Part shown: in pieces, positions 1-44,935 of the stretch | Layout: each line of letters opens with the position of its first letter | How positions within the stretch are numbered: the first letter of the stretch is position 1 | Source of the DNA: a virus | Reading direction: 5' to 3' (one strand) | IMG/VR virus record: IMGVR_UViG_3300000313_000159 | Coordinates: 1 to 44,935 of that record | DNA length: 44,935 nt | Notes under the pieces: model-generated | What the model saw: only the letters and a program-made list of their open reading frames with translations | Told to the model about the DNA's origin: nothing | Databases searched by the model: none | Translations under genes and position numbers: made by a program

Positions 1-669
1 GTGAAAAAATGTTTACTTGCTGTATTCATGTCTGCTTTTGTTCTGATAGGAGCTTTTTCAAATACAAAAGATGCAGTTGCCTTTTTTCCGTCGATAGGTA
101 TATGTATTCCAACAAATTATTATTCAATTTCAACCGAGAGCGGTGATATTGCTTTCGATGCTGCAGGAAGTAATTTTTTATCGATTGATGCTATACTTAC
201 GGTCAATAAAATCGGGGTTGCCTTTCAGGCTGGCGGAGATTTATTGGGATTATCCGTGTCAAGTAATTTTCCGACTTATGACGATATAATTGGTTTCAGT
301 TTTGATGTTTTTCTTGGGGCTGGTTATTCGTTAATAAGGACGAGGAGAAATAATTTATCAATTTTTGCAATCTATGAAGCAAATTTTTATGATGCTACAA
401 AGATTGTAAAATATACCAGCGGCAGTTACACCACGACAAAATATGATAATTTCGTATTCAATACGAATAACATCGGCGGCTCAATCAGGTACACTTTCAA
501 AGTGTCTGATCACTTCGGGCTTACGGCAGGTATTAGGGCTGTCTGGAATTTAGACGGCGATATGAAAGAAACCATAACTGTCGGTTCATTGGAAACAGAA
601 TATAATTATTTATTGAATTCCGGTTATTGTTCCTTCTATTCAAGAATTGGCATAACTTGGGTATTCTAA
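1..669 (+). CDS. Outer-membrane beta-barrel-type protein, probably host
   Basis: The 222-residue protein opens with a signal peptide (MKK, then a hydrophobic stretch to about residue 20). It continues as alternating short hydrophobic and polar strands rich in Gly, Tyr, Phe and Ser, and ends in a terminal Phe (TWVF). That pattern is typical of Gram-negative outer-membrane barrels. The start used is GTG at base 1; because the window begins there, an upstream start cannot be excluded. It lies on the far side of the repressor from the phage early genes, so it is probably host chromosome or a lysogenic-conversion gene. No specific family was recognised. Confidence 0.6.
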   Translation: MKKCLLAVFMSAFVLIGAFSNTKDAVAFFPSIGICIPTNYYSISTESGDIAFDAAGSNFLSIDAILTVNKIGVAFQAGGDLLGLSVSSNFPTYDDIIGFSFDVFLGAGYSLIRTRRNNLSIFAIYEANFYDATKIVKYTSGSYTTTKYDNFVFNTNNIGGSIRYTFKVSDHFGLTAGIRAVWNLDGDMKETITVGSLETEYNYLLNSGYCSFYSRIGITWVF

Positions 670-866
670 TTATTATCTTGTTTATGTTTTGACAGTTGAA
701 TATAAGGAAAATAAAGCCAGATTTAGGTATTATGCTGATTATAATACAATGTTAAAATTTGAACCGATAGCGAAGTTACAAATTGAAAAATATTGTAATC
801 ATGAAAATAATACTGATTGATAATTAACAATTTGCTATTTTACATATTTAAACCCCATTTGCTTCC

Positions 867-1247
867 CTAATTCTGCAAGTTCAGTTTTTTGCTATACTCA
901 CATTTCTCATACATAGCGTTCAAAATTGAATCGACGGCATATTTTCCAGAGTCGTCTAAAGCGTGATACTTTCTCAATAATTCCACATCTGTATTTGATA
1001 ATCCAGAATCAATTTTTCCTGTAATAAGATAATCAATTGGAACCTCTAATTTATGTGCTATCTTTGAAAGTGCTTGAACAGGTATTTTTACATCATTGTT
1101 TCTACACCAATTAGGAAAAGAATTTGGAGCTATACCTGCATAATCATATAAAACTTGACGTTTCCAGTTTTTTTTCTGCAATTCATTATCAATTCTTTCT
1201 ACAATCTCTGTAGTTTTTATATCTATATAGTCTTCTGATTTATCCAT
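867..1247 (-). CDS. XRE-family HTH repressor of the prophage
   Basis: This is a DNA-binding protein of about 126 residues. A helix-turn-helix lies in the first half: an unusual NWKRQVLYDYAGIAPNSFPNW stretch, then an ALSKIAHKLEVPIDYL recognition/stabilising segment typical of XRE domains. The short C-terminal tail has no peptidase motif, so this is a small CI-like repressor without LexA-type self-cleavage. It is divergent from the early promoter at 1294-1321. The ATG at 1247 is chosen; an in-frame TTG at 1277 would add ten residues, and neither has a good ribosome-binding site. Role as lysogeny repressor is inferred from position. Confidence 0.75.
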   Translation of the reverse strand: MDKSEDYIDIKTTEIVERIDNELQKKNWKRQVLYDYAGIAPNSFPNWCRNNDVKIPVQALSKIAHKLEVPIDYLITGKIDSGLSNTDVELLRKYHALDDSGKYAVDSILNAMYEKCEYSKKLNLQN

Positions 1248-1293
1248 AGTTACATTATCGTATAAAAAAAGTCTCAAAATAGATAAAAAAACA

Positions 1294-1321
1294 TTGACAA
1301 AATACTAATTAAGACTATAAT
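1294..1321 (+). promoter_or_regulatory. Early rightward promoter
   Basis: TTGACA at 1294-1299, a 16-nt spacer and TATAAT at 1316-1321 give a near-consensus sigma-70 promoter. It points into the early genes and away from the repressor. Its position between divergent repressor and early genes is that of a lambda-type PR. Confidence 0.8.
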
Positions 1322-1327
1322 GAAATC

Positions 1328-1351
1328 AATAAATCTTAAATGAGATTTATT
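1328..1351. promoter_or_regulatory. Operator-like inverted repeat at the early transcription start
   Basis: AATAAATCT (1328-1336) and AGATTTATT (1343-1351) are perfect 9-nt inverted arms separated by 6 nt. They sit just downstream of the early -10 box, over the expected start site. A repressor dimer binding here would block the promoter. Binding by the 867-1247 repressor is inference. Confidence 0.5.
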
Positions 1352-1424
1352 TGCAATGACTACTGGAGATGTCGTTGAGGTAACAATGTAAACAATAAGG
1401 CGTTTTGCCAGATTGTATATATTG

Positions 1425-1464
1425 CCCTCTTGTATGACTCCAGCATACAAGAGGGCTTTTTTTT
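1425..1464 (+). terminator. Strong intrinsic terminator in the early leader
   Basis: CCCTCTTGTATG (1425-1436) pairs perfectly with CATACAAGAGGG (1444-1455) across a 7-nt loop. After one C comes a run of eight T. It lies between the early promoter and the first early gene at 1521, so early transcription must pass it. That suggests attenuation or antitermination. A short frame, ATG 1356 to TAA 1391 (11 codons), precedes it but lacks a clear ribosome-binding site. Confidence 0.9.
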
Positions 1465-1520
1465 AGATGTAATCTGCGTGAGACTGCCGCGCATAAAATC
1501 AGAGTAGTCAGGAGTAGGCC

Positions 1521-1766
1521 ATGTATAAAATTATTGATGATGAGGAGGAGATTATAGAAGATGGATTCGATGTCATATCAGATGCAGAAAAATTTATATC
1601 TGATAATGGTATCGACCCTTTTACCTGCTCAATTAAAGAAATGAACAAGTATGACGTTATGGAGTACAGGCGTAAAACTGATAAAGAATATGAAGCTGAC
1701 TGCTTACGAGAATCTCATGAAGAAGATGATGCATGGGAAAGATGTAAAGAAAGAGGAGAAAAATGA
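1521..1766 (+). CDS. Small acidic early protein, unknown
   Basis: This is an 81-residue, very acidic protein (DDEEEIIEDG at residues 6-15) with Lys/Glu-rich helices in its second half; no family was recognised. The start follows CAGGAGTAGGCC, an extended Shine-Dalgarno shared with several other early genes here. Its TGA overlaps the next ATG (ATGA at 1763), indicating translational coupling. As the first early gene it might be a host-takeover or DNA-mimic protein, but that rests only on acidity and position. Confidence 0.65.
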   Translation: MYKIIDDEEEIIEDGFDVISDAEKFISDNGIDPFTCSIKEMNKYDVMEYRRKTDKEYEADCLRESHEEDDAWERCKERGEK

Positions 1767-1912
1767 AAATCTCCGTTTATCAGTATTACAGTACGTTGAT
1801 TGATGCTCTGGAAAAATGCGGATTGGATGCACTAGAAGTTCTCAAGGATAGACAGATGCTTAATGAAATGAGCATTGTAACAGGGAGCATAATGATAGAG
1901 GTAATCATATGA
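1763..1912 (+). CDS. Short early protein, unknown
   Basis: This 49-residue frame starts within the previous gene's stop (ATGA) and ends overlapping the next start (ATATGA). It begins MKISVYQYYSTLIDALEK and looks mostly helical. The chained overlaps on both sides and the upstream GAGGAGAAAA ribosome-binding site support real translation. No family was recognised. Confidence 0.55.
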   Translation: MKISVYQYYSTLIDALEKCGLDALEVLKDRQMLNEMSIVTGSIMIEVII

Positions 1913-2019
1913 AAGTAAAACGCAGCAAAATAAAAACCATAGGAACAATACTTGCTGCCACTGAAATAGCATTTGTTATTTTTTTTTGCGTTTTTGTATT
2001 CTATAAAGTAGTTAACTGA
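1909..2019 (+). CDS. Single-pass membrane microprotein
   Basis: A 36-residue protein: a basic N-terminus (MKVKRSKIK) followed by one hydrophobic segment of about 22 residues (residues 11-32, rich in Ile, Val and Phe). It probably inserts with the N-terminus in the cytoplasm. It overlaps the previous stop and is followed by TTAGGAGG, the ribosome-binding site of the next gene. Function unknown. Confidence 0.5.
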   Translation: MKVKRSKIKTIGTILAATEIAFVIFFCVFVFYKVVN

Positions 2020-2033
2020 TTAGGAGGTAATCT

Positions 2034-2402
2034 ATGATAAAAATCGATTTGATTACGATGCATGGTGGAGCTGTTATCGACAAGTTTAATGAGGAGCTTA
2101 AAAAAGTCTATGCGAACATCGATGACAATAATGTAAAACCAAACGCAACAAGAGAAATCGATATTAAGATTCTGATAAGGCCGGATAAAACCCGCCGGAC
2201 AGCACAGACTGAAGTCAATGTCACAAGCAAAGTTGCACCTGTGAAATCAAGTGAGAATGTATGCTTTTTTGACAAGGACGATGAAGGAAATGTCGTTGCA
2301 TTTGAAGATAATACCGAACAACTTGAACTTGACGGTATGAATGATGATAACGGCACTATTTTCAAGATGTCAGCGGCAGCAGCTGCCGCAGGGAGCAAGT
2401 AA
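2034..2402 (+). CDS. Phage 'replication terminator protein' family member
   Basis: This 122-residue protein resembles the short phage family usually annotated as replication terminator protein. The shared pattern, written from memory, is GGAV near residue 11, FNEELKKVYANI at 18-29, an R-E-I-D-I-K-I-L-I-R-PDKTRR strand near 40-55, then VTSKVAPVKS. The family name is historical and does not establish function. The C-terminus is a low-complexity run of alanines (SAAAAAAGSK). It has a strong TAGGAGG ribosome-binding site and is followed four bases later by the 2406 gene. Confidence 0.65.
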   Translation: MIKIDLITMHGGAVIDKFNEELKKVYANIDDNNVKPNATREIDIKILIRPDKTRRTAQTEVNVTSKVAPVKSSENVCFFDKDDEGNVVAFEDNTEQLELDGMNDDNGTIFKMSAAAAAAGSK

Positions 2403-2405
2403 AAC

Positions 2406-3149
2406 ATGGATATGGGAAAAGAAGCCATCGAGAAAATCGAAGAGCTTGTAAACAACGGAAAAACGGTAACAGTTGACGACATGACGTATTCACCAGTGTC
2501 GCTTCATCCGGTTATTTTTACACCGCGTGCCGAAACATTGGAGATTCATTCGTTGCTCGGTTTTTGTGTATATATCAACAACGGATTTGACAGCGAAAAA
2601 ACGAAAACAGAAAGCATGGTTGTCGTGAATAATATCGGCAGTGTTGACCTTGTGTCAAAAATTATCGGTAAAGATAGGAAACGGGAAAACCTTATTTCCG
2701 CAACACTTGACGACAATCTTGACAAATTCCCGTTCGGGAAATTTATGTCGCAGGAAGAGTTCGCGATTCGGTTCCGTTCATCATTTGTACAGAAAAAGGG
2801 TGATGATACGGAATATGTGCTCCAATATGCGTCAAAATTGTCCGGTGGCACTACTGTAGACATCGAAGATGATGGCATTACACAGAATGTCGGAGTAAAA
2901 AAAGGTATTTCCGGTACGCTTGTGGAAAAGAAAAATCTGAAGCCTATTGTAAAGCTTTCGCCATTTCGCACATTTCGCGAGATTGAACAGCCTGAATCAG
3001 AATTTTTGTTCCGTGTGCGTATCGATGGCGACAATGTTCCGTCTCTTGCCTTGTTTGAGGCCGACGGTGGAGCATGGAGGAATACGGCTATGACTGATAT
3101 TGCAAAATATATCAGTGATATGTGTGCAGATATAAGGATCATAGCGTAA
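2406..3149 (+). CDS. Early phage protein of about 247 residues, possibly DUF2303-like
   Basis: A soluble protein with no signal peptide or membrane segment. The start ATGGATATGG lies only four bases after the previous stop, so the two are almost certainly co-translated. In many phages a DUF2303-type protein follows the replication-terminator-type gene, and size and position fit. I see no catalytic signature, so the family assignment is tentative. The 166 nt that follow contain several hairpins but no gene. Confidence 0.5.
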   Translation: MDMGKEAIEKIEELVNNGKTVTVDDMTYSPVSLHPVIFTPRAETLEIHSLLGFCVYINNGFDSEKTKTESMVVVNNIGSVDLVSKIIGKDRKRENLISATLDDNLDKFPFGKFMSQEEFAIRFRSSFVQKKGDDTEYVLQYASKLSGGTTVDIEDDGITQNVGVKKGISGTLVEKKNLKPIVKLSPFRTFREIEQPESEFLFRVRIDGDNVPSLALFEADGGAWRNTAMTDIAKYISDMCADIRIIA

Positions 3150-3315
3150 ATAATCTGTCTTCATGGATTGTGGCTGCCTGATATAGAAATGAATTTACAT
3201 CGTCCAGTATATGGACGGTGTGGGAACTGATTTACCCACAAAACGCTTAGAATGAATTATGTAGTCTAATTTGCATTCATTAGATTACGACATCAGAAAA
3301 TATGGAGTAGACTAA
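3150..3315 (+). promoter_or_regulatory. Structured leader of the helicase-methyltransferase gene
   Basis: This non-coding stretch contains three successive short hairpins: CGTCCA/TGGACG around 3202-3218, GTGGG/CCCAC around 3219-3239, and TCTAAT/ATTAGA around 3266-3285. No T-run follows them, so they are not terminators. The gene start follows GGAGTAGACTAA. A translational or processing role is possible but unproven. Confidence 0.35.
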
Positions 3316-5850
3316 ATGTTTGATAAAGGACAAGGTGAAATTAGTTATGAACAATTCTTGCGTAATAAAATTTCAATAGCGCCGGACAAAGGGCTTATAT
3401 TTTCGCCGGATGATGTAAGTAAGAGCCTAAAACCGCACGAACGCGACAGTGCTTTGTGGATACTGAAAGGCGGACAACGTGCTCTGTTTTCTTCATTTGG
3501 ACTGGGAAAAACAATTACACAGCTTGAAGCAATGCGGCTTATCTGTTCACGAGAGACTGGTAAGTGTCTTATCATAACACCGCTGAATATTGTGCATGTT
3601 TTTCAGGAAGACGCGAATAATCTGCTCAATGGATTACAGATCAAATATATAAAAACGCAGGAAGAAGCAGAATCAGCAAATGAACGTATTTTAATAACAA
3701 ATTATGAACGTGTTCGTGACGGAGATATACGGCCTGACTATTTCACAGCTGTATCACTCGATGAAGCTTCAGTACTCAGGTCATTCGGCAGCAAGACATA
3801 TCAGGAATTTCTTCCCCGATTCCAGAATGTAAAATATAAATTTGTTGCGACGGCGACACCTTCTCCGAATAGATATAAAGAGCTTATTCATTATGCCGGA
3901 TTTCTTGGAATTATGGATACAGGACAGGCTCTTACAAGATTTTTCCATCGCGATAGTACAAAAGCAAATAACCTTACTCTTTATCCGCATATGGAAAATG
4001 AGTTCTGGGCATGGGTATCTACATGGGCGTTGTTTCTCATAAAACCATCTGATCTGGGGTATTCCGATGAAGGATATACTCTCCCTGAGATGAAAATCAT
4101 CTATCACAAAGTTGAAGTTGATGATTCTACAGCAGGCTTTGAGGACAACGGACAGGGCAAACTTATCCGCGATGCCGCTATAGGGCTAAAAGATGCTGCA
4201 AGAGAGAAGCGTGATTCACTCCCGTCTCGTATAAACGAGATGATGAAGATTGTAAATACGTCTCCTGAAGATCATTTTGTCATATGGCACGATCTTGAAG
4301 CTGAGAGACATGCAATTAAAAAGGTATTGCCGGAATCTGCAGAAGTATTCGGTTCACAGGATTACGAAAAGAATACAGAATTGACACTTGCTTTCGAGCA
4401 GGGAAAAGTAAAATACCTTGCAACAAAACCTGATATAAGCGGACAGGGCTGTAATATGCAGTATCACTGCCATAAAGCGATATTTCTCGGTATAGGTTAT
4501 AAGTTTAATGATTTTATTCAGGCTGTTCACCGTATATACAGATTCGGACAAAAATACTCTGTTGAAATACATATCATCTATGCAGAAAGTGAACAGTCAG
4601 TTCTTGCTGATTTACAGAAGAAATGGAAACAGCATGATTATCTTGTTGCACGCATGGAAGAAATTATCAAGCGTAATGGACTTTCAAGTACAAATACAAT
4701 TGAAAAACTTGCGCGTACGATGGGTGTTGTCAGAGAAGAAGTCGATGGCCATAACTTCCGCGCTGTTTTCAATGACAACTGTCTTGAATTGCCTCATATT
4801 GCAGACAACAGTATTGATTTAACTTTTACTTCGATTCCCTTCAGTAATCATTATGAGTATACGCCAACCTACAATGACTTTGGACATAACGCGGATAACG
4901 AGAAATTTTTTGAGCAGCTGGATTATCTCACTCCGGAATTGTTACGTGTATCAAAGCCGGGGAGGATATGCGCTGTCCATGTAAAAGACCGGATATTGTT
5001 CGGTAACGCGACGGGTACCGGAATGCCAACTGTAGATCCTTTCAGTGATATGACAGTGTTCCATTTTATGAAGCATGGTTTTCAATACATGGGGCGTATT
5101 GTCATTCTGACTGATGTTGTCCGTGAAAATAATCAGACATATCGTTTAGGGTGGACGGAAAACTGTAAGGACGGTACAAAAATGGGAGTAGGATGTCCTG
5201 AATATGTACTTTTATTCCGTAAACTTCCGACTGATACAAGCAATGCATATGCAGATACTCCGGTATCACGCAGCAAGGATGAATACACCCGTGCACACTG
5301 GCAAATTGACGCAAGCGGATTTTATCGCAGTTCCGGAAATACACTTGTCACTGCAGAAGATATTCTGAATTGTCCTATGTCGAATCTTGCACAGACGTAT
5401 AAAGAGTTTTCACGGACTCACGTATATGACTATGACAAACACGTCGAACTTGCCGAAGAGCTTGAGGACGATGATAAACTTCCGTCGTTATTCGGTGTAA
5501 TGGAAAACGGCAGCTGGAGCGGATTTATATGGGACGATATAAACCGTATGCTCACATTGAACAGCGAGCAAAGCAGAAAGGAAATGACTATGCACATTTG
5601 CCCATTGCAAATTGACGTAGTAAAACGAATTATAGCCCGCTACAGTTCTGCAGGTGAGACTGTACTTGACCCCTTTGCAGGTCTTTTTACAGTACCTTAT
5701 GAAGCGGTAAAAATGGGAAGAAAGGGAATTGGCATAGAATTAAACCATGAATCGTTTCACGATGGACTTGTTTATATGAAAGAGGCAGATGAAAACGTTA
5801 ATGCACCGACTTTGTTTGATACTATTGAAATGAAGGAAGATGTAGTATGA
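3316..5850 (+). CDS. SNF2-type helicase fused to a DNA methyltransferase
   Basis: The 844-residue protein has two enzymatic halves. The N-terminal part is a superfamily 2 helicase/translocase: Walker A FGLGKT near residue 62, the DEAS form of the DExx box near 149, and the motif VI segment QAVHRIYRFGQ near 403. The C-terminal part is a methyltransferase in beta-class order: the motif IV equivalent near 503 precedes motif I (DPFAGLFTVPYEA) near 783. Motif IV reads TSIPF where TSPPY or DPPY is usual, so catalysis may be altered. It probably methylates phage DNA while tracking along it. Its stop overlaps the next ATG. Confidence 0.85.
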   Translation: MFDKGQGEISYEQFLRNKISIAPDKGLIFSPDDVSKSLKPHERDSALWILKGGQRALFSSFGLGKTITQLEAMRLICSRETGKCLIITPLNIVHVFQEDANNLLNGLQIKYIKTQEEAESANERILITNYERVRDGDIRPDYFTAVSLDEASVLRSFGSKTYQEFLPRFQNVKYKFVATATPSPNRYKELIHYAGFLGIMDTGQALTRFFHRDSTKANNLTLYPHMENEFWAWVSTWALFLIKPSDLGYSDEGYTLPEMKIIYHKVEVDDSTAGFEDNGQGKLIRDAAIGLKDAAREKRDSLPSRINEMMKIVNTSPEDHFVIWHDLEAERHAIKKVLPESAEVFGSQDYEKNTELTLAFEQGKVKYLATKPDISGQGCNMQYHCHKAIFLGIGYKFNDFIQAVHRIYRFGQKYSVEIHIIYAESEQSVLADLQKKWKQHDYLVARMEEIIKRNGLSSTNTIEKLARTMGVVREEVDGHNFRAVFNDNCLELPHIADNSIDLTFTSIPFSNHYEYTPTYNDFGHNADNEKFFEQLDYLTPELLRVSKPGRICAVHVKDRILFGNATGTGMPTVDPFSDMTVFHFMKHGFQYMGRIVILTDVVRENNQTYRLGWTENCKDGTKMGVGCPEYVLLFRKLPTDTSNAYADTPVSRSKDEYTRAHWQIDASGFYRSSGNTLVTAEDILNCPMSNLAQTYKEFSRTHVYDYDKHVELAEELEDDDKLPSLFGVMENGSWSGFIWDDINRMLTLNSEQSRKEMTMHICPLQIDVVKRIIARYSSAGETVLDPFAGLFTVPYEAVKMGRKGIGIELNHESFHDGLVYMKEADENVNAPTLFDTIEMKEDVV

Positions 5851-6137
5851 GTACAATCATAAAAGAACCGGAACCGATAGAGGAAATAATTTCACGTGTA
5901 TTATTGCGTGATAAACAAATGCTTGAACTTATGAATGAGCAGATGAATGATATAGAAAAAATGAAAAGCAGTAAGGAAATGACGACGGATTTGATTACTG
6001 TTGCAGAAGCATCAAAAAAATATCATGTATCACCATCACATTTGTATAATTTACTTGATTGCGGGAATCTTGAACGGCATGAACGCAAAGGAAAAATATA
6101 TATCAGCCGCAGGGAATATGAAGGACAGACTGCATGA
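5847..6137 (+). CDS. Helix-turn-helix DNA-binding protein, excisionase type
   Basis: 96 residues. The N-terminal half is a Glu/Met-rich helix. The C-terminal half is an HTH_17/excisionase-type winged helix: VAEASKKYHVSPSHLYNLL, then a CGNLERHERKGKIYISRREYE wing. The start overlaps the helicase-methyltransferase stop and the stop overlaps the next gene. It could be a transcription regulator or a recombination directionality factor; no integrase is in the window to pair it with. Confidence 0.65.
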   Translation: MSTIIKEPEPIEEIISRVLLRDKQMLELMNEQMNDIEKMKSSKEMTTDLITVAEASKKYHVSPSHLYNLLDCGNLERHERKGKIYISRREYEGQTA

Positions 6138-6364
6138 GTAAACGTTGTAAGCAAATGTTGAATAAAAACAATATTTCAGAAAGAAAAATTATAGCAATTC
6201 CGGCAGACAAAAAACTTCGCGTGATTAGATTCGTATCATGGCATAAATGTGCCGAATATTTCAAGTTGACAAAAAGTGACATTGTAAATCTGGTTGAAAG
6301 CGGAAATTGTGCAAGAGGATATTATTTTGATATCTTATTTGAGGAGATAAAACATGAAGGATAA
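6134..6364 (+). CDS. Small basic protein, unknown
   Basis: A 76-residue protein rich in Lys and Ile, with a C-terminal half (ECFKL-like helix, then TKSDIVNLVESG) suggestive of a degenerate helix-turn-helix. It overlaps the genes on both sides by a few bases. No family was recognised. Confidence 0.5.
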   Translation: MSKRCKQMLNKNNISERKIIAIPADKKLRVIRFVSWHKCAEYFKLTKSDIVNLVESGNCARGYYFDILFEEIKHEG

Positions 6365-6848
6365 AATTAAGTTTGTTCAGAATCTTTTTTTCTATGGATG
6401 GCAGACGGTCTTTATTATTTTCAAGCTGGCAGGAATCAGGGAAATTGCATTATGGCCGTGGTGGGTTGTATTATTGCCGATTGAGATTTTATTAGTTTTT
6501 GCATTTCTTGTATATGGAATAAAAAACGTTCTGTTATATAGAAGTTTTGAAAAAGCCTTAAAAAAAATAAATGAAACAAAAAAAACAGATAAAGGAAACT
6601 TTATCTACTTTAGCGATTATATTTATGATTTGCGTGTAAAAAGGCATATTACACTGGATGATGCAGCTGCCGGAATAAGTTCTGTAAGCATGACAATAAT
6701 GACACCTATTTTTCTGTCACAACTTGAGAATGATATTCTAAACCCAACAGAAACGGACATAATCGATATTGCAAACTTTTATCATGTAAATAAAGATAAG
6801 CTATGTAAGTTGAAAAAAAGGACATGGACAACTTTGCCAAGGATATGA
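6354..6848 (+). CDS. Membrane-anchored XRE-type regulator candidate
   Basis: A 164-residue protein with two hydrophobic segments (about residues 10-28 and 34-58) and then a cytoplasmic C-terminal domain. That domain has an XRE-like helix-turn-helix: YIYDLRVKRHITLDDAAAG, FLSQLENDILNPT, then DIANFYHVNKDKL. A DNA-binding domain tethered to the membrane is unusual in a phage early region and might report membrane state. The topology and HTH are visible; the sensing role is inference. Confidence 0.6.
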   Translation: MKDKIKFVQNLFFYGWQTVFIIFKLAGIREIALWPWWVVLLPIEILLVFAFLVYGIKNVLLYRSFEKALKKINETKKTDKGNFIYFSDYIYDLRVKRHITLDDAAAGISSVSMTIMTPIFLSQLENDILNPTETDIIDIANFYHVNKDKLCKLKKRTWTTLPRI

Positions 6849-6852
6849 TTTT

Positions 6853-7020
6853 GTGAAAAAGTTCAACAAAAAAAACATGCACTGTAGAGGGAATCCGAAT
6901 ACGTGTTGCTGGCATTTGTATCAAGTTGATGAAACATGGATTTGTCACGTTCGGCAGACTCCGTGTGAAAATGAGAAATTGTATACAGGAGTCGTGCAAC
7001 TTGAATTCAAATTTAAGTAG
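6853..7020 (+). CDS. Small cysteine-rich protein
   Basis: A 55-residue frame beginning GTG AAA AAG. It contains Cys residues at about 11, 18, 19, 33 and 42 with interspersed His and Trp (NTCCWHLYQVDETWIC). The spacing could form a small metal-binding or disulfide fold. It starts just after the previous stop and ends next to the operator-like palindrome at 7021. Unknown function. Confidence 0.45.
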   Translation: MKKFNKKNMHCRGNPNTCCWHLYQVDETWICHVRQTPCENEKLYTGVVQLEFKFK

Positions 7021-7039
7021 AATTCGCACATGCGGAATT
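7021..7039. promoter_or_regulatory. CGCACATGCG operator-like palindrome, copy 1
   Basis: AATTCGCACATGCGGAATT is a nearly perfect palindrome with core CGCACATGCG at 7025-7034. The same core (CGCACRTGCG) recurs near 8106, 8140, 15220, 21575 and 24781, at several of these beside phage promoters. No promoter is obvious at this copy. Confidence 0.5.
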
Positions 7040-7053
7040 GGCAAGGTTGATAG

Positions 7054-7161
7054 ATGAAAACAGCAGAAAAGGTGAGAATCTTAATTTTTATTGTTCTTGT
7101 GATATTAAATTATGTTTTAGTGATAATCAAAGCTTTCAGGATACTAAAAAATGAAGGGTAA
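7054..7161 (+). CDS. Single-pass membrane microprotein
   Basis: A 35-residue protein: MKTAEKVR followed by a hydrophobic segment of about 18 residues (ILIFIVLVILNYVLVII) and a short basic tail. Its end overlaps the start region of the next gene. Small membrane proteins of this kind are common in phage early regions; function unknown. Confidence 0.45.
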   Translation: MKTAEKVRILIFIVLVILNYVLVIIKAFRILKNEG

Positions 7162-7165
7162 AACG

Positions 7166-7375
7166 ATGAAATATATTGTTGCACTTGATTTTAACAAAAC
7201 TATACCATGTATCTTTCTGGCAGACGGAGAAGGTGATCCTGCAAGAACATGTATTAGGGATAATGCAAAGAGATTTATTACTGAAGGTAATGCCTACATT
7301 GCGTTAGGTTATGCAATGAATCGTTTTCCTTTCCGTGATTTTGAAAGGTCAAAAGTTATTCAGGTAGAGAAATGA
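7166..7375 (+). CDS. Small early protein, unknown
   Basis: About 69 residues beginning MKYIVALDFNKT. The ATG at 7166 is preferred because GAAGGG lies 7 nt upstream; an alternative ATG at 7151 would add MKGKT. The stop overlaps the next ATG (AAATGAAA). No family was recognised; the segment ADGEGDPARTCIRDNAKRF suggests a compact soluble fold. Confidence 0.5.
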   Translation: MKYIVALDFNKTIPCIFLADGEGDPARTCIRDNAKRFITEGNAYIALGYAMNRFPFRDFERSKVIQVEK

Positions 7376-7740
7376 AAAAATGTTTTTCATTGATAGTAAA
7401 AAAGCAGTGGTATGATATGGAACTTTCTCTGGAAAAGAAAGAGGAATATAGAGAGATAAAACCTTATTATACATCCAGACTTTGTAAGTTATGGTGTGAG
7501 AATTATTTACATGTACAATATAAAAAAGCTAGACAAAAGGATTTTATAGAATGGCTGGAATCAAAAGGAACAATTGACTTAGGGAGAGTTTTCTTTCGCA
7601 ATGGATATTCTGCGAGAAGCAGGAGTTTTGTTGCAGATTGTACACTCCGCATTGGAAGTGGAAAAATAGAATGGGGCGCACAACTTGAAAAGGAATACTA
7701 TGTTTTTGGAATTAAGTCGATGATGATTATTAATGAATAA
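7372..7740 (+). CDS. ASCH-like domain protein
   Basis: A 122-residue protein with the compact pattern seen in phage ASCH/PUA-like proteins: a first strand ending KQWYDMELSLEKKEEYREIKP, a central helix, FFRNGYSARSR near residues 78-88, and EWGAQL near 103. ASCH domains form a beta-barrel related to PUA and are thought to bind RNA or modified nucleosides. It overlaps genes on both sides. A second ASCH-type gene opens the late operon at 16614. Confidence 0.6.
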   Translation: MKKCFSLIVKKQWYDMELSLEKKEEYREIKPYYTSRLCKLWCENYLHVQYKKARQKDFIEWLESKGTIDLGRVFFRNGYSARSRSFVADCTLRIGSGKIEWGAQLEKEYYVFGIKSMMIINE

Positions 7741-8061
7741 ATATCATGCTGTAAAAACACAAGTGGATGGAATAATTTTTGACAGCATGAAAGAGGCTGT
7801 CCGCTGGCAGGAACTTAAACTTCTTGAGAAGGCTGGTAAAATAGCTAATCTTGAAAGGCAGGTACCATATGAATTAATACCAACTCAAAGAATAGGAGGT
7901 AAAACATATCGAAAGACTATATATATAGGGCTGATTTTAGATATAAGGAAGGTAATTGTATCATTGTTGAAGACGTAAAAGGAATGAAGACAGCCGTATA
8001 TAAGATAAAAAAACTGCTAATGTACGAAAAATATGGAATAGAAATACATGAAATTATGTAA
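7733..8061 (+). pseudogene. DUF1064-type phage gene with a frameshift in a TA repeat
   Basis: The N-terminal part (MNKYHAVKTQVDGIIFDSMKEA, then RWQELKLLEKAGKIANLERQ) matches the DUF1064 family, which has an endonuclease-like fold. Reading breaks at an alternating TA tract, CTATATATATAGG, near 7917-7929. Removing one TA unit restores YRADFRYKEGN, then IIVEDVKGMKTAVYKIKKLL and a natural stop at 8059-8061. As written, the frame ends early at 7978. The TA tract suggests slippage, reversible phase variation or sequencing error. Confidence 0.7.
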
Positions 8062-8069
8062 AAAAGTAG

Positions 8070-8148
8070 TTGACAAAGTAGTAAAGTGGAAATACTATAT
8101 AAATACGCACATGCGAAAAAATGCTTTGTACAGTAAAAACGCACATGC
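8070..8148 (+). promoter_or_regulatory. Promoter with two CGCACATGCG operator copies
   Basis: TTGACA at 8070-8075, a 17-nt spacer and TACTAT at 8093-8098 form a good sigma-70 promoter. CGCACATGCG sits at 8106-8115, right at the expected start site. A second copy, CGCACATGC, lies at 8140-8148 before the GGAGTAGAC ribosome-binding site of the Gp157 gene. This arrangement suits repression by a dimeric regulator. Confidence 0.75.
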
Positions 8149-8161
8149 AAAGGAGTAGACT

Positions 8162-8764
8162 ATGGGTACATTGTATGAGATTACAGGAGACATGCTGGCC
8201 TTAAACAGCCTGATGGAATCTCTTGTAGATGAAAACGGCGATCCAAGGGAGCCAACAGAAGAGGAAATAGCGCAGATGCGCGAATGGTTTATAGGCAGCA
8301 AAGAGGAATTTGAAGGCAAAATCGAAAATTACTGCAAATATATCAGGAACTTGAAAATTGATGCCGCAGACATCGAAGCCGAACGCAAAAATCACGCAGA
8401 TGAATTAGCACGTCTTTCAAAACGCGCGAAAGCCAGCGAAAATAAGGCTAAATCAGTAACTAATCTACTGCGTTGGGGCATGGAACGGCTTAAAATGTCA
8501 AAATATAAAACTACCCTTTTTTCGGTAAGCATCCAGAACACGAAAAAATCAATCAACCAGCTGCAGGGCTATGACTGGCATGAAATACCGGAAGACCTAC
8601 TTAAAACGCCGGAAGTTGATACTGGTAAAGTTCAGGAGCTTATGTCAGCAGGAACAATAATCACAAAAGACGGCGACGAAAATTACGGAAAACTGTTTTG
8701 GGACAGCGGCAAAGAAATCAAGGGTATCAAATGGGCGCAGGGCAGTGCGCTTTATATTAGGTAG
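8162..8764 (+). CDS. Siphovirus Gp157-family protein
   Basis: A 200-residue protein with the Gp157 pattern: an N-terminal helix (LYEITGDMLALNSLME), an acidic linker, a long coiled coil (about residues 55-105, KIENYCKYIRNLKIDA onward) and a C-terminal part with TTLFSVSIQNTKKSI and the DG-x-x-x-KEIKGI ending. Family members sit beside SSB and recombination genes and have been linked to phage resistance. It starts a block with ssb and the Sak4-like ATPase under the promoter at 8070. Confidence 0.8.
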   Translation: MGTLYEITGDMLALNSLMESLVDENGDPREPTEEEIAQMREWFIGSKEEFEGKIENYCKYIRNLKIDAADIEAERKNHADELARLSKRAKASENKAKSVTNLLRWGMERLKMSKYKTTLFSVSIQNTKKSINQLQGYDWHEIPEDLLKTPEVDTGKVQELMSAGTIITKDGDENYGKLFWDSGKEIKGIKWAQGSALYIR

Positions 8765-8773
8765 GAGCATGAA

Positions 8774-9202
8774 ATGACAGATCAAAACCATGTTTTTTTA
8801 ATAGGACGACTTACGCGCGATATTGGAGCAGATGAACGCTCATTCGCATATGTAGGAAGTAATAATACAGCACGTGCAAATATCAGCATAGCTGTAAACA
8901 GAAGCGTAAAGAAAAACGACCAGTGGACAGATGAAGTATCTTATTTTGATGTCCAGATATGGGGCAAGACTGCTGAAAATCTGAAACAATACCTGCAGAA
9001 AGGAAAGCAGATAGCCATTGACGGATATCTGAAACAGGACAGATGGCAGAAAGACGGACAGAATTTCAGCAGAGTGTATGTTGTTGCAAACACTGTTCAA
9101 CTTTTAAGTGGTACAAAAAATGATAATGCACAAAATGAACCACAACAGCAGTATACGCCGAACAATGACGATGGCGGATTTCCTGAAGATATTCCTTTCT
9201 AA
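8774..9202 (+). CDS. ssb: Single-stranded DNA-binding protein
   Basis: 142 residues with an N-terminal OB fold: NHVFLIGRLTRDIG at the start, ISIAVNRS near 38, YFDVQIWGKTAENL near 59 and the KGKQIAIDGYLKQDRW strand. A disordered Gln/Asn-rich linker and the acidic tail tip GFPEDIPF follow; the tip is the docking peptide for replication partners. It protects single-stranded DNA during phage replication and annealing and probably works with the ATPase encoded 14 nt downstream. Confidence 0.95.
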   Translation: MTDQNHVFLIGRLTRDIGADERSFAYVGSNNTARANISIAVNRSVKKNDQWTDEVSYFDVQIWGKTAENLKQYLQKGKQIAIDGYLKQDRWQKDGQNFSRVYVVANTVQLLSGTKNDNAQNEPQQQYTPNNDDGGFPEDIPF

Positions 9203-9216
9203 AAGGTGGTTAAAAA

Positions 9217-10254
9217 ATGAACATAGAAAACACAAACAACATAGTACCTGATGATAATATCGTTATGATTCTTTATGGTCGAGGTGGTGTGGGAAAAACA
9301 ACTTTTGCTGCAACTGCTGATAAACCACTTATCATTGATTTTGAAAACGGAACAAAATTTCTTGGTGAGCGTGGTTTACAATGTGATGTAATACGTATGG
9401 CTGAATGGTTTACAAACGATGATAAAAAACAACTCAAAGACCTTTTGCCGCTATATAAAACAATTGTTCTTGACCCTATAGGCGATGCTATGGAAAAGCT
9501 CATTGTTTCGCATGGACTTGACAGCAGAAAATATCGTGCACCAGATGGCGGCCTGACAATGGCAGGCTGGGGCGAGGCTAAACGTCAGATGAAAGAGCTG
9601 ATAAAATGGCTGCGCGATGCAGGTAAAAATGTAATCCTTATTGCGCATGTAGCAGAAGGTAAAGACGGCGAGCAGACAACCTATCGTATCCAGATACAAA
9701 CAAAACTGTCAGATGAACTCCCTGCAATGGTTGATATTATCAGCTATATGGGTGTACAGAAAAAAGAAGGCAAAACGTCTGTGTGTTTGTATACTCCTGC
9801 TCAAGGTGGTAATTTTGACAGCAAAGACCGTACAGGCCGTGTACCAGAACTTGTAACTGTGTCCGAGAAAAATGGGTGGCATGATTTTCTTTCAAGCTTT
9901 GCTTCTGTTGAAAAAAAAGCAGAACAAAATAGACCTTCTCAATCTGAACAAAAACAACCTGCAAATAATACTCATCCACAAGCATCTAAAGAGGGAACAA
10001 AACCTGTTATGCAGAATGGAAAAGCGACTGAAAATGATTCAAATGAATGGAAAGAAGCGAGTGAATTGAAAAGCCTGCTTCGTGACAGCGAGTACCCTGA
10101 CCAGAAAAAAGTTTTCAGCAACAAGGAAGCGTGTATTTATTCAAATCGTGCACAAAAAGGCGAGAAAAGAATAGATTTAATCGACGAACTGCACGCAATA
10201 ATGGAGGAGCGCTTGAAAAAGTGGGAAGCTGACCATAAAAAAGTAACTGCATAA
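9217..10254 (+). CDS. Sak4-like RecA-fold ATPase (AAA_24)
   Basis: 345 residues. The N-terminal RecA-type core has Walker A GRGGVGKTTF near residues 24-33, DFENGTKFL near 41, and a Walker B-like IVLDPIGD near 86. The core ends near 240, followed by a Gln/Lys/Ser-rich linker and a small C-terminal domain (about 265-345). Phage Sak4-type proteins are single-strand annealing recombinases that cooperate with SSB, and ssb is immediately upstream. Its stop is followed directly by the large RNA region. Confidence 0.8.
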   Translation: MNIENTNNIVPDDNIVMILYGRGGVGKTTFAATADKPLIIDFENGTKFLGERGLQCDVIRMAEWFTNDDKKQLKDLLPLYKTIVLDPIGDAMEKLIVSHGLDSRKYRAPDGGLTMAGWGEAKRQMKELIKWLRDAGKNVILIAHVAEGKDGEQTTYRIQIQTKLSDELPAMVDIISYMGVQKKEGKTSVCLYTPAQGGNFDSKDRTGRVPELVTVSEKNGWHDFLSSFASVEKKAEQNRPSQSEQKQPANNTHPQASKEGTKPVMQNGKATENDSNEWKEASELKSLLRDSEYPDQKKVFSNKEACIYSNRAQKGEKRIDLIDELHAIMEERLKKWEADHKKVTA

Positions 10255-10259
10255 AAATG

Positions 10260-10990
10260 TCTTGGCCGTGACTATACGGCCATTAACAAGGTTCCGTGGC
10301 GGAATGGTAGACGCAGCTTTAAGAAATACGTCTAAGGGTCGACGAAAATTCACGAGGTACAACGTGTGAACTATGGGAAGGCTGTCGAGAGTGGGTTGAG
10401 AGTCATGTGTGGAGAACCTGAATTAACAGGTGATACCGACAGAACTAAACAGCATGATGTTCTGTTTTGTGTATGTAAGACGCGCCACACCTCTGCACGG
10501 TGCCCACCGAGTCATGCAGGTTCGAGTCCTGCCGGAACCAGCGGCCAGCATGATGGCCAGAGATAGCGTCGAAAATTTGCAATGTGTACAAGCAGAATCA
10601 TGATAACAGCATCACGAGAGGTGAAAGCCCCCGCCGGAGACGTACCCGGCAACATAGGGGGATAGTTTAGGAAGATACTATGCGCATAGTATGGACAGAA
10701 TAGCTAACTAGAGCATATGGATAATGTACATAAGCCATATGAGAGAGTTAGAAGAGGGACGTTCAAACCGTTCTCCCCTTATTCTGTTATTGTACATTCG
10801 TACAGGAAAGAAGAAACAGAATGTACCAGTGTGTACCGCGCTGTCGGATGCTGAAATGCACATAAAGGAAAGGCCGCGCGCAGGTCAGGGACTTTTTTTA
10901 GCAGACTAAACAGTCTGTAGCTACCGTGTTTCGGCCGGAGCTAACGCGGTGAATTGCCGCCGACGGGGTGATAAACTACGCCCGCAATAA
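10260..10990 (+). ncRNA. Large structured phage RNA region (GOLLD/ROOL-like candidate)
   Basis: About 730 nt between the Sak4-like and zinc-ribbon genes carry no convincing gene but many helices: GGCCGT/ACGGCC (10264-10281), the tRNA-like domain (10290-10540), GGCCA/TGGCC (10543-10558), CCCCC-GCCGG/CCGGC..GGGGG (10628-10661), ATACTATGC/GCATAGTAT (10675-10692), CTAACT..CATATGG/CCATATG..AGTTAG (10704-10751), ATTCTGTT/AACAGAAT (10781-10822) and CAGACT/AGTCTG (10902-10917). Size, prophage setting and an embedded tRNA recall GOLLD and ROOL, the very large phage-associated RNAs that often sit near tRNAs. Membership cannot be tested by eye. The exact ends are unknown; it may extend to the AGGAGTAGGCC ribosome-binding site at 11001. 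Confidence 0.65.
10290..10540 (+). ncRNA. tRNA-Leu-like domain interrupted by about 165 nt
   Basis: The 5' part has acceptor strand GGTTCCG (10290-10296), then TG and a class II Leu-type D arm, GCGGAATGGTAGACGC (10299-10314). The 3' part has T arm GCAGG-TTCGAGT-CCTGC (10516-10532), acceptor strand CGGAACC (10533-10539) and A73. The acceptor pairs perfectly over 7 bp; CCA is not encoded. Where the anticodon and variable arms should be there is a nested helix set: GTGGG/CCCAC (10391-10395/10503-10507), GTGTGG/CCACAC (10407-10412/10485-10490) and ACCTG/CAGGT. I cannot assign a continuous anticodon arm or a group I or II intron core. It may be an intron-bearing tRNA or a tRNA mimic. Confidence 0.75.
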
Positions 10991-11012
10991 AAAAGAACAA
11001 AGGAGTAGGCCA

Positions 11013-11273
11013 ATGGAAAAGAAGGAAAAAGTAACAATCGAAAAAGAAGTAAAAGTTACTTATTGTGATAGTTGTGGTGAAAAGATTGGAACAAGCGACC
11101 AGCAACATCAAAATGCAATACAGCTGTCATTTACTGGAACAGGATACACATTATATGGCAGTGCATGTAATTCAGAATGGGATTATGTTTTGTGCAGGAA
11201 ATGTGCAACAGCTTTGAAAGATTTTCTGGACGCGCATCACAGCTTACAAAAATTACCGGAAGCGGAGGAGTAG
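11013..11273 (+). CDS. Zinc-ribbon protein
   Basis: 86 residues. After a charged Lys/Glu-rich start come two Cys pairs, CDSCGEK near residue 18 and LCRKC near 60, the usual knuckles of a zinc ribbon. The ATG at 11013 follows AAAGGAGTAGGCCA, the shared extended ribbon-binding leader of this phage's early genes. It is the first gene after the large RNA region; DNA or RNA binding is possible. Confidence 0.65.
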   Translation: MEKKEKVTIEKEVKVTYCDSCGEKIGTSDQQHQNAIQLSFTGTGYTLYGSACNSEWDYVLCRKCATALKDFLDAHHSLQKLPEAEE

Positions 11274-11277
11274 ACCG

Positions 11278-11607
11278 ATGGAAGTTGACACAAAAAGAAT
11301 TGAACAGGCTGTTATTGACGGTATGGTAAGGCTTATTCAGTCAGGAAGTGCAGTCACAATTGATTATAATAAACGAATTGATTGTTCTGCAGAATTACTT
11401 GAAGCATATAAAAATATTAATCATGAGAAAGTCATGAAAGAAGTGACCGAATTACTCGAACATGAGCTTGCAAGAAAAATTGTTGATAAAATAACAACAG
11501 AGATGAGCACTGATATAAAAAAGCTTATGGAAAATGCAACAGTTCGGGAAGATTTACGTTTTATGCTTCGCAAGAACGTAGAAGACTTTCTCGAAAGGAT
11601 AAAATAA
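11278..11607 (+). CDS. Helical early protein, unknown
   Basis: 109 residues, predicted largely alpha-helical with many Glu/Lys and evenly spaced Leu/Ile/Val, for example VMKEVTELLEHELARKIVDK near 59-78. It may oligomerise. The start lies four bases after the previous stop with GAGGAG upstream. No family was recognised. Confidence 0.55.
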   Translation: MEVDTKRIEQAVIDGMVRLIQSGSAVTIDYNKRIDCSAELLEAYKNINHEKVMKEVTELLEHELARKIVDKITTEMSTDIKKLMENATVREDLRFMLRKNVEDFLERIK

Positions 11608-11609
11608 TT

Positions 11610-11750
11610 ATGTACGAATATTCTTTTTTACTTTGTGCTCAATGTGCTAAAAATAATACATGTATGCATAAAGGGGAAATGCAATCTTTATATCATGATA
11701 TTTATAAAATAGCTGAAGAGTATGAGTATCTTGATGTAAAAGTAAGATGA
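11610..11750 (+). CDS. Small protein with a CxxC-type pair, unknown
   Basis: 46 residues beginning MYEYSFLLCAQCAKNNTCMH. Cys at 9, 12 and 18 with His 20 could bind a metal. It starts two bases after the previous stop. The small size and weak ribosome-binding site (AAGGATAAAATAATT) keep confidence modest. A similar short Cys-rich protein lies at 13078. Confidence 0.45.
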   Translation: MYEYSFLLCAQCAKNNTCMHKGEMQSLYHDIYKIAEEYEYLDVKVR

Positions 11751-11788
11751 AACAGATTTTGTTTCAAAAATATAAGAGGTAAAGAACA

Positions 11789-12067
11789 ATGCCACAGAAA
11801 GGAACAAGAAGGACAGCAAAAGAAAAAATAAAGCGTGTACACAAGCCGTTTGAAACGAATGCAGACTGTATAAAAGCAATACGCGAACATGGCGGCTGGG
11901 TAAAACGGATAGGTATTTATTGTTATGAGCTTATGATAAGTGTCTATTATCCTGATAATATTACACCGTTCTGTGTTCCGGGTGTAGAAGCTTTTTCCAA
12001 AGAGGAGTTATTTGGACAATTTGTTTTTCTTGACGGGACAAGAATCGGTATTGAGGTACAGGAATGA
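11789..12067 (+). CDS. Small basic protein, unknown
   Basis: 92 residues with a strongly basic N-terminus (MPQKGTRRTAKEKIKRVHK), then a mixed alpha/beta part with GGWVKRIGIYCYEL and YYPDNITPFCVPGVEAF. Nucleic-acid binding is plausible from the basic tail. AAGAGG lies at a proper distance upstream. No family was recognised. Confidence 0.5.
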   Translation: MPQKGTRRTAKEKIKRVHKPFETNADCIKAIREHGGWVKRIGIYCYELMISVYYPDNITPFCVPGVEAFSKEELFGQFVFLDGTRIGIEVQE

Positions 12068-12071
12068 TAAT

Positions 12072-12308
12072 ATGAAAACTATTCAGTATTGTCCTGTATG
12101 TGGCAAACGTTGTTACAATAAACGGGAAGCTCAAACAACGCTCAATATGTTTCATTCTCGGACAGCTTATACTTCGGCAGGAAGAAAGCATTATGTAAAA
12201 AAGGATATGAAACGCATACCAAAAAGAATATATTACTGCGAAGATTGCGGATACTGGCACCTGACAAGCAAAGACAGGAAGAATAATCGGGGGAAATATG
12301 GTAAGTAA
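12072..12308 (+). CDS. Zinc-ribbon protein
   Basis: 78 residues with two CxxC knuckles: CPVCGKRCY at residues 7-15 and YYCEDCGYWHL near 53-63, separated by a basic helix (REAQTTLNMFHSRTAY). This architecture is common in small phage zinc-ribbon proteins. The basic C-terminus overlaps the start of the next gene. Probably binds nucleic acid. Confidence 0.6.
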   Translation: MKTIQYCPVCGKRCYNKREAQTTLNMFHSRTAYTSAGRKHYVKKDMKRIPKRIYYCEDCGYWHLTSKDRKNNRGKYGK

Positions 12309-12489
12309 ACGTCTAATATTGGTAAAGTCAAATAAGGGGTGTTGCACTGGTTGTGTATATTTAAATATCAATTGGTCTTGCCCTAGATATATAGGGGGGA
12401 ATCTTTGTTGCTTAAATGATAAACAAGGTAAAATTTATGATCATGACATGATTTTTGTACATCGTCCTCTACCAGAGGTAAAAAAATGA
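12298..12489 (+). CDS. Small cysteine-rich protein
   Basis: 63 residues with Cys at about 15, 16, 19, 28, 37 and 38 (GCCTGCVYL, then WSCPRY, then NLCCLND). This resembles other cysteine-rich microproteins of the region (6853, 11610, 13078). It overlaps both neighbours (the stop overlaps ATG 12486). Metal binding is likely; function unknown. Confidence 0.5.
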   Translation: MVSKRLILVKSNKGCCTGCVYLNINWSCPRYIGGNLCCLNDKQGKIYDHDMIFVHRPLPEVKK

Positions 12490-13088
12490 AATATATATTT
12501 CAAAAGTTACAGATGAAGAAAGTTCCTAAAATAACAGGTTGGTATCTTGTTATTAATAATGCGGAAGATTTGATGATTTTTCATCTGAGTTACGATGTGT
12601 TTCAATCGGTTATTAGTAAAGCAATTACCGAAGATTTCAACGTTAAGACATGGAAAGATGGGCTGAGTAAACAAAAACATTATTCTAGCGAGTTTGGATG
12701 TGGTATAGATGCCGTTTCAAAAATCAGAGGAACATCTTTTGCTGATACTCTTAAAGACTTATTAATTAATTATCATGACAGACAATTTGAACTTATAAAA
12801 CAAGGATATAGTATTTTATTTGCCCCAAATGGTATTTCTTATTCTGTTGACAGAAATAATGAAATTTATACTGTGCTTGAAATAATTGTAAAAGACACTC
12901 CTGTTTTTCCTGAATGTACAGATGTACATTACTCACAGTTTCCCGGAGGTGAGCACTGGTATGCAAGTGTGGGGTGCATAGATATTAAAGATAAAGATGG
13001 AAATATAAAATGGAATACTATTACCGAAGCAGAAAAAGCTACAGAGTGGTTTTTGCATGGTGAGAATGGAATTAATTATGAAAGATGA
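12486..13088 (+). CDS. Hypothetical protein, 200 residues
   Basis: A soluble mixed alpha/beta protein without signal peptide or membrane segment. It starts inside the previous gene's stop and overlaps the next start at 13078. Visible features are GWYLVINNAEDLMIFHLSYD near 18-37 and a C-terminal WYASVGCIDIKDKDGNIKW strand pair. No family or catalytic motif was recognised. Confidence 0.5.
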   Translation: MKYIFQKLQMKKVPKITGWYLVINNAEDLMIFHLSYDVFQSVISKAITEDFNVKTWKDGLSKQKHYSSEFGCGIDAVSKIRGTSFADTLKDLLINYHDRQFELIKQGYSILFAPNGISYSVDRNNEIYTVLEIIVKDTPVFPECTDVHYSQFPGGEHWYASVGCIDIKDKDGNIKWNTITEAEKATEWFLHGENGINYER

Positions 13089-13230
13089 ACCTTTTGACAA
13101 ATATTCCTTTTATAATAAACCGACGTGTTGTAAACAATGTGTACATAATCCTATATGCAAGCATCCAAATGACTGCCCGATATTGGAGGCTGAAAAAAGA
13201 AATAAAAGAAAACAAGGCATAAGAGATTAG
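13078..13230 (+). CDS. Small cysteine-rich metal-binding-type protein
   Basis: 50 residues with the motif CCKQCVHNPICKHPNDCP at residues 17-34, a CxxC...C...C arrangement suited to one metal site, then a basic helix (EAEKRNKRKQ). It overlaps the previous gene by a few bases. Similar knuckles appear in other small proteins of this region. Confidence 0.5.
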   Translation: MKDEPFDKYSFYNKPTCCKQCVHNPICKHPNDCPILEAEKRNKRKQGIRD

Positions 13231-13279
13231 AAGTATTATTTTGTGTTATTTAGCATTATACAGATATCGAGGTAGGCAA

Positions 13280-13540
13280 GTGATAAATAAGAGAAAACAT
13301 AAATGTTTTGATGAAAAAGGGGAATTAATCGTTACTAAAAAGGAGCAGAAATCAATTGACTCATTAAAAAGGCTGTCAAAGTCATGGCCTAAGTCTATTT
13401 GGATTTTTGCTGCTGACGGTAGTTTGAATATTATGAAATGCAATGAAGTAAATGATATTGCCATTAATAGTGTCGGAGGAGTAGATCAAAATTATTTAAT
13501 TGACACCATTCCTATTATGTCAGATGGTGGCGATTGGTAA
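13280..13540 (+). CDS. Small protein, unknown
   Basis: 86 residues from a GTG start chosen because CGAGG lies about 8 nt upstream; an in-frame TTG at 13241 lacks such a site. It begins VINKRKHKCFDEKGELIVTK and includes SKSWPKSIWIFAADGSLNIM near 42-61. No family was recognised. Confidence 0.45.
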   Translation: MINKRKHKCFDEKGELIVTKKEQKSIDSLKRLSKSWPKSIWIFAADGSLNIMKCNEVNDIAINSVGGVDQNYLIDTIPIMSDGGDW

Positions 13541-13551
13541 GGAGTATAAAC

Positions 13552-13752
13552 TTGGCTCATATAATTGTTCACATGAAAGACGGAACAAAGCAGGATTATC
13601 CTGAAACATTTACTGCAGGCGGAAGCTGGCATACCTGCATTCATTATGAGGAAGGTTTTGCAGTTATAGAAGAAGCGGATGGAAGTCAGACGGCAATTCC
13701 GAACATGGATATTGCAAAGATTGACATTGAAAATACACGGAGAAATTGGTAA
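13552..13752 (+). CDS. Small protein from a TTG start, unknown
   Basis: About 66 residues. The TTG at 13552 is chosen because AAGGAG is positioned 7-8 nt upstream, whereas the in-frame TTG at 13534 precedes that ribosome-binding site. It forms a likely small beta-rich fold (AHIIVHMKDGTKQDYPE, then GFAVIEEADGSQTAIP). The stop overlaps the next ATG (TAATG). Confidence 0.5.
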   Translation: MAHIIVHMKDGTKQDYPETFTAGGSWHTCIHYEEGFAVIEEADGSQTAIPNMDIAKIDIENTRRNW

Positions 13753-14114
13753 TGACGGACAACATGAAAGACTTATATTCTATTGGTCAACCGATAAGGG
13801 ATGCTTGTTATGCCCATAACAATATTCTGGCGAAAATGCTTAGATTCTTTATTCATCTTATACAATGTCAAGGTTCTTTTTCAGATACAGAGATGGGGAG
13901 AGAATTTGATTGCGAAGGGATAGAAGATGAAAGTGGTCTATACTGTGAAACATGTCTTTGTTGTTTAGATAGCTTTGGAAGATATGATCCAGATAAAGGA
14001 CAAAGAAGTATTTTATTTTCATTGGTCTACCATTATTCTTATTGCAATAAAGAAGAATGGGATGGATTTAAACAGTCATTCTGTTATTGCATGAAAAATA
14101 GAATTCTTAGGTAG
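13752..14114 (+). CDS. Hypothetical protein, cysteine-containing
   Basis: 120 residues beginning MTDNMKDLYSIGQ. The central part CETCLCCLDSFGRY and the later YCNKEEW and FCYCMKN place several Cys in pairs. Translation is probably coupled to the previous gene through the TAATG overlap. No family was recognised. Confidence 0.45.
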   Translation: MTDNMKDLYSIGQPIRDACYAHNNILAKMLRFFIHLIQCQGSFSDTEMGREFDCEGIEDESGLYCETCLCCLDSFGRYDPDKGQRSILFSLVYHYSYCNKEEWDGFKQSFCYCMKNRILR

Positions 14115-14122
14115 TAAACAAA

Positions 14123-14881
14123 ATGACATTTAATACGTCGTTCCGTTTTGAACGCTGCGCAAACTACATAAAATTATATCCGTGTGATATCTGTGACCTT
14201 GACTTGTTTGAACGTCTAAAGAAAACAGGGAAAGATGTTTTTGTTGGTGAAGTTGGTACACCTGTTGAAGCAAAAACGCTTAAACAACTTGCAACTGCTT
14301 TCAAGTTGATAGAGGTTATATTCCGTTCACAGAATGACGGCCGGAAACCGACAAAACAGGAAAGATACCAGCTGTATGACGATCTGCTTGAAGAATACGG
14401 TGACAGGCGAGTAAGTACCATAGACCCTGATAAAACAATCGCGATACGGCTTTCAGAATCTGATACAATTCCAGCGTCTCATTTCATTCAGCAGCTGATA
14501 AACCTGCTTGCAAATGAATGCTGTCTTAATGTAACGGAACAGACTGAAGTCCGGGAAGTATTCCGGCAGTGGGAAGAATGGCGCGGAATGCAGGAACAGG
14601 ATCCTATTGATGATGTTACTGAACGGGATTGGTATGCAATGCACACGGTAAGCGAGGCAAGCGGACAGGGGGGGGCAATTGAAAAGTGTCATATTGTCTC
14701 ACGGGGAGCTGATAATCACGATATAGAAGAACCGTGGAACTGGGCAGCATTGACGCACGCGGAACATATGGAACAGCATCAATATGGCTGGGTAGTGTTC
14801 CTGAAAAAATATCCGCATCTTGCAGGAAAGGTAAAGAGGGCTAGAGTTCTTGCTCATAAAATTGAATTGTTGAACGCATAA
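14123..14881 (+). CDS. Putative HNH-type nuclease (phage HNHc family)
   Basis: 252 residues. The C-terminal third has the features of phage putative HNHc nucleases: CHIVSRGADNHDIEEPWNWAAL near 188-209, HAEHMEQHQYGW near 211-222, and the trailing KYPHLAGKVKRA helix. The N-terminal part has a conserved-looking KPTKQERYQLYDDLLEEYGD segment near 74-93. Such proteins sit in recombination/replication modules and may process branched or recombining DNA. A run of seven G lies inside the gene at about 14669. Confidence 0.7.
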   Translation: MTFNTSFRFERCANYIKLYPCDICDLDLFERLKKTGKDVFVGEVGTPVEAKTLKQLATAFKLIEVIFRSQNDGRKPTKQERYQLYDDLLEEYGDRRVSTIDPDKTIAIRLSESDTIPASHFIQQLINLLANECCLNVTEQTEVREVFRQWEEWRGMQEQDPIDDVTERDWYAMHTVSEASGQGGAIEKCHIVSRGADNHDIEEPWNWAALTHAEHMEQHQYGWVVFLKKYPHLAGKVKRARVLAHKIELLNA

Positions 14882-14916
14882 TAGAATAATGGTATTATCT
14901 ATCGAGGAGTACAGAA

Positions 14917-15135
14917 ATGGATGACAAAGATGATGGACTGAAAGAAGTTCCGAAGAAAAGACAACGTTACGGGGGGATGCCAAAGGGGTGGAGAAAACCT
15001 CTTGATAAACGAGCAATTTATACGCAAATAACCATAAACTGTACGCCTGAACAGAAAGATGAAATTCAAAAGCTTGCGGCAAGCAGTGGACTATCTGTAT
15101 CTCGTTTTGTATTAGACAAAATACTTGGCACCTGA
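14917..15135 (+). CDS. Ribbon-helix-helix (CopG/Arc-type) regulator
   Basis: 72 residues. A basic N-terminal half leads into YTQITINCTPEQKDEIQKLA and SSGLSVSRFVLDKIL, the strand-helix-helix of the RHH fold that dimerises to bind DNA in the major groove. It sits just upstream of a promoter carrying CGCACGTGC palindromes, making it one candidate for the protein that binds them. GAGGAG precedes the start. Confidence 0.7.
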   Translation: MDDKDDGLKEVPKKRQRYGGMPKGWRKPLDKRAIYTQITINCTPEQKDEIQKLAASSGLSVSRFVLDKILGT

Positions 15136-15185
15136 TACTGTAAGACATCTTAAAGTACATGTTTATTTTAATTACTAACAAATAG

Positions 15186-15252
15186 TTGACAAACTAGTAA
15201 ATTGATTGTATTGTAAATACGCACGTGCTAAATATGTATAAAACGTACGTGC
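15186..15252 (+). promoter_or_regulatory. Promoter with two CGCACGTGC-type operators
   Basis: TTGACA at 15186-15191, a 17-nt spacer and TATTGT at 15209-15214 form a sigma-70 promoter. CGCACGTGC lies at 15220-15228 on the expected start site, and the variant CGTACGTGC at 15244-15252 just before the AGGAGTAGACC ribosome-binding site. The layout is the same as at 8070-8148, supporting a shared regulator. Confidence 0.75.
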
Positions 15253-15266
15253 AGGAGTAGACCAAT

Positions 15267-16106
15267 ATGACAGTATACGAGATTGTTACAGAGAAAATCT
15301 TGAAACAGCTTAAACAGGGGATTGTACCATGGCAGAAGCCGTGGCATGGAAAAGGGGCGTTTAATCGTGTGACCAGAAAGTATTATTCATTTCTGAATCA
15401 GATGATTTTGGATCATACTGGGGAGTATGCAACACTAAAACAGTGGAATCTTGTAGGCGGCAGTATCAAGAAAGGTGAACACGGCGAACAGGTTGTTTTC
15501 TGGCATGTCATGCAGAAAGAAGCAACAACAGATGACGGCAGTACAGAAAAGAAAAGTATTCCTGTTTTAAGATATTACACTGTATTCCATATTTCGCAGG
15601 TTGAAGGTGTTAAATCTCTTACTCATACTGCAGACGAATCTGCAGTACCTGTTGGAAATGCAGAAAAGATAAAAAAGGATTATGAAACACGCGAGCACAT
15701 CACGATATATGAAGAATACAGTGATAAGGCGTATTATGATCCTTTGTCAGATTACATCCATATTCCAGAAATTGCACAATATTCTAATGCAGCAGAGTAT
15801 TACAGTACATGTTTTCATGAGATGGTGCATTCTACAGGTTATTCAGGCAGGCTTGACAGAAACTTACTTAAAAATGCCGCTTTTGGCAGTGAAGAATATT
15901 CAAAAGAAGAATTGATTGCAGAAATTGGATCAGCAAACCTCTGTGAGATTGCAGGATTGGACACTGAAAAATCTTTCAAAAACAGTGTAGCCTATATATA
16001 TTCATGGATTCGTGCTCTTGAGAATGACAGCAGGATGATTGTATCAGCTGCAGGTAAAGCAGAAAAGGCCGTGAAATATATACTCGGCGAAAACATCGAA
16101 GCATAA
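15267..16106 (+). CDS. ArdC-like antirestriction/ssDNA-binding metalloprotease-type protein
   Basis: 279 residues. The N-terminal domain (about 1-120) has the ArdC signature ending GIVPWQKPWHG near residue 18, plus VFWHVMQK and a PVLRYYTVFHISQVEG strand. The C-terminal zincin-like domain has the HEMVHSTG metal site near 184, with SKEELIAEIGSANLCEIAG supplying a downstream acidic ligand. ArdC-type proteins bind single-stranded DNA and protect incoming DNA from restriction. It is driven by the promoter at 15186 and followed by a perfect inverted repeat. Confidence 0.85.
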   Translation: MTVYEIVTEKILKQLKQGIVPWQKPWHGKGAFNRVTRKYYSFLNQMILDHTGEYATLKQWNLVGGSIKKGEHGEQVVFWHVMQKEATTDDGSTEKKSIPVLRYYTVFHISQVEGVKSLTHTADESAVPVGNAEKIKKDYETREHITIYEEYSDKAYYDPLSDYIHIPEIAQYSNAAEYYSTCFHEMVHSTGYSGRLDRNLLKNAAFGSEEYSKEELIAEIGSANLCEIAGLDTEKSFKNSVAYIYSWIRALENDSRMIVSAAGKAEKAVKYILGENIEA

Positions 16107-16112
16107 ATTAAA

Positions 16113-16151
16113 ATCGCACATGTGAATATATGTAGCTTTAGCATGTGCGAT
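16113..16151. repeat. Inverted repeat built from the CGCACATG motif
   Basis: ATCGCACATG (16113-16122) pairs perfectly with CATGTGCGAT (16142-16151) across 19 nt. It can form an RNA hairpin after the ardC-like gene, though no T-run follows. It can equally be two facing half-operators of the CGCACRTGCG family. Confidence 0.55.
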
Positions 16152-16195
16152 AAAACAAGCGAAGCATTGCCGCGAAGCGACTAAAGAGGAAGGAT

Positions 16196-16396
16196 ATGAA
16201 CGATAATGAATTTAGCTCAATAGAGTTTACACAGATAAACACACATAATAACTATTCTGATAACGAACTTGATTGTATGAATTCGGAGCTACTTGAATTG
16301 ATTGAGGGAAATAATATATCAATTTTTGATTATGAACAGATTAAAAGATATATAGCAGAGGTCTTGGAAAACCATTACCAGAAGCAAAGAAAATAG
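16196..16396 (+). CDS. Small acidic protein, unknown
   Basis: 66 residues beginning MNDNEFSSIEFTQINTH, rich in Asn, Glu and Asp, with a helical C-terminal half (EQIKRYIAEVLENHYQKQRK). A good AGGAAGG ribosome-binding site precedes it. It is the last gene before the AT-rich break that separates early/middle from late genes. Confidence 0.5.
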   Translation: MNDNEFSSIEFTQINTHNNYSDNELDCMNSELLELIEGNNISIFDYEQIKRYIAEVLENHYQKQRK

Positions 16397-16556
16397 AAAG
16401 ATATTAATAAATTATCGATGTATGACGTATGTTGTAGTGGAAAAAGTCAGATATATTAGTTATTTATATGCAATAGACTGCTTAAAAAAAACAAAAAAAT
16501 AATATAAATAGTAAAAAACAGCTAAATTTTTTGAAAAATCAGAAATGAATTCGTTA

Positions 16557-16599
16557 TTTACATGAAGAAAAATGTAGATTATAATACAGATAATCTACA
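16557..16599 (+). promoter_or_regulatory. Late-operon promoter with inverted repeat over the -10
   Basis: TTTACA (16557-16562), a 17-nt spacer and TATAAT (16580-16585) form a strong sigma-70 promoter. TGTAGATTA (16573-16581) and TAATCTACA (16591-16599) are perfect inverted arms overlapping the -10 and start site, different from the CGCACRTGCG operators. The preceding 16397-16556 is very AT-rich and holds no gene. This promoter probably starts the operon running from the ASCH gene to the tail genes. Confidence 0.75.
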
Positions 16600-16613
16600 T
16601 AAAAGGTGGAAAA

Positions 16614-17204
16614 ATGCAGAAAATTGCGTTGTCAATTCAAAATCCTTACTCATATTTTGTGTGTTCAGGGATGAAACCTGTTGAAAATCGCACATGGAAA
16701 ACTGATTATCGTGGCCGTATATACATTCATTCAAGCGGCCAGCGAGAATATATGGCCATTGATGATTCTTGGTTGCCTGAAAAATTTAAGGCATTGATGA
16801 AGGAGTTTGATGTTCATTGTCAAGATTGTAAAACGACAGACGATGCAAAAGCTGTACTAAAGAAACTTGGATCTGTGAACAGATTTGATGATATATTTGC
16901 TTTTGTAACAGCAAGTGATAAAATAAGTGATTTGATGCAAATGTTTTATCACTGCAATGTTTTTAAATGTAGTGACGAAAGATTTGATACTTTGAAAAGG
17001 AATGGCCTTTATTTTTATCATAGTATGTCAATTATAGGCCATGTTGATCTTGAAGATATTATTCAAGACAGTACAAGTTCATGGGCTGAAAATAACTGCT
17101 ATCACTGGATTTTCCAGAATCCTGTTTTGTATGAAAAACCTGTGATAAATGTAAAAGGGAAATTACGTCTTTTTGACGTATCGCATATTACACTGCCTGA
17201 TTGA
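16614..17204 (+). CDS. ASCH-domain protein at the head of the late operon
   Basis: 196 residues. The start MQKIALSIQNPYSYFV with GMKPVENRTWKTDYRGRIYIHSS near 21-43 is the N-terminal pattern of ASCH/PUA-like proteins. The fold is completed by AFVTASDKI, IIGHVDLEDII near 138 and the C-terminal HWIFQNPVLYEKPV and VKGKLRLFDV strands. Related domains bind RNA or modified nucleosides. As first gene of the operon that carries AGG-start genes and the initiator-like tRNA, an RNA-directed role is tempting but unproven. It uses ATG. Confidence 0.75.
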   Translation: MQKIALSIQNPYSYFVCSGMKPVENRTWKTDYRGRIYIHSSGQREYMAIDDSWLPEKFKALMKEFDVHCQDCKTTDDAKAVLKKLGSVNRFDDIFAFVTASDKISDLMQMFYHCNVFKCSDERFDTLKRNGLYFYHSMSIIGHVDLEDIIQDSTSSWAENNCYHWIFQNPVLYEKPVINVKGKLRLFDVSHITLPD

Positions 17205-17220
17205 CAGTAAGGAGAAATGA

Positions 17221-17343
17221 AGGGGCGTAACTGATAGAGCAAGAGACCGGATATTTGGTACAACTACAGTAGGTGAACGTGTCTATGGTGGGCGACGTGG
17301 TGCAAGCCGTGCCGCAAGCGCAAGCGGCTCAACTTCGGGTTGA
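17221..17343 (+). CDS. 40-residue protein with an AGG start
   Basis: AAGGAG (17209-17214) is followed after 6 nt by TGA AGG. Reading from AGG gives a 40-codon frame: GVTDRARDRIFGTTTVGE, then VYGGRRGASRAAS, then ASGSTSG and TGA. The in-frame stop lies directly upstream and no ATG, GTG or TTG occurs near the ribosome-binding site in this frame, so AGG is the best start; it matches nine other genes of this operon. The Gly/Ser/Arg/Ala-rich, partly repetitive tail suggests disorder. A different 39-codon frame (ATG 17285) overlaps it and is less convincing. Confidence 0.5.
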   Translation, partial: RGVTDRARDRIFGTTTVGERVYGGRRGASRAASASGSTSG

Positions 17344-17349
17344 GTTTCA

Positions 17350-17386
17350 GGCGCTGTGGCATGTAACAGTACTGCAGCGCCTTTCT
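17350..17386 (+). terminator. Hairpin with short T tract, possible weak terminator
   Basis: GGCGCTG (17350-17356) pairs with CAGCGCC (17375-17381) over an 18-nt loop, followed by TTTCT. Another hairpin, CTCAAC/GTTGAG with a TTCGG loop, precedes it at 17328-17344. The loop is long and the T tract short, so partial termination or RNA processing is as likely as true termination. Confidence 0.35.
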
Positions 17387-17400
17387 AAAGAGATGGAACA

Positions 17401-17607
17401 ATGATAAAGTTAATTGTACCAGTAGAAACAGTTTTATCCGTAAAGCAGTGTGAATGTGGTGGATTCTTTGATACGCAGGTAGGACAACGTTATTTTGGTG
17501 AAAAGAACATGGCGGCTGAATTCAAGTGCAATAAATGCGGAAAAATCGTTATGCTTACAGAAGATGATTTTCCTAAAGTGAAATATCGTTATAAAACTGA
17601 AAAATGA
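17401..17607 (+). CDS. Zinc-ribbon protein
   Basis: 68 residues with two knuckles: QCECGGFFD near 17 and FKCNKCGKIVML near 41, the usual CxC/CxxC layout of a small zinc ribbon. The stop overlaps the next ATG (AAATGAAAAC). Small zinc ribbons adjacent to PAPS-reductase-like genes recur in phages; role unknown. Confidence 0.6.
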   Translation: MIKLIVPVETVLSVKQCECGGFFDTQVGQRYFGEKNMAAEFKCNKCGKIVMLTEDDFPKVKYRYKTEK

Positions 17608-18245
17608 AAACAAATATTTATGACGCAATAAATCGTATATCTACACTTTCTAATCCTGTTATAGTTGCGTTCTCTACCGGACGGGACAGTATAACGATGC
17701 TTGATTTAATGATGAAGCATTATAAGGGTGAAATGAAATTTGTTTATTACTATTTTGTACCAAACCTTGAATATAAAGAAAAACTGCTGCGCTATTATGA
17801 GCATAAATACAAGATAGAGATAATCCGTAAGCCGTCATGGTCTACTTTAACATACACATTAGGAAAGAAAATAGAACAGGGCGATGTTATGCGGATGACA
17901 AGGCATGATCTGGGAATATCATATATTGCTTTAGGTATGCGCCGCTGTGAATCACTGACAAGACGCGGGATTCTTGCAGGAATAAAAGATGTAGACGAAA
18001 AGTACAAGTATTATTATCCGATTATCGAATTCACTGAAAAACAGGTCGCAGCATATGTAAAAATGAATAATCTCCCGACTGGCGGCGAGTATCAGGAAGG
18101 ATTCAAACATGATTTATCGGTACCGGACAATTACGGACTGCTTTATATAAAGAATAACTATCCGGCGGACTATCAGAAAATTATACGGACATTTCCAGCA
18201 CTGGAAGCAGGAATTAAAAGAATAGAGTTTTATGGAGATAAATAA
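17604..18245 (+). CDS. PAPS-reductase-like ATP-pyrophosphatase-fold protein
   Basis: 213 residues. The PP-loop SxGxDS motif appears as FSTGRDSITML near residues 23-33. HDLGISYIALGMRRCESL near 98-115 and the closing YYPIIEFTEKQVAAYV near 134-149 follow the adenine-nucleotide alpha-hydrolase fold of phage PAPS-reductase-like proteins. The common pairing with a ParB-like gene just upstream of terminase is present here. In phages these are suspected of modifying DNA or nucleosides; the substrate is not readable. Confidence 0.75.
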   Translation: MKTNIYDAINRISTLSNPVIVAFSTGRDSITMLDLMMKHYKGEMKFVYYYFVPNLEYKEKLLRYYEHKYKIEIIRKPSWSTLTYTLGKKIEQGDVMRMTRHDLGISYIALGMRRCESLTRRGILAGIKDVDEKYKYYYPIIEFTEKQVAAYVKMNNLPTGGEYQEGFKHDLSVPDNYGLLYIKNNYPADYQKIIRTFPALEAGIKRIEFYGDK

Positions 18246-18247
18246 AA

Positions 18248-18703
18248 ATGGATGAACTAAATGAATTTCAAAAAGAACAAATAAAACTTATCAGTTGCCA
18301 TTCTCGATATTCCATAAAAGATGTTACAGTGATTTATCTAAAATGTAGTAAAAGTTTTGATAAAACAGAAAAATACATTAATTACTTAGATATATATAAT
18401 ACGACAGATTCTTTTTTGTGTACGAAGGTTTACAAAGTAAATGGAGTATGTACGGGGATAGATATTTGTGTTTTAGATGATGTTGTACATATAACTGATG
18501 AAAATGGAAATGAACATGAATTACATAATTGTAACTCTGTTTTTTTAGAAAACTGCAGGAAACTAAAAAAATGGTTTCATAAAAAACATGATAAATTTTC
18601 TGTTTTTGCAAAATATTATATAGATAATAATACAGAAATGCTTACTTCTATTACGGAGGTAAAAAAAAGTAAATTGGATAAACATGATGTAGATGTATAT
18701 TAA
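18248..18703 (+). CDS. Hypothetical protein, 151 residues
   Basis: A Lys/Asp/Asn-rich soluble protein starting MDELNEFQKEQIKLIS. The middle GVCTGIDICVLDDVVHITDENGNEHEL looks like a beta-hairpin region with several Cys nearby. It starts two bases after the previous stop. No family was recognised. Confidence 0.5.
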   Translation: MDELNEFQKEQIKLISCHSRYSIKDVTVIYLKCSKSFDKTEKYINYLDIYNTTDSFLCTKVYKVNGVCTGIDICVLDDVVHITDENGNEHELHNCNSVFLENCRKLKKWFHKKHDKFSVFAKYYIDNNTEMLTSITEVKKSKLDKHDVDVY

Positions 18704-18718
18704 CAAAAGAGGCAAAAA

Positions 18719-19477
18719 AGGAACGGAGCAAATAAATACGAAAACTTTGAAAACAAAGTTGTAAAGCGAAGTGAACTTCATTTCGCAGATTATAATCCTC
18801 GTGTTATAACGGACAGTGCACGGAACAAACTAAAAAGGTGGTTCAAAGAAAAGGGCAAAGGACAGCTTGCGCCTATTACGGTAAATCAGCGGACAATGAA
18901 CGTTGTTTCCGGCCATCAGCGACTTTCTGTTCTTGATTTGCTGCTGAAATACCCTGAAAATGACTACAATCTCACCGTAGCAATGACGGATCTTGACGAG
19001 AAAACCGAAGTCGAGGCAAACGTATTCATGAATAACAAGTCTGCGCAGGGAGATTTTGACTATGATATGCTCGGACAGCTGCATGATATGTTCCCGGACA
19101 TTTCATTTACTGATGATTTCGGCTTTGATGAGTCGGAAGTATCGCTGATGCTGAATGATAAAGGTGATGACATTGCTGCTATGATGGGTGATTCGCCCGA
19201 AGCGGATACTGTCGTTCAGGAAGCGAAACAATTCACTGCAGAAGATTTTCACACAAACCGGAAGAAAGAACTCACCAAAATAAAAGAAAATGCAAAAACA
19301 GACGGAAGTATTGACCTTGAAAAAGATGATTTCATGATAACGATTGTTTGTAAAAATAATGAAGAAAAGCACACTATTATGAAGCTTATGCATGAGAAAG
19401 AGAACGAAAAATATATCAAGAGTTTCAAACTTTATGATATATATGACCATAAAATTAAACTGAGGGAATTGTCATGA
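18719..19477 (+). CDS. ParB-like protein with an AGG start
   Basis: 252 residues if read from AGG 18719. The N-terminal ParB/Srx fold begins VVKRSELHFADYNPRVI (about residues 14-30) and continues with PITVNQRTMNVVSGHQRLSVLD (about 52-73), the usual nucleotide-binding segment. The first ATG in frame (18896) lies inside this domain, so it cannot be the true start. AAGAGG (18708-18712) is 6 nt before AGG and an in-frame TAA lies at 18701. It works beside the PAPS-reductase-like gene. Its stop overlaps the TerS start. Confidence 0.8.
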   Translation, partial: RNGANKYENFENKVVKRSELHFADYNPRVITDSARNKLKRWFKEKGKGQLAPITVNQRTMNVVSGHQRLSVLDLLLKYPENDYNLTVAMTDLDEKTEVEANVFMNNKSAQGDFDYDMLGQLHDMFPDISFTDDFGFDESEVSLMLNDKGDDIAAMMGDSPEADTVVQEAKQFTAEDFHTNRKKELTKIKENAKTDGSIDLEKDDFMITIVCKNNEEKHTIMKLMHEKENEKYIKSFKLYDIYDHKIKLRELS

Positions 19478-20058
19478 GTAAATCCATAATCAAACCGTGG
19501 GACAGACAGAAAGGTGAAAGTGCGCTAAGGTTCAGATATTTTACGGAGTACTTGAACGCCGGAGTTGTCAGAAAAATTGTAGATGTCGCAAAAAAATATA
19601 GCAAATCAGAAGGATATATATACAATATTTCCCGCGATTATAAATGGATGGATCGCGCTGATAAATATGACGCTTATCTTCACGAAGAAAAGAAAAAAGC
19701 AGATTTGAAGGCAATAGCCGACATGAATAATGATGTCATAGAGAAGAGCCATGCAGTACGTTTTATTGTCGGTAAGAAAATAAAAAGCGTACTGTCAGCA
19801 ATTCAGGCAGCAGGTGATGACCAGAAACGAATAGATGAAATACTCAAGAATGTTCCGATTACCGCATTATCAGATATGCTTGAAAAGTCATTTGAACTCG
19901 AAAGAAAAGCACTTGGTGTACCGGACGACGGTACGACAATAAACGTGACTAATACAACAAATGTTGATACTTGTCCGAAGCCTGATTTGAACAACCTGTC
20001 GCTTGAACAGCTGAAACAACTCAAAATAATAAAGGACTTGGCGACAAAGGCAAAATAG
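19474..20058 (+). CDS. terS: Terminase small subunit
   Basis: 194 residues, ATG start overlapping the ParB-like stop. The N-terminal part (ESALRFRYFTEYLNAG, then VDVAKKYSKSEGYIYNISRDYKWM) is the helix-turn-helix that recognises the packaging site. The helical centre promotes oligomerisation, and the C-terminal LNNLSLEQLKQLKIIKDL helix is typical of contact with TerL. The assignment rests on HTH, length and the immediately following TerL gene. Confidence 0.8.
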   Translation: MSKSIIKPWDRQKGESALRFRYFTEYLNAGVVRKIVDVAKKYSKSEGYIYNISRDYKWMDRADKYDAYLHEEKKKADLKAIADMNNDVIEKSHAVRFIVGKKIKSVLSAIQAAGDDQKRIDEILKNVPITALSDMLEKSFELERKALGVPDDGTTINVTNTTNVDTCPKPDLNNLSLEQLKQLKIIKDLATKAK

Positions 20059-21568
20059 CGGACTAACAGATTCAGACATTCTTGATTTCTCTGATGCAGC
20101 TATAGAAAAAGCGATAATCCGCAAAGATCATCTTGCTTTTATCCAGCAATGCTGGCAAAAACCAGACGAAAGCTACAAAGTCGGTATACATACAAAAGAA
20201 ATATGCTGGCTCATAAACAAGGCGATGGAAGATTTTAGAAATGAAAAATCAACGTTCTTGATTATTAAAGTACCTTTCCGGCACGGAAAATCAGAAATAA
20301 TTTCTGATTTCCTTCCTGAACATTTTCTAGGCGAATTCCCTGATAAGGATGTAATGATTGTCACCTACGCTGCAGACCTTGCATACGGATTTTCTGGTTT
20401 TGCACGAGATATCGTAAAAAATGACGAACATTTTCATGAACTTTATCCTGATATTCATATAAAACATACTATGGGAGGAATACAGAAGTGGGGAATTGAA
20501 GGACATACAGGAAAATGTATAGCTTCAGGGCTTACATCTGGAATAACAGGCAAAGGATACGCACTTGGTATTCTTGATGATTTTTGTGCCGGACGGCAGG
20601 ACGCTGAAAGTCAGGTTATCAGAGACAGCACATGGAATACCGTATCAAATGACTTTCTTTCACGGCGTGCCCCTATATCAATAACAATTATTCTTGCAAC
20701 ACCGTGGCATGTAGATGATGTTATTGGAAGAATAGAACAGTGTATAAATCCAAAGAGCGATAAATATAATCCCAAATTTCCACCATTTCAGGTTGTTACG
20801 CTTCCTGCAATGGATGGAGATATCATGGTTCATGACTATGACACAGGAGAATTGAAGCGTGCTCAATACAAATTTCTTTTTCCGGAACGATTTCCGCCTG
20901 AATGGTATGAACAGCAGAGAGCAACTCTTGGCGAATATGGAACAGCTTCATTGTTGCAGTGTAATCCGCAGATACGCGGCGGAAGGATGATTAAGCTCAA
21001 TAAAATCCAGTACCATGATACAATAGCAGATTTCCCGAAGGTTATGTTTACGCGGTTATGGGATCTGGCTCATACGGAAAAACAGACACAGAAAAACGAT
21101 CCGGACTGGACAAGTGGAACACTGCTTGCATATACACAACGTAACGGATTATGGGAATTATGGATTAAAGATGTTGGCCGATTTCGGGAGGATGCGCCAC
21201 AGCGTGACAGAATGATACGCGCGGTGACAGATAAAGATGGGCAGGGTGTCCCGATTGTTATTGAATCGTCTGTCGACAGCAAGGATGCGTATAAAACAAT
21301 GCGTGAGATACTTATGGGAAAGCGGATAGTACAACCGCTTCAGACCGGAAAAGACAAAGTAGTCCGCATGTCTCCCGTATTACCGATTTTTGAGGCTGGT
21401 AATGTTCATGTTCTACGTTCTGAATGGAATTATGACTGGCTGCGGGAGCTGAATGATTTTCCGTCCGGCTCACATGATGATCAGGTTGATAATATTTCTG
21501 CAGGGTTCATGTGGTATGAAGCGAATGCAGGAGCAGTAATCTCTACTTCTCCCGTTGCTTTCTCTTGA
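20048..21568 (+). CDS. terL: Terminase large subunit with an AGG start
   Basis: 506 residues from AGG 20048. The packaging ATPase has Walker A VPFRHGKSE near residue 75, Walker B GILDDF near 174, and an RNase H-like nuclease with WDLAHTEK near 338 and SHDDQVDN near 475. The first in-frame ATG (20225) would remove about 59 residues, including QNSGLTDSDILDFSDAAIEK and the helix before Walker A. AAGGA lies 11 nt upstream of AGG 20048. A second in-frame AGG directly after the TAA at 20030 (position 20033) is an alternative. It overlaps the TerS end by 11 nt. Confidence 0.88.
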   Translation, partial: RQNSGLTDSDILDFSDAAIEKAIIRKDHLAFIQQCWQKPDESYKVGIHTKEICWLINKAMEDFRNEKSTFLIIKVPFRHGKSEIISDFLPEHFLGEFPDKDVMIVTYAADLAYGFSGFARDIVKNDEHFHELYPDIHIKHTMGGIQKWGIEGHTGKCIASGLTSGITGKGYALGILDDFCAGRQDAESQVIRDSTWNTVSNDFLSRRAPISITIILATPWHVDDVIGRIEQCINPKSDKYNPKFPPFQVVTLPAMDGDIMVHDYDTGELKRAQYKFLFPERFPPEWYEQQRATLGEYGTASLLQCNPQIRGGRMIKLNKIQYHDTIADFPKVMFTRLWDLAHTEKQTQKNDPDWTSGTLLAYTQRNGLWELWIKDVGRFREDAPQRDRMIRAVTDKDGQGVPIVIESSVDSKDAYKTMREILMGKRIVQPLQTGKDKVVRMSPVLPIFEAGNVHVLRSEWNYDWLRELNDFPSGSHDDQVDNISAGFMWYEANAGAVISTSPVAFS

Positions 21569-21574
21569 TAAAAA

Positions 21575-21584
21575 CGCACGTGCG
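21575..21584. promoter_or_regulatory. CGCACGTGCG palindrome after terL
   Basis: A perfect ten-base palindrome of the phage-wide CGCACRTGCG family, between terL and the small gene at 21600. No convincing promoter accompanies it. It may be a roadblock site, an orphan operator or an RNA hairpin. Confidence 0.45.
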
Positions 21585-21599
21585 AATTACAATTGATTT

Positions 21600-21887
21600 A
21601 TGAAATACAGAGAAAAAAACTACGCTACCGCAAGAGAGCGCAGAATAAAAATTCTTGGTGACAAAACAATGGAAGGGCGTATACCGCGCCGCAGCTGGAA
21701 GCGGTACCGGAAAACGCAATACAAGATATTAAATGCTGAATACCCTGTAAAAGTTATACTGCCAGATATAGAATGGGGTTTTGTGATATCCAATTTAATG
21801 AATTTAAATTTATCTGATTATATTATTGGCAGCAGACGAATAAGGCATGTTCAAAAGCAGTGGGAGCTGGGATTTGATAATGATTAA
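21600..21887 (+). CDS. Small basic protein between terL and portal
   Basis: 95 residues, ATG start, highly basic N-terminal half (MKYREKNYATARERRIKIL, then RIPRRSWKRYRKTQYK). The ribosome-binding site is weak. It may bind nucleic acid. No family was recognised. Its end is separated from the portal start by the AAGGAG of the latter. Confidence 0.5.
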   Translation: MKYREKNYATARERRIKILGDKTMEGRIPRRSWKRYRKTQYKILNAEYPVKVILPDIEWGFVISNLMNLNLSDYIIGSRRIRHVQKQWELGFDND

Positions 21888-21899
21888 AAGGAGTTGTAA

Positions 21900-23360
21900 A
21901 GGTCAATAGATACAAGATGCGAAGAATATGAAAAACATATTATGACATGGAAAAAATGTCGTGATGTTATTGCAGGAGAGGAAGCAGTAAAGCTCGCACG
22001 CGATACATATCTTCCCCGTTCCGGCGGCATGGAAGATGATGAATATGATGAGCTTATAGGTCGAGCTGAATTTTTCAATGCAACAGGTCGGACTCTTGAT
22101 GGGCTTCATGGAATGTTATTTCGCATTAACCCTACTATAGGGGAAAAAAACGAAGAAAAGAAATACAAAGATTATTTTGAAAATGTTGACGGTAAAGGAC
22201 GAGATTTAAAGCAGTTTATATCAGATTCTGTAAAGGATATTCTCACAACTGGCTGGGGTGGAATTCTTGTGGAGGCACCACAGAACGGGGATAAAATAAG
22301 TCAGGGTGAAGCAGAAAAAAATAATGTTTATCCATATCTTGCCTATTATCGTGCAGAAGATATTCCTAACTGGCGAACAGAAACACGTGGACGGGTAGAA
22401 GTCATAATTCTTGTAGTGTTGCAGGAATGTGAGTTTGTGGTATCAGAAGATGGATTTGACGTAGTGCGACATGACAAGAAGCGTGTTCTTGATTTAGACG
22501 CTGAACGTAATAATTTTTACAGACAGCGGGTTTATATCGACGGTAAACTTGATTCCGTTACTTACCCTACAATGTTCGGAAAACCTATGAAATTTATTCC
22601 GTTTTATTTTTCGTCAACACATCCAGAAGAACCAATGTTGCTTGATTTAATAAATGTAAATCTTGCATGGTACCGGAAAAGTGCTGACTACGAACGAGGA
22701 TTGCATTATACGTCTGTTCCAACCCCATATACAACCGGATTCACACCGACTGGTGAGGTAAAAATCGATAAAGACGGAGCACAGCATATAGAAGCAGTCC
22801 AGCCTATAAAATTGAGTCCCAATAAGTTCATTCACTTTCCTAACGGATGTACCGGAGCTGGAATGCTTGAATATTCCGGTGCTGGAATGAACAGTGTAAA
22901 AACGGCAATGGAAGACGATGAAGAGCGTATGGCTATTCTTGGCGCGCGCATTATTAGTGCTGAAAAAAAAGGTGTCGAGGCGGCGGATACTGCTAAAATA
23001 CACAGGCAGGGAGAAAATAGTGTACTTGCAGCATTCGCAAACAATCAATCAAAGGTTACAACACAATATGATAATGTTTATCTGCAATGGTGTATGTCTG
23101 CACATGATATTAATGTGCCGATCGGTATTAATACCGACTTTGATATATCCGGTATGGCTCCTGCAGAACTTACCGCATTTGTTGCAGCGTGGCAGGCTGG
23201 AGGAATAAGCAAGCGTGTATTATTCTACAATCTGAAGCAGGGCGAAAAAACTCCACCGGATTACTCATTCGACCAGATGCAGGCAGATCTTGAAAACGAA
23301 GCACCGAAGGATACAGATATAAATATGAATAATAAAAAGCCACAGGAGGCGGACGCATGA
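21900..23360 (+). CDS. Portal protein (DUF4055 type) with an AGG start
   Basis: 486 residues from AGG 21900. AAGGAG (21888-21893), a 6-nt gap, and an in-frame TAA directly before AGG leave no conventional start until ATG 21942. Reading from AGG gives SIDTRCEEYEKHIM, then TWKKCRDVIAGEEAVKLA, the usual opening of DUF4055 phage portals. The body holds the long helical and clip regions and ends with a disordered tail. The portal forms the dodecameric DNA gateway at one capsid vertex. Family assignment is from overall pattern and position after terL. Confidence 0.85.
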   Translation, partial: RSIDTRCEEYEKHIMTWKKCRDVIAGEEAVKLARDTYLPRSGGMEDDEYDELIGRAEFFNATGRTLDGLHGMLFRINPTIGEKNEEKKYKDYFENVDGKGRDLKQFISDSVKDILTTGWGGILVEAPQNGDKISQGEAEKNNVYPYLAYYRAEDIPNWRTETRGRVEVIILVVLQECEFVVSEDGFDVVRHDKKRVLDLDAERNNFYRQRVYIDGKLDSVTYPTMFGKPMKFIPFYFSSTHPEEPMLLDLINVNLAWYRKSADYERGLHYTSVPTPYTTGFTPTGEVKIDKDGAQHIEAVQPIKLSPNKFIHFPNGCTGAGMLEYSGAGMNSVKTAMEDDEERMAILGARIISAEKKGVEAADTAKIHRQGENSVLAAFANNQSKVTTQYDNVYLQWCMSAHDINVPIGINTDFDISGMAPAELTAFVAAWQAGGISKRVLFYNLKQGEKTPPDYSFDQMQADLENEAPKDTDINMNNKKPQEADA

Positions 23361-23575
23361 TAATAGTTAAAACAGGTGATATGTTGCTACGCGGAAAACA
23401 GCGGTATGAGGTTGTAATTGCAGATGATAACATTTTTGTTATTTGCAAAGTCCGTTACAGCAGGAAAGAAGGCTGCGATATTATGGATTTCAGACATACT
23501 GAAATATACGGCAACCAGAGTGAAATGAATACGCTTGATGATTTGCATTTCAATGTTATCAGTCTTAAAAAATGA
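23357..23575 (+). CDS. Small protein after portal, unknown
   Basis: 72 residues, start overlapping the portal stop (GCATGATAAT), stop overlapping the next start. A predicted small beta-rich fold: MIIVKTGDMLLRGKQRYEVV, then NIFVICKVRYSRKEG. It may be a head accessory protein by position; no family was recognised. Confidence 0.5.
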   Translation: MIIVKTGDMLLRGKQRYEVVIADDNIFVICKVRYSRKEGCDIMDFRHTEIYGNQSEMNTLDDLHFNVISLKK

Positions 23576-23796
23576 TTTTCCGTATTATTGATTCGATACA
23601 TAATAAAGATTCCGCAGCGGAGAAACGTAAAAATGCACTAACTGGAAAATGTAAAAGTCCAAAAGTGGTAAGAAGTGAAATATCCGGCGCTTTTATTGTG
23701 GTGTTGTGTGAATCAAAAAGCAGAGATGAAGCAAATAAAGCACGGAAATATTTCAGAAAAAATGGTATTCCAGCAGAATTACAGGTAGTAAAATAA
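23572..23796 (+). CDS. Small basic protein, unknown
   Basis: 74 residues with overlapping ends on both sides. A basic stretch, DSAAEKRKNALTGKCKSPKV, is followed by SGAFIVVLCESKSRDEANKA and a C-terminal IPAELQVVK strand, suggesting a compact alpha/beta fold. No family was recognised. Confidence 0.5.
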   Translation: MIFRIIDSIHNKDSAAEKRKNALTGKCKSPKVVRSEISGAFIVVLCESKSRDEANKARKYFRKNGIPAELQVVK

Positions 23797-31007: not shown

Positions 31008-33857
31008 AGGGCAGATGAAACATCACGGCTTGTACTTGAAATTGACTCAAACGGTGTTGTAACCGCTACTGGGAATCTTGATAAATTCACAGCGGCAGCG
31101 GATAAAGCGCAGAAAGGCGCAACTGATTTAGGTAAATCAAAGGAAGGTTTCTCTTCTCTCAAGGGTAATATAAAGGATGTTGTATCAGCAGTATCTGGCG
31201 TTGTTCTTGCATTCAAAGCAGTAGTAAATGCAGCTAAAGCTGCTATTACTTTTACTGTATCTTCAATTGACGCGCTCGGTGAATACGAATCAATTCAGGC
31301 AAATCTTACAACTGTATTCAATGGGAATAAGGATGCTGCAGATACACTTTTCAATAAAGTAAAGCAGCTTGCTGCAGTAACTCCGTTTGATACGGCAGGA
31401 CTTGCAAGTGCAGCAGTACAATTGAAACAGACAGGTACCTCTGTTTCAGAGATGATTCCGACCCTGAAAATGCTCGGAGATGCTGCAGGCGGCGACGCTG
31501 ACAAGTTCCAGCGGATTGTATTAAATTATGCACAGATTCAGTCAGTCGGAAAAGCGGCTACAATCGATATGAAGCAGTTTGCGCAGATGGGATTACCTGT
31601 ATATGACCTCATGAAAAAAATGGGCATTCAGGGAAATGCAACTTCTGCTCAAGTTACTGAAATGTTCAAACAGATGACCAGCGCTGGAGGAACGTTCTAC
31701 AACGGCATGGGTACGCAGTCTCAGACTCTCAACGGTAAAATGAGCACTTTGAATGATACTTGGAAAGATTATAAAGCGACGCTTGCAGATACATCAGGGC
31801 TTGGTTCAGCATGGAAGAAGATCATGGATGAAATGACAAAATCCATTCAGGATCAGACTGATGCAATGAACGAACGCAATAAACATTCTACCGCCACAAA
31901 AGCATATGAAAACGGTACTGCAACAAATGAACAGACTGTTGTTGCTCTCACAGATCAGATGAATACCCTTATTGCAAAACGGAAGGAAGTCTCCGATGAA
32001 ATGCAAAAGAAAGGTTTTATTACGCCTGCTGATGAAAAAATAATCTCTGATTATACGAATGAAATAGAATCTCTCAATGCAGAAATAAACAAATACAATA
32101 ATCTTGCTAAGCAGGAATCAGGCGCAAAATCTAAGAGTGAGGCAATACAGGAGATTGTAGATAAAAATAACAGTGCCGTTGATACAGCTATGAGTACTGT
32201 GAATGAAATATATAAAGAATCTACACAGGGGCAAAAAGAAGAAATTCAGAAACAAATTAAACAGTTAGAAGATTATAAAAAGCTTAGCCGTTCTATATCT
32301 TTCAAAGATAATAAGGGAAATAATATTTTCATTAGAACAGAAGGTTTGTCAGCAGATGAAATTAAAAAAATTGATGCAGCAATAGTATCGCTCCAAAAGA
32401 AACTGAGTAATACAAAAAATCTTACTGACTGGCAGAAAATAATGAAAGAAGCTTTCAAATTTTCTGATAGTGATTTTAAATTCTTAGATACAGGAATAAC
32501 CGCTGTTAATGAATACACACGGCGTATGGATGACGCTGTTGAAAGCCAGAAGAAATTTTATTCACTGATAGATACTGGAAAAAAACAATCCGAAGTTGAT
32601 AAAGATTATGAAAGTATTTTGCAGAATGCTTACGACAATGAAGTTGGTGCGCTTAAAACATTTATGGAAAGTGGTAAATGGGATGGATCAGAAGCTTCAA
32701 TTAAATTATTTATTGAAAATATAAACAAAGCAAAAAAAGCACTCGACAACGCAAAACAGACAACAGCCATAGACTCTCTTAAAGATCAGAACAGTCAACT
32801 TCAGAATATTCTTGATTCAACCGACAGCTGGGCTGATAAACTGCTCCATATAAAGGCCATACAGGAAGGTATAACCGATGCTGAATATGACACATGGGCA
32901 GCAGAACAGAAAAAAAATGATAAACTGACAAAACAGGTAAACAATCAATATGACATGAAAAATATGTCAGCATCTGATTATGGAAAATATGCAGGGAATA
33001 CTGCAGCAAACAGCTTATCAGGTGATGCAGGAACCTTTGTTAAGACATGGCAGCAAACCGGAAACTGGATGCTTGCAATAATAAGCACTGTTATCGGGGC
33101 ACTTATAAATGTTGCATCAGAATTTGATAATTTTGATGATGCAATGAATCCCGTTACAAGACTTTTTGAACGGGCACGACCGTTTATAGGTAATCTCTTA
33201 ACTGCTGTAGTATCACTCGAAGATGTAATGAATGATATGTTTACACCTTTGATGGCGTTATTTAATATACTTAGCATTGTAGTCGATGTGATACGCCCAA
33301 TTCTTGAATATATCACAAATCCCTTAAAAGATGTTATGTCATGGCTTACTGATAAACTTGAAGAGTGGGGACTTGTAACAGATGATGTTTCGGATGAACA
33401 GGAAGAAGAAGCAGAACGTCTTAAAGAACTGAATGATCTGTATCAATCTCTAACAGAAGCTATAGATGAACAGGAACAGTATTACTTAAAGAAGAGGCAG
33501 CAGCTTAATTCGGAGACATATAACGAGAATGTAAGCAGTCAGAGTGTAAACGATATGATTCTCACTCCATCCGGTAATTTTTCGACTCACCCCGACGACT
33601 ATATTATTGCTACAAAGGATCCGTTTTCATTAAATGAAAACAGTGGAACGAATGTTTCCATTTCAGTTCAGATAAACAACACTGCAAGTGACACCGTGAC
33701 AGCCACAACGGAAGAATCGACGGGTGACGACGGCATAACTCAACTGGTTGTAAATATAAGTAAAAAAGTTGCGTCTGATTATGCAAGCGGAACAAATGGA
33801 TGGGATACTGCAATTGATTCGAATAATTTACGAAGAAAGGGTAGGAGTGTATCATGA
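31008..33857 (+). CDS. Tape measure protein with an AGG start
   Basis: 949 residues from AGG 31008. The chaperone stop TAA (31005-31007) is in frame and directly before AGG; AGAGGA (30995-31000) gives a 7-nt spacing. The N-terminus reads ADETSRLVLEIDSNGVVTATG, then NLDKFTAAADKAQKG, typical of tape measures. The first conventional start in frame is ATG 31422, 138 codons later, past a hydrophobic helix and the conserved DALGEYESIQANLTTVF segment. The body has long Lys/Gln/Glu coiled coils and hydrophobic segments near 680-750. It sets tail length and probably helps DNA entry. Confidence 0.88.
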   Translation, partial: RADETSRLVLEIDSNGVVTATGNLDKFTAAADKAQKGATDLGKSKEGFSSLKGNIKDVVSAVSGVVLAFKAVVNAAKAAITFTVSSIDALGEYESIQANLTTVFNGNKDAADTLFNKVKQLAAVTPFDTAGLASAAVQLKQTGTSVSEMIPTLKMLGDAAGGDADKFQRIVLNYAQIQSVGKAATIDMKQFAQMGLPVYDLMKKMGIQGNATSAQVTEMFKQMTSAGGTFYNGMGTQSQTLNGKMSTLNDTWKDYKATLADTSGLGSAWKKIMDEMTKSIQDQTDAMNERNKHSTATKAYENGTATNEQTVVALTDQMNTLIAKRKEVSDEMQKKGFITPADEKIISDYTNEIESLNAEINKYNNLAKQESGAKSKSEAIQEIVDKNNSAVDTAMSTVNEIYKESTQGQKEEIQKQIKQLEDYKKLSRSISFKDNKGNNIFIRTEGLSADEIKKIDAAIVSLQKKLSNTKNLTDWQKIMKEAFKFSDSDFKFLDTGITAVNEYTRRMDDAVESQKKFYSLIDTGKKQSEVDKDYESILQNAYDNEVGALKTFMESGKWDGSEASIKLFIENINKAKKALDNAKQTTAIDSLKDQNSQLQNILDSTDSWADKLLHIKAIQEGITDAEYDTWAAEQKKNDKLTKQVNNQYDMKNMSASDYGKYAGNTAANSLSGDAGTFVKTWQQTGNWMLAIISTVIGALINVASEFDNFDDAMNPVTRLFERARPFIGNLLTAVVSLEDVMNDMFTPLMALFNILSIVVDVIRPILEYITNPLKDVMSWLTDKLEEWGLVTDDVSDEQEEEAERLKELNDLYQSLTEAIDEQEQYYLKKRQQLNSETYNENVSSQSVNDMILTPSGNFSTHPDDYIIATKDPFSLNENSGTNVSISVQINNTASDTVTATTEESTGDDGITQLVVNISKKVASDYASGTNGWDTAIDSNNLRRKGRSVS

Positions 33858-34210
33858 TAGCTTTTGCAAATTGTACATATAAAGTTTTGCGGGATACAAG
33901 TTGGGATTTACCACAGGGGTTTATTGCAGAACAAACACGTAGCGGAGCAAGAAAAGTACGTGCAGCAAACACTGAAGAACCGGATTCGTTCAGTGTAGTA
34001 CTTCAATTTCCGACCGTTTCTGATTACCGGATATTCAAAACGTGGTATGAAGTTACAGACCGCCGCGGAACACTTTCCTTCGCTTTTCCTGAAATAGACA
34101 ATAACAGTGGGACATTAAAAGAATATAGATTTGCAGATGGCGGTGCACCACAGGGGAATAATGTCTCTGGTGAAATTATAAAAGTTTCTATGAAATGGGA
34201 GGCAGTGTAA
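33854..34210 (+). CDS. Minor tail protein, 118 residues
   Basis: ATG start overlapping the tape-measure stop (TCATGATAGC). A beta-rich small protein: CTYKVLRDTSWDLPQGFI, then KTWYEVTDRRGTLSFAFPE near 63-81, ending VSMKWEAV. The order tape measure, this gene, DUF1833-type, NlpC/P60, hub corresponds to lambda M-L-K-I-J positions, so it is probably the M-like distal tail protein. Family assignment is from position and the W-Y-x-F-x-F strands. Confidence 0.65.
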   Translation: MIAFANCTYKVLRDTSWDLPQGFIAEQTRSGARKVRAANTEEPDSFSVVLQFPTVSDYRIFKTWYEVTDRRGTLSFAFPEIDNNSGTLKEYRFADGGAPQGNNVSGEIIKVSMKWEAV

Positions 34211-34690
34211 AGGTCTTTAAGCAACAAAGCAAAACATGAAATGCTCGTCCAAAAAACACGGGCAAAATTCCCGTATATCATTGAAATAGTAAACGAAGAC
34301 CTCGGTGTTTTCCGCTATGCAAATAGCAGCAAGGATGTAGCTTTTGAAGGAAATACATTTACTGCAGGTCTTTTTTCAGTAACACCGCCGGAACGTACAA
34401 CAACTTCCATAAGTAATGCAAAACTGTCCATTTCATGCGTCGATCAGACATGGATTGATAAAATCCGCAGTACACAGAAAAGAAGCACCTGCCGTTTCAT
34501 AGCAACAATTATTTATGACACTGATAATGATACTACAATATGTGAGGCGATAGAGGACAATTCATTTACACTTACATCTGCCACATGGGATGATTCAAAT
34601 ATTTCATGGGATATGGAATTCGATGACAGATTGACCGTCCTCGTTCCGGTTGATATAGGTTCGAGCCAAAATTGCCCGGGGTGTGCATGA
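34211..34690 (+). CDS. DUF1833-type minor tail protein with an AGG start
   Basis: 159 residues from AGG 34211. GGGAGG (34197-34202) is 8 nt upstream and the previous gene's TAA, in the same frame, directly precedes AGG. The N-terminus reads SLSNKAKHEMLVQKTRAKFP, then YIIEIVNEDLGVFRYANSS. FTAGLFSVTPPERTTTSIS near 50-68 and the C-terminal Cys pair (NCPGCA) match the DUF1833/lambda L-like group of tail-tip proteins; the cysteines may bind a metal or Fe-S centre as in lambda gpL. Starting at ATG 34241 would cut the first helix. Overlaps the next gene. Confidence 0.78.
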   Translation, partial: RSLSNKAKHEMLVQKTRAKFPYIIEIVNEDLGVFRYANSSKDVAFEGNTFTAGLFSVTPPERTTTSISNAKLSISCVDQTWIDKIRSTQKRSTCRFIATIIYDTDNDTTICEAIEDNSFTLTSATWDDSNISWDMEFDDRLTVLVPVDIGSSQNCPGCA

Positions 34691-35085
34691 TGATTTGTGT
34701 ACGTGATTTAGTAGGCTGTCCGTATAAAGTACACGGACGTAATAAAAGTGAAGGGTTTGACTGTTACGGACTTGCAATGGAAGTTGAAAGCAGAGCAGGA
34801 AAAAGAATTCCTGATTTTGTATATAACGATACTGATCTAAAATCAAACGAACAGACTGCAGAACTGCTTTTTGAAGGAATTTCTGCAAAAAAATTAAACA
34901 GACCTGAGCCGTATTGTCTTATTGCAATAAACATCGCTGAAAGTCCATCTCACATTGCTGTATATCTTGGCGGCGGTAAGATTATACATAGTACACAATC
35001 ATATGGTGTACATGTATCAAACATTGAAAGATATTCAAATAGAATATATGGTTATTATAGAGTTTTGGAGCATATTGAAGGATAA
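34687..35085 (+). CDS. NlpC/P60 tail-tip peptidase
   Basis: 132 residues from ATG 34687, which overlaps the preceding TGA. NlpC/P60 signature: GFDCYGL near 22-28 supplies the catalytic Cys, SHIAVYLG near 88-95 the His, and the following KIIHST segment the third polar site. As in lambda gpK-type proteins, it probably cleaves peptidoglycan cross-links during DNA entry. It ends overlapping the AGG start of the hub gene. Confidence 0.85.
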   Translation: MMICVRDLVGCPYKVHGRNKSEGFDCYGLAMEVESRAGKRIPDFVYNDTDLKSNEQTAELLFEGISAKKLNRPEPYCLIAINIAESPSHIAVYLGGGKIIHSTQSYGVHVSNIERYSNRIYGYYRVLEHIEG

Positions 35086-38000
35086 CAGTAAACGTTTATA
35101 AAGATGCATTCAGCAATAAATTCGACACATATCATCCTGAAAGCGGGAAAACGCTCGAAGGATTATTTAAATATATAGATTTTGCAAACTCTCTTATTTA
35201 TTGCAACGGAAATCCGGTAGATGAAAATCATGTATTAAAGGAAAATGACCTGATTTGTATACGGACATTTCCATCCGGTGACAACGGGGGAGAGGTTGCC
35301 GAAAATATAGCTGGATGGATTTTTGCACCTGTGACATCTCTTGTTACAAGCATTGTTTCATGGAGTAAAGGTTATTCGAGCTACGGGTTAGGCAGTAATA
35401 TAAAAAATGGCCTTTTAGACTGGATAAAATCTGCATTAAGTACATCTTCAAACAACAGCTCTACATCTACCACAGATACGCGCCCGTCAATAAAAGGTGC
35501 AAATAATACGACTCAATACGGTCATGCATTTCCGCTTGTTATAGGTCTTTCCAGATATTACCCTATGTGGTGCGGTACCGGATATACAGAAATATCCGGT
35601 GAAGATGGAGAAGATCAATATTATAACGTTCTCTGGATGCTCGGTTATGGTGATTTGGCCGTTGGAGCAATGAAATTCGGGGAAATTGATCTTGCAAGTA
35701 ATGGATTTACCGAAAAATATATAAATGGAAAATATACCCTTGATATAGGTGATTATGTTGAAAATGGAACAATTCCGATAGACGGGGCAGAAAAATATCA
35801 GGGAAATACATCACTGGAAATACAAAGCGGTGCAACTGAAGTATCTCTTTATTCGCAGCGTGTTGTGCAGGAAGATTTTGATTCTATTGAGCTTATCAAT
35901 GCCGATGGAGATGCTCTTGTTTCAGAGAAATTTTCTGCATACAATCCGCAGAAGATACAGGTTGAAATTTATTTTGCAAGTTTGTATTCATATAACGACA
36001 ACGGTGACATGCAGGATGCAACGGTGAATGTTAAACTTGAAATCAGTTTTGATGGCGGCAAGTCATGGATACCGTTTAACTCTTCTGGCTTTGCAAACTG
36101 CTCATCTTACGACTCATCTACAGGAATAAGTACATTTACCCGTGCAAAAAACAAAAATATGCGTTTTGTTGCAGAAAGAACGCTTACGTACAGTGAAGGA
36201 ACAACATGTACAAATAAGGTAGCACATATCAGAATCCAACGGACAAATGCCGAAGCAACAGACAGTAAAACATCTGATAAGGTATATATGTCCGCATTCA
36301 GGACATGGGTATTTGACAGAACAAAAACACTTGCAGCAGGTTCTTTTGTTGTACAACGACCTGTTATAGAGACAAAACGTGATATTACCGTCCGTCTTGG
36401 TATGAGGATAAAGGCAACATCAAGTATCAAAGATGAACTTGATTCGTTCAATTGTATGCTTGAGGCGAAATGTCGGACGTGGGATTCATCTACATCTTCA
36501 TGGAGTACTACAAAAACTCCGACCGATAATCCCGCGGCAAACATTATCAATACATCCGAATCTCCAATGCTCAAGACAAACAAACTTACTGATAATAACT
36601 GGGATATGGAAAAGCTCGGTGAATTGTATGAATACTGCAAGGAAAAAGGTTTTACATGCGGCGGCGTACTTACGTCACAAAAAAAGCTAGTCGATGTTAT
36701 AGACACGATACTTGGTACTTGCCGTTCATACAGGATACTCAACGGGAATAAATATTCCGTATTCATCGATAAACCGATTGATATACCTACAACAACTCTG
36801 AACAATCATAATATTCTGAAAAGTGGAAATTCCAACGAAAAAGAATTTCCAAAAGAAATAGATGGATACAAAATAAAATTCATCAATAAAAATAACGGAT
36901 ATGATGAAGATGAAATGTACGTCATGTATGACGGGAAAAATGCTGACGACCCTGACGCTGTTATAGAGTCAGTTGATTTCACGTGGCAGACAGACCCTGA
37001 CCAAGTATATAAAAACGGGCGTTTTGAACAGGCAAAACGTAAACTCCGGCCGGAAACATGGATAAGACATGTCGCACAGGACGGAAATATTATCGAAGTA
37101 GGTTCTCTGGTGCCTATTCAGGGTGATATGATTCTTGTCGGGATTGGAAACGGCGGTGAGATAAAAGAAATATATGAAAGCGGCGGATATATAACCGGAT
37201 TCAGAACAGACGGATATATAAACATCGGAGATACATCAAAGACATACGGTGTAAAAATAAATCATTCCGATGGAGTAAATGCCCCGGTTATCAGTGTATA
37301 CAGGCTCTCCATAACATCAGCAGGATATTATAATCAGTTTACTTTTGCATCTCCGATTCTTGCCACTGATAAAACTGCGCCATGTGTCGGAGATATTGGC
37401 AGTTTCGGTATTTATGGAAACGAAACAATCGATACAGTCTGTTTCGGAAAAAAAGAGATTGGTGACGGAACATTCACGCTGACATTTATTCCATATGATG
37501 AAGATATATATAAGGCAGATAGTGGAACAATACCAGATTTTGACAGTAAGGTAACAAGCGTGCAGCCTGTTGCAGGAGTACAGGAAATACCTGCTGAGTA
37601 TGCTACAAAATCAGACATTGCAAGCTCTGTTGCGAAATTAACAAATGGAACGGAAACAATAGCATCGTCAGACGTACCGTCAAATATTGTCGCCACTGCA
37701 GGGATAAGCGGAATAACCATGTCCTGCGGCGCATTCGGCTCAGGGCTTAAAAATACAATTGCAGAGATATACTGGCAAATAAAGAAGGGAAATTCAGCCA
37801 GCTGGATTGATATAGGAACCAGTCCTGATTTAAGCTTTACCTATAATTTTGATAGAGCGTCAGATGGGTATCTTGAAGCATCAGTTCTTGCTATATGGCA
37901 GATCAGGGCAAAAGCAGAAAATATTTACGGAGCTGTATCTGATTACAGTAATCCTGTTTATACCTCGGTTGATACATACGGAACGTGGACAACTGCTAAA

Positions 38001-40364
38001 CCGATTGTCCTGATGGTAGCTGAAGAAAATGGTCTGGTTATAACATGGACATATTCAGCACCTTCCAATTTTTACGGCAATGTAAAATTTATCCCTATTC
38101 TCAAATACAATGGGATACAGCGAACAATGGCTGACGCTTACGGAAGAAGTGCGGAATATACGTTTGACCGAACTTTAGACAAATATCCTGAGAAACATGC
38201 AAATGTGAAAACAGGGGATACAGACCTTTCATTATACACCCTCGTTATCAGAGCTCAAAATACAGCAAGCGGCGGCTATAAAGACAGTACTGCCATATCA
38301 CCTGACGTAAGCAGTTATCTGTCGTGGCATGTTTCAGCTCCTGTTATTCAGGCATCGGTAGTTGGTCGTAATATTACGTTAATTTTATCACAGAATGCGG
38401 ATGTTTACGGTACGATAAAATATAGGACTCAGATAAAAAAACTATCTGCAACCGCTGATACAGCGTATCACAAACCGGATTTATCTACAGATCCATATAG
38501 TGCAGTTCTTTCATATAAGATAGCCAATAATACCGGATATGTCGAAACATCTGGTACATTTTCTCAAACTGTGCCTTTGAATGGGCAAAATGATACAGAC
38601 CCCGCACCAGTTGCAACTTCTTACAGTTATAGTGTTGCAGCAGCAAATGAAGCTGGAGCTGGCAGTTCATCGACAGTTGTAGTGACTGCATTAGCTGCAG
38701 GTGCTACCGATATTGTCAATGAATCTGTATCAGAATCAAAACTTACAAATGAAGCTGTAACAGCGCGGACGATTGCAGCTTTTGACTTGGCGGCGACAAA
38801 GGCGTATATTTCAAAGATTGCAGGTAATAAAGGTGCTGACGCTAACAACTATTGGAACGGTCTTGACGGTATAACACCTGAATTCCGAATAGGTAATAAT
38901 GTTTCATTAGAAACGGACGAAAATGACGATGCAGAATATTTTCATTATATCCCCATTGCAGAAACGACGGGCTTAAAACGTGCTGCAGGTTTGTACATGA
39001 AGATAAAGAACTTCATAGTTTCCGCTGTTGCTTCTATCGTGCTTGGCTTATTCCGCGTTAAGAAAAAGGGCGCGGCTGATTCTGCCAGCTTTATGACGGT
39101 TAATCCGACTGACTCCGCTGACAGCATAACCGGAACTCCTGTGCAGACGGTAAATATAAAAGGCGATGTACGGGCATTGTCATATTACACAAACGGCAAA
39201 CTTCTCCCCAGGTACTTTATACTGGATTTATCAACACTCTCTGCAAGCAATTTTTATCCGATTACATTTGGGGCAGGTGATTTTTCTGTACTCAACTGCG
39301 AAATACATTCACCTTCTACAGGTGGAGCGGCAACCTATAACCAGAATGTCATACATTTCCAGCTTATCGCAGCTGGCTGGAGCGATACCCCGAAACGTTT
39401 TGATGTACTGCAGTATGGTGTATATGACAGCAACGAAATAACAATCGGCTGCATCGGATATGGTAATAAAAACGGAGAACGCTGCGTGTGGCTGCGAGGA
39501 GGAATGGTGTACTGTCTTTACTGCAATGCAGAACCGACACTACATACAGCAGCTTATTCGTATGGCAGTAGTAGCACCGAAGTATATACAGTTGGAACAG
39601 ATTATTTTGGTGGGACAAATACAAATGTGACAATTATCTGGACGCCTGATACAAGTTTTACAGGATATCACTATGGATCACATAAAATAACTAATAACCT
39701 TACCGTCATCGGTGGAATAACGGGAAACCTCACCGGCAATGCAGATACGGCAACCAGCGCTGATAAAGTAAAGTTTATTACTGACTCTCAATTTGATGAT
39801 GATGCAACAGGAGACCCGGGATTAAAAGCAGTTTATAATAACAGTCTTATAGATACTAAATCTGATCCGATGATTGCTGTGAGAAGAACTGACGGATATG
39901 GTGGTGCGTTTATTTTTGATTATTCCAATGATAAATTATATTTTTATACACTCAAACCCTCTTTTTCCTCAACTAATTCAAGAATGATCCATCAAATCTT
40001 GGTTGATAATACAATGCCCGTCGGAGCTGTTTATATACAAATGAAGGGGCAAATTGATCCGGCTGCACTTTTCGGAGGAACATGGAGCAATGTGTCTTCC
40101 TTATATTCCGGTGCCTTCTTCCGTGCTGAAGGTGGTAATGCTTCTACGTTTGGAAGTGAGCAACAAGATATGATGCTCCAATCGCATAGCCATACAATTG
40201 GTGCTAATAATATATCACTCCGATTGTCCGGATTAACAAATAATGGTATTAGAATTATGCAACGAGAGGGTGATGGAAATGCGGTATGGAGTACAGATTC
40301 TGTAGGAAGTACAGAAACACGACCAATAAATTATACTATAAGAATTTGGAAACGGACAGCATAA
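35079..40364 (+). CDS. Tail hub/receptor-binding protein with an AGG start
   Basis: 1761 residues from AGG 35079. GGAG (35067-35070) is 8 nt upstream and an in-frame TGA directly precedes AGG; the first conventional start, at 35331, would lose 84 residues. Those residues (ITVNVYKDAFSNKFDTYHPE, then LICIRTFPSGDNGGEV) look like a small ubiquitin-like beta-grasp domain followed by a Gly-rich linker and amphipathic helix. The centre is a J-like hub with fibronectin-type segments (about 860-1200). The C-terminus is a tail-collar/fibre tip: PVGAVYIQMKGQIDPAALFGG, later SHSHTIGANN and RPINYTIRIWKR. It contacts the cell surface. Confidence 0.85.
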   Translation, partial: RITVNVYKDAFSNKFDTYHPESGKTLEGLFKYIDFANSLIYCNGNPVDENHVLKENDLICIRTFPSGDNGGEVAENIAGWIFAPVTSLVTSIVSWSKGYSSYGLGSNIKNGLLDWIKSALSTSSNNSSTSTTDTRPSIKGANNTTQYGHAFPLVIGLSRYYPMWCGTGYTEISGEDGEDQYYNVLWMLGYGDLAVGAMKFGEIDLASNGFTEKYINGKYTLDIGDYVENGTIPIDGAEKYQGNTSLEIQSGATEVSLYSQRVVQEDFDSIELINADGDALVSEKFSAYNPQKIQVEIYFASLYSYNDNGDMQDATVNVKLEISFDGGKSWIPFNSSGFANCSSYDSSTGISTFTRAKNKNMRFVAERTLTYSEGTTCTNKVAHIRIQRTNAEATDSKTSDKVYMSAFRTWVFDRTKTLAAGSFVVQRPVIETKRDITVRLGMRIKATSSIKDELDSFNCMLEAKCRTWDSSTSSWSTTKTPTDNPAANIINTSESPMLKTNKLTDNNWDMEKLGELYEYCKEKGFTCGGVLTSQKKLVDVIDTILGTCRSYRILNGNKYSVFIDKPIDIPTTTLNNHNILKSGNSNEKEFPKEIDGYKIKFINKNNGYDEDEMYVMYDGKNADDPDAVIESVDFTWQTDPDQVYKNGRFEQAKRKLRPETWIRHVAQDGNIIEVGSLVPIQGDMILVGIGNGGEIKEIYESGGYITGFRTDGYINIGDTSKTYGVKINHSDGVNAPVISVYRLSITSAGYYNQFTFASPILATDKTAPCVGDIGSFGIYGNETIDTVCFGKKEIGDGTFTLTFIPYDEDIYKADSGTIPDFDSKVTSVQPVAGVQEIPAEYATKSDIASSVAKLTNGTETIASSDVPSNIVATAGISGITMSCGAFGSGLKNTIAEIYWQIKKGNSASWIDIGTSPDLSFTYNFDRASDGYLEASVLAIWQIRAKAENIYGAVSDYSNPVYTSVDTYGTWTTAKPIVLMVAEENGLVITWTYSAPSNFYGNVKFIPILKYNGIQRTMADAYGRSAEYTFDRTLDKYPEKHANVKTGDTDLSLYTLVIRAQNTASGGYKDSTAISPDVSSYLSWHVSAPVIQASVVGRNITLILSQNADVYGTIKYRTQIKKLSATADTAYHKPDLSTDPYSAVLSYKIANNTGYVETSGTFSQTVPLNGQNDTDPAPVATSYSYSVAAANEAGAGSSSTVVVTALAAGATDIVNESVSESKLTNEAVTARTIAAFDLAATKAYISKIAGNKGADANNYWNGLDGITPEFRIGNNVSLETDENDDAEYFHYIPIAETTGLKRAAGLYMKIKNFIVSAVASIVLGLFRVKKKGAADSASFMTVNPTDSADSITGTPVQTVNIKGDVRALSYYTNGKLLPRYFILDLSTLSASNFYPITFGAGDFSVLNCEIHSPSTGGAATYNQNVIHFQLIAAGWSDTPKRFDVLQYGVYDSNEITIGCIGYGNKNGERCVWLRGGMVYCLYCNAEPTLHTAAYSYGSSSTEVYTVGTDYFGGTNTNVTIIWTPDTSFTGYHYGSHKITNNLTVIGGITGNLTGNADTATSADKVKFITDSQFDDDATGDPGLKAVYNNSLIDTKSDPMIAVRRTDGYGGAFIFDYSNDKLYFYTLKPSFSSTNSRMIHQILVDNTMPVGAVYIQMKGQIDPAALFGGTWSNVSSLYSGAFFRAEGGNASTFGSEQQDMMLQSHSHTIGANNISLRLSGLTNNGIRIMQREGDGNAVWSTDSVGSTETRPINYTIRIWKRTA

Positions 40365-40380
40365 ACAAAAGAGGAAAAAG

Positions 40381-40929
40381 ATGGAATATTTGATTATTGA
40401 AGACGGGATTATAAAAGAGCACTGCTGCGGCAGTACATTACCGGACGGAGCTGTACAGGTAACTGATTTTTTTGGAACCGTCGGGGAACCCGTCGCATAC
40501 TATAACGGCGACTGGGCACGCAAGAGTGATATTGAATTATACAAAGAAAAAGTACTTGCAATTCCATCCGGTTATAAACTGAATGACAGCCAAACGGCGC
40601 TGGTAGAAATGACACAGGCTGAAAAGATAACAGCAGGGCTTGAAACGCTTCCTGCCGGATACAAGATAACCGATGGCGAACTTGTTGAAAAAACAGACAC
40701 AGAAAAAATTACTGACGGGGAAATTACACAGGATGAATATAATAATTTACTACGGGCGCAGTACAAAGTCCGCGTCGTTGAGCTTATCCGGCAGCAGTAC
40801 TCCGTCAATGACGAATACGACGTACTGAACAAAGGTATCGCCGACGCAACAGACGCAGAATACACTGCGTACAGGGCGTATGTCGCTGAATGCAAGGCAA
40901 TAGCTAAAACTAAAATAAAATCGATATGA
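40381..40929 (+). CDS. Tail-fibre-associated protein, probable assembly factor
   Basis: 182 residues, ATG start with AGAGGAAAAAG upstream, directly after the fibre tip. The first part (MEYLIIEDGIIKEHCC, then GAVQVTDFFGTVGEP) resembles short phage tail-fibre accessory proteins. The Thr/Glu-rich middle has a repeated ALVEMTQAEKITAGLETLPAG / ELVEKTDTEKITDGEITQ theme. The C-terminus is a charged helix. Last gene of the late operon; no T-rich terminator follows it. Confidence 0.6.
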   Translation: MEYLIIEDGIIKEHCCGSTLPDGAVQVTDFFGTVGEPVAYYNGDWARKSDIELYKEKVLAIPSGYKLNDSQTALVEMTQAEKITAGLETLPAGYKITDGELVEKTDTEKITDGEITQDEYNNLLRAQYKVRVVELIRQQYSVNDEYDVLNKGIADATDAEYTAYRAYVAECKAIAKTKIKSI

Positions 40930-41005
40930 AATACCTATTATTCAGAAAAAGTTATATCACACTTCATAAAAAATAAAAAATGTGAAATGAAGACTATACT
41001 TTTCA

Positions 41006-41034
41006 TTGTATTTAAAGTATATTTTCAATATTAT
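41006..41034 (+). promoter_or_regulatory. Promoter of the lipoprotein gene
   Basis: TTGTAT (41006-41011), a 17-nt spacer and TATTAT (41029-41034) precede the ACGAGGAAAAA ribosome-binding site and ATG at 41046. The separate promoter suggests expression independent of the late operon, as for a lysogenic-conversion gene. The inverted pair CTTCAT/ATGAAG just upstream may be an operator. Confidence 0.55.
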
Positions 41035-41045
41035 ACGAGGAAAAA

Positions 41046-41636
41046 ATGACAAAAACATTGATATCTTTTTTAACTCTTAGTTTTATGGTAATGAGTTGTA
41101 ATCATGATATTAATTTTGATACTGTTTCAAAAAAAGATACATCTCCTATTGAAACGTCATTAAATGGAACGACTATAACCTATACAGGATATGTTCCTAA
41201 TTTTTCGGGGATTGATCTGTCTTCACTAATAGATTATCATCAAATATCTGCAGGATATGATATAAGTAGTACTCCCCGTCCAATCACCGTTAGGTTCAGC
41301 GGAGATACAAAATCGTATTCATCATTTCAATTATCTTTTCCTTCTCATGTAATGAATATTCGACTAAAGTTTGCATTTGTATATTATAATAAATCATTTT
41401 CCGAACCTACGGTAAAAATAAAAAATTCTTCTGATGAAATTCTTTATTCTCTTTTTATTCCTCCTCGTCATTTTCAAGACACAGATGCTGACAACGATAA
41501 CGAAATATTCATTGATAAAGAATTTACGATCGATGACACAAAAGCTACTATAACTTTTTTTTATCCATATGGCGGGGGATATAATTTATATATCTGGTGT
41601 ATTTATCCCTACGATTCAGACGGCAGTCAACTTTAA
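41046..41636 (+). CDS. Lipoprotein, possible lysogenic-conversion gene
   Basis: 196 residues. A short signal peptide (MTKTLISFLTLSFMVMSC) ends in a relaxed spirochaetal-type lipobox, with Cys 18 as the predicted lipid-anchored residue. A Ser/Thr-rich linker and a beta-sandwich-like C-terminal domain follow (IRLKFAFVYYNKSFSEPTVK, then YNLYIWCIYPYDS). It has its own promoter. Position after the tail genes is typical of phage morons; it may instead be host chromosome beyond the prophage end. Confidence 0.6.
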   Translation: MTKTLISFLTLSFMVMSCNHDINFDTVSKKDTSPIETSLNGTTITYTGYVPNFSGIDLSSLIDYHQISAGYDISSTPRPITVRFSGDTKSYSSFQLSFPSHVMNIRLKFAFVYYNKSFSEPTVKIKNSSDEILYSLFIPPRHFQDTDADNDNEIFIDKEFTIDDTKATITFFYPYGGGYNLYIWCIYPYDSDGSQL

Positions 41637-41855
41637 AGTTTCATAAAATAATAATAGCGATAAAACAGACAAACGCAGGACTAGAAACGAAAATTTCAAG
41701 ATATCAAGTCTACGACGGCGGTAATTCATTCAAGATATTGAATAGTTCTAAGACAAAAAGAATACAACGAGTACAAAATTATGGATCACAATATGTGCTA
41801 TAATTCATTTATTTATCTAGATTACCGGAAAAGAGATTTTATAAACTTATATGTA
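41637..41855. other. Gene-free stretch at the phage/chromosome transition
   Basis: About 220 nt of AT-rich sequence. A 68-codon open frame here has no ribosome-binding site and low-complexity composition and is not called. The prophage edge may lie within it or just beyond, but no duplicated attachment core was identified. Confidence 0.4.
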
Positions 41856-43100
41856 TTAGGAAAATACAGTTTTTTCTTCAGTTCGCCCAATGTCTATAGC
41901 TTTCTGAAAGATTTCTGCCAGAAAAATTAGTTGCTTGGATTTTTCAGACGTCATCGTCGGGCTGTTAAAAGGATTTTTTGAAAACCATAAATAGAGCTGT
42001 ATAATACTAAGAAATATCTCGGAATTTGATCGGGCAATTTTTGCTAAGATGTTAAAATCTACAATAAATTTCCCGTTATCAGCAGAATAAGCAATCCAAT
42101 ATAACTGATCTTCAATGAAATCAATATATTCTGACCACAGGCTAAGAGGACTGTCGTATAAGAAGCAAAACTTACTCCGAAAATCCCTCTTTAATGTATT
42201 AATAGAAGTACTCAGCTTCGATGTCAAATTCTCAATAGACTCTGTATAATCAAGAGTATCCATAAAACGAAGAATTTCATCAATTGGCAACGTATCTTGT
42301 AACAAGTCGATGACGACTTTTCCATTTCGCATTATTTTAAACTCCTCATCGTACTTTTTTGATGGGAACCTGATTTCAAGCATACCTAAATCAGTGAAAT
42401 CCAGAGAAAATTCGCTTTTTACGAAGAAACCTCTTTGAGTATAAATTCTTGTAGCTAATGGTGGAGGAAAGATGATTTCAAGACCTGCACTTATGGCTGA
42501 ATCTATAGGCAAACAAAATATAGAACTTGTATCTGACTTTCTTGAAGATACCGGAGAAGTAGCAAAATAGGAGGCAACGGCAGCATCTGTAGTGAAATCA
42601 ATTAAATCAGTCTTCAATCCATAATGTTGTGCGATTGCAGTATATACAATATCAGAAATGTTCAACTTGAGATTTCCTTTGGAACTTGGATGAATAATAT
42701 CTGCATTGTAGAACCTGCATAATGTACTAAGAATTGAACGAAATATTGTACAGCGTTTCTTTTCTTCAATCGGATTCAAAGTTCTGGAAATCGTTGGTGA
42801 AATAGTCCAACTTGAATCAGATTGACCACGAAAGAGGATTTTTGTTCCTTCTCTTGAAAAATTATTCTGCAATGAACTCAAGATCAAACAAGCGTGCCAT
42901 GGGCTTGGAACTAGAAAAATATTTGTACCAATTTGATTACAGGTTGATGAAATTTTCTCTATTCCAATCGATAATAAATCTGCGATTTTCTGATACTTGG
43001 CAGGAATTCCATATGCAGGACCTAAATCTTGAAAAGCTATACTAGACCATGTCTCATATAGCCATTTTGCTAAGACAACTTCATCTTCGTCTACAATCAT
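41856..43100 (-). CDS. FRG-domain protein
   Basis: 414 residues on the minus strand. The FRG motif ILFRGQSDSSWTISPTISR lies near 88-106. IAQHYGLKTDLIDFTTDAAV near 160-179 is the companion conserved block of this family. Helical segments fill the C-terminal half. FRG proteins have no established biochemical activity and are common in mobile and defence-associated regions. It lies beside integron recombination sites, and RBS-like AGAGGTAAAA precedes the ATG at 43100. No attC could be found at its distal (left) side. Confidence 0.75.
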   Translation of the reverse strand: MIVDEDEVVLAKWLYETWSSIAFQDLGPAYGIPAKYQKIADLLSIGIEKISSTCNQIGTNIFLVPSPWHACLILSSLQNNFSREGTKILFRGQSDSSWTISPTISRTLNPIEEKKRCTIFRSILSTLCRFYNADIIHPSSKGNLKLNISDIVYTAIAQHYGLKTDLIDFTTDAAVASYFATSPVSSRKSDTSSIFCLPIDSAISAGLEIIFPPPLATRIYTQRGFFVKSEFSLDFTDLGMLEIRFPSKKYDEEFKIMRNGKVVIDLLQDTLPIDEILRFMDTLDYTESIENLTSKLSTSINTLKRDFRSKFCFLYDSPLSLWSEYIDFIEDQLYWIAYSADNGKFIVDFNILAKIARSNSEIFLSIIQLYLWFSKNPFNSPTMTSEKSKQLIFLAEIFQKAIDIGRTEEKTVFS

Positions 43101-43129
43101 TTTTACCTCTGTCTACTTAACATAGCTCA

Positions 43130-43256
43130 CCATATCATTTGCTTAACCTGTAATTCCGGCCCGAAGGGATTGGCGTGAAAATTGCACCAAAGGAGCGCAG
43201 CGACGACTGCAATTTTCATGACAAAAGGAATTATCAGGTTGAAGCAGTTGTTGGAT
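43130..43256 (-). repeat. Integron attC-type recombination site
   Basis: Read on the minus strand: an R''-type ATCCAAC (43256-43250), TGCTTCAACC, a long imperfect stem with TGAAAATTGCA/TGCAATTTTCA in the middle, GGTTAAGCA, then a degenerate R'-type GATATGG (43136-43130). CCTGTAATTCC/GGAATTATCAGG also pairs. The ends, the two nested arms and the spacing match attC/59-be sites. It forms the 3' end of the cassette carrying the 43262 gene. Confidence 0.75.
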
Positions 43257-43261
43257 GCATC

Positions 43262-44749
43262 TTAATAGTATTCCTCTCTTTCTTCTCTTGATGGAGGTTG
43301 ATTTATAGGATAGCTCAATAATTCCGAGAAAATTATCGTTTTATTATGTTTTTTATTTATATGATCAATCGCTACTTTACCACCGGTAGTAATCTGCTTT
43401 CCTATTAAAAACCCTTTGGCTATTTCTTTAACATCCATATACATAAAAAGCTGGTAAACTTCTAATGCAGAAACAGAACCAGTTTTTAATTCCCAAGCAT
43501 CGTTATCCGCTAAAATGTCTATATATCCTTCTATTCCTTCTACGACATACTCAGTATTTACTATTTCTTTCGGACCAATAGCCGGATTGGTTTTAAGCCA
43601 ATTTGCTAATCTATCTCTTAGTAATGCTTCTGGAATCTCTTCTGGATAAGCTCTCTTTTCAAGATATTTTTTAGGTTGAGATCCTGGTCCCGCAACTTCT
43701 CCATTTAAAATATCTCTAATTTGTTTCATAAGATCTAAAAAAGATTCATCTTGAATCATCAAGTTTTTAGTAATTGCCGTTTGAAAACCATCAACTAATT
43801 CTATTTCTCCACGAACAATATTGAAATCATTGTGTCTGGTCTCAACAATCTTTATTTCACTTAATTGATGAAACAATATTACTCGATCATGAAAAATTAT
43901 ATCAAATCCCTGGTTTTTAATTGACACATGATATGGAGCAAACTTTGTAGGTTTCTCTATTCCTAATTCTTGATACTCTGAATCGTCTTTTGGCGCATAA
44001 CCAAATGTGAATTTTGCTTTCCAATTAGCTCCAGATAAATTATAATTTGTAAAAACAGGTGCATTGGTTCTAGTTCCAGGATTAAAGTAAATCGGCTTGT
44101 TAGCTTTTACAAACCATTCATTCTGTATTGCATTTGTATCTTCTCTTTGTATTTTAATTCTTATCTCCATCTGAGGCGCATCTTCTTTTAGATATCTACG
44201 GTATCTAGCCCCAAGATATGGTTCTATGTGTCGTGTAATATTAGTTGGATTTGTATCAACAATTGCTTTTAGGTTGGTTACGCATATTTCTGTACCATGT
44301 GGCTGATCCCAGTTGTAGTCAAACACATCAATATTTCCAAATCCTAGTTTACTTATTAGTACTGCATTCTGGGAGTCACTTGTACGTGTTGCAAGATATT
44401 TAAGCTTACCTAAGGCAGCGATAGCTTGTTTCATACCTAATCCATGTTCATTCAAGCTATTATTTGTCTGAATCATTCCAGGAGAAACCGCATTCCCTAA
44501 TTTTTCTCTTGGAATACCTTTTGCATTATCATTTATAATGAAATGTGTTTTTATTCCACTTTCATTAACAAGAATAGTTATTGTAACTATTAACTTCTGA
44601 GAATCACTTTTCGCTGCCAAGCTGTTATCAATTAATTCTGAAAGCAAATCTTTATAATCATAAGAATTCTTTCCAAGTTCTTCAAAAAGATTGTCGGATG
44701 GTTTCACCTCTACCGAAGATGATGGGTTTAGGTTACTAGTGTTTATCAT
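43262..44749 (-). CDS. GHKL ATPase with C-terminal PD-(D/E)XK-type nuclease
   Basis: 495 residues; the ATG at 44749 is chosen because GGAGAG precedes it, and an upstream in-frame start would lie inside the recombination site. N-terminal Bergerat ATPase: N-box ELIDNSLA near 38, DNAKGIP near 74 and NEHGLGMKQ near 100. A transducer-like middle follows. The C-terminus shows GYIDILADNDAWELKTG near 408-424, the D-x(n)-ExK core of PD-(D/E)XK nucleases, with YQLFMYM after it. ATP-driven clamp plus nuclease suggests a DNA-targeting defence enzyme. It sits alone in an integron cassette bounded by two attC sites. Confidence 0.8.
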   Translation of the reverse strand: MINTSNLNPSSSVEVKPSDNLFEELGKNSYDYKDLLSELIDNSLAAKSDSQKLIVTITILVNESGIKTHFIINDNAKGIPREKLGNAVSPGMIQTNNSLNEHGLGMKQAIAALGKLKYLATRTSDSQNAVLISKLGFGNIDVFDYNWDQPHGTEICVTNLKAIVDTNPTNITRHIEPYLGARYRRYLKEDAPQMEIRIKIQREDTNAIQNEWFVKANKPIYFNPGTRTNAPVFTNYNLSGANWKAKFTFGYAPKDDSEYQELGIEKPTKFAPYHVSIKNQGFDIIFHDRVILFHQLSEIKIVETRHNDFNIVRGEIELVDGFQTAITKNLMIQDESFLDLMKQIRDILNGEVAGPGSQPKKYLEKRAYPEEIPEALLRDRLANWLKTNPAIGPKEIVNTEYVVEGIEGYIDILADNDAWELKTGSVSALEVYQLFMYMDVKEIAKGFLIGKQITTGGKVAIDHINKKHNKTIIFSELLSYPINQPPSREEREEYY

Positions 44750-44794
44750 ATTTACTCTCCTTTGATTATCTTCTGCGCCGCGAAAGCGGCGTCC

Positions 44795-44919
44795 ATCCAA
44801 CATTCGCTTAACCCGCAACACCGGTCGCGCAGCGATTGGCGCAATTTGTGCTTGAGAGAGCGTAGCGAACGGCACAAATTGTGACAAAGGTGTTGTCGCG
44901 GTTGAAGCGTTTGTTAGAA
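44795..44919 (-). repeat. Integron attC-type recombination site
   Basis: Minus strand: TTCTAAC (44919-44913), an AAACGCTTCAACC arm, a paired interior (GCACAAATTG/CAATTTGTGC and CGACAACACC/GGTGTTGCGG), GGTTAAGCG, then R' GTTGGAT (44801-44795). GTTGGAT is the canonical GTTRRRY core and is the exact reverse complement of the R'' ATCCAAC of the next site, as expected for the two ends of one cassette. Confidence 0.8.
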
Positions 44920-44935
44920 ACCCTCGTTCATTCTG

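Follow-up and report, generated by a model that had tools for sequence, protein, structure and literature searches.

A covarying double-hairpin RNA motif, recurrent in phages and often set ahead of tRNAs or tRNA-like folds, in an untranslated gap behind a Sak4-like gene

What does a phage encode in some 760 untranslated bases (10255-11013) that separate, on the + strand, the gene for a Sak4-like recombinase from the next, small gene? The window, i.e., the whole stretch analysed here, is a single viral contig, 44,935 bases long. The gene for the Sak4-like annealing protein stops at 10254 and the next one starts with an ATG at 11014, with a GGAG box ahead of it; the same recombination region holds genes for a Mu Gam-like protein (8162-8764) and an SSB protein (8774-9202). 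Two ORFs of 61-66 aa run across 10541-10990. No sigma-70-like promoter was found by a promoter search for the RNA of this region, and an IMG/VR search returned no relatives of the flanking Sak4 gene. The original prediction recognized here a large structured RNA and proposed a spirochaete version of the giant phage RNAs GOLLD or ROOL, or a new class. Of this reading, the structured non-coding region, its place in an early (recombination) operon, the tRNA-like domains and a covarying part stand, while the GOLLD/ROOL identity does not. Most likely, the gap is a stretch of an early phage operon that is not translated and instead gives rise to an RNA of modular build.

The helices previously listed for 10541-10990 are all present on the + strand. 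They comprise GCCGG/CCGGC (10633-10637/10646-10650), the stem of hairpin 2 of the element that we term motif A; a perfect palindrome of 18 nt (10675-10692), which falls inside the second of two tRNA-like domains; CTAACT..CATATGG/CCATATG..AGTTAG (10704-10730/10725-10751); ATTCTGTT/AACAGAAT (10781-10788/10815-10822); and GTACATTC/GAATGTAC (10792-10799/10819-10826). As had been claimed, the last two compete with each other, and the CCCCC/GGGGG helix is in competition both with hairpin 1 of motif A and with the acceptor stem of domain 2; hence, the named helices are not all independent. The folding energy of 10541-10990 (+) amounts to -143.8 kcal/mol against -122.1 +/- 5.8 kcal/mol in 100 dinucleotide shuffles, none of which folds as low (z -3.76). 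This segment also has the lowest z among 51 sampled 450-nt + strand segments of the contig (median -0.72), a comparison based on 10 shuffles each that serves for ranking only. The next lowest value (-5.96, from 10 shuffles) belongs to 15301-15750, within a gene (15267-16106) assigned by PHROGs to an anti-restriction protein.

The organization of the gap points to a modular array of tRNA-like domain, motif and tRNA-like domain, in which covariation is limited to the 42-nt motif. Predicted domain 1 (10290-10539, +), recognized in the sequence and by a tRNA-like scan, is composed of an acceptor stem GGTTCCG/CGGAACC (10290-10296/10533-10539), a tRNA-Leu-like D-arm (10299-10314) and a T-arm GCAGG-TTCGAGT-CCTGC (10516-10532), with ~180 nt standing at the position of the anticodon arm. 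It is followed by a linker (10540-10610, +), in which GCCAGAGATAGnrTCGAAAATyTG is common to the window and locus L004, by motif A (10611-10652, +) and by predicted domain 2 (10654-10782, +), detected by an acceptor plus T-arm scan and by a scan of the non-coding island. The latter has an acceptor stem ATAGGGGGA/TCCCCTTAT, a T-arm GGACG-TTCAAAC-CGTTC (10757-10773) and a long arm (10704-10751) that substitutes for the anticodon arm. With the arms imposed, neither fold loses more than 0.6 kcal/mol relative to the unconstrained minimum (constrained cloverleaf of domain 1, -74.1 vs. MFE -74.7 kcal/mol; constrained fold of domain 2, -34.2 vs. -34.3 kcal/mol). Neither domain is called as a canonical tRNA by ARAGORN or the Rfam tRNA model, because longer arms replace the anticodon arm, and both are modelled folds that rest on single sequences without close homologues. 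The array ends with a 3' tail (10783-10990, +) that includes the two competing helices and for which blastn of 10541-10995 gave no match better than E 0.5. Elsewhere in the window, an ordinary tRNA-Arg (CCT) at 30010-30082 occurs without motif A and has a hairpin, TTGTCGGG..CCCGACAA, just upstream.

Motif A (~42 nt in the window) is built, in consensus order, of the trinucleotide ACG, an optional base, hairpin 1 and, directly after it, hairpin 2. The window carries all of these in order: ACG (10614-10616), hairpin 1 with one A-C mismatch (10618-10632) and hairpin 2, GCCGG-AGACGTAC-CCGGC (10633-10650), with the AGACGUAM loop, all on the + strand. Across loci, hairpin 1 has a stem of 4-6 bp and is variable in sequence and loop; hairpin 2 follows the consensus NCNGG-AGACGUAM-CCNGN, the loop being nearly invariant, and an A stands directly after it in 52 of 65 loci. 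Our covariance model, R1, matches the window with 56.7 bits (E 9e-16), the window sequence being part of its training set. In two successive sets, of 41 and 50 distinct sequences, the share of paired cells is about 97.6-97.8%, a value raised by the dereplicating finder, which required at least 4 bp in hairpin 1. Changes on both sides were found at six of nine pairs (all four of hairpin 1 and two of the five of hairpin 2), none of 500 shuffles reached any of five covariation measures, and sliding the pairing partners destroys the signal. Loop conservation is overstated, since the alignments were selected partly by fixed loop letters; the letters that were fixed in most scans do not account for the covariation of hairpin 1. 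In a further scan, any combination but C-G was allowed at the third pair of hairpin 2; all 27 new contigs, as well as L004, had a Watson-Crick pair at this position (U-A, G-C or A-U). A phage RNA family with two covarying hairpins is thereby well supported by comparative sequence analysis. The original prediction had named an absence of covariation among homologues as evidence against it; covariation is seen, for the 42-nt motif A only. The upstream ACG is complementary to CGU of the loop and both are invariant, which suggests an ACG-CGU pseudoknot, a pairing that never varies. A protein-coding origin of motif A was rejected on the basis of single-base variation in loop length and the covariation of hairpin 1.

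Beyond the window, the sequence 10605-10652 matches phage P1 (blastn, E 1e-5, independent of R1) at a site 3 nt upstream of the tRNA-Asn gene. This site lies in the ban operon, which is repressed by C1, within its long untranslated leader; the P1 record carries no annotation at this place. Pattern scans with parts of the P1 match located motif A in more than 100 IMG/VR contigs, and searches of named phages located it in Bordetella phages IFTN2, IFTN6 and PHB04, Enterobacter phages Arya and Tyrion, and Escherichia phages Bas97 and Alux-21. R1 finds one strong copy each in P1, IFTN2, Alux-21 and the window, with an additional weak match in Alux-21, while the island of L371 contains two copies, 180 nt apart. 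In whole cellular genomes, motif A was detected in one of 398 Pseudomonadota, with two doubtful pattern matches in 399 Burkholderiales, by a non-exhaustive model scan that scored few candidates per genome; such rarity is as expected for a phage element. Weak matches were not used, because false ones, at about E 1e-5, were obtained with R1 in the GC-rich genome of a Streptomyces. Exact-pattern matches in genome contigs (L100-L217) were mostly due to chance and located in coding DNA; L204, a copy of the P1 type, was the only one accepted as real. Some CCGGAGACGTAACCGG matches were dropped because their translation gives 'TGDVTGN' repeats like those of tail-fibre genes. The genes found near motif A include those for RecT-like, RecE-like and SSB proteins, a repressor and an HNH endonuclease. 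A second recurrent element, GAATGCGCAGGCTGATGCGC, occurs in the same non-coding islands (L259, L321, L326, L339, L344, L249 and L362) and is possibly a further linker module.

Motif A lies a few nt 5' of a tRNA or a tRNA-like fold in a significant minority of loci. Among 111 unique loci, 20, many of them P1-like, have a complete tRNA (ARAGORN) that begins a few nt 3' of hairpin 2, compared with none of 203 control stretches taken 400 nt away (0/102 and 0/101). Scanning for an acceptor stem just 3' of motif A with a T-arm at its 3' side gave nine of 74 dereplicated loci, the window among them; the rate was 0.1% in shuffles and 0.4% in offset controls of real sequence. Tested anywhere in the island, tRNA-like folds are present in 13 of 65 loci and in one of 213 control stretches; the window has two. 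L347 shows a similar arrangement with an acceptor-like stem of 23 positions. In L004, the tRNA directly 3' of motif A (4884-4958, minus) has the same acceptor strands as domain 1 of the window and a UUA anticodon predicted by ARAGORN, i.e., that of an ochre suppressor. L389 (5191-6191) and related contigs contain long stems, GCATCGGrGTGTGATC/GATCACACCCCGATGC, which enclose a tRNA anticodon arm or T-arm; these represent other tRNA-derived folds, upstream of motif A. About 80% of motif A loci are without a recognisable tRNA-like fold, and in several loci a ribosome-binding site and a gene start stand immediately 3' of the motif.

What follows motif A is exchangeable. Families of related contigs share identical sequence that breaks off precisely where hairpin 2 ends, with different sequence beyond. 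A tRNA-like insert follows motif A in Alux-21 and is lacking at this place from Arya and Bas97, and in P1-like phages tRNA-Asn and tRNA-Arg alternate. In L051 (470-2470, minus), motif A (1111-1151) and tRNA-Tyr (1031-1106) lie in frame and stop-free within the gene for a RecE-like exonuclease (phrog_7655), an arrangement that looks like a cassette insertion in a linker. Given the junction switch, the Alux-21 insert and the L051 arrangement, motif A often marks a cassette boundary with its 3' end.

As for function, an explanation has to cover a compact, fixed RNA fold that occurs in early untranslated RNA and borders, on their 5' side, exchangeable units of which some are tRNAs. We propose that the gap gives rise to an early-transcribed array of tRNA-like units, with a self-folding linker between them, which is matured by host tRNA enzymes; we consider this plausible, with chances somewhat short of even. 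In the order tRNA-like domain 1, motif A, tRNA-like domain 2 and tail, the tRNA-like units would be the cutting sites of host enzymes, RNase P for the 5' end and a nuclease for the 3' end. Motif A would fold on itself, perhaps with the ACG-CGU pseudoknot, and in this way keep the leader out of the acceptor stem, allowing a clean release of the downstream unit. This account suits the window well, as its predicted folds contain a misfold that such a linker would need to prevent, namely that of CCCCC (10628-10632) with the acceptor GGGGG. The tRNA-like units with longer arms might, more speculatively, have no part in decoding and serve as stable scaffolds or decoys instead. A role in tRNA processing is not general, since most motif A loci have no recognisable tRNA-like fold; for this reason, and because some copies precede a gene start, antitermination, an exchange junction and self-cleavage are kept as rival explanations. 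On a broader scale, many phages could share a system in which non-coding RNA cassettes built on tRNA-like scaffolds are exchanged, motif A serving as its linker with a new role in their release or protection (or being a new ribozyme or polymerase-binding RNA), a possibility that we hold only tentatively. If guided release, read-through or self-cleavage proves true, it would explain the phages' upkeep of tRNA or tRNA-like cargo in untranslated early RNA.

Among the rivals, a processive antiterminator like HK022 put, in which the nascent double hairpin would bind RNA polymerase and ensure read-through of long structured untranslated RNA, seems rather unlikely. The put element consists of two stem-loops and acts in cis without phage proteins (PMC9378689), and motif A resembles it in having two adjacent hairpins with a fixed loop, in its single strong copy per genome (complete phages searched and the window) and in its location in early operons and untranslated islands. 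However, R1 has no match in HK022, in sequence or structure; put is ~70 nt long with long bulged stems, in contrast to ~38 nt for motif A; the copies of Tyrion and Arya head no long same-strand gene operon; and one island, that of L371, has the two copies mentioned above. The cassette boundary itself may be taken to mean that motif A acts chiefly at the DNA level, as the junction where phage recombination (Sak4, RecT) swaps cassettes, including now-decaying tRNA genes, and that its RNA has little function. The exact joining of upstream modules to differing sequences in many contigs, the Alux-21 insert missing from Arya and Bas97, the alternating tRNA genes of P1-like phages and the in-frame tRNA-Tyr cassette all agree with it; yet, hairpin 1 covaries without sequence conservation, and recombination depends on sequence identity and does not call for pairing, except where its substrates are single-stranded hairpins, so that we regard this reading as unlikely.

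A small self-cleaving ribozyme, whose cut near the 3' end of motif A would free the downstream tRNA or mRNA, is very improbable: the core is compact, possibly pseudoknotted, with fixed loop nucleotides, it directly precedes, on the 5' side, the unit that would be freed and the A after hairpin 2 recurs in most loci, but no Rfam ribozyme was matched. Most improbable of all is a divergent GOLLD- or ROOL-like giant RNA forming a multimeric cage. The region is indeed phage-borne, non-coding, tRNA-associated and highly structured; nevertheless, both covariance models remain silent on 10200-11100 in the Rfam search, even at E<=10, and its relatives have only the 42-nt motif in common rather than a core of several hundred nt. 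Motif A provides a handle on a wider class of tRNA-associated phage RNAs. It represents a structured RNA of P1 and many other, unrelated phages, without an entry in the family libraries searched, and is directly testable in E. coli.

No family of Rfam 15 covers the region, either at the gathering score or at E<=10, and the letters of motif A do not occur in the open papers searched, subscription literature and supplements being outside that search. We conclude that motif A is a new, uncatalogued family within the tRNA-associated phage RNAs, of which an earlier description could exist in that literature. A group I or II intron in a tRNA gene was rejected, as no Rfam core was matched at E<=10. 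Like tmRNA and its tRNA-like domain, the units of the window retain the acceptor and T-arm, and another domain replaces the anticodon arm; tmRNA itself was rejected (ARAGORN and Rfam negative, no tag peptide found). YrlA, a bacterial Y RNA, likewise has a tRNA-like module and gave the best weak Rfam match (15.9 bits vs. a cut-off of 69, E 3.2); the region is not a member. Proteo-phage-1 RNA (RF03044) is also a phage RNA motif located just 5' of weak tRNA-like sequences, as seen in L270, where it precedes two weak, degenerate tRNA matches (13372-13716); L270 carries the motif A core as well, and RF03044 differs from it in sequence and in its place there, with no match to motif A. HK022 put is similar in its two adjacent hairpins in phage early transcripts, and differs in length, sequence and shape. 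GOLLD and ROOL are, like the present region, phage-borne, highly structured and often near tRNA islands, and GOLLD can carry tRNAs in its linker (PMC12286853); in contrast, the conserved unit described here is 42 nt long and recurs ahead of many different sequences.

Follow-up and report, generated by a model that had tools for sequence, protein, structure and literature searches.

AGG codons at the start of late genes

The window, a virus record of 44,935 bases analysed over its full length, contains ten late genes with AGG in the position of the start codon. They encode mainly packaging, head and tail proteins and each AGG lies 3′ of a purine-rich site; ATG is retained in the early genes and in a number of further late genes. 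The initial annotation places all ten codons correctly, as well as the purine-rich sites upstream of them. The first is an open reading frame of 40 aa (17221..17343, on the plus strand like the other nine) with the Shine-Dalgarno (SD) sequence AAGGAG and a frame devoid of conventional starts; it gave no PHROGs match and, since no homologue was detected, the evidence for its AGG consists of the SD sequence and the context. It is followed by the genes for a ParB-like protein (18719..19477; phrog_9353) and the large terminase (20048..21568; phrog_38/4758), the next conventional start in the latter being at 20225. The portal gene (21900..23360; phrog_145) and the scaffold gene (24919..25656; phrog_206) both have the SD sequence AAGGAG, and their AGG is adjoined on the 5′ side by TAA and TGA, respectively. 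The major capsid protein gene (25670..26674; phrog_247) has the SD sequence AGGAG and the tail tube gene (28799..29977) has AAGGAG. In the tape measure gene (31008..33857) and in the gene for a minor tail protein, referred to as DUF1833 in the initial annotation (34211..34690; phrog_396), the TAA of the preceding gene adjoins the AGG, and the next conventional start of the tape measure gene lies 138 codons downstream. The last gene encodes the tail hub, a central tail fibre J-like protein (35079..40364; phrog_31 over residues 289-849), with the next conventional start 84 codons downstream.

Several other features of the window may be mentioned. The gene order PAPS reductase, ParB-like protein, small terminase and large terminase (17604-21568) is similar in phages PJR4 and BS-TP2, and in Lactobacillus phage JNU_P7 (L143) the ParB-like gene is represented by two annotated CDS, likely due to a frameshift or misannotation. 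An ArdC-like anti-restriction protein (ArdcN plus zincin-like metallopeptidase) is encoded at 15267-16106. At the right end, on the minus strand (41856-44887), there are genes with FRG and HATPase domains, possibly a defence-like cargo pair.

The sequence context of the AGG codons is distinctive. Base −1 is A at all ten AGG sites, compared to 18 of the 37 ATG sites (Fisher P 0.0025), and the pattern Y-R-A, which was picked from the data post hoc, precedes nine of the ten AGG codons but only one of the 37 ATG codons (P 7e-8). The initial annotation had pointed out an in-frame stop codon directly 5′ of AGG in six genes, and indeed this is the case for 6/10 of them as opposed to 1/37 ATG genes of the window; the Y-R-A context would also explain why such stops are frequent. 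We scanned all sense codons for an SD sequence of at least 4 bases, Y-R-A and an open frame of at least 30 codons. On the plus strand this returned AGG 10 times, AAA 6 times, ATG 3 times and every other codon at most 3 times, the AGG hits being nine of the claimed genes and a chance site at 36412; on the minus strand the scan returned zero AGG sites. In the leaders of 29 late genes (from the stop to the first ATG, GTG or TTG) AGG accounts for 18 of 627 codons, nine of them with an SD sequence upstream, versus 27 of 7839 internal codons of late genes. A cruder test for SD-preceded AGG over whole frames gave a weak signal in late genes (12 observed versus 5.2 expected, P 0.0075) and no AGG enrichment in early genes, and a crude count of frames having AGG before the first conventional start did not separate the AGG-start phages described here from phages with ordinary CCU tRNAs.

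Homologous N-termini and a related contig

The initial annotation stated that reading from AGG restores family-typical N-termini and proposed to align them with homologues that start with ATG. Such alignments agree with the claim. In the capsid alignment, SPP1 gp13, Bacillus phage 049ML003 and L002 all have their start ATG precisely at the AGG of the window; the portal AGG lies over the ATG of the Pseudomonas phage PMBT14 portal, and the ParB-like homologues of Riemerella phage PJR4 and Bacteroides phage BS-TP2 have their ATG at almost the position of the window AGG. Counted from AGG, PHROGs homology begins at residue 2 in both portal and capsid, and at residue 5 in the ParB-like protein. The N-terminus of the large terminase takes a similar position to those of ATG- or TTG-start homologues, less clearly than in the case of capsid and portal, while the N-termini of scaffold homologues are too diverse for alignment. 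The tail tube and DUF1833 proteins had no homologue among GenBank phages. When the tail tube was compared with 398 genomes of one phylum, 17 matched, mostly through the Ig-like repeat part; in one of them (L155) there is a distantly related tail module, which starts with ATG and lacks a tRNA.

A closer relative of the tail tube (40% identity) is encoded by L006, an IMG/VR contig of 7,220 bases and thus a fragment, as is L169 described below. Both the tail tube and the major capsid genes of L006 start with AGG. The L006 capsid belongs to phrog_283, matching from residue 3 to profile position 3, and could not be aligned with the window capsid of phrog_247; since both nevertheless start with AGG, this start has been either kept or gained across different PHROGs. 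The adaptor, neck and post-tRNA genes common to L006 and the window have ATG starts in both.

These data bear on the possibility that the AGG codons are not starts, that is, either the genes begin elsewhere or ATG has been misread in sequencing. The tail tube gene lends it some credence, because an in-frame ATG (28793) is present two codons 5′ of AGG 28799. However, this ATG abuts the SD sequence (0 nt), which makes the AGG the better start; the claim for this one gene out of ten thus holds, with the reservation that a conventional codon lies just upstream. Elsewhere the possibility is at odds with the in-frame stops directly 5′ of AGG, with homology reaching residues 2-5 in portal, capsid and ParB-like protein, and, as far as sequencing errors are concerned, with the same finding in the independently sequenced L006, L169 and CP084202. 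We therefore consider it very improbable. Taken together, the homologous N-termini, the AGG starts of L006 and the ATG-to-AGG substitution in the Akkermansia-type pair (see below) support AGG as the start codon of these window genes, as the initial annotation had proposed from the window.

A phage tRNA(CCU) with initiator features

The likely cause of the AGG starts, absent from the initial annotation, is the only tRNA gene found in the window. Its position in the late block is 3′ of the tail tube gene and 5′ of the gene that follows (30011..30081, plus strand); it is 71 nt long, has the anticodon CCU and does not encode CCA. It was detected with ARAGORN, which labels it tRNA-Arg, and has a score of 48.2 bits with Rfam RF00005. 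A perfect 8-bp hairpin (29984..30006, plus strand) lies directly 5′ of the tRNA and may represent a processing signal; its minus strand scores terminator-like. L006 encodes a tRNA(CCU) (42.1 bits) at the corresponding position 3′ of the tail tube gene, and likewise has a hairpin just upstream (L006:791-825, minus strand), which differs in sequence from that of the window and for which Rfam gives only a chance-level match to a CRISPR repeat.

Two further phages, L169 and L179 (Akkermansia phage DTMo-2021a), encode similar tRNAs. All four have the anticodon CCU and not CAU, and share the anticodon stem pairs GGG:CCC (29-31:39-41), G2:C71, C3:G70 and A73. None of them has a Watson-Crick pair at 1:72, the mismatch being C1-U72 in the window, A-C in L006 and C-A in both L169 and L179; hence they lack the paired 1:72 expected of an elongator tRNA-Arg(CCU). 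According to the accessible part of PMC11231383, the two key features of initiators are the mismatch at 1:72 and the three G:C pairs, and an elongator given both becomes an initiator; the same two features are also named in the available text of PMC2268962 and PMC4611024. The D stem of all four tRNAs has U11:A24 in place of A11:U24, the latter being described as a secondary formylation determinant in the accessible part of PMC4611024; U11:A24 is also present in the phage CAU initiator of L181. A20 is absent, with C20 in the window and L006 and U20 in L169 and L179 (D-loops numbered by eye). Because of the CCU anticodon, we describe these tRNAs as initiator-like and do not file them as tRNA-fMet(CAU).

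The tRNAs of the window and L006 differ in a way that preserves these features. Seven of 21 stem pairs carry replacements on both sides and are still paired. Position 1:72, in contrast, lacks a pair in either tRNA, through different bases, and no difference is seen within the 13 bases of the anticodon core (GGG-loop-CCC), including the loop CUCCUUU with U37. A nearest-neighbour ranking of the window tRNA gave a mixed outcome, with a tRNA-Thr in first place and a phage initiator in second; both had been retrieved in a BLAST search with the window tRNA as query. An unrelated observation concerning tRNA-Thr is that such a gene is contained in L043 (MT135301.1), a 5.8-kb Inovirus record marked 'UNVERIFIED'.

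To see how rare such tRNAs are, we surveyed the ARAGORN tRNAs of the loci gathered plus the window, of which 835 out of 869 could be parsed; the sample is non-random, and one scan pattern enriched it in tRNA-Lys(CTT) with GGG:CCC. The 1:72 mismatch and GGG:CCC occur jointly in 2 of 793 non-CAU tRNAs, namely those of the window and L006, and in 4 of 42 CAU tRNAs. U37U38 is found in the same two among 835 tRNAs. Among the 14 CCU tRNAs surveyed, 1:72 is paired in the remaining 12 (T-G in one case), all of which have A37. ARAGORN found no CCU tRNA in the 25 loci L014-L038. On the basis of this non-random survey we reject a chance occurrence of the window tRNA.

A second system in Akkermansia-type phages

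L169 was found by a scan for CCU tRNAs with U32. Its tRNA has C1-A72, GGG:CCC, G2:C71, C3:G70, A73 and the loop UUCCUGU, and lies 5′ of a portal gene for which AGG 5025 is a plausible start. Among GenBank phages, the L169 portal matched a single record, Akkermansia phage DTMo-2021a (CP084202.1), with 81% identity from AGG onward. DTMo-2021a has a tRNA(CCU) of the L169 kind at 12824, and its portal frame contains no ATG, GTG or TTG 5′ of AGG, the first one downstream being codon 58. The best non-self matches of the Akkermansia phage tRNA(CCU) include phage tRNA-Met(CAU) genes.

Comparison with L169 identified five AGG starts in DTMo-2021a. Those of the portal (12921), of an unknown protein (20096) and of a tail-fibre-like protein (20795) are AGG in L169 too; the tail-fibre-like gene of L169 (12866) was counted as AGG despite an in-frame ATG 14 codons upstream. 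The large terminase (11403) and the capsid (15863) have ATG in L169, the two terminase starts being one codon apart. The capsid provides the clearest pair: ATG in L169 and AGG in DTMo-2021a are both followed by GCT AAT CTA TTT TAT, and in the aligned stretches, ATGGCTAATCTATTTTAT and AGGGCTAATCTATTTTAT, the difference is exactly ATG to AGG. Seven other candidates in DTMo-2021a (21117, 28905, 8626, 24151, 7653, 19984 and 10881) were not counted, as each lacked a homologue, a conserved frame or a need for AGG; the candidates at 21117 and 19984 overlap genes read in a different frame.

The L169/DTMo-2021a pair is unrelated to the window and L006, so that the co-occurrence of tRNA(CCU) and AGG starts in four phages spans two phage families. 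This matters for the idea that host fMet-tRNA(CAU) starts weakly at AGG with the help of strong SD sequences, the phage tRNA being an ordinary tRNA-Arg(CCU) present by coincidence. Several window AGG sites do lie behind strong SD sequences, and other phages also carry CCU tRNAs. Yet the initiator features are jointly rare in the survey, both the tRNA and the AGG starts recur in the Akkermansia-type pair, where no SD sequence is present at the AGG sites, and the affected genes include that of the capsid, which needs high expression. This idea appears improbable to us.

AGG inside genes and the base preceding the start

We next consider the meaning of AGG away from the start. When L169 is aligned to L179, the 27 internal AGG codons compared correspond to Arg in 24 cases, to Lys in 2, to His in 1 and to Met in none; in the reciprocal comparison (n=15) there are 8 Arg, 3 Lys and no Met. 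The 36 internal AGG codons of L006 aligned to the window correspond to 10 Arg, 9 Lys and 1 Met, and the four from the window aligned to L006 to 2 Lys, 1 Arg and 1 Tyr. Judging from these alignments, AGG inside genes remains arginine.

The alternative that AGG means methionine at every position, the phage following the code of its host as in the Bacilli genus UBA7642, has a precedent. In the accessible part of PMC8629427, such a code is described together with a tRNA(CCU) of methionine identity, and two phages are inferred to use it. According to the same text, AGG outnumbers AUG in the UBA7642 clade and reaches 209-235 per 10,000 codons, whereas in the window internal AGG is rare (27/7839 codons in late and 28/3836 in early genes). 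Moreover, Arg is found at 24/27 aligned positions for L169 and Arg or Lys at 19/36 for L006, as opposed to Met at 0/27 and 1/36. The internal counts and alignments rule out this alternative, and we find it scarcely credible.

The two systems also differ in base 37 of the tRNA and in base −1 of the mRNA. In phages with U37, A is at −1 in 12 of 12 AGG sites (ten in the window and two in L006). In phages with G37, C is at −1 in 7 of 8 AGG sites, the exception being the DTMo-2021a capsid with A, compared to 8 of 24 ATG genes of the same phages (P 0.011). The co-variation is significant (Fisher P 1e-4), with the proviso that sites in orthologous genes are not fully independent. It suggests that base 37 of the tRNA forms a fourth pair with base −1 of the mRNA, in which case the start word would effectively be AAGG (U37) or CAGG (G37). 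An analogous pairing of base 38 with base −2 was also considered; a purine is present at 11 of 12 U37 sites, but the pattern failed in the Akkermansia pair. AAGG start words look like an SD sequence. The anticodon loop of the window tRNA with the next base, CUCCUUUC (30041-30048), presumably equals a string within the anti-Shine-Dalgarno tail of 16S rRNA.

Charging of the tRNA and a model of late initiation

The tRNA might initiate at AGG and carry Arg or another amino acid, resulting in formyl-Arg or the like, a scenario that overlaps with our preferred one. The anticodon CCU contains C35, which is an identity base of ArgRS. In addition, the available text of PMC2268962 reports that mutating the anticodon of the E. 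coli initiator brings in other synthetases, with GlnRS charging the CUA and ValRS the GAC mutant. On the other hand, the phage tRNAs keep A73, G2:C71 and C3:G70 and lack A20. In the accessible part of their article, Shulgina and Eddy (PMC8629427) assign the first three to methionine identity and A20 to arginine, and the AGG-to-Met tRNA of the Bacilli clade is likewise without A20. Met charging is favoured because of this combination, and we consider Arg or another amino acid unlikely, albeit a genuine contender.

Our preferred explanation, to which we assign a probability of roughly 0.87, is that a phage-encoded initiator tRNA(CCU) gives AGG a second meaning restricted to starts, most likely as a private channel for late genes. 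The tRNA would be charged by the host, probably with Met, and then formylated. IF2 and the 30S subunit would put it into the P site on AGG, where, as the co-variation suggests, base 37 may pair with mRNA base −1. Internal AGG would still be read as Arg by a host elongator tRNA, because initiators would be kept out of the A site. Translation of virion proteins would be low until the late transcript supplies the tRNA, and from then on it would be independent of host fMet-tRNA(CAU). The most likely role of the tRNA on the present sequence evidence is in a feed-forward initiation channel reserved for virion proteins, since its gene is part of the late block and the tRNA would act chiefly on genes for packaging and the virion. 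Escape from nucleases cutting the host initiator is a possible second benefit.

Relation to known systems and implications

To our knowledge, natural changes of the code affect elongation or termination. In phages that recode stop codons, suppressor tRNAs alter the decoding of late genes; the change there concerns elongation at stop codons, whereas in the phages described here it would concern initiation. Among phage initiators, tRNA-fMet(CAU) of Stenotrophomonas phage RAS14 (L181) is similar to the window tRNA in having the 1:72 mismatch, GGG:CCC, G2:C71, C3:G70, A73 and the 71-nt form with U11:A24, and the initiator of Xanthomonas phage X1 (L045) has GGG:CCC and a T-T mismatch at 1:72. Unlike tRNA-fMet(CAU), the tRNAs described here have CCU followed by U37U38 or G37U38 and are paired with AGG-start genes in the same genome. 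As a separate observation, tRNA-Met(CAU) of Mesorhizobium phage vB_MseS-P1 (L180:3000-3074) overlaps an annotated transcriptional repressor gene.

Engineered initiators begin translation at UAG, GUC and CAC, according to the accessible parts of PMC2268962 and PMC13232202. As in those E. coli constructs, a changed anticodon is found on an initiator body and the matching codon at the start of genes; unlike these laboratory products, the phage system is natural and its sense codon retains the elongation meaning. The UBA7642 clade, detected with Codetta, resembles the phages described here in having a tRNA(CCU) with methionine identity marks; however, as far as the available text of PMC8629427 goes, AGG there stands for Met wherever it occurs, an arginine elongator gave rise to the tRNA and the two phages are without such a tRNA, whereas here only the start position would change. 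Phages generally avoid tRNA-fMet where VapC cuts tRNA-fMet, according to the accessible part of PMC10264068. The nuclease-evading phage tRNAs treated there share an altered anticodon loop with the tRNAs described here but not the difference in the codon read. We found neither a natural initiator for AGG or another sense codon nor a phage-encoded changed initiator in the open-access literature, most subscription papers being outside the scope of the search.

Beyond the individual genes, we lean towards the broader view, with some reserve, that start recoding apart from elongation occurs naturally through phage initiator tRNAs with changed anticodons, uses effectively four-letter start words, opens a private channel of initiation for virion genes and has arisen in, or spread to, two or more unrelated groups of phages, Akkermansia, a gut commensal culturable in the laboratory, being the host of one group. 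If true, the start signal would be rewritable in nature without loss of the codon's established meaning within genes, which would account for late genes that have been missed or shortened in annotation. It would further provide a natural orthogonal initiation system usable in protein engineering and, for the phages themselves, a novel means of gating late expression or of evading attacks on the host initiator tRNA.
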